From NCBI RefSeq assembly GCF_001625215.2, contig NC_030385.2, forward strand, positions 45,843,598 through 45,907,597: DNA of 64,000 bases, read 5' to 3'. Source of the stretch: Daucus carota subsp. sativus (Eukaryota > Streptophyta > Magnoliopsida > Apiales > Apiaceae). Shown here piece after piece: positions 1 through 64,000 of the stretch (positions are counted from its first letter, which is position 1; every line of letters starts with the position of its first letter). Below the pieces are notes generated by a model that ran no database searches, was not told where the DNA came from, and saw only the letters and a program-made list of their open reading frames with translations. The translations under genes were made by a program, and so were the position numbers.

Positions 1-1021
1 TTATATCATTATATAAATTATATTATAAAATATTATAATATAAATAATATGGGTCGCCCTTTGAAATAATATTCTAAATGGTGTGAAAAAATTTAATTTA
101 TAAATAATAAATTAAAATTCTATGTATCATGCCAATGTAGTGTTTGTTTTTCTGATTTGGTTTTGGTGCATAATGAAGAACACAAAATGCTGCTTATAAG
201 GACACAATTCAAAAGAAAACACTGTGCTTGAACAGTGGATGCATTTGCTTTCTTCACTTAATGGATTTGCAGAATCGTCCTCTCACCAAAAAAGTCATTC
301 TTTCAGCATTAAAAACATGCATAAATAGTGGATGCATTTGATTTTTCCAAATAATGGATTTGCAGAATCGTCCTCTCACAAAAGAAGTCATCTTTCAGCA
401 GTGAAAACAGGCTTGAATATTTGATGCAGATTGTTTTCTCTACTTAATGGATTTGCAGAAAAACGTCCTCTCAGCAAAAAAGTGAATATTTGAGCAGTAA
501 CAACAGGCTGGCTTATTGAATTATTGAATGATTTCAATGAAGTTGGCAGCTTTGTCCAGTGTTAAATCAATGTTTTGTAATAAAAAGCTAAAAAACCTAC
601 TGCCTTAGATGTGACCATACAATCAAAATTATTTGCACACTCCTCAAAAAATAATTCTCTGCATCACATTTTAATATTAGGTAAATAAAACTTTAAATAT
701 TAGATAAATAATTAATAAACTATAAATATTAGGTAAATAAAAAAACATTAGGTAAAAATTAGATAAAGGAAAAAATATTTCCGAATTAAATTAAATTAAA
801 AAATATAATATTACAATCTATAATATTATATTATATCATTACATAATATAATAATATAAAATATAATATCACAAATAATGTATAAGAATTATCCGATTAA
901 TGATTTTATTTTTAAAAAAAATATATCACAAATAATGTATAAGAATTTTATGATTTTTTTATATTATATCATTATATAATATAATATTATAAAAATATTA
1001 TATTATTTTAAAAAAAATTAT
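1..1021. other. AT-rich intergenic DNA
   Basis: Very AT-rich sequence with many ATATTATA-like runs. I see no credible coding region. It holds the tandem repeat listed at 236-500. Confidence 0.7.
236..500. repeat. Imperfect tandem repeat, about 3 units of 85-90 bp
   Basis: Three successive diverged units share 'aatggatttgcagaa', then 'cgtcctctca', then an AAAGT-containing tail with 'tcagca'. The units begin near 236, 325 and 418. No coding potential is seen. Confidence 0.6.
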
Positions 1022-1029
1022 TATATTAT

Positions 1030-1225
1030 AATTAGGGTTGTTTCAAAGAAATGGGGCACATATCAAAGAGCTTGGGTAGCTCTTTGAAAATGCGACCCCA
1101 AGGGGGGATTTTCAACAAGCTTGGGTAGCTCTTTGAAAACGCGACCCAAGGGGGATTTTCAAGCTTGGGTCGCTTTTTCAAAGCGCGACCCCTGTTGGAG
1201 AAATCGTTTTCGTTCGGGTCGCTCT
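1030..1225. repeat. Tandem 'cttgggtagctctttgaaaa' repeat
   Basis: Two to three imperfect units of about 55 bp contain 'gcttgggtagctctttgaaaa' followed by 'gcgaccc(c)aagg'. Inverted versions such as 'aaagcgcgacccc' are also present. A related 'gggtcgccctttgaaa' lies at 51-66. Probably a fragment of an unclassified repeat. Confidence 0.5.
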
Positions 1226-1621
1226 TTCTCGCCTCATTTAGACTGGTTAGTTTTGAAAGCTCGAAAAAAAACTGGTTAGTTTTGAAAAGTGGTTGAATAA
1301 ATTGGTTAGAAATGAGAGGGAGCCATGGTTTTCTGTCACTGCAGAAGTGTCAGGAGTTGGCATAATTGGCACACACACCCAAATGCTGCTGCTATGGCCT
1401 GTGGTCTGTCTATTCAGGCCACTTGACGACCAATGATAGCTCGCCCATGCTGAAGAATATAACAGGACTCGTACTCCATGTGATCGATTCCAAGGGGAAT
1501 AGACATAATATTTACATAAAATACCATAAGCTGGTAAATTTCGTGTTTGAAGTGAAAAAAATATAAACATAGTTTGGAGAAATATTTTACACTAGGAAAT
1601 CCGTATTCATAAGGGCACATA

Positions 1622-1806
1622 CAGTGGCGGATCTGGCTATGAAGTTAAGGGGGGTCAATTTTTTTGTAAAAAAAATTAAAAGGGGTCACAAAAAAATTAA
1701 GGGGGGTCAATTTCAATTTTACAACCTAAAAATATGTATAATATTAATAAAAAAAAAATTAAGGGGGTCAGTTGCCCCCTCTTGCCCCTTCTAAGATCCG
1801 CCTCTG
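1622..1806. mobile_element. hAT-type MITE in the 3' flank of the receptor kinase
   Basis: A 185-bp element with terminal inverted repeats CAGTGGCGGATCT / AGATCCGCCTCTG is flanked by a perfect 8-bp duplication GGCACATA (1614-1621 and 1807-1814). The interior is rich in 'ggggggtcaattt'. Short TIRs and an 8-bp target duplication are hAT hallmarks. It begins about 50 bp past the kinase stop codon, so it is probably in the 3' UTR. Confidence 0.8.
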
Positions 1807-1857
1807 GGCACATACTAGAAAATCCGATCAATGAAGTAAGAAATTTGTCTATACAGA

Positions 1858-4535
1858 TCATGCAGATTGGAGAATCTTGGTTTCTGGAGTATAATTGTCC
1901 ATATCAGCATGGTTGCTTCTGGCAGACATTGAATAAGCACGGCATGAATCACTGATCGAAAGGGTCCTTTCTTCGCGGCTTTCTTCAGAGGATGACTGTG
2001 TTCGACTGTCCAGTGAAATGTTATCAAATGACTTGAAACTCATAGCATGCTCTGTTGCTCGATTGACTATGGGTGCTCGGATTCTCTTTTTGCCTTGAAA
2101 TTTACTAATGACAGTAGACATTGATGGCCTCAGAGTAGGCGATGGATTCGTGCACATTAGTGCTAAGTTTAACATCCTTAGCGCCTCTTTCTTGGAGTAG
2201 TTTGAGCCAAGAATCGGGTCTACGAGGTCCAAAAGATTTCCCTGCTCCTGAAGGACATAGGCCTATTGAGAAACAAAAAACATGATCATAAGTTTTGTCT
2301 TGAGAATAAAAATTCAGAGGTCAGAGTGATCATTGAAAGCTTACCCAATCAAGAAGATTCATGAACTCCTCTATTGGTCTGAAATTGTTGTTGCTTTTCC
2401 CACTGACAATCTCCAGTGCAACAATTCCGAAGCTGTACACATCTGCTTTGTCAGTCAGGTAGCCCCTCATTGCGTATTCAGGAGCCATATAGCCTCTGAG
2501 AACAAGAAATGCAGAAATCACCATGCATGCATAATGATTATTCTCTTAAAGAAATACTAAGAAAAGAAATGCTCACATTGTTCCAGCAATTCGTGTGCTG
2601 ATATGGGTCTTTTCTTCTGAATCCAGCTTAGCCAAACCAAAATCGCCTATCTTTGCATTAAGATCTCTGTCAAGCAGCACATTAGTAGCCTTAATGTCTC
2701 TGTGTACAATTTTCAGCCTTGATTCTTCGTGAAGATAAGTCAGGCCTCTCGCTATCTGTAAGAATATTTTCTTCCTAGACGGCCAATCCAGGTTCAAGAG
2801 CTGTTCCTCGCGACCTTACAAGTGAACAACCAATTTAAAGGATGAGATGAAAACCATAAGGCTATCACGATGAAGAAAATGCATGTGAAAATGAGTGAAG
2901 TATCTACCGAAAAGTGCTCTAGCAAGACTATTGTTCTCCATGTGCTCATATACGAGCAACAACTGGTCTCCTTCTATACAACAGCCGACAAGCTTCACAA
3001 GGTTCGGGTGTTGCACAGCCACTATCATGCCTAATTCGTTGATGAATTCACGGGTTCCTTGTTTTGATTTGGGTGATAGCTGCTTAACAGCTATTTCTGC
3101 ATCATCTGGTAGGACTCCCTACAAGAAGCCAAATAAACATGAATTACCTGCAACCTAAGATTTTTATCTAAATTCTATGTCTATGTTGCAATGCTTGAAG
3201 CTCAAAGAAGAAAGCAAGTATTATACCTTGTAAACTGGCCCGAATCCACCTTCACCAATCTTATTAGCACAATCAAAGTCGTTGGTCGCAGCTTTGATCT
3301 GTCTCAGGCTAAAGTAAGCAGTTCGTGACTCTATAGCTTGTCGGAGTTCTGTATCAAGTTTAGTCATATGTTACAGAAGGAAGCCAATAGTACTGTTTTT
3401 ATATTAATTTTATGTTAACAAAATCTCTGACCTTTATCTTCGACGTCTTTTTTTCCTAGGCACCTCGTTTTCCAGAGTACTAAAAGAATCAAGATCACAA
3501 TGACAAATGCCCCAACCACAATGCCAACTATAGTTTCAGTAGAGAAATCACCAGTTTCAACATGAAAGTCTACAAGAAGACTATGATTAGGACTCATGAA
3601 AAGGCAGAACAATATAAGCTGAACAAGCAGAATTCAAGAATGTACTAACTTGGAGTTACAGTGATTGCTGATATAAGAGGTCCATATACACCTCTGTCAG
3701 GAACTAGGGTAGTTCCCTTCCCTGCCCAGTACAGATGGATCTCCAGAGTACCATTAACGACGGTAACATCATTATCCAAGGTGATTGCCTTTCCGAATCC
3801 TTTGGCTTCTTCAGCAATGTTAAAGTTCTTCCGTATAAGTTTTCCCTGTACAGAAACAAAATGTTAAGCCTGGACTAGAATAAGCCTATTTCTAAGGCTA
3901 GAAATATAAATGCGCCTCCCACTTACTTGGATGGATACATCAAAAATGCGCCTTCCAATGCTGTTATATGTCATGTCATCAGAATACTGTATTTCAGCAA
4001 AGTGGAGGCGAACTTTGTAACTACCACTTCGCAAGCAAAGTCCATAGTACTTGAGTGAAGAAGGGGCGAGGCGTGCTGTTTTATAAATTTCTTCACTCAT
4101 GTTGTTGTTCATTGCAAGAAAATTGCCTCTGTCATTGTTCAAAAACACTCCTGTACTGCTATATGCCCATTTCTCCGAAGAATAATAAGAAAAGTATGAT
4201 GGACCTTCTGGAACTAAGTCCTCTTCATACTCGTGTCCTCCCCAGTCCGTTGTGGTTCCTCCACAATTGATAAAAAGTGAGTGATCTGCGGGTTTCAGAG
4301 TAGCTCTTTAAATCAGAATATGAAGAATTTAGAAGTAACTCATCATCATAGTTGAAGAGCCAGATTGGTTTTACACTTACGTTTACTTTTTCGGGAGCAG
4401 GGGAGATCTTTCTTCAAGCACCAAGCAACTCTACAATACAAACTACGAGTAAGTTCCAGTTCATGTTGTGCTTATAAGAAACTAGTACATGCCATGTCCA
4501 TAGAAACTTACGAATTGCTTTCTGAAGATGACATG
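1858..4535 (-). CDS. LRR-VIII receptor-like kinase, 3' part (malectin-TM-kinase), split by retrotransposon
   Basis: Downstream half of a 24-exon receptor kinase gene whose upstream half is at 17490-20778. Exons on this side: 4512-4535 (second part of exon 15), 4381-4430, 3927-4285, 3650-3845, 3432-3569, 3227-3348, 2908-3118, 2577-2814, 2345-2495, 1858-2262. All junctions are GT-AG and keep frame. Numbering as if joined: malectin domain about 420-600 (starts [10 protein letters not shown]), TM about 616-636, Gly loop [10 protein letters not shown], Lys in [15 protein letters not shown] with D798, DFG at 816-818, APE in [11 protein letters not shown]. The kinase is therefore complete and of RD type. 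The family (LRR-VIII-2, LIK1/RFK1 type) acts at the plasma membrane in cell-surface signalling. Frames are intact, but the LTR element interrupts exon 15, so this allele should not make a normal receptor. Confidence 0.9.
4531..4535. repeat. Target site duplication ACATG (left copy)
   Basis: ACATG directly abuts the left LTR. The identical 5 bp follow the right LTR at 17490-17494. A 5-bp duplication is what Ty3 integrases make. It lies inside receptor-kinase exon 15. Confidence 0.92.
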
Positions 4536-5529
4536 TGTTGATAGAGGAATTTGGTGAATCAACAAACGTGAGGTTCGTTGCCGGAATAAGGTGTTTCACG
4601 GTGATTATATGACGAAGATCCGCCGTAGGCGGTGGTTTTCAGTGTTTGAGGGTGGCTGAGATCAAGGGAATATATTTCTGCTCTCGTTCTCACAACTCTC
4701 GATATATCCCCCTGATGTGCCTACGTACCCCTTTATATAGGGGATCAAGCCATACGTAGTTCTATGGAACCAGGAGTCCTAGTTTGATCAGGACTAGGCC
4801 TCTTGGCGATAAGATCGGAGATAGGCCGAAGGCCCATCCTGGAGAGTCCTACTCCTATTAGAATTAGTCTTGAGTATGACCACCTCAGACTCCTAATCCA
4901 AATAGATCACGGATTCAACGATATCTCCACTACGAGAGATAGCATCTACCACGACTCTTATGGAGAAGTTATCTGGGCAAGCCATGACCAACCCCTCGAG
5001 GAGCAGGGACATGTCCTCACCTCCCGGTGAGGTCTTCATCTTCAGACAAGGTAGACTAGGAGCCAACTTACACGATCGTCTCAATCCCCCAATGAGGACT
5101 AACTCACCAGAATACAGGATTCAGACATATGATCGGCCTTCACATTACCCCGGAGGGCCTTCAAGAACCATGATCACCTCAAGCCCCCACACGAGGGTCA
5201 ACTCGGCAGATAGCAGGATTGAGGATTGTAGATCATGCCCGGATGAGCCCGGGAACTATCAGATGAGCCTGATAACTACCAAATGAGCTTGGTAACTAGT
5301 CTTCATATCCCTCGGAAGGGTCGTCACGGAGACTCACTCATCCTCCCTCTCATACTTATTTCATAATTATGTCATTCTTTAAGTCAAAGGGCGCGTCCTT
5401 CGCGGGGAGACGCGTCCTTCCTCTTCCTTGTCTTCATGTTCTTCTTCCTGGACAAGAGACCGCTCCTCCCGGACCATGTCTGGGGAGGACGCGTCCTCTC
5501 CTTCACATAGTATAAAAACGGCCACAACA
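4536..5529 (-). repeat. 3' LTR (left in window)
   Basis: 994 bp, no mismatch seen against the LTR at 16496-17489. It carries three CGCG-motif copies (5388-5399, about 5407-5418, 5486-5497) in the U3 part and a TATATAAA on the minus strand (4732-4739). A plus-strand TATAAAAA lies at 5511-5518, close to the edge facing the antisense gene. Confidence 0.95.
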
Positions 5530-5547
5530 AGTACTCCCCAGATTCTT
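5530..5547 (-). other. Probable polypurine tract
   Basis: On the element's sense strand, GAATCTGGGGAGTAC directly precedes the 3' LTR. This purine-rich run is in the position where plus-strand DNA synthesis is primed. It is short and interrupted by pyrimidines, hence moderate confidence. Confidence 0.6.
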
Positions 5548-5728
5548 CTATCATTAAAAATGTTAGGGGAATCTCTAATGCTCAAACGATAATCCAGCTA
5601 TTGACATGACGCGTCCTCTCCAAGAGGCGCGTCCTCCTCTTTCGACCCTTGCCTGACGAATCCATACCATTTCTCCTGTCATTTAATTTCAATTTTAAAA
5701 TCAAAATGCCAGCTGTCCCCCTTTCCTC

Positions 5729-5736
5729 TATAAATA
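5729..5736 (+). promoter_or_regulatory. TATA box for the antisense gene
   Basis: TATAAATA in the context 'cctctataaataccc' on the plus strand, about 770 bp upstream of the antisense ATG at 6502. A CT-rich candidate leader follows ('ctcgtcttctccatttctc'). A 5'-UTR intron is possible ('ccaaag|gtacat' near 5875 as donor), but I cannot fix its acceptor. Confidence 0.55.
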
Positions 5737-6501
5737 CCCCTCAGAAACTCGTCTTCTCCATTTCTCACGACCGTTATCCATCTCTCCGGCGATTTGAACT
5801 TTCCGAGCACAACACCGCATTTTCCGACCTCCATTTGCAGATTTTAAGCACTCATTCCCTTCACCATCTCCAAAGGTACATTTTTCATCCACTTTGTTCA
5901 AGTTTCGTCAAGTAATTTGTTAGATCTGAGTATGTGTCTCTTCAGTTACCCCTCTGTTCTTCATTTCTTCAATCTGTATATATGTATGTATATCTGTATA
6001 TGCTATGCTTTGATCCATTAGATCCGCTTTAGCTATATGATAAAAGTGTTTGTAGAATGTAAATTCGTATCTAGGCTCAAGGCGCGTCCTTCAACTCTGG
6101 GCGCGCCCTACGCGCATCTTGATTTTCTTGCTTAGTAGTACACATTATTTGTGTAACCCTTTCTATCAAGATCCATCCATCCAACGAGAGGGCGCGGCCT
6201 ACCTGCAAGACGCGCCTTCTCCTATCCTTGAATCGTTACTCCCTTCTATGCCTTTTTCTAACTACCCAGTTTCCTTAATCTTATTTTCCAAGAGGCGCGC
6301 CCTGACAGCCGTTCCTTTATTGTTTTCTTTCAGCTGGCAGACGAGGGCGCGTCTCCTCCCTTTCACCCATTTAGGAGCTTTCTCGGACAACGGGGAATTT
6401 CTATCTCTCCTCCAGAGATCTTTTCTCCAACTCCACCCCGCCCTTCCTACATTCTCTCTGAAGACGAGAAAGAGAGAATCCTTCACAACCTCGCACGAGA
6501 T

Positions 6502-8820
6502 ATGGAATCTTCACATTCTTCAACTCCTCATACACCCCCTCCACCACCTGTTGAGGAAGCCATCAGCACCCCTACCATGACGGGCCGCCCCACAGACTAC
6601 GATTCGGATTTTGAAAACTGGCTGGAGGATCCCGAGGACGCGCCCAAGCGAAAGGGCGTGGGCAGAATGTACCAAATCATCTCCTCCTCTTCAGAGCACA
6701 GCACTTCTTCTCCTTCATCCGACAAAAACGATTCCAACTACGAGATATCGGACAAAGGGAATGAGGGCGCGTCCTCTCACCAAGCTAGCGAGGATAGCCA
6801 AGAGAGCCCTCAAGGCGCGTCCTCAAGTAAGGCACCCAGGGCTCACCCATCTCCTCCACCTTCTCCTGAGCCATACTCACATCCAAAGGTGGAAGAATGG
6901 GAAGAAGACGTAGATTGGACTGAGTATGAGGATATGGAGCTTTCTTCCAAAATGGTCGAAGAAATAAAGAAGAATAAGGGGAAGCTAAGCTGTGTAGACC
7001 AACCTTCTTCACTTTCTTGGGAGGAGCTGGAATGGACAATGGCCTACTATGAGCAAAAGGGGATTGCTGTGGTGCCCCTCGAGGGAATGAGGGCCCATCG
7101 ATTCGACATAGGAAACTACAGAATTCCTCGCCTTGTCCTGACCCCCCGACATGTGAGCTTAGGAGTGGGCGCGCCTTTACATGAATACTTCGAGGCCATC
7201 TGCGAATGGTTTGACATCGCACCCATCCAGCTGTCACCAAACTCCTACAAGTTGGCAGCAGGCCTATACATTCTATACAAAGACGAGGGGTACGGCGCGC
7301 CCTCTATGGAGGAGCTAAGCTATTTCTTCCGGCTCACGAGAAGCTCTTTGGGCTACTTCTTCCTTGTTGTCAGGAAGCAACACAACAACAAGGGATTTAG
7401 TGAAGGGCGCGCCTCCCACATCAAGAAATGGAAAGAACCTTTCTTTTACGTCTATGACGTTAAAAGAGTTAGGACGCAGTTCAACATTTCTCCAGGTCAG
7501 CACTTTTCCTCAGGACGCGTCCTTCCATCTATTAAAATCCTTTTTATTGACTCGTCCTTTGCCTTCTTTAGTTGAACGAGGGATGCCCTCCCTAGAGAAT
7601 GAGGCTCTGGAAAGGGCGCAACACATTTTGAATCTTCCTCACGAGAGGAAGAACATGACACTTCTCGTCACCACCCCGAATCTTGTTAGGGCTGGTTTCC
7701 TTTCCCCCACCATAGGCACTAAGGTGGGGTTCAAAGTGTTTAGAGACGGCAAACCCCTCACGGACAGAAAGCATAGGTTTTCTAGGAAAGAGTCCAGGGA
7801 GCCGAGTCCGGAAGATTTATCTGACCAAGGTATGATGGGGCGCGCCTTCCCTGTACCTTCAAGGCGCGTCTTACACCTTTTATGTATTGGCCACATCTTA
7901 CTTGTTTACTTTTGAAGCACATTTCTTATTCATATCTCTGGTTTATTAACTTATGTACATGACTAACGTGCCTTTACCATTGCTATGCAGATATGGCGAA
8001 CGTCCCTGCTTTTTTCAACCGGACCAGGCTTGGGGAGGGCGCGTCCTCCCAACCCTCGGGATCAAAACGGGGCGCGCCCGTCCTTGATACCCAGAAGCAG
8101 GGTGACAAGGCCAATCCTGCACAGGAGGATTCTCGGGTCCAGAAAAGACAGAGGGTGTTGAAGAAAGGGCAATCCTCCACTGGCCTAACGAGCAGGGCTC
8201 TAGGTGAGATAGGCGCGTCTATCGCCTCAGACGAGGAATTAAGAGCATGGCGCGCCAAGTCCGAGGCCGATAAGGATGCATGGATCCTCAAGGCCAGCTG
8301 TGAGATGTTGGTTCATAACATGGACCGAGAGAATGCTAAGGTGGCTCAGGAGACGCGCCTTTCGAATCTTGAGAAGGAGGTCTCCCAGCTTAAAAAAGAT
8401 GCGAAGAAGCAGGAGAAGGCGTTGCAAGCAGCCGAGAGCGCCAAAAAGGCAGCCGAGGAGAGCTTATCTTCCGAAAGGGCGCGCCTTGACAAGGAAATTG
8501 CTGATCTAAAGAAGGCGAACTCCACCCTCGAGTCTTCCAACCAGAGTCTGGTGGAGGAGAAAGATAAGGTTGAAGGCGCGTCCTTCTTTGAGGGCGTTTG
8601 TAGCTATATTGCTACGTTCCTCTCTGGGGAGCCTAACTATGATTGGCTTCCCAAGTTTGGGAAGACTGCAGCCGATTTCATGGCCAAGTTCCCAGAGGAG
8701 CATCCTGAGCTGATGGCGGCCAAGAAGGCAGAACTGGAGGCCACCCTGGCCAAGGAGGCAGCTGAAGGAACGGCGCGCCAGGAGGGCGGCCATCAAGGAG
8801 AGGACGCGTCTGATCCTTAA
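6502..8820 (+). CDS. Antisense three-exon gene of the retrotransposon (Transposase_28-like region plus coiled coil)
   Basis: Exons 6502-7495, 7572-7829 and 7991-8820 join in frame through two phase-1 GT-AG introns (CCAG|GTCAG...TTTAG; CAAG|GTATG...TGCAG) to give 693 aa. Residues 1-170 are Ser/Pro/acid-rich. Residues about 173-330 form a conserved-looking region (LHEYFEAICEWFDIAPIQLS, then NSYKLAAGLYILY) resembling the 'putative gypsy type transposon' domain (Transposase_28) of plant Tat extra ORFs. Residues about 530-612 are a strong Ala/Lys/Glu/Leu coiled coil, followed by a short conserved-looking tail. The gene runs opposite to gag-pol, ends about 1.1 kb from its 3' end, and has its own TATA box. 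Function unknown. The exon model is my inference from splice signals and frame, and no RNA was available. Several CGCG motifs lie inside the exons. Confidence 0.75.
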
Positions 8821-9946
8821 CCTATGTTACTATTCAATCCAGCCTTGTATCAAACAATGAATGTTCTAGATATTTCGAGGAGCAGGCCCTCTGTAAAACC
8901 TTGCAGATTGTAATTAATAATTACTTTGTTTTATGGGGCGCGCCCTAAACTTCTAATTGCGTTTTGCACAGTCTTTTGTTTGTCACTTTCTTTCATGCCT
9001 TCGTGTTTATATTCACATAATAGTATAAATGATAAGGCAGGGGAAGGACGAGCCTTTCCCGGGTGAGTGCGTCCTCCCTTATGTAGACATCAACCTTTCA
9101 CTCAAAGATGCAAGTCATGCTCCTGCATTTTCTTGTCATAAACACGAAGATAAATTACTCTTTTTAACACGGAGTGGGTCGCGCCCTTCCTCTCAGGATA
9201 TTATTGACATGAGAGGGCGCGTCCTCCGCTTGGGGATGTTTATCGACCGCTACTTAGGGCAACATAACCTTCTTAAACGTTTTTTAAAGACGATCATATT
9301 CCATGCTAAATAGATTAATGCGCCGTCTTCCGGAGGAGGCGTCCTCACAGATAATAATTTCACTTGGCTTCACTTTACATGAAAGTTTTGTTCGCACTAC
9401 TCCCCAAGTGATTTGTCTTATGAATGGTGGGGGAAGGACGCGCCTCTAGAACTCTTGCATCTCAGTGGATAGTTCATCCACTTTTAAGCCATTATTTTAC
9501 ACAGAAAGTTCAAGGGAAGAGGGGGCGCGGCCTCCACACATCCATGGGGACGCGTCTTTTGTAATGTTTTTCTTGTTTTCATAACTCATGATTATTAAGC
9601 CATCATTCTCCGGGCAACCCCTATTAAATGGTCAGGGGGGCGCGTCTTCCCCAGAATCTGGTGGGCGCGCCTGATATTAAAATACATTACACACGTTTTT
9701 GTATGGAAAACAGAGTGGCTCTAGGCCTTTTATTAAGGATAACTGAATCGTAATATGGCCTTTGGCCCATAGTAAATCAGATAACTAATTCGCTCGAGTA
9801 CGAAACCGCACCCGTCCCAAGGAGCTGTTAACTCCAAGGGGACATAAAAAGACTAGCAAGGGCCTTAGTCTAAAGAAGGGCGTATGTATACTACTCCCCT
9901 AGACTAGGTATGATGATTATTCATTGCTAGTCTACGTAGCCTGTGG
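8821..9946. other. Spacer between antisense gene and gag-pol 3' ends
   Basis: A convergent intergenic spacer inside the retrotransposon. It holds about ten copies of the AGGRCGCGYCCT-type motif (for example 9214-9225, and near 8937, 9437, 9638, 9663). A 94-codon ORF at 9029-9313 has no recognisable features and is probably chance. The 3' ends and poly(A) signals of both transcripts are expected here. Confidence 0.6.
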
Positions 9947-12900
9947 CTACTGATAATACTTCTTTAGATGTTCCGCGTTCCAAGGTCGTGGAACGGGCTT
10001 CCCATCTAAGTCTTCTAATCTGTAAGTGCCCTTCCATAATATGACCTTGACTCTATAAGGGCCTTCCCAGTTGGCTCCGAAGACTCCATGTTGGGGATTT
10101 TTGTTGTTGAGCACAACCTTTCTAAGGACAAGGTCCCCAACTTGGAAGGGGTGAGCCTTTACTTTGTTGTTGTAATACTTGGCCGTCCTACGTTGATACG
10201 CGGCCAGGCGTAGTTGCGATGTAGCTCTGATTTCTTCAATCATATCCAAGTATAATCTCTGACTTGCATCATTATCCAGTTGGTCGAAGTAGTCCCTCCT
10301 GAATGACCCTGCTCCAATCTCGATTGGGACCATGGCCTCGCACCCATAAGATAGGACGAAGGGCGACTCCCCAGTCGTTGTCCTAGGAGTTGTGTTGTAA
10401 GACCATAGGACCATGGGGAGTTCTTCCGGCCAATTCCCTTTGCTATCTTCCAGCTTTGTCTTCAGAGTATGCTTGATGATTTTGTTGACCGCCTCCGTCT
10501 GCCCGTTGCTTTGGGGATGGTACACCGCCGCAAAATCTTTCTTGATTCCGAGATTTTCACATAGGCCTCTTAGCTCTTTGCTGTCGAACTGCTTTCCATT
10601 ATCCGAGATCAGCTTGTAAGGGACTCCAAACCTGCAAACAATAGAGTTAAAAACAAAATCTGTTATTTTCTTGGCTGTGATGGTGGCCAAGGGTGCGGCC
10701 TCTGCCCATTTGGTGAAGTAGTCGACCGCAACCACTGCATACTTCACTCCTCCCTTGGCTTTTGGGAGTTCTCCGATCAAGTCTATCCCCCACATAGCGA
10801 AGGGCCAAGGACTAGTCATGCTGGTGAGAGACGTGGCTGGGCTATTGGTGAAATTGGCGAATCGCTGGCACTTGTCACATGCTCTGGCGAAATTGAAAGC
10901 ATCACTCCTCAAAGTTGGCCAGTAGTATCCCTGTCTCAAAATCTTCATGGCCAGTGAGTTGCCTCCCGAGTGGTTTCCGCATATGCCTTCGTGGACCTCC
11001 CTCATCACATAAGTGCACTCCTCCCCATCTATGCATTTGAGAAGGGGCTGATTAAAGCCTCTTTTATACAACTTCCCATCATATTCCACATATCTGGCAG
11101 CCTTGTATTTTAACTTTCGGGCTTCAGCTTTATCTTCGGGCAGCGTACCCTCCTTGATGTATTTCCAGATTGGGGTCATCCATGTTAAATTTTCACTCTT
11201 GTCTTGTACTTCTGTTACCTCAAGCTCGGGGATGCTAGGTACCTCCTGTATCTCTAGGCGGATAACTCCCAACAGTGCCGGATCTTTCTGAGATGCTAAC
11301 TTCGCGAGAGCGTCGGCATCCCCGTTAAATTCTCTGGGTACTCTGTTTACCTGTACCTCTTTGAACTGATCTAGTAATCCCTGAACGCACCTGAGATATA
11401 TCGCCGTCTTAGGCCCCTTTGCTTGGTATCCTCCTTTGATGTGTTCGACCACCAGCATGGAGTCGACCTTTATAACGAGCTTTCTCACCTTCATTTCCAG
11501 AGCAAGCCTTAGCCCTCCGATTAGGGCTTCATACTCTGCATCATTGTTAGAGAGCTGGAAGGTAAAGTGAGTTGCGTTCAAGAGTCTATGTCCTTCCGGG
11601 CTCACGAGTACTATCCCAGCTCCCGCTCCTTCATTATTTACTGCTCCATCTGTATGCAATATCCACCAGAGTTCGGGTATGCTTTCCTTGGGGCATGCCT
11701 GCTGCGGTGGTAGGTCGGGATCATATTTGATCAGGAGACCAGACTCCTCTCCATCTTCAGGGAACTCCAAGATAAAATCTGCTAGGGCCTGTCCTTTGAT
11801 GGCGGTTCTTGGTTTGTAATCTAGGTCAAACTGCCCCAACTCGACTGCCCACTTCATCATCCTACCGGTTACTTCTGGTTTATGCATGATTTGTCGGAGG
11901 GGGTACGCCGTCCTGACCTCCACTTTATGAGCCTGGAAGTATGGTCGCAATTTCCTAGTTGCATGTACCAGGGCATATACCAGCTTCTCCATACTTGTGT
12001 AGCGAGTCTCTGCGTCTAGCAACCTCTTGCTCACGTAGTAGATTGGGGACTGCCCCTCCTCATCTTCTTTCACCAATACAGCGCTTATGGAGTAGTCTGA
12101 AACGGCTAAGTAGAGGACAAGCGTCTCCCCTTCCTGAGGTTTGGCCAAGAGGGGTGGTTCGCCCAAGTGCTTTTTGATTTTTATAAAGGCATCCTCACAT
12201 TCCTCCGTCCACTCGAAATCTTTAGACGCGCCCTTTATGGCCTTAAAAAACTCCTTGCATTTTTCTGACGACTTTGACACGAACCTGTTCAAGGCGGCTA
12301 TCCTTCCTGTCAGACTTTGCACTTGCTTGATATTGGCTGGAGACTTCATGTCTAATAATGCCTTGATCTTTGCTGGGTTGGCCTCTATGCCTCGGTGGTT
12401 AACCATAAAACCAAGGAATTTCCCTGACTCCACCCCAAACACACATTTCTGTGGGTTGAGCTTCATCCTGTATTTCCTCAAGATCTCGAACATCTCTGAC
12501 AAGTGGGCAACATGGTCGGTATCCTTCTTGGACTTAACCAGCATGTCATCCACGTATACTTCCATTGTCTTCCCAATCTGATCCTTAAACATCATGTTCA
12601 CCAATCGCTGGTAAGTCGCCCCTGCGTTAATAAGCCCAAACGGCATACCAATGTAGCAATATAGGCCTCTGTCCGTGATGAAGGAGGTATGCTCCTGGTC
12701 AGGCTCATACATGGGGATCTGATTGTATCCCGAGTAGGCATCCATAAAGCTGAGGAGGGCGTGTCCTGCCGTTGAATCTACTAGCTGGTCGATACGAGGG
12801 AGTGGGAAGCTATCCTTTGGACACGCCTTGTTGAGATCCGTGAAGTCTATGCATGTGCGCCACTTTCCGTTGGGTTTCTTAACAAGTACGGGATTTGCCA

Positions 12901-15900
12901 GCCATTTCGGGTAGAACGACTCCTTTACCAATCCTGCTTTCAGGAGGCGATCGACTTCCTCCTGCAGGGCTTCGGCTCTTTCTCCGCTGATGGGTCTTCT
13001 CTTTTGTCTAGCACCTTTTTTAGAGGGGTCGACATTCAGGTGATGGCACATAATTGCCGGGTCTATCCCCACCATATCTTCGTGGCTCCAAGCAAATACG
13101 TCGAGGCTATTTGTAAGGAATTCTATTAGCTTGCTCTTTACCTCTGGACCTAGTTTGGACCCTATCTTCAGGATCTTGCCATCACTCCCCGGTGTAACTT
13201 GCACGTCGATCGTATCCTCAGCTGGCCCTGTGTTCTGCACTTGCATGGGTAATCTCGGGTCTAAGTCGAAGTCGAACTGGTGCGGGGTTTCCCTTGGTTC
13301 TGAAGATGTATCGTCAGAGGCTTTTTTGGGAGGAGAGGGCTCCTCTAATTCCATGACGATTTCCTCTGGATCCATTTTTCTGACTTTCCTCGGAGGTGCC
13401 TCTTCCACTTCGATAACCAATTCTTCACATTCTTCGGACGTTGATTCATCGACAAGAGTGGGCTCGCCCTTTTGAGGGACGCGTCCTCTGAGTAGTGGGG
13501 TGCTGGGCATGTCTTCGCTGTCGCTTTCCGGATACTGGACAAGATAGAGAGCATGGACCGAGTGAAGTTCTTCGTGGGGCAGCACTCCCCTTCTGTCTCG
13601 AAAATTCTTGAGTGACCGGCCATAGCAATCGCGAGATTCATATTGGGATCCCTTCACACAACCAACTCCTCCCGGGGTGGGGAACTTCAAAGTAAGATGA
13701 TAAATGGAGGTGATTATCCTCATGTCCTTCAAGAGGGGGCGTCCCATAAGCGCATTATGCGCCGAGGGATGGTCGATGACCACAAACTCGGAAATTTGAG
13801 TGGCCGCTCGTGGAGCCTCTCCTAAAGTGACTGGTAAGCGTATGGTTCCTTTGGCTTTGATGGCCTCTCCTCCGAAGCCATATATGTAGAGATTTTCTAC
13901 GGTCATGTCCTTGTCTGGTAATCCCATCTTCTTGTAGGTGTCATAGTATAGAATGTTAACCGAACTACCATTGTCAACAAATACTCGATGAACATTTAAG
14001 GTGGCGATGCGGATGGCGACCACCAAAGCATCATTATGGGGATGGTGTACCCACCTCGCATCGTCCTCCGTAAAGGTGATGTCCATGGTTTCTCCCTTAA
14101 ATACTCGTGGGGCTCTGGCCGACAGATGGTTCACGTTGGTAAGAGGGTAGTCCTTCGCTTCCTTAGCATATTTCTCCATTGCCTTTCGACTGCCTCCCCC
14201 TATGTAAGGTCCCCCAAATATGCTCCTGATGCTACCTTCCCTTATAAACTGAGTATCGCTCTGCTTTTCATCAGCTCTGTCATTCTGTGAAGCACCGAGG
14301 CCGCGTCTTTCCGGAGGATGGTCTGTCCTGTACTTTTTTACCCATTCCGTTAGGTATCCTTCTTTGAGTAAATATTCGATTTCCTCTTTCAGATGCCGAC
14401 ACTCGGAGGTGCTATGTCCTGCTGATTCATGGAAGTCACAATACTTCTTTTTGTCCCTGGCTATATGTTGGGGAATAGGTTGAGGTTTCTGGAACGGCAC
14501 CTTATCCTTGGTCATCGCGTAGACGTGTTCAGCTGAGGCTGTTAGCGGGGTATAAACTCCTGACTGTCTCGGAGGAGGACTCCAAGTCCTTTTGCTTGAA
14601 GTCATATTCACCCTTCCCGGAGAGCGGGCGCGTCCTCTTGGTTCTGGACTGGGAGTACGGTCTTTTCTTTTGTATTTAGATTTGGCGATCTCCTTTTGGT
14701 TCTCGGCCAACGACTGCTCTACCTTTTTGAAGGATTCGGCTGCGGAATATAGCTCGGACAGGGAGGCCGGGTCCTTCCCTTGGAGGTGCTTCCAGAAGTC
14801 GGTACCAACCTTGAGTCCAGCAATAAGGAAGTTCTTCAGGGTTTCGTCTGAGGCTCCCTTCACTCCCATGGATTCCTGATTAAACCTCTTGAAATATGCG
14901 GTCAAGGTTTCGTTGTCACGTTGCTTGACGTTGGCGAGTGTAGTGACGGGTGGAGCGTATTTGGTTGCGGCTTGGAATTGCGTCATGAACATCTGCTGCA
15001 TACCTTCCCAAGAGGAGATGACTCCTCCTCCCAACTTTTGAAACCATTGTTGAGCGCTGTCCCTCAGGGTCGCTGCTAGGAACCTACACCTGACCAGGTC
15101 GGGGATTTGATATAAGTCCATTTCAATGTTGAATCTGATCAGGAATTCGCGGGGGTCGGCATTCCCGTGATAGCGGAGATCTGCATTCAGGTTTCTGAAA
15201 CCGGTTGGTAGTTGGGCTTCGCGGACTGCTGCGGTAAATGGTGACGAGATCTGTGGTGCCGTCGTGGCAGCGCTGGCTTGCAGAAGGGCTAGTAACTTCT
15301 TCAGATCTTCGGGGTTAATCGTTCCGACTCCTGGAATAGTCTGAGTATTTACCGGAGGGGGAGTGGTGGTGGTTGTTAGGTTTGTGTTGGCCACCGTGGT
15401 CTGAAGCGCGTTGTTGGCTTGAGTCTGGGTAGCGGTTGGTTGGACGATTTGGGCGAGCGTTTGCTGTGGAGTGGAAGTGGGTGGAGTTGTCGTGGCTTGC
15501 TGATTGACGGTAGTTATGATTGGAGGTGGCGTGGCCTGTTGATTGGCAGTAGTTATGATTGGAGGTGACGTAGCCTGTTGATTGGCAGTAGTTATGATTG
15601 GAGGTGACGTGGCCTGTTGATTGGCAGTAGGCGGGCCTTGGGGGGGCGTGTCTCCTTGATTGCCAAGGGGGCGCGTCCTTCCCGTGGCTCTTGGGTGCGG
15701 GGTGTGCTGGCTCGAGTCGCTTTGCGAAGGAAGGTACTCTATCACGGGTCCCCCTCGGCGCCTTCCCCTTGAGTTTGGTATGAGGCCTCTTCCTCTTCCC
15801 CGTACTCCCCGGTATGTCCTGCTCGTTCCTGCCTCACGTCTCGCCTCAGGGGGCGCGTCGTTCCCTTGAGGACGCAGGGGCGCGCCATTTCCCTGGGAAG

Positions 15901-16447
15901 GCCTTCTCTGCTCCTGTTCTGCCATTCGCACAATCATAGCCAGGCTGTCCGGGGTGATACCTAATCTTTCAGCCAGGGGTCGGGCGTCTGCGTTTTGGTT
16001 GACCGTCTCTTGTCCCGCCTCTCCCGTTTGTGCGGGAGGCGTGGTCACGTCCAGGGGCGCGCCGTTTGCGTCGTAGACTCCTTGGCTTATTATGGCTCCT
16101 GGTGGGAGGTTAGCGTCGGGAGGCGCATCTCCGTATTCCAACATTCGGGGGGTTGGTCGTCTGAAACGTCTACGCCCTCTCCTGCCATGGCTTTTGGAAT
16201 GGCGCGAGTGTCTAGGGACGAGTTCTTCGAGCACAGACTCCATGGTATCTAACCTCGCATCATACCTCGCTTGACTTTGTTCCATTCGGTGGAGGGCACT
16301 AAGGAGCTCCGTGTTACTGACTACAACCGGGGGTGGGTTGTTCGGCAAAGTGCGGGGGTCCTGTATGTGCACCGGTGAGTATGGTTCTACTGGTTCATCT
16401 TCGACATAGTAATCTCCTTCATATGGGTCATCATCGTGATTGGCCAT
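9947..16447 (-). CDS. gag-pol: Gag-Pol polyprotein, Ty3/Tat retrotransposon
   Basis: A single uninterrupted 2166-aa ORF. Order by residue: basic/Pro-rich N-terminus with a 13-aa repeat (about 275-320); retrotransposon gag domain about 415-590 (FLIRFNIEMDLYQIPD region); CDFHESAGHSTSEC (about 670), an unusual Cys/His knuckle; aspartic protease with VDNGSS (about 824); reverse transcriptase with YVDD at about 1298; first RNase H; second RNase H (LHTDGAVNNEG, about 1592) as in Tat elements; integrase with an H-H-C-C zinc domain (about 1815-1855), DDE core (GIDLIGELP; SDNGKQF; NGQTEAV, about 1886-1985) and a C-terminal GPY motif. No chromodomain. All catalytic motifs I looked for are present, so the protein is plausibly active. 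Gag and Pol share one frame, so Gag excess would need proteolysis or another mechanism. Confidence 0.95.
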   Translation of the reverse strand: MANHDDDPYEGDYYVEDEPVEPYSPVHIQDPRTLPNNPPPVVVSNTELLSALHRMEQSQARYDARLDTMESVLEELVPRHSRHSKSHGRRGRRRFRRPTPRMLEYGDAPPDANLPPGAIISQGVYDANGAPLDVTTPPAQTGEAGQETVNQNADARPLAERLGITPDSLAMIVRMAEQEQRRPSQGNGAPLRPQGNDAPPEARREAGTSRTYRGVRGRGRGLIPNSRGRRRGGPVIEYLPSQSDSSQHTPHPRATGRTRPLGNQGDTPPQGPPTANQQATSPPIITTANQQATSPPIITTANQQATPPPIITTVNQQATTTPPTSTPQQTLAQIVQPTATQTQANNALQTTVANTNLTTTTTPPPVNTQTIPGVGTINPEDLKKLLALLQASAATTAPQISSPFTAAVREAQLPTGFRNLNADLRYHGNADPREFLIRFNIEMDLYQIPDLVRCRFLAATLRDSAQQWFQKLGGGVISSWEGMQQMFMTQFQAATKYAPPVTTLANVKQRDNETLTAYFKRFNQESMGVKGASDETLKNFLIAGLKVGTDFWKHLQGKDPASLSELYSAAESFKKVEQSLAENQKEIAKSKYKRKDRTPSPEPRGRARSPGRVNMTSSKRTWSPPPRQSGVYTPLTASAEHVYAMTKDKVPFQKPQPIPQHIARDKKKYCDFHESAGHSTSECRHLKEEIEYLLKEGYLTEWVKKYRTDHPPERRGLGASQNDRADEKQSDTQFIREGSIRSIFGGPYIGGGSRKAMEKYAKEAKDYPLTNVNHLSARAPRVFKGETMDITFTEDDARWVHHPHNDALVVAIRIATLNVHRVFVDNGSSVNILYYDTYKKMGLPDKDMTVENLYIYGFGGEAIKAKGTIRLPVTLGEAPRAATQISEFVVIDHPSAHNALMGRPLLKDMRIITSIYHLTLKFPTPGGVGCVKGSQYESRDCYGRSLKNFRDRRGVLPHEELHSVHALYLVQYPESDSEDMPSTPLLRGRVPQKGEPTLVDESTSEECEELVIEVEEAPPRKVRKMDPEEIVMELEEPSPPKKASDDTSSEPRETPHQFDFDLDPRLPMQVQNTGPAEDTIDVQVTPGSDGKILKIGSKLGPEVKSKLIEFLTNSLDVFAWSHEDMVGIDPAIMCHHLNVDPSKKGARQKRRPISGERAEALQEEVDRLLKAGLVKESFYPKWLANPVLVKKPNGKWRTCIDFTDLNKACPKDSFPLPRIDQLVDSTAGHALLSFMDAYSGYNQIPMYEPDQEHTSFITDRGLYCYIGMPFGLINAGATYQRLVNMMFKDQIGKTMEVYVDDMLVKSKKDTDHVAHLSEMFEILRKYRMKLNPQKCVFGVESGKFLGFMVNHRGIEANPAKIKALLDMKSPANIKQVQSLTGRIAALNRFVSKSSEKCKEFFKAIKGASKDFEWTEECEDAFIKIKKHLGEPPLLAKPQEGETLVLYLAVSDYSISAVLVKEDEEGQSPIYYVSKRLLDAETRYTSMEKLVYALVHATRKLRPYFQAHKVEVRTAYPLRQIMHKPEVTGRMMKWAVELGQFDLDYKPRTAIKGQALADFILEFPEDGEESGLLIKYDPDLPPQQACPKESIPELWWILHTDGAVNNEGAGAGIVLVSPEGHRLLNATHFTFQLSNNDAEYEALIGGLRLALEMKVRKLVIKVDSMLVVEHIKGGYQAKGPKTAIYLRCVQGLLDQFKEVQVNRVPREFNGDADALAKLASQKDPALLGVIRLEIQEVPSIPELEVTEVQDKSENLTWMTPIWKYIKEGTLPEDKAEARKLKYKAARYVEYDGKLYKRGFNQPLLKCIDGEECTYVMREVHEGICGNHSGGNSLAMKILRQGYYWPTLRSDAFNFARACDKCQRFANFTNSPATSLTSMTSPWPFAMWGIDLIGELPKAKGGVKYAVVAVDYFTKWAEAAPLATITAKKITDFVFNSIVCRFGVPYKLISDNGKQFDSKELRGLCENLGIKKDFAAVYHPQSNGQTEAVNKIIKHTLKTKLEDSKGNWPEELPMVLWSYNTTPRTTTGESPFVLSYGCEAMVPIEIGAGSFRRDYFDQLDNDASQRLYLDMIEEIRATSQLRLAAYQRRTAKYYNNKVKAHPFQVGDLVLRKVVLNNKNPQHGVFGANWEGPYRVKVILWKGTYRLEDLDGKPVPRPWNAEHLKKYYQ
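15490..15640 (-). repeat. 39-bp in-frame repeat in gag
   Basis: About four copies of a 39-bp unit ('gattggcagtagttatgatt' then 'ggaggtgacgtggcctgtt') encode ANQQATSPPIITT-type 13-residue repeats. Middle copies differ by only one or two bases, so the expansion is recent or being homogenised. Confidence 0.85.
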
Positions 16448-16474
16448 CTCTTCCTCTTTGAGATTTCACCTAGT

Positions 16475-16492
16475 CCCCTCCTTCTAGCGCCA
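16475..16492 (-). other. Primer binding site, tRNA-Asn type
   Basis: On the element's strand, TGGCGCTAGAAGGAGGGG starts three bases inside the 5' LTR boundary. It is complementary to the 3' end of plant tRNA-Asn as I know it (CCCCTCCTTCTAGCG plus CCA). The match to a primer tRNA is clear in position and in the TGG start. The Asn identity is from memory. Confidence 0.75.
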
Positions 16493-16495
16493 ATT

Positions 16496-17489
16496 TGTTG
16501 ATAGAGGAATTTGGTGAATCAACAAACGTGAGGTTCGTTGCCGGAATAAGGTGTTTCACGGTGATTATATGACGAAGATCCGCCGTAGGCGGTGGTTTTC
16601 AGTGTTTGAGGGTGGCTGAGATCAAGGGAATATATTTCTGCTCTCGTTCTCACAACTCTCGATATATCCCCCTGATGTGCCTACGTACCCCTTTATATAG
16701 GGGATCAAGCCATACGTAGTTCTATGGAACCAGGAGTCCTAGTTTGATCAGGACTAGGCCTCTTGGCGATAAGATCGGAGATAGGCCGAAGGCCCATCCT
16801 GGAGAGTCCTACTCCTATTAGAATTAGTCTTGAGTATGACCACCTCAGACTCCTAATCCAAATAGATCACGGATTCAACGATATCTCCACTACGAGAGAT
16901 AGCATCTACCACGACTCTTATGGAGAAGTTATCTGGGCAAGCCATGACCAACCCCTCGAGGAGCAGGGACATGTCCTCACCTCCCGGTGAGGTCTTCATC
17001 TTCAGACAAGGTAGACTAGGAGCCAACTTACACGATCGTCTCAATCCCCCAATGAGGACTAACTCACCAGAATACAGGATTCAGACATATGATCGGCCTT
17101 CACATTACCCCGGAGGGCCTTCAAGAACCATGATCACCTCAAGCCCCCACACGAGGGTCAACTCGGCAGATAGCAGGATTGAGGATTGTAGATCATGCCC
17201 GGATGAGCCCGGGAACTATCAGATGAGCCTGATAACTACCAAATGAGCTTGGTAACTAGTCTTCATATCCCTCGGAAGGGTCGTCACGGAGACTCACTCA
17301 TCCTCCCTCTCATACTTATTTCATAATTATGTCATTCTTTAAGTCAAAGGGCGCGTCCTTCGCGGGGAGACGCGTCCTTCCTCTTCCTTGTCTTCATGTT
17401 CTTCTTCCTGGACAAGAGACCGCTCCTCCCGGACCATGTCTGGGGAGGACGCGTCCTCTCCTTCACATAGTATAAAAACGGCCACAACA
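16496..17489 (-). repeat. 5' LTR (right in window)
   Basis: 994-bp copy apparently identical to 4536-5529, bounded by TG...CA and followed by the ACATG duplication. In element orientation U3 starts at 17489 and the R/U5 part ends at 16496. Confidence 0.95.
16692..16699 (-). promoter_or_regulatory. Candidate sense TATA box in the 5' LTR
   Basis: The minus strand reads TATATAAA in 'cccctatataaagggg'. A start about 30 bp downstream would make U3 about 790 bp and R/U5 about 170 bp. The identical site in the 3' LTR (4732-4739) points toward the receptor-kinase 3' exons. Confidence 0.6.
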
Positions 17490-17494
17490 ACATG
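17490..17494. repeat. Target site duplication ACATG (right copy)
   Basis: ACATG directly follows the right LTR end (GGCCACAACA|ACATG) and matches the copy at 4531-4535. Confidence 0.92.
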
Positions 17495-20400
17495 CTAGAA
17501 GCAAGATTCCTGTGAAAGATACAAAACGAATTTAAATCAATATGTATCTGTACTCTCTCTTTCTGAGGAATTATATGAATGTGAACTTAATAGAGTATAC
17601 GAAGTGGGAAACTTACACTTTAGATGGCTGGCAGTTATAATCAGCTGCCCGCGTAAAATTGTTGTAAGATAGATCACTGCAGTGAATACAATTTTGAACT
17701 CTGTAATTACAGTTTACATTGACCTTAAGCCGGCCATGTGTTTCTTATGCACATCGAAATGAAAGTTATGTAAAGAACTAACAAATTTCCTTCGCTGCCA
17801 GTAATCCAACTTGGTATCTCTCCAGTCAATGAATTGTGACTCAGAAACCTAAATTCAAATCACAAGTTGGTGTCACACTTCTGAGCAGTACACAAAGTTG
17901 CAGACTACACTGATGAGAAAGTAAACAAGTATGCTATCTGGAGTAAATTAAGTAGACGCGTACATAAATTTCAAATAAAGGTTTAAGGACGCCATTGAAT
18001 CTGGTATTTGGCCGGACAAGCTATTAAAACTCAGATCTCTGCCAAAAAAAGGAAAAAAAACAGGTAGAAGTCAAAATGATAAATTTTTGAAGTTTGATAT
18101 CTTTCCACAGGCATACGTGTTTCTGCAGGTTTTAGCAATCGACACTGCACAGCATACACTATAGAAGCATGCAATGCATTTTGATGAAGACTTATAATAA
18201 GAAGATTTAGCTATGGCCTATGGTGAAACAATACCAGATAGAAGCACACAAAGGGATAAAATTTTGTTGATCAATGAAAATATTAGCTTACAGGATTTTT
18301 AATTCGCTAAATCCACCTAGGTATTCTGGAATTGCTCCTTTGATCAAGCAATTTTTCAATATCCTGCATCATAAAAAGAAAGACAGATTAGGCTAATATT
18401 TCAAGGGAACACATTAGCATCCGACAAAGTTCAATTACAACTCACAGAACATGCAGCTGCATATCTTTTAAATCAGGGAAGGTTGAATTTGCTCCACTCA
18501 GATCAGATATCCTCCTACCAACAGAAAGCACTGAAGTTATCAACTGATCTCAAAAGGCCGAACCAAGAATCAACTATAATAAGCATTGGCGAGATACTTG
18601 AGTTATTCTTACAGTTCTGTAATATTTTTTAAACTGGAGATGCTCGATGGAATGGGCCCCTCCAGTCCTGTTCCTTGCAAGTCCCTGCAAAAAAAAATTA
18701 GCATGTTCAGTGAGAGGTATATGTAAATGTGGCTTATAGATTTTTCCTGACAATGAATCAGAATCAAACTGAACATTCAAACGTAATCAACAATAATTAC
18801 TCACAGTCTTGTAATATTTGTCCAGTTTCCAATGAAATCAGGTATCTTCCCAGAGAATTCATTCCCATCTATTCTACTGCAGGTAGCAGATAATTTTCAG
18901 ACTTTCTGTTTAACTTAGATATATATAGTACAGATAGAGAATTTCTTACAAATCCGTTAGATTCTTCAAGTTGCCAAATGTTTCTGGTATTGTTCCATTG
19001 AATTTATTTGCCGAAAGGATGCTGTGCAGATTGTTTGCAAGAATTCCATCAATATACCAAATATTGATAAAAGTGTTAAAACATATATGCCTAGAAGCAT
19101 GTGATTAGATTTCTTACAATCTCCTCAAGCCAATCAAATTTCCGAAGTTCTGAGGAAGAGGCCCTTCAAGTAGATTATCTTCCAACAACCTAAAAAATTC
19201 AGCTCAGATTAAGTTGAGAAAAATTTCATTTAAAAGCCCAATTGCAGATCATATTCTAAACTTACAGCTCCTCAAGAGTAGTGACATTGGCTAGCTCCGC
19301 AGGAATCAACCCATGGAGACGATTTCCCAAAAGGGATCTGCAGAAACCAGAGTGCTACTTTACTACAGCTTTAACAGGTCATATAGGTCGTTTAATTCAG
19401 AGATATTTTTAGTTTGCTCTACTGCCACAACAAAAATCTGAAAAAAAACAAGAGCAAGTATCCGAACAAAATCATACAGAAAGTAGACGCTCAGCTGACC
19501 AAAAGCTTTGGGAATGGTTCCGCTAATATAGTTATGTGACAGATTTCTGTATAAATCATAAAAGGTATGTGTTAGATCATATTTGACACAAGAGACATAG
19601 GTTTCTGAAACGTATGAAATAGAAGCATGCTTAAATGCATTAGCGAAGAAACTGAAAGCAGACTCACAATTTCAATCCCTTAATTATTACCTGCTGAACA
19701 GACCAAACCGATTATGCTAAAGACCAAAGACAGGACAATAGCTCGTAGACCTATGAACATACAAATTGAAATGCGAAAACCAGAAGAAGATACTTACATG
19801 TCTCCAAGATGAGTCAGTTGTGCAAATTCATCAGGTAATTCTCCTGTCAGATTTAAGCCCTTCAACCGGCTGCAAGATGTATATAGTAAACTTAAGACAT
19901 AGTTGCAATTTTACGCGCTAAAGGCTTGTTGGCTCGAGTAAGAATAGTTTTAACGTGAGAACATGTGAGAACAATTTTGCTGAACTCTTAACATTTTGCA
20001 TATCAATGAATAGAGATAAGAACAGTTTTACTGTGAGAACACGTGAAAACAATTTTATTGAATTTTAAGATTTTGCATAACAACGAATAGAAAAAGTGCA
20101 AAACACATGTCAGACAATACTTTTCATGTATTCTCACGCTAAAATCATTCTCGGTTTTATCCTTAGACCGAGCATACAGCTACAAACATGTTCAAAGGAA
20201 TATGCATAAAACACTTAGAAAATATGAAAACAGCAGAAATGGAGCATACATGCGCGTGACATGGCAAACAGAGTTATTATTATACGAGCAATCGCAGTTC
20301 ACTTCGCTGAATATATTAAAACCAAATGTCACGTTAAAATCTTCAACATTATTACACGAACTCGGGCTGAGGTTCCAGTACGGGTTACGTAGCTTCGATG

Positions 20401-20778
20401 ATATTGTTTCAAGAATTTTTACTGCCAAAAAAGAAAAAGTCAAAAAAATCTCATCAATAAAAATAACCATACAATACAACAATGCTAACAATGTAAGAAT
20501 AACTAAATAAAGGAAATTTATGAATTGTCAACGAAATTTTTTGTTATAATATGCGAAAACTGTTGTAGTGTCCGAATCTTGTCAAAAAAACCGACATAAG
20601 AACAACTAAACAACATTCGGAATATATTGATACCTTCTTCCTTGGGCAAGAGAGGCTTGGAACCTTCTTCCTCGAGTACGAGAAACTCAGATCTAAAGCC
20701 ATCGATAAGCAGAAAATACAAGAGAGTGATATGGACTAACTTGTTCATGATCATTGTGATATTGTGAAGAGACTCCAT
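17490..20778 (-). CDS. LRR-VIII receptor-like kinase, 5' part (signal peptide and LRRs), split by retrotransposon
   Basis: Upstream half of the receptor gene continued at 1858-4535. Exons: 20634-20778 (Met, signal peptide around MNKLVHITLLYFLLIDGF), 20250-20421 (SPSSCNNVEDF, CDC, N-terminal cap), 19798-19869, 19478-19546, 19266-19337, 19118-19189, 18950-19021, 18805-18876, 18613-18684, 18446-18514, 18292-18363, 17964-18038, 17783-17848, 17617-17676, and the first part of exon 15 (17495-17509 plus the TSD). Most LRR exons are 66-75 bp with phase-2 introns, one LRR per exon (e.g. LNLTGELPDEFAQLTHLGD), as in the LIK1/RFK1 family. All frames are open. Met9 or Met11 could also start translation. 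A TATATAAT-like box lies on the minus strand near 20870. The break falls in the linker between LRRs and malectin domain. Confidence 0.88.
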
Positions 20779-22222
20779 TAATAAAACTTGTGCACTCTAG
20801 CTATGTATTAATTCTCAACTAGGGAGCAGCTATGGATTAATATTTACAGTGTGAAGCAAATGCATAGATTATATACATAGGGTTAGTTGGGACAGTGATG
20901 TGTTCATATATAGAAACTAGCAAATCCATATTGATGATTTAATAAAGGCGGGAAGGAAATGTTTATTTATGGAAACTTCCGTAGTTTTTATTTATTACAA
21001 TTCCTTTTCTTAAAAAATTTACAACAAATTTGTAATCTTGTTATTTTATTCTCAGATCTGATGGAGATACGTTATCGTGGATACATCTATAAACATTAAT
21101 ATACAGCAAGAAATATTAAAAACATGACGTGGCTTGTTCATCTCGATATTCATTAAAATAAATTTTATAGCTTTATCAGAAAAAATTTAAATAAATATAA
21201 ATAATTAATTAATTAAGTAGGTAATGCTTGCAGGTTTATTTAAAATTGGTGAATATTACTAATTCGGTTAATTGATCCCTCATTAATCTTTGTTTCACTG
21301 ATTTTAATTTTTGAAATTTAATTAATCATTGAAATTTTTATTAAATAATATGTTATCTGATTTTTTATTTAATTAATTATTTTAAATAATTCTAATCGTT
21401 CAAATAATTTATAAGTAATATCTTATTAATGTCGATTTTTAACTTTTGTGATCATAATTTTCACGTATTAAACGTAAGTGTTTTATATAAACATTAGAGT
21501 AAATCTAACAATATTCTACTAAATATCTTATAAATATAATAAAAAATAGCGTCTACTGATTTAAGATATCATCTTAGTATTGTGTTTTATTATTAAAATA
21601 ATAATATGTTTGAATTTTGTTTGGAACGAAAAGTAGAGGAGAGAGATGTGTTGAAATGTAAGAAAGATGATAATTTTTTTAGAAAAATAATTTAGACATG
21701 TCTAATATTTTTAAGACATTATTAGAATATTATTTAGCATTCACTTACTTTAAATACCTTACAATTTTGATTTAAAACAGGGCTTGGACTGGCAAGGCTG
21801 TTACAATAGCTCGCCCAAAGTGCCAACATGTCATTAATCCTTCGATTAATCCAGCTTCAGCCCAATACTCGATAGGCCCAGTATAGTTGCAGGCGCTCCG
21901 CGCTCCTTAGTAAGATTAAGATTGTTATTTTATCGACAAAATCCAGCTTGAGCCCAATACTCTATAAGTCCAATAAAAAATTTGGGTTGTTGTGTCGTTA
22001 AAACTTAAGAACGGTTGCCGCAAAATAAACATTTGATAATAAATTTTATATACGTCTTTAATGCACTTCAAAGAATTAAATCTGCTTTTAATGAAAATTT
22101 ATGGAAAAAATTAATTTTCCGTAGATATCGTATGCTTGTGTAACTGTATAAATGTAGAGGGTCCGTTAAATATTTTTATAATAAATCAAACACTGAAAAT
22201 CATTTTGGATACTAGTTTAAGA
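20779..22222. other. Receptor-kinase promoter side and AT-rich spacer
   Basis: No coding region recognised. The first 200 bp should hold the receptor promoter. Around 21840-21980 a 'ccagctt(c/g)agcccaatactc' segment occurs twice. Confidence 0.5.
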
Positions 22223-22682
22223 GGGGTGTATTGGATTGGGATTTTAAAACATTTTTTTGCATTCATGAAATCCGAGGGTATTCGATTGGGATTGTTTGAA
22301 ATCCATTAAAATCTTGAGGTATTCATTTGGGATTTTAAATTATGCTACAAAATCTGGTGGTATTCAATTGGGATTTTAAATTATGCTTTAAAATCCGATG
22401 GTATTCGATTGGGATTGTTTAAAATCCATTAAAATCTGATGGTATTCAAATGCTGATGGATTTTTTTTCATTTCATAAAATGATGGATTTTGTGGCATTC
22501 TTCAGTGTATTTTAAGTTTTTTGAAATCCCACCAAAATCAATGGGATTTTGAAGCATTGTACCTAAATCCTATCAACTCTGCGACATTTTATCAAGAATC
22601 CGCACAAAATCAAAATCCCATACAATCCATTAAAATCCATACACTAAAAACAATCCATTAAAATCCCAATCGAATACACCCC
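22223..22682. mobile_element. MITE with GGGGTGTATT termini
   Basis: The left end GGGGTGTATTGGATTGGGAT is matched inverted by the right end ATCCCAATCGAATACACCCC. The interior repeats 'ggtattc(g/a)attgggattgtttaaaatcc' at roughly 50-bp spacing. A clean target duplication was not found, so the superfamily is unassigned. Confidence 0.65.
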
Positions 22683-22784
22683 CGTACACCTCTAAACTTA
22701 TTAATAGATTTTTATAAGTTAACTAAGACATTTTAGTAACAACTTAAAAAAAAAAAGACATTTAGTAACAATTTTCATAATAAA

Positions 22785-23640
22785 TCTATGTATATTATAA
22801 ATCCTGAACAGTGCCACATCATCAATGCCACATATTTCAAAAAAAAGTCCACCTCAATGCCACATATTTTAGATTTTGCCATGTCATTATAATTTCCCTT
22901 ATTTATTTAAGCGTATCAGAATAATCAATCACATATCTTTGAATTCCTAAAATTGAGCGTAATCAATGACTGACAATTATATTAAATTTTGAATGGTAAT
23001 GCAATAACTACATTCCATAATCATAGCATTTTTTGAATGTTAAATTTGTACAGAACTAATTAAAATTGAAGAAGATAATTATATTGAATATACTGATACA
23101 ATTGTTAAGCTTATCATGTATCATATAACTACGCTTTAATTATATTAACTTATATATAAATAAATGAAGTGCTTAAAAATTGAAATTGAAATTTATAATT
23201 ATATTTTTATTTAATCTATGTATATATATATTATAAATCCTGAACAGTGCCACATCATCAATGCCACATATTTCAAAAAAAAGTCCACCTCAATGCCACA
23301 TATTTTAGATTTTGCCATGTCATTATAATTTCCCTTATTTATTTAAGCGTATCAGAATAAACAATCACATATCTTTGAATTCCTAAAATTGAGCGTAATC
23401 AATGACTGACAATTATATTAAATTTTGAATGGTAATGCAATAACTACATTCCATAATCATAGCATTTTTTGAATGTTAAATTTGTACAGAACTAATTAAA
23501 ATTGAAGAAGATAATTATATTGAATATACTGATACAATTGTTAAGCTTATCATGTATCATATAACTACGCTTTAATTATATTAACTTATATATTAACTTA
23601 TATATAAATAAATGAAGTGCTTAAAAATTGAAATTGAATT
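22785..23640. repeat. Two nearly identical 430-bp tandem units
   Basis: Unit 1 (22785-23214) and unit 2 (from 23215) are almost identical, including 'cctgaacagtgccacatcat' and 'gaattcctaaaattgagcgt'. Two more diverged partial copies begin near 23928 and 24138. Confidence 0.8.
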
Positions 23641-25558
23641 TTATAATTATATTTTTATTTAATATTTAATATCCGGAAGTCGTCTAAAATTTAGCTATGT
23701 TACAAATATGTTGCTTTTTAATTTTCGGAATAATATATATTACATTTTCTAACATAGTGATATAAGTATTATAAAAATTATTTTTATAAAAATATTACGT
23801 CATTAATTAGTATGTATTAAGCATTTTATGTAGGTCAACTTAATCATAGTAGATATGTACTATTACTTAGAGACAGCAATCGGGTCGATCGAAATGGGTT
23901 TCGCAAATTCCAAAATCGAATCCAAACTATATTATAAATCCTGAACAATGCCAAATCATCACTGTCAGATATTTCAAAAAAAAAGTCCAAATCAATGGCA
24001 TCTATTTTAAATTTTGCCATGTCATATAATATTCCATATTTATTTTAGACCAATCAGATGTCCTAAGATTCCTAAAATTGTGCGTAATCAATGGGTCGGT
24101 CGAAACAGGTTTCACAAATACCAAAATTGAATCCAAATTATATTATAAATTCTGAACAGTGCCAAATCATCAATGCCACATATTTCAAAAAAAGTCTACG
24201 ACAAAAACACCTATTTTAAATTTTGACGTGTCATATCATATTCCATATTTATTTTAGACCAATCACATGTCCTAAAAATCCTAAAATTGGGCGTAATCAA
24301 TGACTGACAATCATATTAAATTTTGAATGGTAATGCAATAACTACATTCCATGTATCATGGCATTTATTGAATTTTGAATTTGTACACAACTAATGAAAA
24401 TTGAAGAAGATAATTGTATTGAATATACTGTCACAATTTTTAAGCTTATCATGTATCATATGACTAACCATTAATTATATTAATTTATATATAAATAAAG
24501 TGTTTAAAAATTAAAATTGAAATTTATAATTATATTTTTATTTAATACTTAATATCCGAGAGTCGTCTAATATATAGCTATGTCACAGATATATCAATTT
24601 TTAATTTTGGGAATAATATATATCAAAGTTTCTAACATAGTGATATAGATATTATAAAAAGTTTTTTTATAAATTTTAATATTACGTCATTAATAGTACG
24701 TATTAAACATTTTATGTAGGTCACCTTGATCATAGTAGATATGTATCACTGTTACAGATAGCAATTGGGTCGGTCGAAATTGGTTTCGCAAATACCAAAA
24801 TTGAACCCAAACTTGAAAATTTTAGGAATCTTAAACCTGAACTTGAAGGATATTACACGAGTAATTATTATTTATTCAACAAATAATATTATATATATAT
24901 ATAAAATATTAAATATAAATATCTTAATTTTGTTTTAATTTTATTATATATTAAATAATAAATATATTATAAAAGATATTATGTATATATGTATGTATGT
25001 ATGTATCTATGTATATATATATATATTCGAGTTCGGGTTCGAAATGAGTTCCGGGTTTTCAGGTCGGGTACGAATCAAACCCGATCCTGGCCTGAAAATT
25101 ATTCGGGTTTAAAAACAAATTTTTATCCGAAACCCTCTAATTTGGGTTTGGTAAAACACAATCCGCTCGGTACGAGTTAGACTCGGGTCGGGTAGAATTG
25201 TGACTGCCCAATACCTCATGAAACAAGAATGTAGTATAACTATCATTACAGTGGATAGTCATTCAAATCTATTTATTCAATTTGACGTATAATTTTGATG
25301 TTCTTATTAACATAATGTTTTGTTTGATATATAATTTTAGCTTAATATTGTTTGACATATAATTTCACTTGAATTTTCTTGATATATAACTCTCTTAAGT
25401 ATAAGAGAGTTATGTCTAATATAATTTTTTTCTTCCTACTTTATACTTTATTTGAAAATTCAAATATAATTATTTATTAAATATATTTGTGAAATAATAA
25501 TAACAAAATTCAATAAAAATTTGAAGCCCGTGCGCGGAGCGCGGGCAAAAACACTAGT
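22785..25558 (+). mobile_element. Non-autonomous Helitron (possibly nested)
   Basis: The 5' end TCTATGTATATTATAAATCC follows an A. The 3' end has a GC-rich hairpin (GCCCGTGCGCGGAGCGCGGGC, broken by 'gga' loop) a few bases before CTAGT (25554-25558), matching the plant Helitron rule of hairpin plus CTRRT. No Rep/helicase ORF is present. The 5' segment recurs at 22785, 23215, about 23928 and about 24138, so the body may be several truncated copies nested or tandemly amplified. The base after CTAGT is A rather than the expected T. Confidence 0.6.
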
Positions 25559-25788
25559 ATCTTTATAAATCTTACAGATCTACACGTTTTGGGCCAGAAG
25601 ATTCGTGAAATTATTATTACCACTTAACACCAAAAATAATAATATCTCTCAAAAAAGAGCGATATCATATCTATCCAAAACCGAAAGGAATTAAATTCGA
25701 TTTTTATTCAAATATTATCTCTCTCATTTACCAATTAAATACAGAAGAAAATAAACGTCATCAGCCGAATTCCAACCCAACTTCTAAC

Positions 25789-25796
25789 TATAAATA
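25789..25796 (+). promoter_or_regulatory. TATA box of TBL gene 1
   Basis: TATAAATA lies about 100 bp upstream of the ATG at 25888, followed by a CT-rich leader ('ctctctctctagatctctct'). Confidence 0.65.
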
Positions 25797-25887
25797 CAAA
25801 TCAACATGGCTCAAAAGATAGATATAAAGTAGAACAAAAAGCATTTGAGTCTCTCTCTCTAGATCTCTCTCATCTCTCCGGAGAGAT

Positions 25888-28800
25888 ATGCAAAGAGAGA
25901 ACTGGGGGGATAAGATGAGCATGTTGGTGCTGACATTGATATTTATATATAACTTTTTGGTGGTGTTTCAGCAGCAAGCAGGAGCAGTAACAGTTGTGAA
26001 AGGCTCGAAATGTGATTATTTCCAGGGGAGCTGGGTGGCTGATAAAACTTATCCTTTGTACAATGTCTCTTCATGCCCTTTTATCGAAAGAGAGTTCAAC
26101 TGCCAGAACAATGGCCGCCCGGACCAGCTTTATCTCCATTATAGATGGCAACCTCATGCTTGTAACTTGCAAAGGTACCCAACTCCTCGGAATATCTGAT
26201 AAATAATTGTTACAACATATTTTATCGTCTCAATGTGTTTCAAGAAATGTGGTCTAACAATCATATGTGTTACATGTGTTGTATATTTATGGATTTTAAT
26301 ATTTCATCATAACGATAAATATGATGTAACAATTATCTGTTAGAGATCGAGATTTACGTTATTTATATTTATGTGGCTAGTCATGTTGTTGTGGGTGGTT
26401 GTTTGGGTGCCCATACAGTGTTATAAGTATGTACTCGAGTTTCCTTTGGTCATTGGCTAGCCAACACAAAGCACACACATGACTGCAAACTTTTATATGC
26501 CAGCTTTACAAACCTGTCCTGACATGGCTTTTGTGTAAAAATCATTTAAGATTCACACAGGGTGAATTGTGTCATTTTTTATACAGACAAAGTTGAAATT
26601 TTTTTAGGACAAACATTACTCTTGGGTCTCAAACCCAGATATTACGGTGAATCATATATTCTTATGCTATACTCAAGATTCCTCTGGTCCTATATTAAAA
26701 TAATCTGTAATTATTTTTTTTTTTAATATCGACAGGTTTTATTAATTTACGTTACTTTTCAATAAACTGCTGTGCTTTTACTTTAGAGATAAATTTTGAT
26801 GATGAAAAACAGTACAATGCTGTTCTTTTGACCAGAGAGGCTTTAAATATTGGAGTAATAAATAATTGGGACATGGTAACTTTATACTGTTTTACGAGCC
26901 TAATATATTAAATATGAAATATTTATATTAATGTATCGTTTAAAATTTTACTGTGATGGTTGGTGTACAGATTCGACGGACGAGATTTCTTGGAGAAAAT
27001 GAGAGGGAAAAGCATAATGTTTGTAGGAGATTCACTGAGCAGAAACCAGTGGAACTCATTGGTGTGCTTGATTCACTCTGCAGTCCCTTCTGCCAAATAC
27101 ACGACTTCTTTACTCGGCGATGTTGCCACCCTCACTTTCACGGTATAGACTTCTCTCCGTCTCAAATTAATAGTCGTTTCGTGTTTTCGTGAATATATAA
27201 TTAGCCGGACATATGGTCTGTCCCAGTTCTGTCAGATATAAAGTTAAACACACTGTCTGGTCCTGTTTTTTTCAAATATTAATTTTTCAGAATATAAACA
27301 ATTAGTTGCCCATCATGGTAGTGTCGGTGCAACCTTAATCACAACGTTAGATCTGGATCCTCTGGACAAGGTTGAATTCATTACCAAAGCGATTTTTCAT
27401 GCTTTTTATCTTTTATATTTTCAGCGGTCCTATTAGGAGTACTTTTTTGAGAAATTTGCAGAAATACCCATATTTCAAATTTGTTTTAAAAATATGATCG
27501 AAATTGTAACACAATTGATGACACTGCAAACAAGATTGCAAATGAGCTTAGCACCGTATTTTTCAAAATAATTCCTACAGTATTTTTGTTTTTGATTAAT
27601 TCTTTGCATATGCTTCTTTGTTCTTCTATCTTGATTCTTTGATTACTATTGAAATAGCCCGGGTATTATAATCTCATGAAACGAACACGGAATAATTTGA
27701 ATGCATCACGCAGGAATATGGAGTTAAAGTGATGCGGGATCGGAATGTATTTTTAGTGGACTTAGTGAGAGAGAAAATCGGAAATGTGTTAATACTAGAC
27801 TCAGTTGAACAGAGCAGCAAGCTCTGGAATGGAATTGATGTAGTAGTGTTCAACACTTGGCATTGGTGGAACCGGAGAGGACCAACACAACCGTCAGTTC
27901 CCGGTTCACAACACTCTCGCATTCCTTAATTATTCATCTTAAACTCGACAAGTTATACGATTAAACGACAAAATGATGGTTGATTATGCAGATGGGATTA
28001 CATCAGAGTTGGAAACAAAGTGTACAAAGACATGGATAGGCTGGTTGCTTTCGGAATAGCTCTAAATACTTGGGCTAATTGGATGAACACCAAGTTTGAT
28101 CCTAGCAAATCCAAGGCATTTTTCCAAGGGATTTCACCCTCCCATTACAAGTAAGTCCTTTCGTGTCAAGATTATTCGTTCTTGCACATTTTTATACTCC
28201 ACACGGAACAAACACAATGATTGTTGTAAAGACTAGTAGATTTCTGGACGCACCAGCACTCTAGAAATTGATATTTATCTGGCCATTGGAGTCTGGAGAT
28301 ATACTACTCTGATGATGAAATAAATCCTACAGTTAAAATGAAAATGTACGATAAATCGCCGAAATCAGCTTACAAGGACAAATAAATTTCCAAAAGGAAA
28401 CGAGGAAAGGGTTATCGTGCTTTTTATTTCCGGAACAATTTGTATCGGACATGTACTTATTACTTTCATAAATTCATAATTACGATCCTATATGTCGGGT
28501 TTTCTGATTTTAAATTAAAAAATATTTGTTCATGTAATAAGTTATTTAAATTACTTTTTTCGGAACTTAATATTGATAAGAATTACTTATAATCATAAGT
28601 TATCCATAAAAATATTATTATTATTATAATAGTTTAATAATTTTTAAATTATTAATAAGTCAAAATTCTTTAACAAATAGTTAAACTTCTAATTTATCAC
28701 GTTAAGTCATAAATTATAATTTTAATCTGAGAAACATCCCTGCATGTGCATGTACAGTCCTATAAATATTATGGATTTGCAGGGCTATCTAAGGAAAAAA

Positions 28801-30049
28801 GAAGTTAAATTCCATTTCGAATATCATTTCTTTATTCTTCGAGAATGCGACTAAAACACGGCTGCTCAAATTAGGGTTTTGAGAGTCGACTCCCAAAATT
28901 AGCCGTCGCTTTTTCATTCTTCATCTTCATCCTCTTCATCCACCAAATCCTTTTCGCTCTCCCATCTTCTCCATTATCTACTAGTTTTTTGTTATTCAAT
29001 AAAATCGAGTGTTGCTTAAACCTCGAAGAATCCAATCGAGTTTTATTCTCGGATCTGTTTCAGATTTGAGCTTGGACTTGATTGTTTTCTGAATAAATCA
29101 GATCTTTTGAAATCAAAGGTCTGATTGTGTTTTCCCGTCTCGCCTTTTGGCGTGTGTTGATTTAGTACCCAATTTTTGGGTGATTGTGCGTTGTTATGTT
29201 TGTGATTGTTATGTGTTTCTGTGTTATTAATGAAAATGATTGGGATGGAGTTTTGAGAGATCTGGCTTATCGCATCATTAATACTTTCGGCATGTCTATA
29301 GCTGGCTCCCGGCATGTAGATAGCTGGGGTATGCTTGGAACGGTGGCGATCGCATGTGCTCACCTTTCACAAATTATAGTTGTTCATTATTCGAGAACTC
29401 TTGTTCCTCATTGCTTAGTTTTTATAACTGAGTCGTCTGAACACCGCAACAGCAATGGAACTATTGTGAAGGTCAATTGTGAAGCTATCATTTTCGGGAT
29501 TGATGTAGGCTGGATTACTCGAGAAGTCTTTGTATTCATTTTCAATTTCAAGAATCCTTGGATTCAATGTGTTAAGCAGTCTGGAAACAATGCGGCTATT
29601 TGTTTAGCTCGTTTTATTGTTTATCAACCTGATTGCATTGTAAGTTGGGGATTTGTCTCGACTAGACTTGTTTTAATTTAATGAATTGAATTTGCATTTT
29701 GTCAAAAAAAATACATATTCTAACCACATGATTTGTTTATCTGTTGTTAATGATTAGTGGGACCGAGTGGGGAGAACCAAAGGCCAAGACTTGTAAAGGA
29801 CAAACCCAACCAATTTTGGGCCCAACTTACCCAGGAGGAATGCCACCAGCTTTAGGAGTTTTAAAGAAAGCCATTGCAAAAATAACGAGGCCCATTACGT
29901 TGCTGGACATTACCAATCTTTCCTTGTTGCGGAAAGATGGACATCCTTCGATTTATGGGCTTACGGGGGCCCAAGGAATGGACTGCAGTCATTGGTGTTT
30001 AGCCGGAGTTCCAGATACGTGGAATCAGATTTTTTACAATTATTTGTAG
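25888..30049 (+). CDS. Trichome birefringence-like (TBL) polysaccharide O-acetyltransferase, copy 1
   Basis: Exons 25888-26174, 26971-27142, 27714-27892, 27992-28150, 29758-30049 (phases 2,0,2,2) give 362 aa. An N-terminal hydrophobic segment ([15 protein letters not shown]) serves as signal anchor or signal peptide. The PMR5N domain starts at [10 protein letters not shown]. The GDS motif is in [11 protein letters not shown] with catalytic Ser117, and the C-terminal DxxH is D341-CSH344. The family transfers acetyl groups to wall polysaccharides such as xylan, xyloglucan or pectin in the Golgi; this copy's substrate cannot be told. The sequence style is nearest the TBL37-43 group. Met10 (25915) is an alternative start. 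It forms a tandem pair with the gene at 31215 (same strand, same intron phases). Intron 4 (1.6 kb) has taken in a retroposed fragment. Confidence 0.9.
28850..29710 (+). mobile_element. Probable retroposed fragment in TBL intron 4, RNase-H-like ORF
   Basis: The segment opens with a CT-rich, UTR-like stretch (28890-28980) and ends in an A-run (GTCAAAAAAAA, about 29700-29710). It contains an open frame at 29184-29681 (165 codons). The C-terminal part, '[14 protein letters not shown]', resembles the end of RNase H domains carried by plant LINEs and related retroelements. No clear target duplication was found. It could instead be a retrocopy of an unknown gene. Confidence 0.35.
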
Positions 30050-31214
30050 ATTTAATTGGTTGAATAATAATTTAATAAGTCCGGTTTGATGGACAAAAGC
30101 ATATTAGAATATTTTTTTTCCGGCATTTTTGTACCAGAATATGCTACCTAGTGGTATACAATAAACTAAATCAAATATATCCCGTCAAAATTGAATAGAC
30201 TGCGTAAACAACAAAATCAAAGACCGCTTTTCTAATAATATCTCAGGATCTTATTGTAATTCTGTGAACGTTAGTATTCAGGTAGGATGTAATTTTGACG
30301 GAGGGAGCTGAATTTCGAACCAGGTATTATTCGAAATTAATCTGAGCCGGCTTATTTAATTTAATTGAGCAAAAATTTCTGTCAAACCCGATTCGTTTAA
30401 TTTTACGAGTCAAGTCGAGTTAGCTCGTTTGGCCGAACGAGTCGGTTTTAACGAGTCGGTTGGGACAACTCGTTTAATTTTACACTTAAAAAGCTAAACT
30501 TCTGTCCAAACTCTGCTCATTTAATTTCACGAGTCGAGTTGAACTAACTCGTTTAATTAGATGAGTATGAAATCTTATTCGAGTTCGGCTTGTATACAAA
30601 CTCGATCCGAGTCGGATCATATTAAACGAGTTCGAACTCAAGCTGCTCGAGAGCAGCCCGACTCGAATTACGGTCTTCCTGACGTGTGGTTCAGATCAGA
30701 GCATCACACAACAATTGTGGCAACAATTTTCGTTAGTGGATGTCCGAATGCATGTGTGTGAAGCTCTTGCTTTACGTTTTATCATCCTTCTACGTCAAGA
30801 CATGTATACATCTTGTGTCTATATAACAGATATCAGATAATACAACTGCAAAAATCCAAAAACGAAATAAAAATAAATTCACTGCAAATTGACAAATAAC
30901 AAAGAATCTGAAAGAGATTACAGATCTAAACCGTCCACTGACATTCAAGTTAAATAGTGTGAATCAAATATTAAAATCTGCAGTCAAAGAGGTGATAGGG
31001 ATAGCAAAGTCGGAATCTCTTCTCTTCTGTTGTCCCGGGCCATGAGTTCGATAAAAAATGATATGCTGTCAAGTATTTAAATTTGATTATGCAACTAAGT
31101 TTATTCACCAACCAAAACAGAGGTGTTCACAGAAGTAATAAAAAAAGAGCATTGCATAAAGCTCACACATGTGAACCTCTGCACAATTTTTTGTTCATCT
31201 ACTCCTTGTCTCTA
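30050..31214. other. Spacer between the two TBL genes
   Basis: No gene is seen. The stretch 30350-30670 is rich in 'actcg(a)gtt' and 'cgagtcggtt' motifs typical of degenerate hAT MITEs. The promoter of TBL copy 2 should lie in the last few hundred bases. Confidence 0.5.
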
Positions 31215-33301
31215 ATGAGTGTCCACACTGTTCTATTCCTCTTACTGCTACTTCTCCATCAGGCTACATCTTTACACCAAGAAGCTAATGAGAAGAAGGT
31301 TTATGAACAAAGGAAGCTGTATCGAAGCTGCAATCTTTTTGAAGGAAGCTGGATATATGATGATTCATATCCGCTGTATGATGGCTCGATATGCCCTTTT
31401 ATAAATGCTGGTTTAAATTGCCAGAAAAATGGGAGGCCTGATAAGCTGTATCTCAAATATAGATGGAACCCAGTTGGGTGCAGCTTAGCTAGGTAACTAA
31501 GTACTTGCTCAGAAGTCTTTCGCTTCTTCTCATATATTTTAAGCGGAAATCCAGTTTGAAGATTTAGTATTGTATTATTTTTGATGCAGGTTCGATGGTG
31601 AGGCTTTTCTGGAGAGGTTTCGAGGGAAGAAGATCATGTTTGTGGGTGATTCTTTGAGCTCTAACCAATGGCAGTCTCTAACATGCATGGTGCAGAATGC
31701 AGTTCCTTCGTCTAACTACACTTTGGTTCAGAGAAAGTCTTTTTACTCCCTGACATTTCCGGTATGTTTTTTGGTGAAATCTTCCCACGGTTTCTTCAAC
31801 TCGGGTGAACGTGTGGGAGGGGTGAGGTTCAAACCCTGTGACCCTTTGGATCAAGGCAAAGTCCTGTTTCCACGGGGCAGCTCTCACAATCTGTCTTCTA
31901 TGTTTTTTCAGTCCAAAGGGTTGGGTTTCAGGCAACTTATGCATTTTTTACTAAATCAAAGCTAAAATACAAGCATTCGGGAATAAAGTGCGAGGATTCG
32001 AACTCATACAGCTCACGCAGTTTTGCCACTAGGCTATCAACAAAAACCCACAGAGAATTACACTGTTTGAATCTGCATTTTTGATTCCCAGGACTTGAGA
32101 CCTTCGAAAAAAATTTGAGTAATGCATAATAATGTTATGACTCCTAGGTCTAGCGTACATATACAACTAGTACTAATTGAATATATTATTACTTGATTTT
32201 TGTAGTGGACTTTAGCGTTTGATTCGTTTGATGTACAGATTATTATATTGGCTTTTACTTCTTCCCAGTAAATTATTTTGATTCTCTTCAATAGCTGCAC
32301 AATGAGCCTTGACAATTATCTAATTGTTTTCTGAAAGGAATTTGGAGTCTCAATAGTGTACATGAAAGATGGGTTTCTGGTAGACTTAGAGTTCAGAGAT
32401 ATAGGCAAAGTTCTAAGGCTAGATTCCATCAGTATCAACAGAAGCAAGCAATGGAAAGATACCGACATCTTGATCTTCAACAGCTACCACTGGTGGACTC
32501 ATACGGGTCGCCTACAGACGTAAGTTGATTATTATAAACAAGAATTTTAGTAACTTGCCCTGTTATTACTGTTACAAGAGATTATCCACTAGGGTATTAG
32601 CCAAGAGATTATATATTTGGTTCCGTGATTCATACTTGCTGTTAGAGCTGTAAACGAGTCGAGCTTGCTCAACTCGACTCGGTTCATTTACAGCCCTACT
32701 TGTTGTGATGCAAGTATCAAAGAAGGCATAAGCTTCACATTTTTGTGGCTATGGCAGATGGGACTACTTTCAAGTTGGTGACAAGGTAATCAAAGAGATG
32801 GATCATATGGAAGCTTACAAGATAGCCTTGTCAACTTGGGCCAATTGGGTTGATTCGAGCATCAATCCTACCAAAACTCAAGTTTTCTTCCAGGGAATCA
32901 CGGCAGTACATTACAAGTAAGCTGTTGGCACAACTTAGTATACTTCTATTGCAATATATATCTAGAGGGGTTGGGGTAGTTTTATTTATCGATTTAACTT
33001 CTGTTTCAGAGGCAGGGACTGGAATGAACCTATGGCGAATAGCTGCGACGGGCAGACCCAGCCTATACCAGGATCAGATTATCCGGGAAATAGATATCCA
33101 GGAGAACCAATTGTAAAGAGCACTTTGGCTAGAATGGCAAAGCCTGTTATTTTGTTGGACATCGCATTGCTAACCCAGTTAAGAAAAGACGGACATCCTT
33201 CCCGGTATGCTGATGGTGGCATAGACTGCAGCCACTGGTGTGTGGCTGGTGTCCCTGATGCATGGAATGAGATCTTATACACAATTTTGGTGGATATGTA
33301 A
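31215..33301 (+). CDS. Trichome birefringence-like (TBL) polysaccharide O-acetyltransferase, copy 2
   Basis: Exons 31215-31492, 31590-31761, 32338-32519, 32758-32916, 33010-33301 give 360 aa with the same phases (2,0,2,2) as copy 1. The Met at 31215 is chosen because a signal sequence follows directly ([14 protein letters not shown]); the frame is open upstream to 31083. The PMR5N domain begins [13 protein letters not shown]. The GDS motif is [11 protein letters not shown] (Ser114), and DCSH (D336, H339) completes the catalytic set. It is expected to act as a Golgi wall-polysaccharide acetyltransferase; the acceptor is unknown. Introns 2 and 3 hold a SINE and a tiny hAT relic. It is clearly a paralogue of copy 1 but considerably diverged. 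Confidence 0.92.
31770..32045 (-). mobile_element. tRNA-derived SINE in TBL copy 2 intron 2
   Basis: On the minus strand an A-box-like TAGCCTAGTGG (revcomp of about 32027-32037) is followed about 30 bp on by a B-box-like GAGTTCGAATCC (about 31993-32005). This is the polymerase III promoter layout of tRNA-type SINEs. A second B-box-like 'gaggttcaaaccctg' lies at about 31823. Ends are approximate. Confidence 0.5.
32643..32698. mobile_element. 56-bp hAT MITE relic
   Basis: The ends TAGAGCTGTAAACGAGTCGAG and CGACTCGGTTCATTTACAGCCCTA form inverted repeats. Flanks CTTGCTGT (32635-32642) and CTTGTTGT (32699-32706) are an 8-bp duplication with one mismatch. Almost the entire element is TIR. It lies in intron 3 of TBL copy 2. 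Confidence 0.75.
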
Positions 33302-33848
33302 TCTTGTTATTATCCGATCTTTGTAACTTATGTGGGCATGTATTTTCTTTATCATACTTGATCAATTAGCCAACCAAATGCTATATTAAAGAGATGTCCA
33401 AACTTCAAACTATTCAAAGGAATGCCACTCACAGCTACTTCTTGAAGATTGGACCGAGGAAATAACCAATTTCATTGCATAGTTGACAGGTATTAGAAAA
33501 CTAAAACTCTAAAAATGAAAACTATATAAATCTTGGCATAGATAGATTCACTCATGGTTTGGCCAGGCTAAGAAACAGAAAACTGTAAATACATTGCATA
33601 GTCAAGTACAAATATCTAGCGACAGACCTACAGTTTCACATGCGAACTTAAGACGGGTCATTTAGAAATGAATCAGACTGTAACCATGTTCATTAGCAAA
33701 AAACACATTAAATAACAGGCTTTTGATTACAGCATTACATACTGCTCCAGCCACATTAGGTGAATATCACATGAGATCAGAGGCACTGTGACCTGTTCAA
33801 AAGAAGTGAAAAACCTGATGGAGCTGCAGATGAAATCTTGGACAATAT
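33302..33848. other. Convergent 3' flanks of TBL copy 2 and PRPL13
   Basis: No coding sequence is seen. It should hold the two 3' UTRs. Confidence 0.5.
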
Positions 33849-36707
33849 CTACTTCTGGATCTGTATTCTCTTGTCTCTAATGGGCAAATCCACGGGTTTT
33901 TGCGCCTCATGTGGATGCTCTGGTCCCTTGTACACCTTGAGATGGTTAAAAAGTGCCCTTCCAAGCTGCAGAAGCATGGAAATTTGTAGCAGTTTAGCAG
34001 GTCACCAAGTAGCACACATACATGCAAGAAGAATAGAGCCATACATTACTGATTTAAAAAAAGGTATCCAGAAGGGAAAAGCCTGTTTAATGACTATATC
34101 CGCATAAGCTACACACAACTGTACAATTTTTGCGCAACATATAAAAACTTTTACTAAAGGTGAATTGAATGGTTTGTAGGTGGAAGAAGAGAAACTGATA
34201 AAGTAAATATGGCCAACTTAAAGTAATATGAAACTGCAATTAAGTACTTCCAAATTAATTAAATAAAGAATACATCTTTGTGCATCAACCAACCACAAAG
34301 ATGGCAGAATAACTAGTTTCAATAATGCATAATTCATGTCCATGTGACTTAGTAATTTTCTATAAGCATTGTGTTTTTAGTATTCTAATCTTAATAAATC
34401 TAATCTTGGCCAAGGACAGCTACATTCTAGTTCAAAAGGTGATACAGGTAAAAGAAATCAAAAGAAGATAACTCACTCTTCCTTTAGGAAGCATGCCACG
34501 AACTGCATGCTCAACAATTCTTTCAGGAATCCTCTGTTGGAGTTGATCAAATGTTTCCACCTTCATACCACCTGGTCTTCCAGAATGTCGCCTGTATAAT
34601 TTCTGGTTCCTTTTTTTACCAGATACCGCAACTTTTTCTGCATTTACCTATCCATATCAAAGGCCAATCACCTCTTAAAAGTTAGAAGTGATAATCAATA
34701 ATAGCATACAACATAGTAAAAACATATCAAACTGATGGCTTGTGGCTGTCCCTTCGACTCTTATGATTATGTATATAGACAACAGTGGAAGAATTGTCAC
34801 AAGGTTGGTGATCTAAAAGCAGGACAAGGGATGAATAAATATCAAACAGCTGTATAATATAAATATCAGTGTTGTAGAAACAGATATCATACAGCTACAC
34901 AAAGATAACTGAATGTCACTCTTAAGACCAGTTTCAAAATTTGGTAAAAAAATTATTATCTATAAACCATATCAAATATATGTAGATTAGGACTTGAAAA
35001 AGCGTTAATATGAAAGATAAAGATAGAAGAAAACAAAATGGTCATCATTTCTAGACAACAAATTGTCTTCACAAAAATTCAAAATTACCACAATTAAGGA
35101 TAAATTGCAAGAGTGGCGTGAAAGGTAGCCTAATGTTGTCGGATGGACTCGTAAATTATATGACAATTAGTTGCAGACTTGCAGTGCAGAAGGTTTAAAT
35201 TTCAAGAACTACAAATGCCAGTTATTCATAATGTGGCAGCAAATAAAAGACTAAAGAGTAAGCAAATCTTAAGCCTGGTGAAGTGATTACATACCACAAT
35301 GACAAATGCCCCCATGTCCACACTAGGAGTATAGGTTGCTAAATTCTTTCCTCGGATATGAATAGCTATAGTTGATGCCAGCCTGCCAAGAATCTTATCA
35401 GTGGCATCCACGATATACCATGTCTTCTCTGTGTTAATATGGTCTGAGGCTTTAGGGTACCATGTAGTATTCCATATATCCTAAATCAAAAGATGACGAT
35501 TTAGAGATTATAAAAAAGAAAAAGAAAAATTAGAAATCAATAAAACAGAATGGTAATCTCGTACAAATGTAATAATTAATATTTATTACAATTTACAAAT
35601 TCTAAATACTTTTATCCAGGTTTAGCTTGGCGTAATCAAGCAGTCAAGCACTAATTACCAACTTGATTAACTATACAGCCAACTGAACCAAATAATGATT
35701 ATAGAACATAAGAACACTTATTTAAACCAACACATTATACGCAATTGATTTCTTAAAGTCTAGCATATGATTTGAACACTATATTCGGTTAGTTGCACCT
35801 ATCGAAACCAGAAATTTATCCCACAAGAGACAAGAATATCAATAAGACAATATGATTAAGACATATCCAGTTCATCCCACCCTCCAGGTGGGAGATGAAC
35901 ACATACATTACCTGTACTAGGGATGGGCGCGGGGCACTTCGGGGACGGGGAGTGCTATCCCCGCCCCTGATCCCCGAATTCAAAACCCATCCCCGACCCT
36001 GCCCCGAACGGGGATCCTAATATACTAATAAAATGATATTATCTCATATTTTCAACATCATATAATTCCTCTACGGAGCTAAGGTCTAGTAGTACAGCTG
36101 TACAGGTCCTGTACTACTAAGGTCTAGTAGTACAGGTACAGGTCCTGTACTACTAGACCTTGGCTCCTGTACTACTAGACCTTGGCTCCTGTACTACTAG
36201 ACCTTAGCTCAATTAAAACTCTAATGCAATACTTTCAAGTGAAGGTAACTATAACTCACAATTCAAAAGATCCAATTTTAAACTAAAAAACATCAAGAAC
36301 TCAACTATAATAATATCAAATAGATTTGGGAATCTGGGTAACAATCAACATTCAACAATATGTATGTATGGAGAGAGAAGGGGGGAGAGGGGGAAGAGGG
36401 AGAGAGAGAGAGAGAGAGGGAGGGAGCGAGCGAGAGAGGAATATACCGGTCCTTTAAAATCAGTAGCATCAAACATCCATTGTTGTTCTCGGGGAATGAG
36501 AGCAGTGGTGGCTTCTTGTTCATCAGCATTTTGGCATCTAATCAAAGTACACTTCTTGTTGTTGTTAGTTTTGATTAAAGAAAATGTGGGCTTTGAAGAC
36601 ACGGCTGCCATTGAAAAACCCAGGAAAGGTGTGACCTTTTGAGAAGATTTCGAAGATGGGTGAGAAGGCAAAACACCCCAGGTGGAAGAAGCATAGTGAC
36701 ACGCCAT
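33849..36707 (-). CDS. RPL13: Plastid ribosomal protein uL13 (50S L13), nuclear-encoded
   Basis: Exons 36447-36707, 35295-35480, 34477-34647, 33849-33965, all phase 0, give 244 aa. Residues 1 to about 60 look like a transit peptide (Ser-rich, [18 protein letters not shown]). The L13 core starts at [17 protein letters not shown], with [20 protein letters not shown] and [12 protein letters not shown], and a plant-type C-terminal extension ends in DKRIQIQK. It is a component of the chloroplast 50S subunit and assembles early in bacterial ribosomes. Length agrees with the roughly 240 aa of land-plant plastid L13. Intron 1 contains a palindromic array and a fragment of GC-rich repeat near 35918-36018. 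Confidence 0.95.
36076..36210. repeat. Palindromic array in PRPL13 intron 1
   Basis: GAGCTAAGGTCTAGTAGTAC (36077 on) and its inverse GTACTACTAGACCTTAGCTC (ending 36210) bound several internal direct and inverted copies of 'cctgtactactagacctt'. The block could fold into a long hairpin or be a small foldback element. Confidence 0.8.
36365..36440. repeat. (GAGA)n-type microsatellite
   Basis: A purine run of GAGA/GGGAGA units ends about 7 bp from the splice donor of PRPL13 exon 1, inside intron 1. Confidence 0.85.
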
Positions 36708-36917
36708 AGCCCTTCTTTCTTGCTCCTTGTGATATCTCCTCTAAGCTCTGAAAATGGGGTTTTATCGTCAAGTAGATAAGGTACTAAACTGATTTTTTTC
36801 CGAAGTGGTTTTGGACTAAATTGAAAATGTTCATACTTCAGGGGTCACAAAAGAATTATATCCTGCATTTTGTCTTTCCCACATACATGTACTATTCCCA
36901 GGCCGATAGCTATAAAT

Positions 36918-37650
36918 TAGGAGTGTTCGCGGTGCGGGCGGTGCGGTTTTTTTCTAAAACCGCAAACCAACCCGCACATGTGGTTTGAGAAAATTCATAA
37001 ACCGTAACCGCACCGTGTAATATAAAAACCGCGTAAACTACACCACAAAATTGCGGTGCGGTGTGGTGCGGTTCATGCGGTTTGCGTGATTTATACATTC
37101 AAAAATTTATACTTTTTAAGGGCAATATAAATATAATTTTAAACTATATGTATTTAAAAAAAAATTATAATACACACACAGTCAAATTTAGAGTAAAGAT
37201 ACTCATCACAAGAAATATAAACTAAAATATGAGTATGATAATGATGAAGATGAAAAGATTTCAACACTACTAATAAGTTATTTTATAGAAAACAAATATA
37301 ATTATAATATTTAATTTGTTGTCTTAAAACTAAAGTATTGTAAAACTATTAAAATTAAGTTGAGTAACTTGAACATATATATATACACACACAGGAGATA
37401 AAATCATAATAAATAATCTATTTATATGATATAAATATTTGTAATTATATGTGATATATTTTTATATATTAGAAAATAGCGGTGCGGTGCGGTTTGAACC
37501 GCGCTAGTATAATGTCAAATCGCAATCCGCACCGCACCGCGCGGTTTGTTAAAATTTAAACCCGCAACCGCACCACGAAAAAGAAAAACCGCATTCTGCG
37601 GTGCGGAGCGGGCGGTTTATGCGGTGTGGGCGGTTTGATGAACACCCCTA
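36918..37650. mobile_element. hAT-type non-autonomous element, 733 bp
   Basis: The left end TAGGAGTGTTCGCGG and right end GAACACCCCTA form TIRs, with GC-rich subterminal repeats of GCGGTGCGG on both sides. The 8-bp duplication CTATAAAT is perfect (36910-36917, 37651-37658). The interior is AT-rich with no transposase ORF. Confidence 0.9.
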
Positions 37651-38086
37651 CTATAAATTGTTAATTTTCGGGATAGATGTTTCGGATTTATTTAATTTTT
37701 ATTCAAAAAATTTAAACAAATTATAAAATATCTTATATACATCATAAAATATGTGTTAACTAATAAAAAAATTATTAACAGATGAAGAGACTGTACATAT
37801 TTATAGTTTTAATTTTAAAAATAATATTATACCTAGCAAATTCATGATATATTTTTTTAAAACTACAAATTCATGATATTTTTTTTAAACTACAAATTCA
37901 TGATACTCAAAATTAAATTAAACGCATGATTGCCTTCAAAAAAAAGTAAACGCATGATTAATTTTAAATACTTATTATTAATTTATAATTATAAAAATAT
38001 TTGATAATTAATAAATAATGATCATTAATGTAATTGCTTCAAGTATGAACTAAAAATTTATTATTTTAGTGACACCATAATAAAAC

Positions 38087-40051
38087 GAGTCGGGATTCTC
38101 TGTCCCCTTTTTGTGTCTCCCTATGTGTCCCCTCTTTCTTATTGGTTAGTTTTTTTACTTGTCACGTGATCTCTCTCTTATTATTGCAGAATACAAATAA
38201 ATTACAAGTATTCAACTGAATTACTTTCTGTGAACTTTGAGATAAAATCTTTTGTAAGGCTTAATTTATTTATTCTCAATGTAGACTTCAATTTTATAAA
38301 TTCTCAATCATCTTTTTTTGCTGCATTAAATATTAACTCCATGATGTATAGTTTGGTTTATCAAAAAAAATGTACCAATGAATTTCTTTCATATACCAAT
38401 TTAATTTTATTAGATTAAATATTATATAAATAACATCTCAAATTTTTAATATAATTTAAGTCATAAAGAAAGTTTTTTTTTGCTTTCAAATTAATAATAT
38501 TAATGTTTACAAAATTTTAATTAATTATTTAATATAGAAAAACATAAAAATAAAATTACTGCATAGTATTATATTTATATCATGTAAAAAATATTTTTAG
38601 TTGATTATGTACTATATGGAAAAGATAATGTAAATAAAGTATATTTTTGCTTTTAAATTTAATAATATTAAAATTTTCAAAATTTTAATTAATTATTTCA
38701 TGTAGAAAACATAAAAATAATATTATATTTATATCATGTAAAAATATTTTTAGTTAATTATGTACTATATGAAAAAAATATTTAAATAATTGAGATATAT
38801 TTTTATAGATTTGAAAAAGTTTATATAATAAGCTGCGTGAGAAAATAAATAAGAATTATAGAATTATAGATCACGATAAGTTCTACCAATAAGAAAGTGG
38901 GGACACGTAGGGAGACAGAAAGAGGGGACAGAGGATCCGGACTCTTTTTGTATCTCCCTACGTGTCTCTTCTTTTTTATTGGTCAGTTTTTTTACTTATG
39001 ATCTATAATTCTTATTTATTTTCTCACGGAGCTTATTATATATAAACTTTTTCAAATCTATAGAAATATATCTCAATTATTTAATATCTTTTTCATATAA
39101 TACATAATCAACTAAAAATATTTTTTACATGATATAAATATAATATTATATAGTAACTTTATTTTTATGTTTTCTACATAAAATAATTAATTAAAATTTT
39201 GAAAATTTTAATAAAAGCAAAAATATACTTTATTTACATTATCTTTTCCATATAGTATCAACTAAAAATATTTTTTACATGGTATAAATATAATACTATG
39301 CAGTAATTTTATTTTTATGTTTTTCTATATTAAATAATTAATTAAAATTTTGTAAACTTTAATATTATTAAATTTGAAATCAAAAAAAAACTTTCTTTAT
39401 GACTTAAATTATATTAAAAAATTGAGATGTTATTTATATAATATTTAATCTAATAAAATTAAATTGGTATATGAAGGAAATTCAATGGTACATTTTTTTT
39501 TATAAACCAAACTATACATCATGGAGTTAATATTTAATGCAACAAAAAACGATGATTGAGAATTTATAAAATTGAAGTCTACATTGAGAAGAAATAAATT
39601 AAGCCTGGAGTTTACAAAAGATTTTGGGGCCGTTTGGGTAAGCTTAAAATAAGTGCTTCTTGCTTAAATAAATAAGTTGAGTAGAAGTTAGAAGCAAGAT
39701 AAGACTTATAAGTGATTAAAGTATTTGGGAAATAAGCAGAAGCCCTGAAACAAAAACTAGCATTCCTAACTTTTTATAAGTGCTTCTTGACTTATTACAC
39801 AAACGGTACGAATAAGTGCTCATAACTTATAATCCGGAAGCTGGACTTATAACTGCCAGCCAAACACCCACTTTATCTCAGAGTTCACAAAAAATAACTC
39901 AGCTGAATACTTATAATTTATTTGTATTCTGCAAGAGAGATCGAGAGATCACGTGAGAAGTAAAAGAACTAACCAATAAGGAGGGGACACACACAAAGAG
40001 GGGACAGAGGATCCCGACTCATACAAAAAGAGGACAGAGGATCCGGACTCC
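38087..40051. mobile_element. Giant inverted-repeat Mutator-like element
   Basis: Flanked by a perfect 9-bp duplication TAATAAAAC (38078-38086, 40052-40060), the Mutator signature. The ends are GAGTCGGGATTCTCTGTCCC and the inverse of GGACAGAGGATCCGGACTCC. Nearly the whole element is a palindrome of two arms of about 860 bp meeting near 38944, where two terminal sequences lie head to head. No transposase ORF. The right arm has been interrupted by a small MITE (39626-39871). The right terminus carries the end sequence twice (near 39997-40020 and 40030-40051). Confidence 0.8.
39626..39871. mobile_element. 246-bp MITE nested in the right arm
   Basis: GGGGCCGTTTGGG...CCAAACACCCAC interrupts the right arm. 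The left arm (38231-38265) shows the uninterrupted site. Comparison gives a 3-bp duplication TTT, compatible with a PIF/Harbinger-type insertion. The body repeats 'aagtgcttctt'. Confidence 0.75.
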
Positions 40052-40453
40052 TAATAAAACGGATAAGAAAATGTTAGTTATCCCAAAAGAATTTCTAGAA
40101 ATTTTCCAAATTGCCCGTATCATTTTTCTATCGATATCAAGTCATCAAATAAAATAATTCGGGTATGTGTGTTAGAAAAAATAATCGGGCGGTGAAGCTA
40201 GAACTTAGAACTAGTGTATTTAACCTTGAATTAATGATCCTGAGACTACCTGGCAGAACAAACAGATCTGACTTGTCGTAAAACGTAAGCTAAAGCCCCC
40301 CGGTACCATGTACTCCTCTTCTTGACTTTTTAAGGTTTAACATTCACTTTCTCCCCTTGTACATATTCTCAAACCTAACTCAAGATCTCACCATTTCTTA
40401 AATCAATTCAAAACCCATCTAACACACACAGGTAGAAATTCTTAGTAGTAGCA

Positions 40454-43131
40454 ATGATCCAAGATCAAGAAGTTAATTTAGGTTTAGTTGATCAAGCAAT
40501 ACAATTGTTCAGAACTTCACCACCCACATGGAGATCAGCTCTGTTTAGCAATTTAATCATCTTTCTTGTGGGCTCTCCTCTTCTTGTGGCTGGCTTGTCT
40601 TTGCCTGGCATTGCGGCTGCATTCTTGCTTGGCTCCCTCACTTGGCGCGCTTTTGGCCCCTCTGCTCTGTTTCTTGTTGCCACTTTTTTCGTTCTTGTGA
40701 GTTTTCGATATTTCACTTTTGTGACAATTCTGTTATTTATGGTTGAACCTCGATTATTAACGGAGATGGTGCATTTTTACTCACTATTCGATAAGGGTTA
40801 ACTATGTGGCTTTCATATTTGAAATTTTGAATTTGCGGTACTTAATTGAGTGGTCATGATCGTTACTATGTTGGTGATGTTTGTTATGATTTGGCATTTG
40901 AGAATTTTGTTATTGGATATGTAAAGTGGATGTGTGATTTGTTTACATGGTTTTTTAAAGGTTTGATCTGCTTTTGAAATTTTTTACATATTTGAAATTG
41001 CGGTTGTTAAATTAGGGGGATTGCATTTATGATTATTACCATGTTGCCGATATTTTATATGCATCATGTTTGAGAATTTTTTTTAGATGGGAGGACATAG
41101 CAGTAAATTCTTGTGATCAATTTACATGGTTTGTAAAGGGTAAAATTGTTTTTTATAAAGCAAATTAATTCAAACAACCCATTTTTAGATGGTGAGATGC
41201 ATGTGTGTCTTAGTTCTACTTGTTTAAGGAGAGATTATTTTTAGCGGCTCCAGATTTGACAGGGCAAAAATAGTAAATTACTAATGATTTGATGTTACTT
41301 GATAAGAAGCAAATGAAAAAAGTGTGCACGTATAATATGTTGAAACTTGAATGCAATGTGTGTCACACAAATGAGAGTTGAATTTCGAACAAGTGAGCTT
41401 TCATGTGTACTCATGTGCATGCTTGTTTTATCTAAGTTAGGGCACAGCGGCAACAAAGGTGAAAATGGTTCAGAAGGAGGCACAAGGGGTAGCAGAGAAG
41501 AGAAAAGGGAGGAGAGGACCAGGAAGTGTGATTGGTTCAAGTGCAGCTGGTTGTGTTTGTGCTTTCCTTTCAATTTATGGAGGTGGTGGGAGGGCATTTT
41601 TCCAGCTCTGTAAGCTTGGTTTTGTTGCCAGCTTCTGTACTAAGTTGAGTGATACTGTCTCAACTGAAATTGGGAAAGCGTATGGGAACACAACGTAAGT
41701 AGCAGTTTCTATGGATGCACTACAAATCCTCCTTTATTCATTTGTTTATCTAATTTAAATGTACTTTATCTATTAGCACAGTGGTAGGAACATGTATGTT
41801 TATTTGAAAGGATTATAAGAACCATGGAACTTACCTCACACACGAAGGCCCCTCTCTAGTATTTAGCCTGCAAGCTGATAATTTAACTGCCTTATTGAAT
41901 AGATCCAATTTCTATGCACCTGCTTGCAAATTTGCAATATCTTCCTACTCAAACTAATTTTTGTTGTAATAGAAAGGACATAATTATGTGAAGAAATCAG
42001 TGATTAACTGCTTTCAAATTCATTATGTCCTTTTAATATTTAAAGCTAAAACGACGTCTATAGCTACTGAATATGCTAATGTAAGTTTGTAGCTTGATAT
42101 CGTTGTTGCAATTTAATTGCTTGCAAATTTTAGTCAATCAAATACTTTGTCGTAATGGAAGGTCATGCTTTTGTAAAGAAGTATCGATTTATGAATCTGG
42201 ATATCATATTGTCTTTTTTTTATTATAATTGTTGTTTTTATAAGCAATCTGAAACAATAAGTGTAGCTACTAAATAAGTCAATATCCATTTGAAAATTAA
42301 TAGCTGGATTGAGATGTTAATGTTGCTATTAGCTGTTTTTTTGTTACCTTTCATGTAGCTAATTCACCCTGGACCTTGCAAAGAGTTAGGGAGTAGAAGG
42401 GAAGGGACTGTTTTGTTAATGAGGCTGGGAGCAAGTTATTCTTATTCATACATTCTTTATTATCCTAAATTTTGCTGCTTCTGATGTAGGTACCTTGTAA
42501 CAACATTTAAAGTAGTGCCTAAGGGTACAGAAGGAGCTGTCAGTGCTGAGGGAACCTTTGCTGGTTTCCTAGCCTCTATATTTCTTGCCTGGACTGGTGT
42601 TCTTATTGGGGAGGTATCATATAGTCCCTATATTTTACACTACAATATGTTGTATGAGGATTGATTAGTTACTTCGATTCATACTCTCCGCATCTTCGCC
42701 TTGTCATTACCTACAGTCAGCCTTACCTTAAGTGAACCATAAAGCAATTGACCCCTGTTCAGATGGCTTTAATATAAACATTAAAACATCTTTATTCAAG
42801 GAGGACTATATTCTGGTGGAAGAAGTCCATAGTTTGGAATGGAATTCTGGCTTTTCCTTTTGTACTTAAATCTATGTGCACGAGGGGCGGCCAAAATCAA
42901 GCCGAGCCAAGCCGGACTTCTATTAAAATATACACCTACAGAATATGTACAAGTGATATACTATGTTTTGCTACTAATATACATATTATTATATATTCGT
43001 AATACATAAATCATTTAATATAATATTTTAATATGTATTGTGACTTCTACATGCAGAAGGGAAATTCCCAGTTTTGAATAGGTTGGGCCATCGGCGTGTT
43101 AATCTCTTTTAACTTCTTTCTTTGCTATATT

Positions 43132-43180
<49 letters not shown>

Positions 43181-44353
43181 TATTATTTCACAAATTGTGC
43201 AAGGAAGATAACGTGGTTTTGAGTTCCCTTTTTTTAAGTTTATGTTTTTACACCTTTTGAATTATCAGTTCTGGTACATTTATGATATATTATTTTTGGT
43301 ACGTAAAAGCAAAATGAACAGTTTTGGTGTACTATTGTCATAGATAGGGCCATACGCGAACCGCGCCGAGCCAAGTTTTTTCTTATTGAACTCGAGTTTG
43401 AGCTTTCTCTTATCAATTGAAGCCAAACTCGATAAGCTTATCGATTTGATTCGACGTAATAAGCCAAATGCGTTTACTTCCCTACTCATAGACTATGAAA
43501 AAGTTACATATATTTTAAAATACAAATTTCTATTTGATTTTTATGTTTGTTTATATATACATTATACTACTTGGTGACAATTTTTTCTAATAATAAAAAA
43601 TGATATAACTGAAGTACTAAACTTTTCTTTCGTAATTTTGGTTTGTTTGTTAGTACGTAAAAGTTGGGTTTTTCTAATATTTAAGTTTTGATTTGTCCGA
43701 CCTAATTCGGTTTTTATACGAACCTCGGCCAGTAATGAATATGAAACCAATACATATTGGAATAGGAATATGAGGATCGGGCTTAGATATGTTGATGCAA
43801 GATTGTGAAAAAGTGACTTTCTATGTTGTGATTCCCCTTTATTGTGAACGATTAATATTACAGTTTTTAGTTGCTCAAAGTTTATGTTTAATTCTTTATT
43901 CTTTATAGTGCGACTTCAATGTCCTTTAACAAACTTATTCTGCTTTACATGTCAGATAAATATGCCTGAAGCTGTAATATGTGTAATAGCTTCCCAGGTC
44001 GCTAACCTTGGTGAAAGCTTCATAGGTGCTGCACTGCAAGAAAAGGAAGGGTTTCAATGGGTAGGCTCTCTTGTTATTCTTTTCTCTAAACTTGATTCAT
44101 GTTTTTTCCTGCATTCTCAAAAGGGCCATGGTGGAATAGCAACAAAAAAATGTGCCATTTCGTTTTTCCTTTATGCCCCTCGACGAATTGTGAAACTATA
44201 CATGTGATAACACTCAGCCCTAATATATTTTAATTTTCCATTTTCTTTCAGCTCAACAATGATATTGTCAATGTCATCAATATATCTATGGGCAGCAGTT
44301 TAGCAGTCCTGATGCAGCAGGTCATGCTACAAAGTAGTAAACACAGTGGCTGA
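40454..44353 (+). CDS. VTE6: DUF92 protein, VTE6-type phytyl-phosphate kinase
   Basis: Exons 40454-40696, 41441-41694, 42490-42613, 43956-44060, 44252-44353 give 275 aa. The protein is a multi-span membrane protein typical of DUF92. Motifs: NLIIFLVGSPLLVAGLSLPG (TM), EKRKGRRGPGSVIGSSAAG, SDTVSTEIGKAYGNTTYLVT, EGTFAGFLASIFLAW, SQVANLGESFIGA, LNNDIVNVINISMGS. VTE6 phosphorylates phytyl phosphate to phytyl diphosphate for tocopherol synthesis in the chloroplast envelope. Oddly, no transit peptide precedes the conserved start: an in-frame stop (TAG at 40433) lies 21 bp upstream of the ATG and no upstream coding exon is seen before the MULE. Either a first exon was missed or displaced, or this copy lacks plastid targeting. 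Intron 3 holds a (TA)n run. Confidence 0.85.
43133..43178. repeat. (TA)n microsatellite
   Basis: About 23 uninterrupted TA units in intron 3 of the VTE6-like gene. Confidence 0.95.
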
Positions 44354-45972
44354 TAAAGTCGAGCAAGATATTGAGAAATTAGGCTATTTTTTATGAAAAC
44401 GTTGTTTGCAGCATCAAACCATTTTAACGATATTAATCAATTAATTGATTTATGGCGATTTCAAGTGAAGGGCTGACCATTTCTTACTGACCAAGGTACC
44501 CATTGGTGTTGTTTTAATGCTAGTCATGCTGTTGTTTGGATTTGAAACAAGATCGTTGCATGCAAGTGCTCCCATATCTGCAGAAAAAGTTCTAACGGTC
44601 AGATCATCCTGATTGTAATTATAGAAACATTTGTACGTATACTCGTGTCCATTTATGAATTGAAAAATAAAAAAAAGGGTGGGTTCCTCTTGGCAATTGT
44701 TGACATGATGCAATTTTTACCTCTCATGTTACCATTTAGTTTGGTTTTTACCGTTTGATTATCTATAGTATTAATTACACTATCACTATTTGGATTTATG
44801 CGCGGACATAAATAAATCTAACAAAATCTCTCAGACATAAATAAATCTAACAAAATCTCGTTATAATCATTTCTTTTGTCCAGTACGTAAAAACCATAGG
44901 CGAGAAACTATGGGCTATTGATGGCGTGTGTGGATTATATATGTTCTTAATTGATATACGATAAATTGAAGAACAGCTTCTGTTTCACATTTGCTGTACT
45001 GCGTGATCCTTCAGGCCTGTGATTTTGAACGTATAATTATATTGCAATAGCATTGAGTCTGTTGTTTCCTCCAGTAGAATTTGAGAGGACGTGTGTTCCT
45101 CTTGGCAGAACAGGACCAGTGGGCATAATAGGTATGAAATCTGGAAATTTTGACTGTTAAATGCCTTCAATCTGATCACTACATTGTGTTAGATAAAAAA
45201 AATATATTTCCACAATGATTTTTCAATTCCTGTTATTGTTTTAATATTCAGAGTTTGCTCTCTATACTAGTCTGTTTCTCTTTTCTTTTTTTGACAAGTG
45301 CATAAGATGTGTCATGTATGTCATCATGGATCATATTTTCCTTGTTTGACGCTACTTAATTTTTTCTCTATTTCTTAGAAAGATTATATGTAGTAGAAGT
45401 TTTGCTCTTGAACATACTATAAGAATAGAATCTCATTGTTGAACAATATTTTGACCCATATCAGTTTTGATCCTGAGCCTTTGCAACCTGCAGATTTCAT
45501 TTTGCTGCAGTTACGTTTACATCCGTGTATGCATATACCTATCTTTAACGTAATGATGATATTGTTATGATGATATAATGCTCGCATAAACATACTCGAT
45601 TACTATTTATTCTTTATGACTCGTCCGGACTGAAATCCGAAACAGCAACACGAGTAGATTGCTAGTCCAGAAATAAAGTTCTGTGCTGTATGATTAGATG
45701 ATGACAAAACTCATGTATAATGCTGTTTTATTACTTGTTAGCCACCTGTTAGAGATAAATGAGTTCATGCAGCTCAGCTGCTATCCAATTTAGCTATACT
45801 TTTTTAAAAAGAAATTGCTTAGGAAACAGCCAAATAGATTCTTATGCTGAGTTGCTGACATGCTGTATATTTATTACTATGATTGTGTATATCTTCTAAC
45901 CCCCTCTGGACGTTTCTCATTTATAAAGCTGAGAATTCAGCCCCTTGGTTTCGTAGTGTTGTTTTGGCAAAG
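44354..45972. other. Intergenic region between VTE6-like and WD40 genes
   Basis: No coding region or clear mobile element is seen. The 3' UTR of the VTE6-like gene lies at its left end, and the WD40 gene promoter should be in the right part. Confidence 0.5.
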
Positions 45973-47232
45973 ATGGCATCAAGTTTTCAAGAAATTGTTG
46001 TCACAAGCTCTCCTGAGGGTCCCCTCAATGGCTATAATTCCATGTCTGGTGCTATTTCATTGAAGTTTGTCGGAAGCCGATCACCCCGTAACGGTCTTTG
46101 CCTTGTTGGGAAAAAACTGATGGCTGTGTCCCATGTTTCTGCAGAGACTGGATTAGGCTCAATTCATCTCTATAACTGGTATTGTCAGACCCCCTTTAAT
46201 ACTCTTGCTGTCCCTGAACCTGTGGCGCCCCTAGCGGCAACAGAAGATGGCTCGTATCTTTTTGCTGGTGGCCTTTCTGGTCGGATCCACACTCTCTCAC
46301 TCCCTTCAGGAGATCTGATTCAATCATTTCCCGCGCACAGGAGAGTCGTGTCTTGTTTGAAAATTAATGACGACGAATCTCTTATGTTGTCGGGTAGCGA
46401 TGATGGAACAATTGCTGTTATCCCCCTTTACAACCTCGTATCATCCTCCAAGGTGAGAAAAAGGGAAATGTTTTTATGTCGATTTGTGGGCCATCAAGGG
46501 TCTATAACTTCCATCACTTGCGGCTTTGGAGGGGGCAATTACTGCACTATAATGTCTACCGCTTTGGACTGCACTTGCAAAATCTGGAGCCTGATGCACA
46601 AGACACCCATCCGTTCCATTAAATATCCTTGCCCGATGTTGACTGTGGTGATGGACTCCAATGAGTCAGAATTCTATGCTGCAGGTTTAGATGGAGTGAT
46701 TTACAAAGGAGCACTGAAGGCCTCATCTCGACAGGCTGCTCAAGAAGCACGTAAAATCATGCCTCTGAAGCAAAAGCATTATGGTCCCATTGTATCCATC
46801 CGAATACTAAGCAATGGACAGAACCTGGTAACTGCCTCAGAAGATGGTAATGTCTGGGTCTGGGACATCCAAAGTGAACAAGTTGTCAGAATCCTCGGGC
46901 ACGAAATGAAAGACATCAGTTCCATGGTGGTGGCCAAACTGTTTAATGATGCTGAGAGCCGTGTCAGGGCCCCGAAATTCACCGGAGGAGGAGGTGGTTT
47001 CTCTACTAAAGAGCTGCAAAGGCCTGTAGAAGTCTTGGAATTAAAGGAAAGGGTAAATGTTGTTGTGAATGACAGACGCAGAGCTGTTCGTAACCTGGAA
47101 TCTGCATTGGGGATTTACGAAACTCTGTTGAAGGAGATTGTAAAGCAAGCTAGGGGCGATAAAAGGAGTGATAGTTCAAGTGATGAAACTGAAGATGAAG
47201 ATGAAGATGAAGATGGAACTGAAGATGTTTGA
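45973..47232 (+). CDS. WD40-repeat protein, WDR18/Ipi3/RID3-like
   Basis: An intronless 419-aa ORF. The Met at 45973 (MASSFQEIVVTSSPEG) is taken as start, although the frame is open to 45883. Several WD40 blades are visible (LMLSGSDDGTIAVIPL; IMSTALDCTCKIWSL; LVTASEDGNVWVWDI), followed by a helical segment and a very acidic tail (DEDEDEDGTED). The opening 'VVTSSPEGP' and overall layout resemble plant RID3 and yeast Ipi3/human WDR18, which work with the Rix1 complex in 60S ribosome maturation in the nucleolus. Assignment is by sequence style, not alignment. The lack of introns raises the possibility of an old retrocopy, but the ORF is intact. Confidence 0.8.
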   Translation: MASSFQEIVVTSSPEGPLNGYNSMSGAISLKFVGSRSPRNGLCLVGKKLMAVSHVSAETGLGSIHLYNWYCQTPFNTLAVPEPVAPLAATEDGSYLFAGGLSGRIHTLSLPSGDLIQSFPAHRRVVSCLKINDDESLMLSGSDDGTIAVIPLYNLVSSSKVRKREMFLCRFVGHQGSITSITCGFGGGNYCTIMSTALDCTCKIWSLMHKTPIRSIKYPCPMLTVVMDSNESEFYAAGLDGVIYKGALKASSRQAAQEARKIMPLKQKHYGPIVSIRILSNGQNLVTASEDGNVWVWDIQSEQVVRILGHEMKDISSMVVAKLFNDAESRVRAPKFTGGGGGFSTKELQRPVEVLELKERVNVVVNDRRRAVRNLESALGIYETLLKEIVKQARGDKRSDSSSDETEDEDEDEDGTEDV

Positions 47233-48572
47233 GCAGCTTCTCAACTATGTTAAGATGCAAAGATGTTATCTACCATAACGGTGTCGAAGCCAGAAAATTT
47301 CGTCAGCTAGTCAAAATTTGTCGGACTAATAAATTAAATTACATTGTTACATCAAAAATCGTAATTCAATTTATTTAATATAATGCATATTTATATGTGA
47401 ATCTTGAGTGCCATGAGTAACGCTTGAAGCTTGTACTCTTACATTTTATTTATTTTCAGAATAAAAAATTAGCATTGTTTTGGGATGTTTACCGTGCCTA
47501 TAAATAGAGATGAAATATGATACATGTGTATTGTTTGTTTATGTGGGGTCGCACTCACATTTTTCTCAAATGTTAGAACGATATTAATAATAATTAAATA
47601 GTGTCAAGACAAAATCAAAAGTTACAACTGGAATTGTTTATAACCTATGATTATATTATTTGGCATTGTATCAGTAAACTTAGTACAATTGTTTCATGTA
47701 AACTAGAAAACAGGCTAGAATAATAAATTGAATGGTGAATATATTGTAATGGTAAATATTGATCTATAAATAAAATGTTCAAGTTTATAGCTCAATTATA
47801 AAATCTAATAAATATTAGTTTGTCGGAGAAAAATTAAAATTAAAAAAAAACAAATTTAAATATTTGCAACAACTCTCAATCTTGAAAGAGTCCAAGATCC
47901 TATTATTAACGGTTACAGGTGATAACCCCGGAACCGTTCCTAGTACCATTTTGCGGTTTTTATATCACAACAAGTCAAAGGAGTCTAAGTTCATAGTATA
48001 TTTTGTCATATAATCTGCAAAAATCCAAACATTCAACTCTCTCGAAAACAAAACAGATACTCCTGTATAACTGTTCTGATTGATGCCCGTTCACTTTGTA
48101 ACTTTGCAGGACTGTTAACATTACAAAAGGAAGAATTGGAATATTGTCTTTTTTTATTATTTAACAACTTGTGTAGAATGATCAACCATAATTTATGAAT
48201 TTGGATTCCAAAGACAACCACAAGAGAGGGTCTTTTTCACGTGTCTATGAGTAAATATTAATAATTAGTTTTCAGTCGGATGACAAATTTTTATTGACAG
48301 AGATTTTAATACATGCATGATCGTTATTATTAACAAGACTTGAACTGTCAAAAAACCATTATATAATAAAAAAAAATGATTATTAACGTGCACAAGTAAA
48401 AAACCTTTAATAATATAACAACTCAGGAACAAACAAACAGAATTTGATGATAGTATTAGTACATAGTAAATATCCACCAAGGCCCTGTAGTTCATAATAA
48501 TAGCAAGCATACCCTAGAAACAAAAACTCCAAAGAAACATCCATACTTCAACCAAGTGTCTCAGAAAGAGCT
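47233..48572. other. Convergent intergenic region
   Basis: AT-rich; no gene or element recognised. It holds the 3' UTRs of the WD40 and dehydrogenase genes. Confidence 0.5.
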
Positions 48573-50256
48573 CTAAGCAGCCTCCAATGTATTTCCAACA
48601 TCAATGACAAATCGATATCTCACGTCGTTTTTAGCTAGACGATCCATTGCAGTGTTCACGTAGTCCATTGGAACCAGCTCAATGTCAGCTGTTATATTGT
48701 GTTTTGCTGCAAAATCAATCATCTCTTGTGTCTCCTTCATCCCTCCAATGAGACTACCAGCTACTATTTTCCTCCCTGTCATTCCAAATAGACATTTATG
48801 CACATTAATTAGATAAATTAACCAGAAAAAAGACCGGAGAAATTGAAACACTTGCTTAATTGTGAATCTGTGGCATAGAGTTACCATAAAGCAAAGGAAA
48901 AATAGGTAGCTGCAGTGGCTGGCTTGGCGCGCCAACAAGGACAAGACGGCCATCAGTAGTCAATAGGTCGATTAGCGGTTGCAGAGCATGATCTGCAGAA
49001 ACTGTGTCAATGATACCATCCATGGTGCCTGCAGCAGCCTACACAAACAATCCACATAAGAAACATCACATTTCAACCAAATTTACGGTCCTATTAATAT
49101 TATACTCTTTTAATACAATTTTGTCACACCTGCAACTGAGCTGGATCAGTGCTAACCAAAAAAGCATCAGCTTTAAGGTGCTTAAGAGCTTCCTCTTTCT
49201 TGCTCGTCGATGTACTAATTACAGTCACAGTAAGCCCGAAGGCCTTAGCAAACTTGACAGCTACATGGCCTAATCCACCAAGTCCAACAACACCCAAATG
49301 TAAGCCAGGCTTGTCAAGGCCAAAGTGTTTGAGGGGGCTGTAAGTTGTGATCCCCGCGCATAGAAGAGGCGCGCCACTAGCAAGAGGCAAGTTCTCAGGC
49401 CACCGCACAATGAAATGTTCATTGCAAACCATTGTATCAGAGAAACCTCCATACGTCATAGTTCCATCGTAGTATGTTGAATTGTATGAAAGAAGTAATT
49501 TGGGACAGTAATTTTCAAGATGGTTGCTGCAGTTTTTACATGTGTGACATGATCCAATTAGGCATCCAACGCCAACATGGTCTCCAATTTTCACCTTTGT
49601 TACCTTGCTTCCCACCTCGGTCACAACGCCTACAATCTCATGCCTATAAATGCAATCAGAGTTCCGACGTTAGTCTTTACCCTAATACTCACGCACACAT
49701 GTCTCTACTGAAACTCGAACTCTCACAATGCTAGGAAAAATTCAATGTCTAGTAAAATTAAGACGTACCCCGGGAGCAGAGGATATGTAGCTGTTCCCCA
49801 TTCATTCTTTATGTTATGAAGATCAGAGTGACAGATTCCGTTATACAGCACATTGAACCTAACATCTTCCTCCCCTGTTTTCCTGCACACCATGCAACAA
49901 ATTAATAGCTCGTTGCAATATTTCATAGGTACCGAACAACATGGGACAGTGCGGTACTTGCCCCGACACATATATCTCCTACATATTTAATAGAAAATTA
50001 TTTTGCCTCTACGATTGTGGAGCTGGACCTTCCCGTAAAGGTACAAGTTCGGAACAATAAAATTATGTTGTTGATATAAATTTCTTTTACCCCGCTAGGC
50101 TAAAATTCTAGCACCGTCCTGTAGAAGATCATCGGAGAAATGGACAATAAAAATGTACCTTCTAGAGAATTTGAACGGGGCAAGAAGACCGGAAGAGTCT
50201 CGTGCAGCCCATCCGAATGCCTTAACAGGATGTTCTGTCTCTGCTGATTTCTCCAT
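48573..50256 (-). CDS. Mannitol dehydrogenase / cinnamyl-alcohol dehydrogenase family protein
   Basis: Exons 50159-50256, 49769-49882, 49130-49643, 48885-49038, 48573-48775 give 360 aa, the usual family length. It is a zinc- and NADP(H)-dependent cytosolic alcohol dehydrogenase. Catalytic zinc ligands Cys50 (GICHSD), His72 (PGHE) and Cys166 (LLCAGIT) are present, as are structural zinc ligands Cys103, 106, 109 and 117 and the Rossmann motif GLGGLG (191-196). The sequence resembles celery-type mannitol dehydrogenase (ELI3/CAD9 class) closely, for example [20 protein letters not shown]. Members oxidise mannitol to mannose or reduce aromatic aldehydes, and many are pathogen-induced. The substrate cannot be decided from sequence. 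An MTD role would fit a mannitol-making plant such as Apiaceae. Confidence 0.93.
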
Positions 50257-50328
50257 TGCATAAACAGACTCTTTATTGTCTTAGAAAGAGACCAGGTTTT
50301 AAGACAAGTCTAGCTTTGGTTCAAAGAT

Positions 50329-50337
50329 GTATATATA
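50329..50337 (-). promoter_or_regulatory. TATA box of the dehydrogenase gene
   Basis: The minus strand reads CTATATATA about 75 bp upstream of the ATG at 50256, a normal spacing for a short leader. Confidence 0.6.
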
Positions 50338-51587
50338 GACTTTTTTAGCGCATAGTGTTGGGCACTTTGGTCATGGCTCACGCAATCCATAATCACACCC
50401 CGTAAGAAACTCATCTAAAATCTTAAATTTGGAGTGTTAGCAGAAGCAAGAATAATTATGATCATGATTAGCAGTAAATTTTTAGAAAATTATTTCTCCC
50501 AGGAATGTAAGAAAAATATTTCATCGTCAACTGCAACATAATATCTGTTATTTAAAAATTTAATTTTTCTCTCGTTTTTTGAATAATTTTAGTATTTTTC
50601 TTATTTTTAGTTTCGAGAAATCCAATATCACCCCGAAGGTCCTGGGCTCCTGGCAATATGAACAGCATTTAAAAACTAAATCTAAATTTGATTTGTGTTG
50701 GATGGTGAATACTCATCCCAACAAGGCTACAGCTGCAGTTAAACGTCTTGAGTCTTGATGTGTTAATTCAGTGGTTCAAATTAAAAGTTGAACATTCTCT
50801 TCAAAAAATTGAAGGTATGAGTAATTGAGTTTGAGGGCGGCGTTCACAACAACCATATGTATATGGACTAATTACTATAATAATAAATTCCCTTAACTAA
50901 TAACTGTATCAATTATTAGTCTTTTTCCTATAAAATTTGATTATACATATGTGGGGTTGTTTACTATACATACCGACTTTTAACTTTTAGTATGAGAATA
51001 ACATGAATACAATTGTTCCAGAACAATGTAGGTTAGGCAGCTAAGCGAGCCTAACTTCTGCCAACTCCTAACAATATAATATCAAAAATAAAATATTTTT
51101 AAATAATTGTTCTGTATTTTTAAAAAGTACAATATAATTATTCTCACTAGTTTTATAAATAAAATGTTCTCACGGTGTCTGGGCTGCTTAACTGTCCCCC
51201 CAAGTCGATGGTAGGTTTTCCTTCTTATATTTTCTGTCACGCAGAAACTCTTCTCTCGGGTAAAAAAGAAAAGAAAAAGGAGATTACGCAGCCCTTGCTT
51301 AATCAATCCGTGTTTTTTCACTATATTTCAATGTTGTTTTCAGGTTTACCAAACAAAGCACTTGCTTCTCTTGCTTTCCTAACAACCCATCTCAAGCTTT
51401 TACATATTTTCTTTATTGTATTACATAAAATTGACAATTATTTTTGATTATGTAAAAAATCTTAGTTGATGGAGATTTTTCTGCATGAATTGAACCAATC
51501 AATACCCTTTATTAATAAGCGAAACCACGTTTCAGTGGAACATCAGTCACAAAAGTACCAAAATTTGGTCATCTTATATCATATTTA

Positions 51588-51588
<1 letters not shown>

Positions 51589-51637
<49 letters not shown>
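51589..51637. repeat. (ATT)n microsatellite
   Basis: About 16 ATT units, uninterrupted. Confidence 0.95.
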
Positions 51638-51638
<1 letters not shown>

Positions 51639-52865
51639 CTCCTATTAAAAGTATTATATTATCATTAGGAGACTTATATTGGTCAGGATTTATAATATTG
51701 TAAGATATTATAATTAAAGACGACTTCTATAGTTATTAGGATTTTATAATCAATATAAACTTTTTATTTAATACTGATCATCATTAAACTATTATGAAAA
51801 AAAATGTCATATTGGTTAGGATTTTATAATTTTATTATATTATTATGAAAAAACTTTCTTATTTATTATGATTTTATAAATAATGACTTTAATATTGGTT
51901 AGGATTTTATAATTATCAACTTAGATATTGATTAGGATTTTAAAAATGAAGAATTCAATGTTATACAATTAAAAAAAGAATTCTTAACGTTGTTCGGATT
52001 TTGTAATGCAACAGTTATACCACCAATAAAATTATTTATTTTAATTTCTTTGAACTCAAATAATTTAATTTATGAAACAACTCTATAAAGCTCCTATCAT
52101 ATTTCAGCATTCAAATAAATAAAGGTTTATGTTGATATTAATAGCCAAATCGATATTATCCATATATATATTTTTTATTAATACGTGAAATTTTTCTTTA
52201 GTGAAAGAATATCAGTATCAAATACCGAACTATCAAAATTTAGTTATTATCATGTAATTTAACGTCGTTATCCTACTCTTCACGATATTATAATATTATT
52301 ATTATAACAGAAAGGGGGTGGTAGCACTACCATGAATAAAATTACTGTGAATTCTCTGGTTATAGTCATAAAAAGAGGTTTACAAGACTTTGTCAAAAAA
52401 GTTTTTAAATAAATTAATTTTAAATTCATTTAATTTATAATCTCTATTACAGTTTTATATTAATTTGACAAATATCCATCAATATTAAATTTACAAGAAC
52501 TTTAGCATTGCACTTAATAATATTTATTAGACGTCTAAAACAATTATAAACTAAAAAAATTAATTTTATTAAAGATTAAATACACTCTCAGCCAATTTAT
52601 ATATGCTGGTGTTGAATTTTTTTTTCATCTATCTAGAATCAAAAACAACATAATGATTTTAATAAAAGAAAACATACCGTTTTAAAATAAATTCATATAA
52701 TAACATGTATCCTGAGAATATTTATTTTGAAAAATAAAACTTAAATATAATTAAATATTAATATGTTAATGCATATTAAATTTTGTATCTTAACAATCAT
52801 AATTTAAATAACTGTATCAAAAATATTATATTTTCAATAAGTAATAAACTTAAAAAATTCATATA

Positions 52866-52897
52866 ATCCCGTGCTTGGCACGGGTTATAAAATAGTA
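52866..52897 (+). mobile_element. Helitron-like 3' terminus
   Basis: CCCGTGC-TTG-GCACGGG hairpin (52868-52884) followed by 'ttataaaatagta'. The form matches plant Helitron ends, but the final CTRRT is degraded to ATAGT. No matching 5' end was fixed, so only the terminus is called. Confidence 0.45.
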
Positions 52898-53589
52898 TTA
52901 TTAATAAATAAAAATAAATATAAATATGTCACCTACCCTTGCACCCCTTAAATGAGGATCACAACTTGCCAGTTGCAGTATACACACGGTTGAGTAAATT
53001 CAAGTGAGGACCCCGAGAAGGATAATTGGATACGTATCTAACTATTATTTATTTTATATTATTTTTCAAAACATAAATATTTATTTTTTTTAAATAATAT
53101 TTTTTTTGAAGAAAATTATTATATATATCAAATTATGAATATGAATCACCTACTTTATATTTATTTCTGAAAAAATTCAAGAAAATATATACTTTCCCGT
53201 ATATAGTGATCAATAATTTTCAAATCTGGACAATATCTGAAAATATTATAAATTTGGTAAATAAAAAAATTTAAGTTACTGGCAAAAGATTTATTACTTT
53301 TCCTAAGAAAGTAATTGTTAAAATACGTTATATCTTTAATATAATATATTAATATATAAATCATATTTATATAACATCCATACTTACATTTATCTTGAAA
53401 ATATTCATATTAACTAATAAATATAGATAATAATAATAATAATTATAACATATATTATCACAAATATTATACATCAATTTTACATTTTCAATTTAACTGC
53501 CAACTCCTTGCCATTGGTATTTGCATCCGGACACTATCCAATTCAGAACAATATAATTCGAATACAAATAATATTTTAAACTAAAAAAC

Positions 53590-53880
53590 AGAATTTTGGA
53601 AATTTGTTGACGGGCTTCATGGAATCATGGGCCAAGACATGGGCCAAGACACTGCCCCTTGAAAATGAACAACTCCAAAGCACGAAGTGCAGAAGAATAA
53701 TTGTTCGAAAACTGGACACAAATATTAAGTAGCAAATAATCGATGAGAAGACGACAACTCAAACTCGAGATCTTCCTACGAAGAGCACACTGATGAGTCA
53801 CCCCAGCTGCATGTTCTTGTAATGCCACGTATGGACACGTGTTATGCTGGGATAGTACTTATCTTCTCGGATGAAATGCA
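53590..53880. repeat. Duplicated block downstream of BBX copy 1
   Basis: Contains 'actcgagatcttcctacg' and 'gagcacactgatgagtca', 'ggacacgtgttatgctggga' and 'cttatcttctcggatgaaa'. Matching blocks lie at 57514-57616 (short) and 59848-60100. The long copies contain G-box (CACGTG) cores. Confidence 0.8.
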
Positions 53881-54540
53881 TGCACATGATGTACATGTTA
53901 CATATACCCTTGTGTAATGTATCACTCCTTTGGAAAAATAAGTGTCATATTATTTCTATACTCCCTCCGTCCCCTTTTACATGTCTATTTTCCTTTCCGA
54001 AGAGTCAAATTGACTAATTTTTTACTAAACATTACAAATTATCTACTCATTATTTCTAAAATCTGAAAATTGCATATTAAAATAGATCAAATATACTTTT
54101 TAATCGTATAATTTTTATTATTTTTCTCAATTATCTGATACATGTAAAGTTCAGTTAAAATATAATCGATTTGACTGATAAAAATCAAAATGGACAAAAG
54201 AGGACATAGGGAGTATTATATTTAAAGATGCGGAAATTTTATTTTGATATATATTCAGAAAATTAAAGGAACGCTTATTTTAGAAATGATACAATAAGCT
54301 TAAAATCAAACGTGTGATCCATAGTTGCTTTTAATTTTCATATTTGGGTTTAATACAGGATCAAGATGTTAACGAGCGCTTAATGCAACACTTTGATTTA
54401 TGTAAACGCGTATCAGTATATCACAGGAAAACATCAGAACTCAAGTTCATTATGTTTATTGCACTTCTGGATTGATAAACTCGGTACATAAAGCATCAAA
54501 ACTTCCCTAAAACTTGGATTTCTTCCCCGTCTACTCATAG

Positions 54541-55717
54541 CTATTGTCCTCTCCCTTGTGAACCGGTCTCGATGTGACGTTTCCGCTTTCGACCGAGACC
54601 GGATCCATTTTCTTGGTTCACAAGGGAGTAGGACACATCAGGAACACACACGGTAGCCGAATCCAATTCAACTGTGTCGAGTGTGAGCTCTGGAACCGCC
54701 CAGGCTTGACTTGGTTCCTCTGTCCAGGCACTAGTCAAGCTATGGTTTTCGTCCACCGCTGATGAGCTTTCTATATTTCCTTGAGTATGATGAGCTATCC
54801 AGGCCTCAACCACGTTATCGTCCGCATCCAGATTAGCATCAACTCTCCAGGACGGAACTAAGTCCTCATCAGGATCTACATCAATGTCATGTATGCTGAA
54901 TATTGGTGTGCAACAGTCCCCGGGCTTGACATCAACATTACTTTTACCGAAGCCTGTGTTTCCGAAGATATCATTGAGTTCCCGCTCCCAGATATCTTCG
55001 GATACACAGGCTTCAGCAGAAGCCAACCCGTTAGTCGCGATATTTCTAACGGGCTGGACATGTTCACCAGGACATGCCTTTTGCACCATTCTACTAGACG
55101 TTTGTTTTTCAGCACATTTTTTCACTGATGAGGAGGTGAGTGGACTCTGTTTGATGGGCGCGAGCTCGGCTTTCACTCCAGGCAATAGAAAGCGCTGGTG
55201 AGCTGAGACATGGATGTTCAAGGAGTGGACGGCGAGATCACAGTGTGAACAGAGCAAAGCTCGATCTTCTCGGCAAAAGAAGAAAGCCACTGCCTCCTGT
55301 ACAATCAGGATGTGGTCTTAAATACTACTAGGAAAGGCTAGACGGTGGTCTTTAATTCTAGGAATTTATAATCTGTGATCTTTAACATCTTTATAAATAA
55401 AATGAAAAAGTTTTTTTATTTATATATTGTTTTAAAATGTTTTCATTTATCCAAGTAATTAGTCATAGATTAGCAACTTAATATAAAAGCAAGTCTTTTA
55501 TGTTTATAAGTGTTTAATTCTAACTTACACAATTTACCTGACAAATATCACACTTTGACAATGATGTAGTTTCCAGGAGAGCAACTCTGTGATGCCTGGA
55601 AGCCAACTTATTAGCTGTGTGAACATTCTGATCACAACCATAACAAAGAGGTGCTTCATCTCCACAACACCAAATCGTGGCCTCCCTTACTTCACATACT
55701 ACGCACAAAATTTTCAT
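54541..55717 (-). CDS. Double B-box zinc-finger protein (BBX group IV), copy 1
   Basis: Exons 55538-55717 and 54541-55296 (phase 0) give 311 aa. B-box 1 starts MKILCVVCEV (Cys5, Cys8) and B-box 2 starts CDICQEAVAFFFC; the intron sits inside B-box 2 just after CDICQ. No CCT domain, so it belongs to the STO/BBX18-25 type. These nuclear zinc-finger proteins act with HY5, COP1 and other light-signalling factors. The C-terminal half is acidic (DIDVDPDEDLVPSWRVD) and ends in a Lys/Arg-rich cluster (GRKRKRH) that could be a nuclear signal. It is the most complete of three tandem copies. All expected zinc ligands in both boxes look intact. Confidence 0.92.
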
Positions 55718-56739
55718 AGCTAAGTAGTTTTAGAGAGGTAGAGAAGAAAGAACTGTTGAAAAGATAGGATTTATGGAGATAAATATGTAACAACGTTTAA
55801 ATATGATGAACAAGATGATAAAGAGAAGAAAAACTCCTGACGAAAGTAAGTTCTGTGAAGGTGAATATATGTTGGTATTTGAATACGATGAAGAAGATAT
55901 CAAAAAGGTTTAGTCTTGTGAAAGGAGATTGCTGGTATTTATACCGTCAGTATTTACAAAGTGATAAGTGTTTGCATTTTCACAGTGAGAAAGATAAAAT
56001 AAAAGTTAGGTCTTGGGGAAGGAGATACATCGGTGTTTATGTTTATATAAAGAGAAAGGCGAGATGAAAATTAAAAGAAAGATGATATAAAAGTTAAAAA
56101 TTAGGTTTTGTGAAAGGAGTTGAGAGGTGTTTAACGTTTACAGGATGACTAAGGTGTGATATTAATATTTTTTATGAATATAGATAAACCTGGGTGAGAT
56201 GAGATGTGATATATAATATCATCAAAATAGAAAAATTATAAAATTAAGTGGTATTGTTTTTACATTATTTATTCTAATAAAATAGTGTTATATAAATTAT
56301 AATATGAAAATTGATTTTATTACCCATTTGTTTAGCTTTGGCAAAAAAAATAACCATTTGTTTAGCTCAAAAAATAACTTAATATAAATCATGTATTTTA
56401 TTTTAGTGTATGTGAGGAGATATATAGGTTGATAAGATTCTTCAACTATACGATCATATCTTCATCCAAAATATTCTAAAATTTTAACAAATGGCATTAA
56501 TACGAGTAATAGCTATGATTAATTAAGTTTATAATATGATCTTTTCAAAAAAAAAAAGTTTATAATATGATTATCCTGGATTTTATTATCTTTTGTTCCA
56601 TTGATTTGATTATCCTGGTGTGATTTTATTTCTTTTGGTATAATTTTCATCTTATATGTAAGTGGACTCCAAAAGACAACCTTATCATCTTGGAGACGAT
56701 GCATGATATATTAAAATGCCAAATTCACTGTGATTTTTT

Positions 56740-56960
56740 GGATTTGAGCTCTGGGTGTATATAAATAAAATCGCGATCTTCATCTTTGCAGCCTTAGGGT
56801 GAAACGAAGAGTCAGCGAGACAACATTCTTCGAAGCTGCCATGTTTTGCAACCGCCATAAATTATTTGCAAAATAAGGGTCGAGCATGCCAGTGTGGTAT
56901 ACTTATCTTGAAGAAATAAGTATTTATTCAGGAAAAATCAGTTCACTATGCCGCTTTTAC
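56740..56960. repeat. Duplicated upstream block, copy 1
   Basis: Shares 'gtgaaacgaagagtcagc', 'cattcttcgaagctgccatg', 'ttgcaaccgccataaa' and 'cttgaagaaataagtattta' with 63510-63840. It marks the left half of the segmental duplication that produced the BBX cluster. Confidence 0.8.
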
Positions 56961-56974
56961 CGCAAAGAAGATAA

Positions 56975-57172
56975 TCGCCTGTTTGGATGGTTGGAAGCAA
57001 ACTTCTGCTTTTTTTACCCGTTTACACTTTTAAGAAACTGAGAATCTTAGCTTTTCTCTCAGAGCTTCTACTTCTTTTTCAAACACTTTATTCACTTATT
57101 TACTTATCACTTCTACCCCACTTTTTTAATTTAAGCAAAAAATCACTTTTTTAAGCTAACTCAAACGGCCTC
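56975..57172. mobile_element. MITE with (C/G)GCC(T/G)GTTTG ends
   Basis: Left CGCCTGTTTGGATGG and right CTCAAACGGCCTC are imperfect inverted ends. The interior holds 'acttctgctttttttacccg' and 'cacttatttacttatcactt'. It resembles the MITE at 39626-39871. Target duplication uncertain. Confidence 0.5.
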
Positions 57173-57513
57173 AATAATAATCTTATTTTTCAGAATTAAG
57201 GGATTATTTATGAATAAGTACATAAATTCTGTTTTTTCATGATATAATTCTTTTCGAATATTAAACATCTTATTAATATATTTAAAAAAATTGTGAAAAT
57301 ACGCATTTTGTGTATATAATAAACATATGCAACTCTACGATTACAGATTTGATTAAAGAAAAAGGGAGTACTATCATTGCAGTGTTCACATAATTCATTG
57401 AAATCGACTATTATCTTCCTTCCTATCATCCCAAAAGACCATGTCGTTTTTTTTTTCTTTTTCTTTTTTTGCCAAAAAAGACCATGTCGTTAGTTGTACA
57501 ACTATGAGCACTA

Positions 57514-57616
57514 TCGATGAGAAGATGACAGCTCAAACTCGAGATCTTCCTAAGCAGAGCACCCTGATGAGTCACACCGGCTGAATGTTCTCTTGTCTTC
57601 TCGGATGAAATGCATG
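57514..57616. repeat. Duplicated block downstream of BBX copy 2 (short version)
   Basis: Shares 'actcgagatcttcctaag', 'ccctgatgagtcacaccggc' and 'cttctcggatgaaatgcatg' with the blocks beside copies 1 and 3, but lacks the G-box part. Confidence 0.75.
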
Positions 57617-57989
57617 AAGATAAAATAAGTATCATATTTTTCTTATATAATATTTGAAGATGCGGAAATTTTATTAGGGAGACGCTTATTCTTGAAATGA
57701 GGCAATAAGCTTAAACTTAAAGGTGTGATCCATAGTTGCTTTTAATCTTCAGTGTTTGATATGAGATCAAGATGTTAACTAGCTGTTAATGCAGCACTTG
57801 ATTTATGTAAACTCATATAACTGAAGAACATGAGAACTCAAGTTCATTACGTTTATTATCATTATAAACATACACTTCTGGATTGATGAACTCGGTACAT
57901 GAAGCATAAAAAACTTCTCTGAAACTTGAGTTTCTTCCCCGTGCCTCCTCATAGCTATGTCCTTTCCCTTGTGAAACTTCTCAATGTTT

Positions 57990-59282
57990 CTAAAGTTTCC
58001 GCTTTCGATTGGGAATGGATCCATTTTCCTGCCGTGGATAGTAATTGTCGTTCACAAGGACAAGGGAGTAGGACACATCCGGAACGCACACTTTAGTCGA
58101 ATCCAATTCCACTGATTCCCCCAGTGGAGATGTGAGCTCTGGAACCGCCCAGGCTTGACTTGGTTCCTCTGTCCAGCCTCTAATCAAGCTATGGTTTTCG
58201 TCCACCGCTGATGAGCTTTCTATATTACCCTGAGTATGATCAGCTATCCAGGCCTGGATCACATTATCGTCAGCGTCCAGATAAGCATCAACTCTCCAGG
58301 ACGGAACTAAGTCCTCATCAGGATCCACATCAATGTCATGTATGCTGAATATTGGTGTGCAAAAATCCGCGGGCTTGTCATCAACATTACTTTTACCGAA
58401 GCCTGTGTATCCGAATATGTCAGTGAGTTCCCGCTCTGGGATACCTTCGGATACACAGGCTTCAGCAGAAGCCAGCCCGTTAGTCGCGATATTTCTAATG
58501 GGCTGGACATGTTCACCAGGACACGCCTTTTGCACCATTTTACTAGACGTTTGTTTTTCAGCACAATTTTTCACTGATGAGGGAGTGACTGGACTCTGTT
58601 TGATTGGCTCGAGCTCGGCTTTCACTCCAGGAACTAGAAAACGCTGGTGAGCTGAGACATGGATGTTCAAGGAGTGGACGGCGAGATCACATCGTGAACA
58701 GAGCAAAGCTCGATCTTCTCGGCAGAAGAAGAAAGCCACCGCCTCCTGTACAATCAGGATGTGCTCTTTAATACAATCAGGATGTGTGATCTTAAATACT
58801 ACTAGGAAAGGCTAGACAGTGGATTTACTTTTTTTCTGGGAACTTATATGTGATCTTTAACATTTTTATAAATGAAATAGCTTTTTGTTTCTTATTTACT
58901 GTTTTAAAGAGTTTTCATTTGACCAAGTAATTAGTCACAGATTATCTTAGACAGCGTCATAAAATTTAATACAAAAGTTAGTATTCTGTGTTGATAAGTG
59001 TTGCATGGAATGAGTATAGTGATAACCATGTGCGGGAGTTTCAATCAGAGTTTTAAAATCATCTAACATTGTTACTTATTTATACTAACTCACACAATTC
59101 ACCTGACAAATATCACAATTAGGCACTAATGTAGTTTCCACAAGAGCAACTCTCTGATGTTTGGAAGCCAACTTATTATCTGTGTGAACATTCTTATCAC
59201 AACCATAACAGAGAGGTGTTTCATCTCCGCAACACCAAACCGCAGCCTCCCTTACTTCACAAATCACACCCAAAATCTTCAT
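57990..59282 (-). CDS. Double B-box zinc-finger protein, copy 2 (first Cys of B-box 1 lost)
   Basis: Exons 59103-59282 and 57990-58745 give 311 aa, closely similar to copy 1 throughout. The opening reads MKILGVICEV: the first zinc ligand Cys5 is Gly (codon 59268-59270), while Cys8 and the rest of B-box 1 and all of B-box 2 remain. The C-terminus differs from copy 1, ending in SIPNRKRKL, with a short insert (SPLGES) before VELDS. The missing ligand may weaken zinc binding in box 1 and so alter partner choice. The ORF is otherwise intact. Flanks are duplicated with copies 1 and 3, but the far-upstream block is absent here. Confidence 0.9.
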
Positions 59283-59847
59283 ATCTAAGTAGCTTCAGAG
59301 ATGTGTGATACAGAGAAGAAAAGAGCTCTTTGATAGGTAGAATTTATGAAGACATATATATATTGGTGTTTGAATACGATGAAGGAGATGTCATGTAAGT
59401 AGATATCTGATAAAAGAGAAGAAATTGATGGAGGTAATGTATGTTGGTGTTTGAACACGATGAAGAAGATGTCATGAAAGTTAGTTCTGTGAAGAAAAAT
59501 AGGTAATATTTATAAAGTGAGAGGTGTAAAGTGTTTATACAATAAAAAAGATGAGATATAAATTAGGTTCAAATTAGGTTTTGTGAAAAGAGTTAAGAGG
59601 TGTTTAGAATTTAAACCGATAAAATAGTAATATAAAGATTTATGAAAGTAGATGCATCTGAGTAAGATTAAGATATAAATACTATGGAGTTATTAGTAGA
59701 TCAAATCACAAAACTTATACAAATTTTAGATTTATTGTATTTTGTATTATTTAAGTATCAGCTCATTGACATTAATATCTGCATCCAGACACTATCGAAT
59801 TAAACATGAAGAATACCCGCTCAATTTCGAGTACATATTTTTCAAAC

Positions 59848-60100
59848 TGGAATCAGATTTTTGGAAATTTGGTTGATGGGCCTTTATACTGCCCATGGGC
59901 CAAGACACCGTCTCTCGGAAATAAACAACTCCAAAGCAAGAAGTGCAGAAGAATAATTTCTTCCAAAACTGGACACAAACTCCAGATCTTCCTACGCAGA
60001 GCACACTGATGAGTCACCGCAGCTGCATGTTCTTGTACTGCCACGTGTTGACACGTGTTGTGCTGGGATGATACTTATCTTCTCGGATGAAACGCATGAA
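59848..60100. repeat. Duplicated block downstream of BBX copy 3
   Basis: Full-length counterpart of 53590-53880. It contains two CACGTG cores in 'gccacgtgttgacacgtgtt' and the shared 'cttatcttctcggatgaaa'. Confidence 0.8.
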
Positions 60101-60499
60101 GATGATGAACCCTTGTGTGATGTCCTCCATTGTGTGGCAAAATAAGTGATTCTTATATTATATTTAAAAATGCCGAGATTTCTTGGCAAAAAAAAAAAAA
60201 ATGTCGAGATTTTATTTTGATACACATTCAAAATTTAGAGACAGCTTATTTCAGAAAAGAGGCAATAAGCTCAGAATTAAATGTTAACTAGCTTTTGCTA
60301 AAATGTTGCTTTAGTCTTCTAAATTCTGGTTTAATGTGGGATCAAGATGTTAACTAGCGCTGTTAATGCAACAATTATTTATGTAAACGCATATCACTGA
60401 AGAACATCAGAAGTTCAGAACTCAATTACTCAAGTGGATTGATAAACTCGGTACATAAAGCATCAAAAACTTCCTTAAAACTTAAGTTCTTCTCCGTGC

Positions 60500-61753
60500 C
60501 TACTCATAACTATTGTCCTCTCTCCCTTGTGAACCAGTCTCAATGTGACCGGATCCATTTTCCTGGAATGGATAGTAATTATCGTTCACAAGGGAGTAGG
60601 AAACGTCAGGAACACACACCGTAGCCGAATCCAATTCGACTGTGTCCAACAGTGGAGATATGAGCTCTGGAACCGCCCAGGCATGACTTGGTTCCTCTGT
60701 CCAGGCTCTAATCAAGCTGTCATTTTCATCCCCTGCTGATGAGCTATCTAAATTACCCTGACTTGAGTTCTCGTTATGATCAGCTATCCAGGCCTGAATC
60801 ACGTTATTGTCAGCATCCAGATTAGCATCAACTCTCCAGGACGGAACTAAGTCCTCATCAGGATCCACATCAATGTCATGTATGCTGAATATTGGTGTGC
60901 AACAATCCCCGGGCTTGTCATCAACATTACTTTTAGGAAGCCTGTGTTTCCGAAGATATCATTGAGTTCCCGCTCCCGGATATCTTCGGATACACAGGCT
61001 TCAGCAGAAGCCAGCCTGTTAGTCGCGATATTTGTAACGGGCTGGACATGTTCAACAGGACATGCCTTTGGCACCATTTTACTAGACGTTTGTTTTTCAG
61101 CACATTTTTTCACTGGTGAGGGAGTGACTTGACTCTGTTTGATTGGCTCGAGCTCGGCTTTCACTCCAGGAACTAGAAAGCGCTGGTGAGCTGAGACATA
61201 AATGTTCAAGGAGTGGACGGCGAGATCACATCGTGAACAAAGCAAAGCTCGATCTTCTCGGCAAAAAAAGAAAGCCACCGCCTCCTGTACAAATCAGATG
61301 TGTGCTCTTAAATACTACTAGGAAAGGCTAGACATTCGATCAGTTTTTACTTTTTATTTTAAGAATTAAAAATGAAACAGTTCTTGCTTCTTATGTACTA
61401 TTTTTATTTACTGTTTAACAAAGTAATTAGTCACATATTACAAAAGTTACTAGTATTTTATGTTAACAAGTGTTAAAAGGAATGAGTATAGTAAAATCAT
61501 GTGGAGGAGTTTCAATCAGTGCTCCAAATTCAGCTAACATTATTACTTAATTATACTAACCTACACAATTTACCTGACAAATATCACACTTAGGCGATGA
61601 TGTAGTTTCCACAAGAGAAACTCTGTGATGTCTGGAAGCCAGCTTATTAGCTGTGTGAACATTCTGATCACAACCATAACAAAGAGGTGCTTCGTCTCCG
61701 CAACACCAAACCGTAGCCTCCCTCACTTCACATACCACGCACAAAATCTTCAT
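60500..61753 (-). pseudogene. Double B-box gene copy 3, frameshifted after the B-boxes
   Basis: Exon 1 is 61574-61753 (both Cys of the opening CVVC present) and exon 2 starts at 61284. At about 60934-60937 copies 1 and 2 read 'acttttaccgaagcc' on the plus strand, but this copy reads 'acttttaggaagcc', one base shorter. Translation then leaves the family frame and stops at 60847, giving about 205 aa: two complete B-boxes and the first part of the middle region. The remaining C-terminal frame (60868 to 60500) is still open and similar to its paralogues, so the lesion is recent. It may be a pseudogene or may make a short B-box protein without the acidic C-terminal region. Confidence 0.88.
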
Positions 61754-62376
61754 AGCTGAGTAGCTTCAGAGATGTGTGATACAGAGAAGAAAGGAGCTCC
61801 TTAACAGGTAGAATTTATGGAGATAAATATATATTGGTGTCTGAATACGATGAAGGAGATGTCATGTAAGTAGATATCTGATAAAGAGAAGAAAGAACCA
61901 GTGACAGATAAAACTGATGGAGATAATGTCTGTTGGTGTTTAAATACGATGAAGAAGATGATGAAGAAGATGTCGTGAAAGTTAGTGGTATTTATAAAGT
62001 GAGAGGCGTGAAGCGTGTATACAGTAAAAAAGATGATTAGGTTCAAATTAGATTTTGTGAAAAGAATTAAGAGGTGTTTAGAATTTAAACGGGTAAAAAA
62101 GAAGTAATATAAAGATTTATGAAAATATATGCATCTGACTAAGATTAAGATATATAATACTATACAATGGAGTTATTAGTAGATCAAATCACAAAACTTA
62201 TACAAATTCTAGTTTTATTATATTTTGTATTATTATTCTAATAAAATAATCTCATCTATATTATAATATAAAATACTAATTCTGTAATCATTGGTTTAGC
62301 TTAAAAAATAACTCAATGAGTCATGTATTTATATTTTAATGAATATTTTAGAAGTTGTATCATGTGTTAATAAGAT
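61754..62376. other. Upstream region of BBX copy 3
   Basis: Presumed promoter. It shares GAAGAAAGA-rich and 'taggttcaaattag' stretches with the regions upstream of copies 1 and 2. No gene is seen. Confidence 0.5.
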
Positions 62377-63127
62377 TAGGGCTGTTTAACGAACCGAGCT
62401 GTTCGCGAACAAGCTCGAGCTCGGCTCGTTAAGAGCTCGTTCGGCTCGGCTCGTTAAGTTAACGAGCTCGAGCTCGAACACAAAAAATTGTTCGTTAATA
62501 AAACGAGCTCGAGCCGAGCTTTTAGTATGTTCGGCTCGAGCTCGGCTCGAGTTCGGCTCGTTAAAGCTCGAAAAAATGTAATATTTTCGGGGTTTTTTTA
62601 TAATTTATATATGTTATTGGACTCAGAATTCAACATAATATATATATATATATATATATATAGATTTTAGTGATGTAATCAAAATTTTAGGAAATAATAA
62701 TTTTATTTGGTTTTTAACAGGCAAGTAGAAGTTTGACTAGTACCGCTAACTAGTGTTTAATCCTAATTTAGTGTTTCAATATTTTAAAAAATATTTTTTA
62801 CCGATCCAACCGTATGGATGTTAACATATATACATTTTAGTGATATAAACAAATTTTCAAAAAAAATTGAAATTATTAGGTTAGCTATTTTAAGAGTCAA
62901 CTAGCGGTTTGTCCATATTTTTTTTCTGGCTCGGCTCGACTCGACTCGACTCGGCTCGGCTCGTATTTGTTCGCGAACAAGCTCGTGTTCGGCTCGTTAG
63001 TTAACGAGCCGAGCTTGAACACAATTTTTGTTCGATTGAAAAGCTCGGCTCGGCTCGGCAGAAAAAAAATTAAAGCTCGACTCGATTTGGTCAAAACTCG
63101 GCTCGGCTCGGTTCGTGAACAGCCCTA
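62377..63127. mobile_element. hAT-type non-autonomous element, 751 bp
   Basis: Ends TAGGGCTGTTTAACGAACCG and the inverse of CGGTTCGTGAACAGCCCTA. The 8-bp duplication AATAAGAT is perfect (62369-62376, 63128-63135). Subterminal regions are packed with GCTCGGCTCG repeats in inverted orientation. The interior holds a (TA)n run (62640-62661). No transposase ORF. Confidence 0.92.
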
Positions 63128-63135
63128 AATAAGAT

Positions 63136-64000
63136 TATGCAACTACCATCATATTGATTAGTAAAAATATTCTAAAATTCTAACAGATAGCAATTCGAGT
63201 AACAGTTTTTATTAATTAAAGTGTATTATATGATTAGCTCTAGATTTTATTATCTTTTGTTCCATTGATTTGATAAATAATTTATATTTACAATAATATG
63301 AATAAAAAAACACTGATTTTCCTTACGAGTGTTGTGTTCCTCACCAGTGTAGTTTTGTGTCTCTGGAACCTATTTTGTCATTACTTAGGTTCCTTCACTG
63401 TGTGGTTTTATTTTTTAAGTATAATTTTCCATTCGAGATTTAATTGGGCTCCAAAGAAGACAACCTTATCGTCTTGGCTACGATGCATAATATATAAAAA
63501 TGCCAAATTCACTGTGATTTTTTGGATTTGCTCTACTGGTATATATAAATTAAATCGCGATCCTCAGTATATAAATTGAATCACGATCCTCATCTTCGCA
63601 CCCTTAGCGTGAAACGAAGAGTCAGCCAGATAAACATTCTTCGAAGCTGCCATGATTTGCAACCGCCATAAAATTTTTGCAAAATACGTGTTACATACGA
63701 GCAATGCCAGCTGCTTGGGACACTTATTTTCCCTCGAGCTCGAAATTCTTTTCGTATTTATATAATTTTCATAAAATAAATATTTAAAAGATGTCTGTTA
63801 TTGCTTATCTTGAAGAAATAAGTATTTATATTCAGAAAAAACATATAAGAATTTATTTATTTCGGTTATATAAATTTGATAAAGCAAAGCTTTGCTCCCA
63901 TGGTTCAAGACTTTAAGCTGTGAACTCTACCAGGAATGACAGGCTCCAAACAGCTACATTTATTTTTTAACCCATGCGCTGCTTTACCCCTGCTTTAGGC
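63136..64000. other. Duplicated upstream block, copy 2, and right window edge
   Basis: 63510-63840 repeats the block at 56740-56960. No gene is recognised; the last 100 bp show nothing identifiable. Confidence 0.55.

What the first reader, a model, noticed from the sequence alone, without database searches (positions are those of the whole stretch)
5388..9670. Dispersed 12-bp palindrome-like CG motif AGGRCGCGYCCT throughout the young retrotransposon
By eye I count roughly 40 copies of a GGCGCG(T/C)CC or GACGCG(T/C)C core between 5.38 and 9.67 kb, three more in the other LTR, and several in gag (near 13480, 14627, 15669, 15850, 15888, 16055) but few in pol. Perfect palindromes AGGACGCGTCCT occur at 5486-5497 and 7512-7523; AGGGCGCGTCCT at 5388-5399, 8036-8047 and 9214-9225. 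Copies occur in exons, introns, UTRs and the LTR U3, so protein coding does not explain them. Elsewhere in the window only a handful of related GCGCGC sites occur (in the dehydrogenase and VTE6-like genes). A palindrome suggests a dimeric binder. The core fits the known CAMTA CGCG-box, but it could also be the target of the element's own coiled-coil protein, as VANC proteins recognise repeated short motifs in VANDAL transposons.
Basis: partly seen in the sequence, partly recalled or inferred. Interest (0 to 1): 0.9.

Follow-up and report, generated by a model that had tools for sequence, protein, structure and literature searches.

The report
Retrotransposon families' dispersed clade-specific DNA tags
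A young jumping element in what looks like the carrot genome is studded with about 34 copies of a short palindromic DNA word that selection keeps even inside its genes, and related elements carry their own different words, which suggests a tag read by a protein that the element itself encodes.

Summary
The motif is real and extreme: 31 GRCGCGYC sites between 3' LTR and pol (5530-9946) against 0.11 expected, 3 in each LTR, 7 in gag-pol. The element (4536-17489) looks like a Retand-type Ty3 retrotransposon; the motif region holds its antisense gene, whose product has a Transposase_28 (TRP28)-like domain.

In 12 other copies this region has drifted to 67-84% identity, yet each keeps 25-32 sites. 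In the coding sequence, fourfold-degenerate bases inside motifs are 98.3% conserved, outside 52%: DNA is selected, not protein. Genome-wide the 12-mer occurs 1976 times, its reversal 3. Motif class follows the TRP28 clade: one clade flanks the core with A/T; the most distant lacks GRCGCGYC in four of four 2.5-kb stretches but carries GGCGASGA, also in two copies fetched after that word was defined. Three non-autonomous relatives keep the motif.

Best reading: a family-specific binding array for an element-encoded protein, probably TRP28, working like VANC/VANDAL. Host CAMTA is disfavoured, not excluded. Binding and any anti-silencing effect are untested; all DNA comes from one genome.

The parts
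4536..17489 (-). Complete Retand-like (Tat clade) Ty3/gypsy LTR retrotransposon; target-site duplication ACATG at 4531-4535 and 17490-17494
   Evidence: LTR match 99.9% over 998 aligned bases; end bases and TSD read from the sequence; gag, RT, two RNase H and integrase domains, weak protease match
4536..5529 (-). 3' LTR of the element; motif cores at 5390, 5409, 5488
   Evidence: 30 of 30 LTR loci scanned (the window's own two included) hold 2-3 cores near the same places: 25 with 3, 5 with 2
16496..17489 (-). 5' LTR of the element, with the same three motif cores
5531..9946 (.). POL-3'LTR 'extra' region carrying the dispersed array: 31 GRCGCGYC cores at 5608, 5626, 6081, 6100, 6209, 6294, 6346, 6637, 6766, 6814, 7168, 7294, 7406, 7514, 7839, 7863, 8038, 8071, 8212, 8249, 8352, 8478, 8575, 8772, 8803, 8937, 9216, 9437, 9549, 9639, 9664
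   Evidence: 31 observed against 0.11 expected; site list; conservation in 12 other copies
5729..5734 (+). TATA-like box of the antisense gene, with the core pair 5608/5626 (18 bp apart) and the three LTR cores upstream
   Evidence: pattern match; promoter role inferred
6502..8820 (+). Antisense accessory gene; predicted CDS 6502-7495, 7572-7829, 7991-8820 (693 aa): N-terminal low-complexity part, TRP28-like domain, C-terminal part resembling coiled coils; 15 motif cores in the CDS, 3 in the two CDS introns
   Evidence: splice model; site counts; homologs at 41-51% identity; Transposase_28 match E 0.01 and coiled-coil family matches, all below their cut-offs; aligned homologs carry precomputed PF04195
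5876..6333 (+). Predicted intron in the 5' UTR, with 4 motif cores
   Evidence: splice sites read from the sequence by eye; counts
6880..7494 (+). TRP28-like domain region used for the model, the tree and the alignments
   Evidence: AlphaFold2 mean pLDDT 89.3, pTM 0.85 with 76 rows; no significant PDB match
8821..9700 (.). Spacer between antisense gene and pol: motif sites turn over quickly, but each of 13 copies has 3-8 (counted over 8900-9700)
9947..16447 (-). gag-pol ORF (2166 aa) with 7 motif cores, 5 of them before residue 610
16475..16492 (-). Primer-binding-site-like stretch TGGCGCTAGAAGGAGGGG next to the 5' LTR
   Evidence: read from the sequence; tRNA partner not tested

Best explanation
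The motifs form a cis-acting recognition array, repeated over several kilobases of the element (extra region, LTR U3, part of gag), for a sequence-specific DNA-binding protein that the element itself encodes, most probably the antisense TRP28 protein. Shown here: the array is real; it is kept by selection at DNA level, also against the grain of the coding sequence; its sequence class differs between TRP28 clades; and three non-autonomous relatives without a detectable antisense gene keep it. It works like VANC/VANDAL; nothing here makes it a member of that family.
For: Excess: 31 vs 0.11. Genome-wide: 1976 AGGRCGCGYCCT sites vs 3 for the reversed pattern; the 50 sites listed form 7 clusters, all 7 in Retand-type loci. 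Selection on DNA: 12 copies at 67-84% identity to the window keep 25-32 sites each; of 45 aligned sites 16 are in all 13 copies and 7 in 12. In 5531-8945 (26 of the window's 31 sites; the 5 fast-turning spacer sites left out) core positions 1, 3-6 and 8 are 97-99.7% identical vs 74% background and CpGs kept 609 of 622 vs 529 of 1144; in the CDS, fourfold sites 354 of 360 in motifs vs 1799 of 3445 outside, while the R and Y positions, in several sites nonsynonymous, vary. 12 of 18 Ala GCG codons of the CDS touch motifs. A site present only in L160 arose without an indel and changes Gln to Ala. Clade specificity; in a blind 8-mer search the top word of the window's extra region and of 8 of 8 relatives tried is the clade's motif. 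Group D's word occurs on both strands (14 + and 23 - of 37 aligned sites), which favours double-stranded DNA. Non-autonomous L166, L168, L169 carry it. [quoted passage not shown]
Confidence: 0.6

Rival explanations
1. Host transcription-factor sites: the array recruits a host CGCG-binding factor such as CAMTA to drive the element under stress.
For: CGCG core is the published CAMTA target; the broader (A/C/G)CGCG(T/C/G) form fits the A and C sites, and 22 of 34 window sites fit the narrower (A/C)CGCG(C/G/T) (PMC10417383, passages); arrays in LTR U3 and near the antisense promoter.
Against: 12 of 34 window sites and 19 of 22 L170 sites are GGCGCGCC, which does not fit the narrower core; clade-specific flanks; group D's motif has no CGCG; sites spread over CDS and introns, not only promoters. 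No CAMTA binding data were examined.
Confidence: 0.14
2. RNA-level signal: the palindromes act in the genomic RNA (dimerisation, packaging, or splicing control of the antisense transcript).
For: Palindromes can pair between RNA copies; non-autonomous elements, which need packaging, keep them.
Against: Group D's non-palindromic motif occurs on both strands (14 + and 23 - of 37 aligned sites), though in L202 mostly on one. No RNA folding was run.
Confidence: 0.08
3. Another element protein, such as Gag or integrase, reads the motif, e.g. to steer or avoid self-insertion.
For: These proteins co-diverge with the clade as well; non-autonomous elements depend on them (inference).
Against: The densest array is in the antisense-gene module, whose history differs from that of pol (fourfold identity 52% outside motifs vs 81% in pol pieces). 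No target-site data were examined.
Confidence: 0.12
4. Mutational artefact: spread of a short word by slippage, gene conversion or micro-insertion, or a by-product of base composition, without function.
For: Some relatives carry tandem copies (L166, L169).
Against: No shared flanks; conservation far above background at degenerate codon positions; a site gained without an indel; dinucleotide shuffles give about none.
Confidence: 0.04

Closest known systems
VANC proteins and their motifs in VANDAL (Mutator-like) DNA transposons of Arabidopsis (PMC5735166, PMC10398659; passages read)
   Same: Element-encoded accessory protein; short motif repeated over the element; motif differs between related families; VANC6 also affects an unrelated element, AT9TSD1.
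   Different: VANDAL are DNA transposons; VANC motifs lie in non-coding tandem repeats, whereas here they are dispersed and also inside coding sequence; the Pfam scan of the antisense exons gave only a weak Transposase_28 match and coiled-coil families, but no VANC sequence was compared directly; binding and demethylation are proven for VANC, not here.
Retand lineage with antisense TRP28 ORFs (Vicient 2025, PMC11963269; first part and passages read)
   Same: Long POL-3'LTR region with an antisense TRP28 gene; LTR and internal sizes in the published range; predicted DNA binding of TRP28.
   Different: That paper reports tandem repeats; a search of its text for 'motif', 'palindrom' and 'CGCG' showed no dispersed conserved motif and no clade-specific motif classes. 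Its supplements were not readable here.
Grande (maize) gene23 and Retand (Silene) antisense ORFs (as described in PMC7264820, PMC11963269, PMC12477314; passages)
   Same: Antisense gene between pol and 3' LTR; own promoter and nuclear product (Grande); autonomous and non-autonomous partners (Silene Retand).
   Different: No recognition motif is described for them in the passages read.
CAMTA / CGCG box (PMC10417383; passages)
   Same: CGCG core; the broader consensus fits the A and C sites.
   Different: Many sites lack the A/C before CGCG of the narrower consensus; clade-specific flanks; a clade whose motif has no CGCG.
Subterminal transposase-binding repeats of hAT DNA transposons (recalled)
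   Same: Dispersed short motif repeats bound by an element protein.
   Different: Limited to the ends of DNA transposons; here kilobases of an LTR retrotransposon, coding included.

Membership tests
Retand lineage (Ty3/gypsy, Tat clade) | gag, protease, RT, RNase H, integrase between LTRs with TSD | tested here: met
   (protease match weak, E 0.031)
Retand lineage (Ty3/gypsy, Tat clade) | Two RNase H domains (recalled Tat trait) | tested here: met
   RT_RNaseH and RVT_3
Retand lineage (Ty3/gypsy, Tat clade) | POL-3'LTR region of 2,933-6,566 bp, LTR 315-1,194 bp, internal 7,380-12,869 bp (PMC11963269) | tested here: met
   4,417 bp, 994 bp and about 10,966 bp, from the boundaries
Retand lineage (Ty3/gypsy, Tat clade) | Antisense ORF with TRP28 (PF04195) | tested here: inconclusive
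   window exon: 16.5 bits, cut-off 26.2; homologs aligned over the domain carry precomputed PF04195
Retand lineage (Ty3/gypsy, Tat clade) | RT falls in the Retand clade | not tested
   no RT tree was built
VANC/VANDAL anti-silencing systems | Protein homologous to VANC | tested here: inconclusive
   Pfam scan of the exons gave only a weak Transposase_28 match and coiled-coil families; no VANC sequence was compared
VANC/VANDAL anti-silencing systems | Motif differs between related families together with the protein | tested here: met
   (one genome)
VANC/VANDAL anti-silencing systems | Motifs in non-coding tandem repeats | tested here: not met
   15 cores in CDS, no shared flanks; tandem copies only in some relatives (L166, L169)
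VANC/VANDAL anti-silencing systems | Protein binds the motif and causes loss of DNA methylation | not testable with these tools
   no binding or methylation data available
CAMTA CGCG-box array | Narrower core (A/C)CGCG(C/G/T), either orientation, at each site | tested here: not met
   22 of 34 window sites and 3 of 22 L170 sites fit
CAMTA CGCG-box array | Broader core (A/C/G)CGCG(T/C/G) in all clades | tested here: not met
   GRCGCGYC fits by its letters, so groups A and C meet it; group D's word has no CGCG, with only 1, 4, 2 and 2 CGCG in four 2.5-kb stretches

The most novel reading that the evidence does not exclude
TRP28-carrying retrotransposons run a self-recognition code: each clade writes its own short word tens of times across its DNA, even over its genes, and its antisense-encoded TRP28 protein reads that word to mark or shield its own copies. 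Protein and word change together, and non-autonomous parasites imitate the word. This would be an anti-silencing or self-activation system in LTR retrotransposons that arose independently of VANC/VANDAL, and would give the widespread, unexplained TRP28 domain a function and a DNA code.
Probability: 0.5. Interest if true: 0.93.

Novelty: new variant of a known kind. Interest (0 to 1): 0.85.

Why it matters
According to PMC11963269 (abstract and passages) 97% of recently active Retand clusters encode an antisense TRP28 protein of unknown function. The array gives that protein a concrete, testable DNA target, predicts its specificity for several clades (A: AGGRCGCGYCCT; C: W-N3-GGCGCGCC-N3-W; D: GGCGASGA), and offers an LTR-retrotransposon parallel to VANC that can be tested with standard DAP-seq or EMSA. 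It also shows protein-coding DNA whose synonymous and some nonsynonymous positions are held by a DNA motif.

Tried and rejected
IMG/VR scans were no use: pol protein 0 hits; the 14-base motif pattern gave 120 or more stretches, not analysed. The first TRP28 fold with 34 rows was poor (pLDDT 55) and was not searched; the 76-row model was good but has no significant match. The sequence profile against the PDB gave 8 matches, best E 0.19. Regular spacing over the window array was not found (CV 0.81, random 0.96, P 0.15). Pairing at 16-20 bp as a general rule: significant in 2 of 14 sets. Motif-coded tripeptides as a proxy for other species: raised in Heracleum (P0032 5 vs 0.5, P0034 5 vs 0.9) and Apium (P0053 5 vs 0.4), 0 vs 0.8 in Xanthoceras (P0067); weak, not relied on. 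Rows dropped: of 14 extra regions in the first batch, L163 (homologous over 836 bp, 7 sites) and L164 (no homology, 0 sites) were left out of the 13-row alignment; L159 (one stop), L187 and L191 (frame failed) were left out of the protein alignments and tree; alignments A2 and A4 used 23 and 18 of the 28 usable locus rows. On checking, the odds of the best reading went from 0.62 to 0.60 and of CAMTA from 0.12 to 0.14, because the broader published CAMTA core does fit the A and C sites and the sunflower methylation drop is not special to Retand.
Full report
What is in the window. The element spans 4536-17489 on the minus strand, with 994-bp LTRs (99.9% identical over 998 aligned bases), target duplication ACATG and one 2166-aa gag-pol frame. 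Pfam finds gag, RT, two RNase H types and integrase, with a weak protease match. The 4.4 kb between pol and the 3' LTR holds an antisense gene (plus strand; predicted CDS 6502-7495, 7572-7829, 7991-8820). Its middle aligns with PF04195-bearing proteins; its C-terminal part gives weak coiled-coil family matches, below cut-off. Size, layout and the antisense TRP28 gene fit the Retand lineage (PMC11963269), though the Pfam score of the window's own domain is below cut-off and no RT tree was built. The held genome is 441 Mb in 11 contigs, and the two named homologs of the first protein search are from Daucus carota; I infer carrot.

The observation. GRCGCGYC occurs 31 times in 5530-9946 against 0.11 expected (maximum 2 in 200 dinucleotide shuffles), three times in each LTR, and twice in 18-64 kb; seven times in gag-pol. 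31 of 35 CGCG sites in the region are in the motif. Beyond about two flanking bases there is no shared context, so the copies are not remnants of a longer repeat. Density per kb is 8.7, 13.2 and 12.4 in the three predicted introns and 6.0, 0 and 10.8 in the three CDS pieces. A blind search for over-represented 8-mers (second-order background, distinct flanks) has motif words on top in the extra region (-log10 P 17.7). Of ten 4.4-kb control windows nine reach at most 6.7; one, at 35.6-40 kb, reaches 14.4 through CCGCACCG repeats, a different feature.

Genome scale. AGGRCGCGYCCT occurs 1976 times, its reversal 3 times. Only the first 50 sites are listed; they form 7 clusters on contig C1. All 7 are Retand-type: a family copy (L151), two loci with LTR-like similarity to the window's LTR (L165, L167), three non-autonomous elements (L166, L168, L169), and another TRP28 element (L170). 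The other sites were not classified.

Selection on DNA. Of 14 extra regions fetched from family loci, 12 were alignable; L163 was partial and L164 not homologous. The 12 are 67-84% identical to the window (67-88% pairwise), yet each has 25-32 cores; of 45 aligned sites 16 are in all 13 and 7 in 12. Rates relative to the window copy were taken over 5531-8945, which holds 26 of its 31 sites; the 5 sites of the fast spacer are not in them. There core positions 1, 3-6 and 8 are 97-99.7% conserved, R and Y 87% and 85%, non-motif positions 74%; CpG dinucleotides are kept in 609 of 622 cases inside and 529 of 1144 outside. Fourfold-degenerate third positions of the CDS: 354 of 360 inside motifs, 1799 of 3445 outside. 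In several CDS motifs the varying R and Y are nonsynonymous while the synonymous positions are fixed. Where a site is lost, single C-to-T or G-to-A changes are common. In L160 a site is present without an indel where the other 12 have none: GCG stands in place of CAA or CAG in 11 of them (Gln to Ala) and of a stop in L159. In the spacer (8900-9700) sites turn over, and 3-8 are present in every copy.

A fast, separate module. Pol pieces of the same 12 copies are 90-95% identical to the window (fourfold 81%) and family LTRs 89-96%, against 67-84% for the extra region. The jump to higher identity lies near 9.7 kb. The antisense/motif module therefore has a deeper history than its flanks, by recombination, diversifying selection or both.

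Clades and their words. The TRP28 search scored 150 of 450 candidates and shows groups at about 86-100% (A), 81% (A'), 61-65% (B), 56-60% (C) and 39-43% (D) identity to the window's domain. Group C (L170 and 12 copies, 66-94% pairwise): 10-13 cores per 2.1-2.5 kb; 8 of 18 aligned sites are in all 13 copies. Core positions are 89-94% conserved vs 68.5% background, CpG kept 214 of 238 inside and 175 of 561 outside, fourfold sites 49 of 72 vs 419 of 1017. In L170 the base four out from the core is A or T in 43 of 44 cases, in the window in 37 of 68 (Fisher P 1e-7); I saw this in L170 before testing it. Pooled over the 13 group C stretches the two places are about 96% and 83% A/T. Group B (2 copies) has 7 and 13 strict cores with many one-sided variants, 18 and 28 CGCGCC[CT]. 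Group A' (1 copy, L201): 10 cores of 12 CGCG. Group D (4 copies, 2.5 kb each): 0 GRCGCGYC in each, but GGCGASGA 6, 11, 18 and 8 times; the backward-read word 0 in each. The word was defined on L195 and L196 (shuffle expectation 0.20 and 0.27); L199 and L200 were fetched afterwards and checked against the backward-read word only. Group D sites turn over more: of 37 aligned sites 7 are in all four copies and 13 in three. Genome-wide AGGGCGAGGAC occurs 346 times against 35 for its reversal. L202, fetched because hits to that pattern cluster there, has 16 GGCGASGA and no GRCGCGYC and overlaps a copy 94% like L200. A tree of 29 TRP28 domains places the motif classes on separate branches. Within the alignable domain some CGCG or group D places are shared between clades (column 142 in A, A', one B copy and one C copy; 100 in A and B; 116 in B and D), others are clade-specific.

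Non-autonomous partners. L166 and L168 have two LTRs identical to each other (1880 and 1615 bp), about 87% like the window's LTR over nearly 1 kb, and no match to gag-pol or the antisense proteins at E 1e-4. L166 has 8 cores in the LTR and 10 in an internal region that matches nothing of the window's element at E 1e-10. L169, with LTRs 99.6% alike and 83% like L170's over 724 bp and only an integrase remnant, has 5 and 10. The motif therefore goes with mobility without the gene, as expected of a site read in trans.

Mechanism. I favour an element-encoded reader, TRP28 first: it sits inside the array, is under protein-level constraint (codon positions 1+2 89% identical against 52% at fourfold sites, motifs excluded), and the published Retand survey predicts DNA binding, with Grande's antisense protein nuclear. 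Against: the confident domain model (pLDDT 89) has no significant PDB relative, and other element proteins co-diverge too. The step from binding to protection from silencing rests on analogy with VANC. Sunflower Retand elements show a local drop of CG methylation, but so do eight other lineages listed in the same passage (PMC12844716).

Literature. Searches run: VANC/VANDAL/motif/anti-silencing; antisense additional ORFs; TRP28 (80); Retand/antisense/binding motif; GGCGCGCC/retrotransposon/palindromic motif; CAMTA; Daucus/Retand; anti-silencing/LTR retrotransposon. None of these listings, nor the passages read, describes a dispersed motif array in Retand elements. The library lacks most subscription papers, and supplements could not be read.

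Noticed in passing
window 5531-9700 against 9947-16447 and LTRs: The antisense/motif module is far more diverged between copies (67-84%; fourfold 52%) than pol pieces (90-95%; fourfold 81%) or LTRs (89-96%): a hypervariable cassette flanked by homogenised sequence.
   Followed up: partly
L166, L168, L169: Young non-autonomous LTR elements with long, motif-rich LTRs related to groups A and C.
   Followed up: partly
window 6334-6501: The reading frame upstream of the first ATG (LADEGASPPFHPF...) is conserved in homologous proteins, hinting at a non-AUG start or a missed upstream exon.
   Followed up: no
window 37000-38000: CpG-rich patch in AT-rich DNA with repeated CCGCACCG/GCGGTGCGG words, perhaps a small hAT-like element (recalled resemblance).
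   Followed up: no
window 62300-63000: Clustered GGCTCGAGC-type repeats with CpG observed/expected near 2, perhaps another small transposon.
   Followed up: no
window 22787-24673: Degenerate repeat array with copy spacings of 436 and about 890 bp in AT-rich DNA.
   Followed up: no
window 15461-15655: 39-bp coding tandem repeat in gag (about 4-5 units).
   Followed up: no
protein P0022: A record labelled Rhizophagus clarus carries a carrot-style gene name (LOC108223109) and is 77% identical to the window's antisense protein over 29% of it: probably plant contamination.
   Followed up: no
G000:C2:1773712-1819377, C2:26666671-26668047, C3:10518915-10526433: Clusters of the group D word without a TRP28 match in the scored list of 150; possible group D non-autonomous elements.
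   Followed up: no
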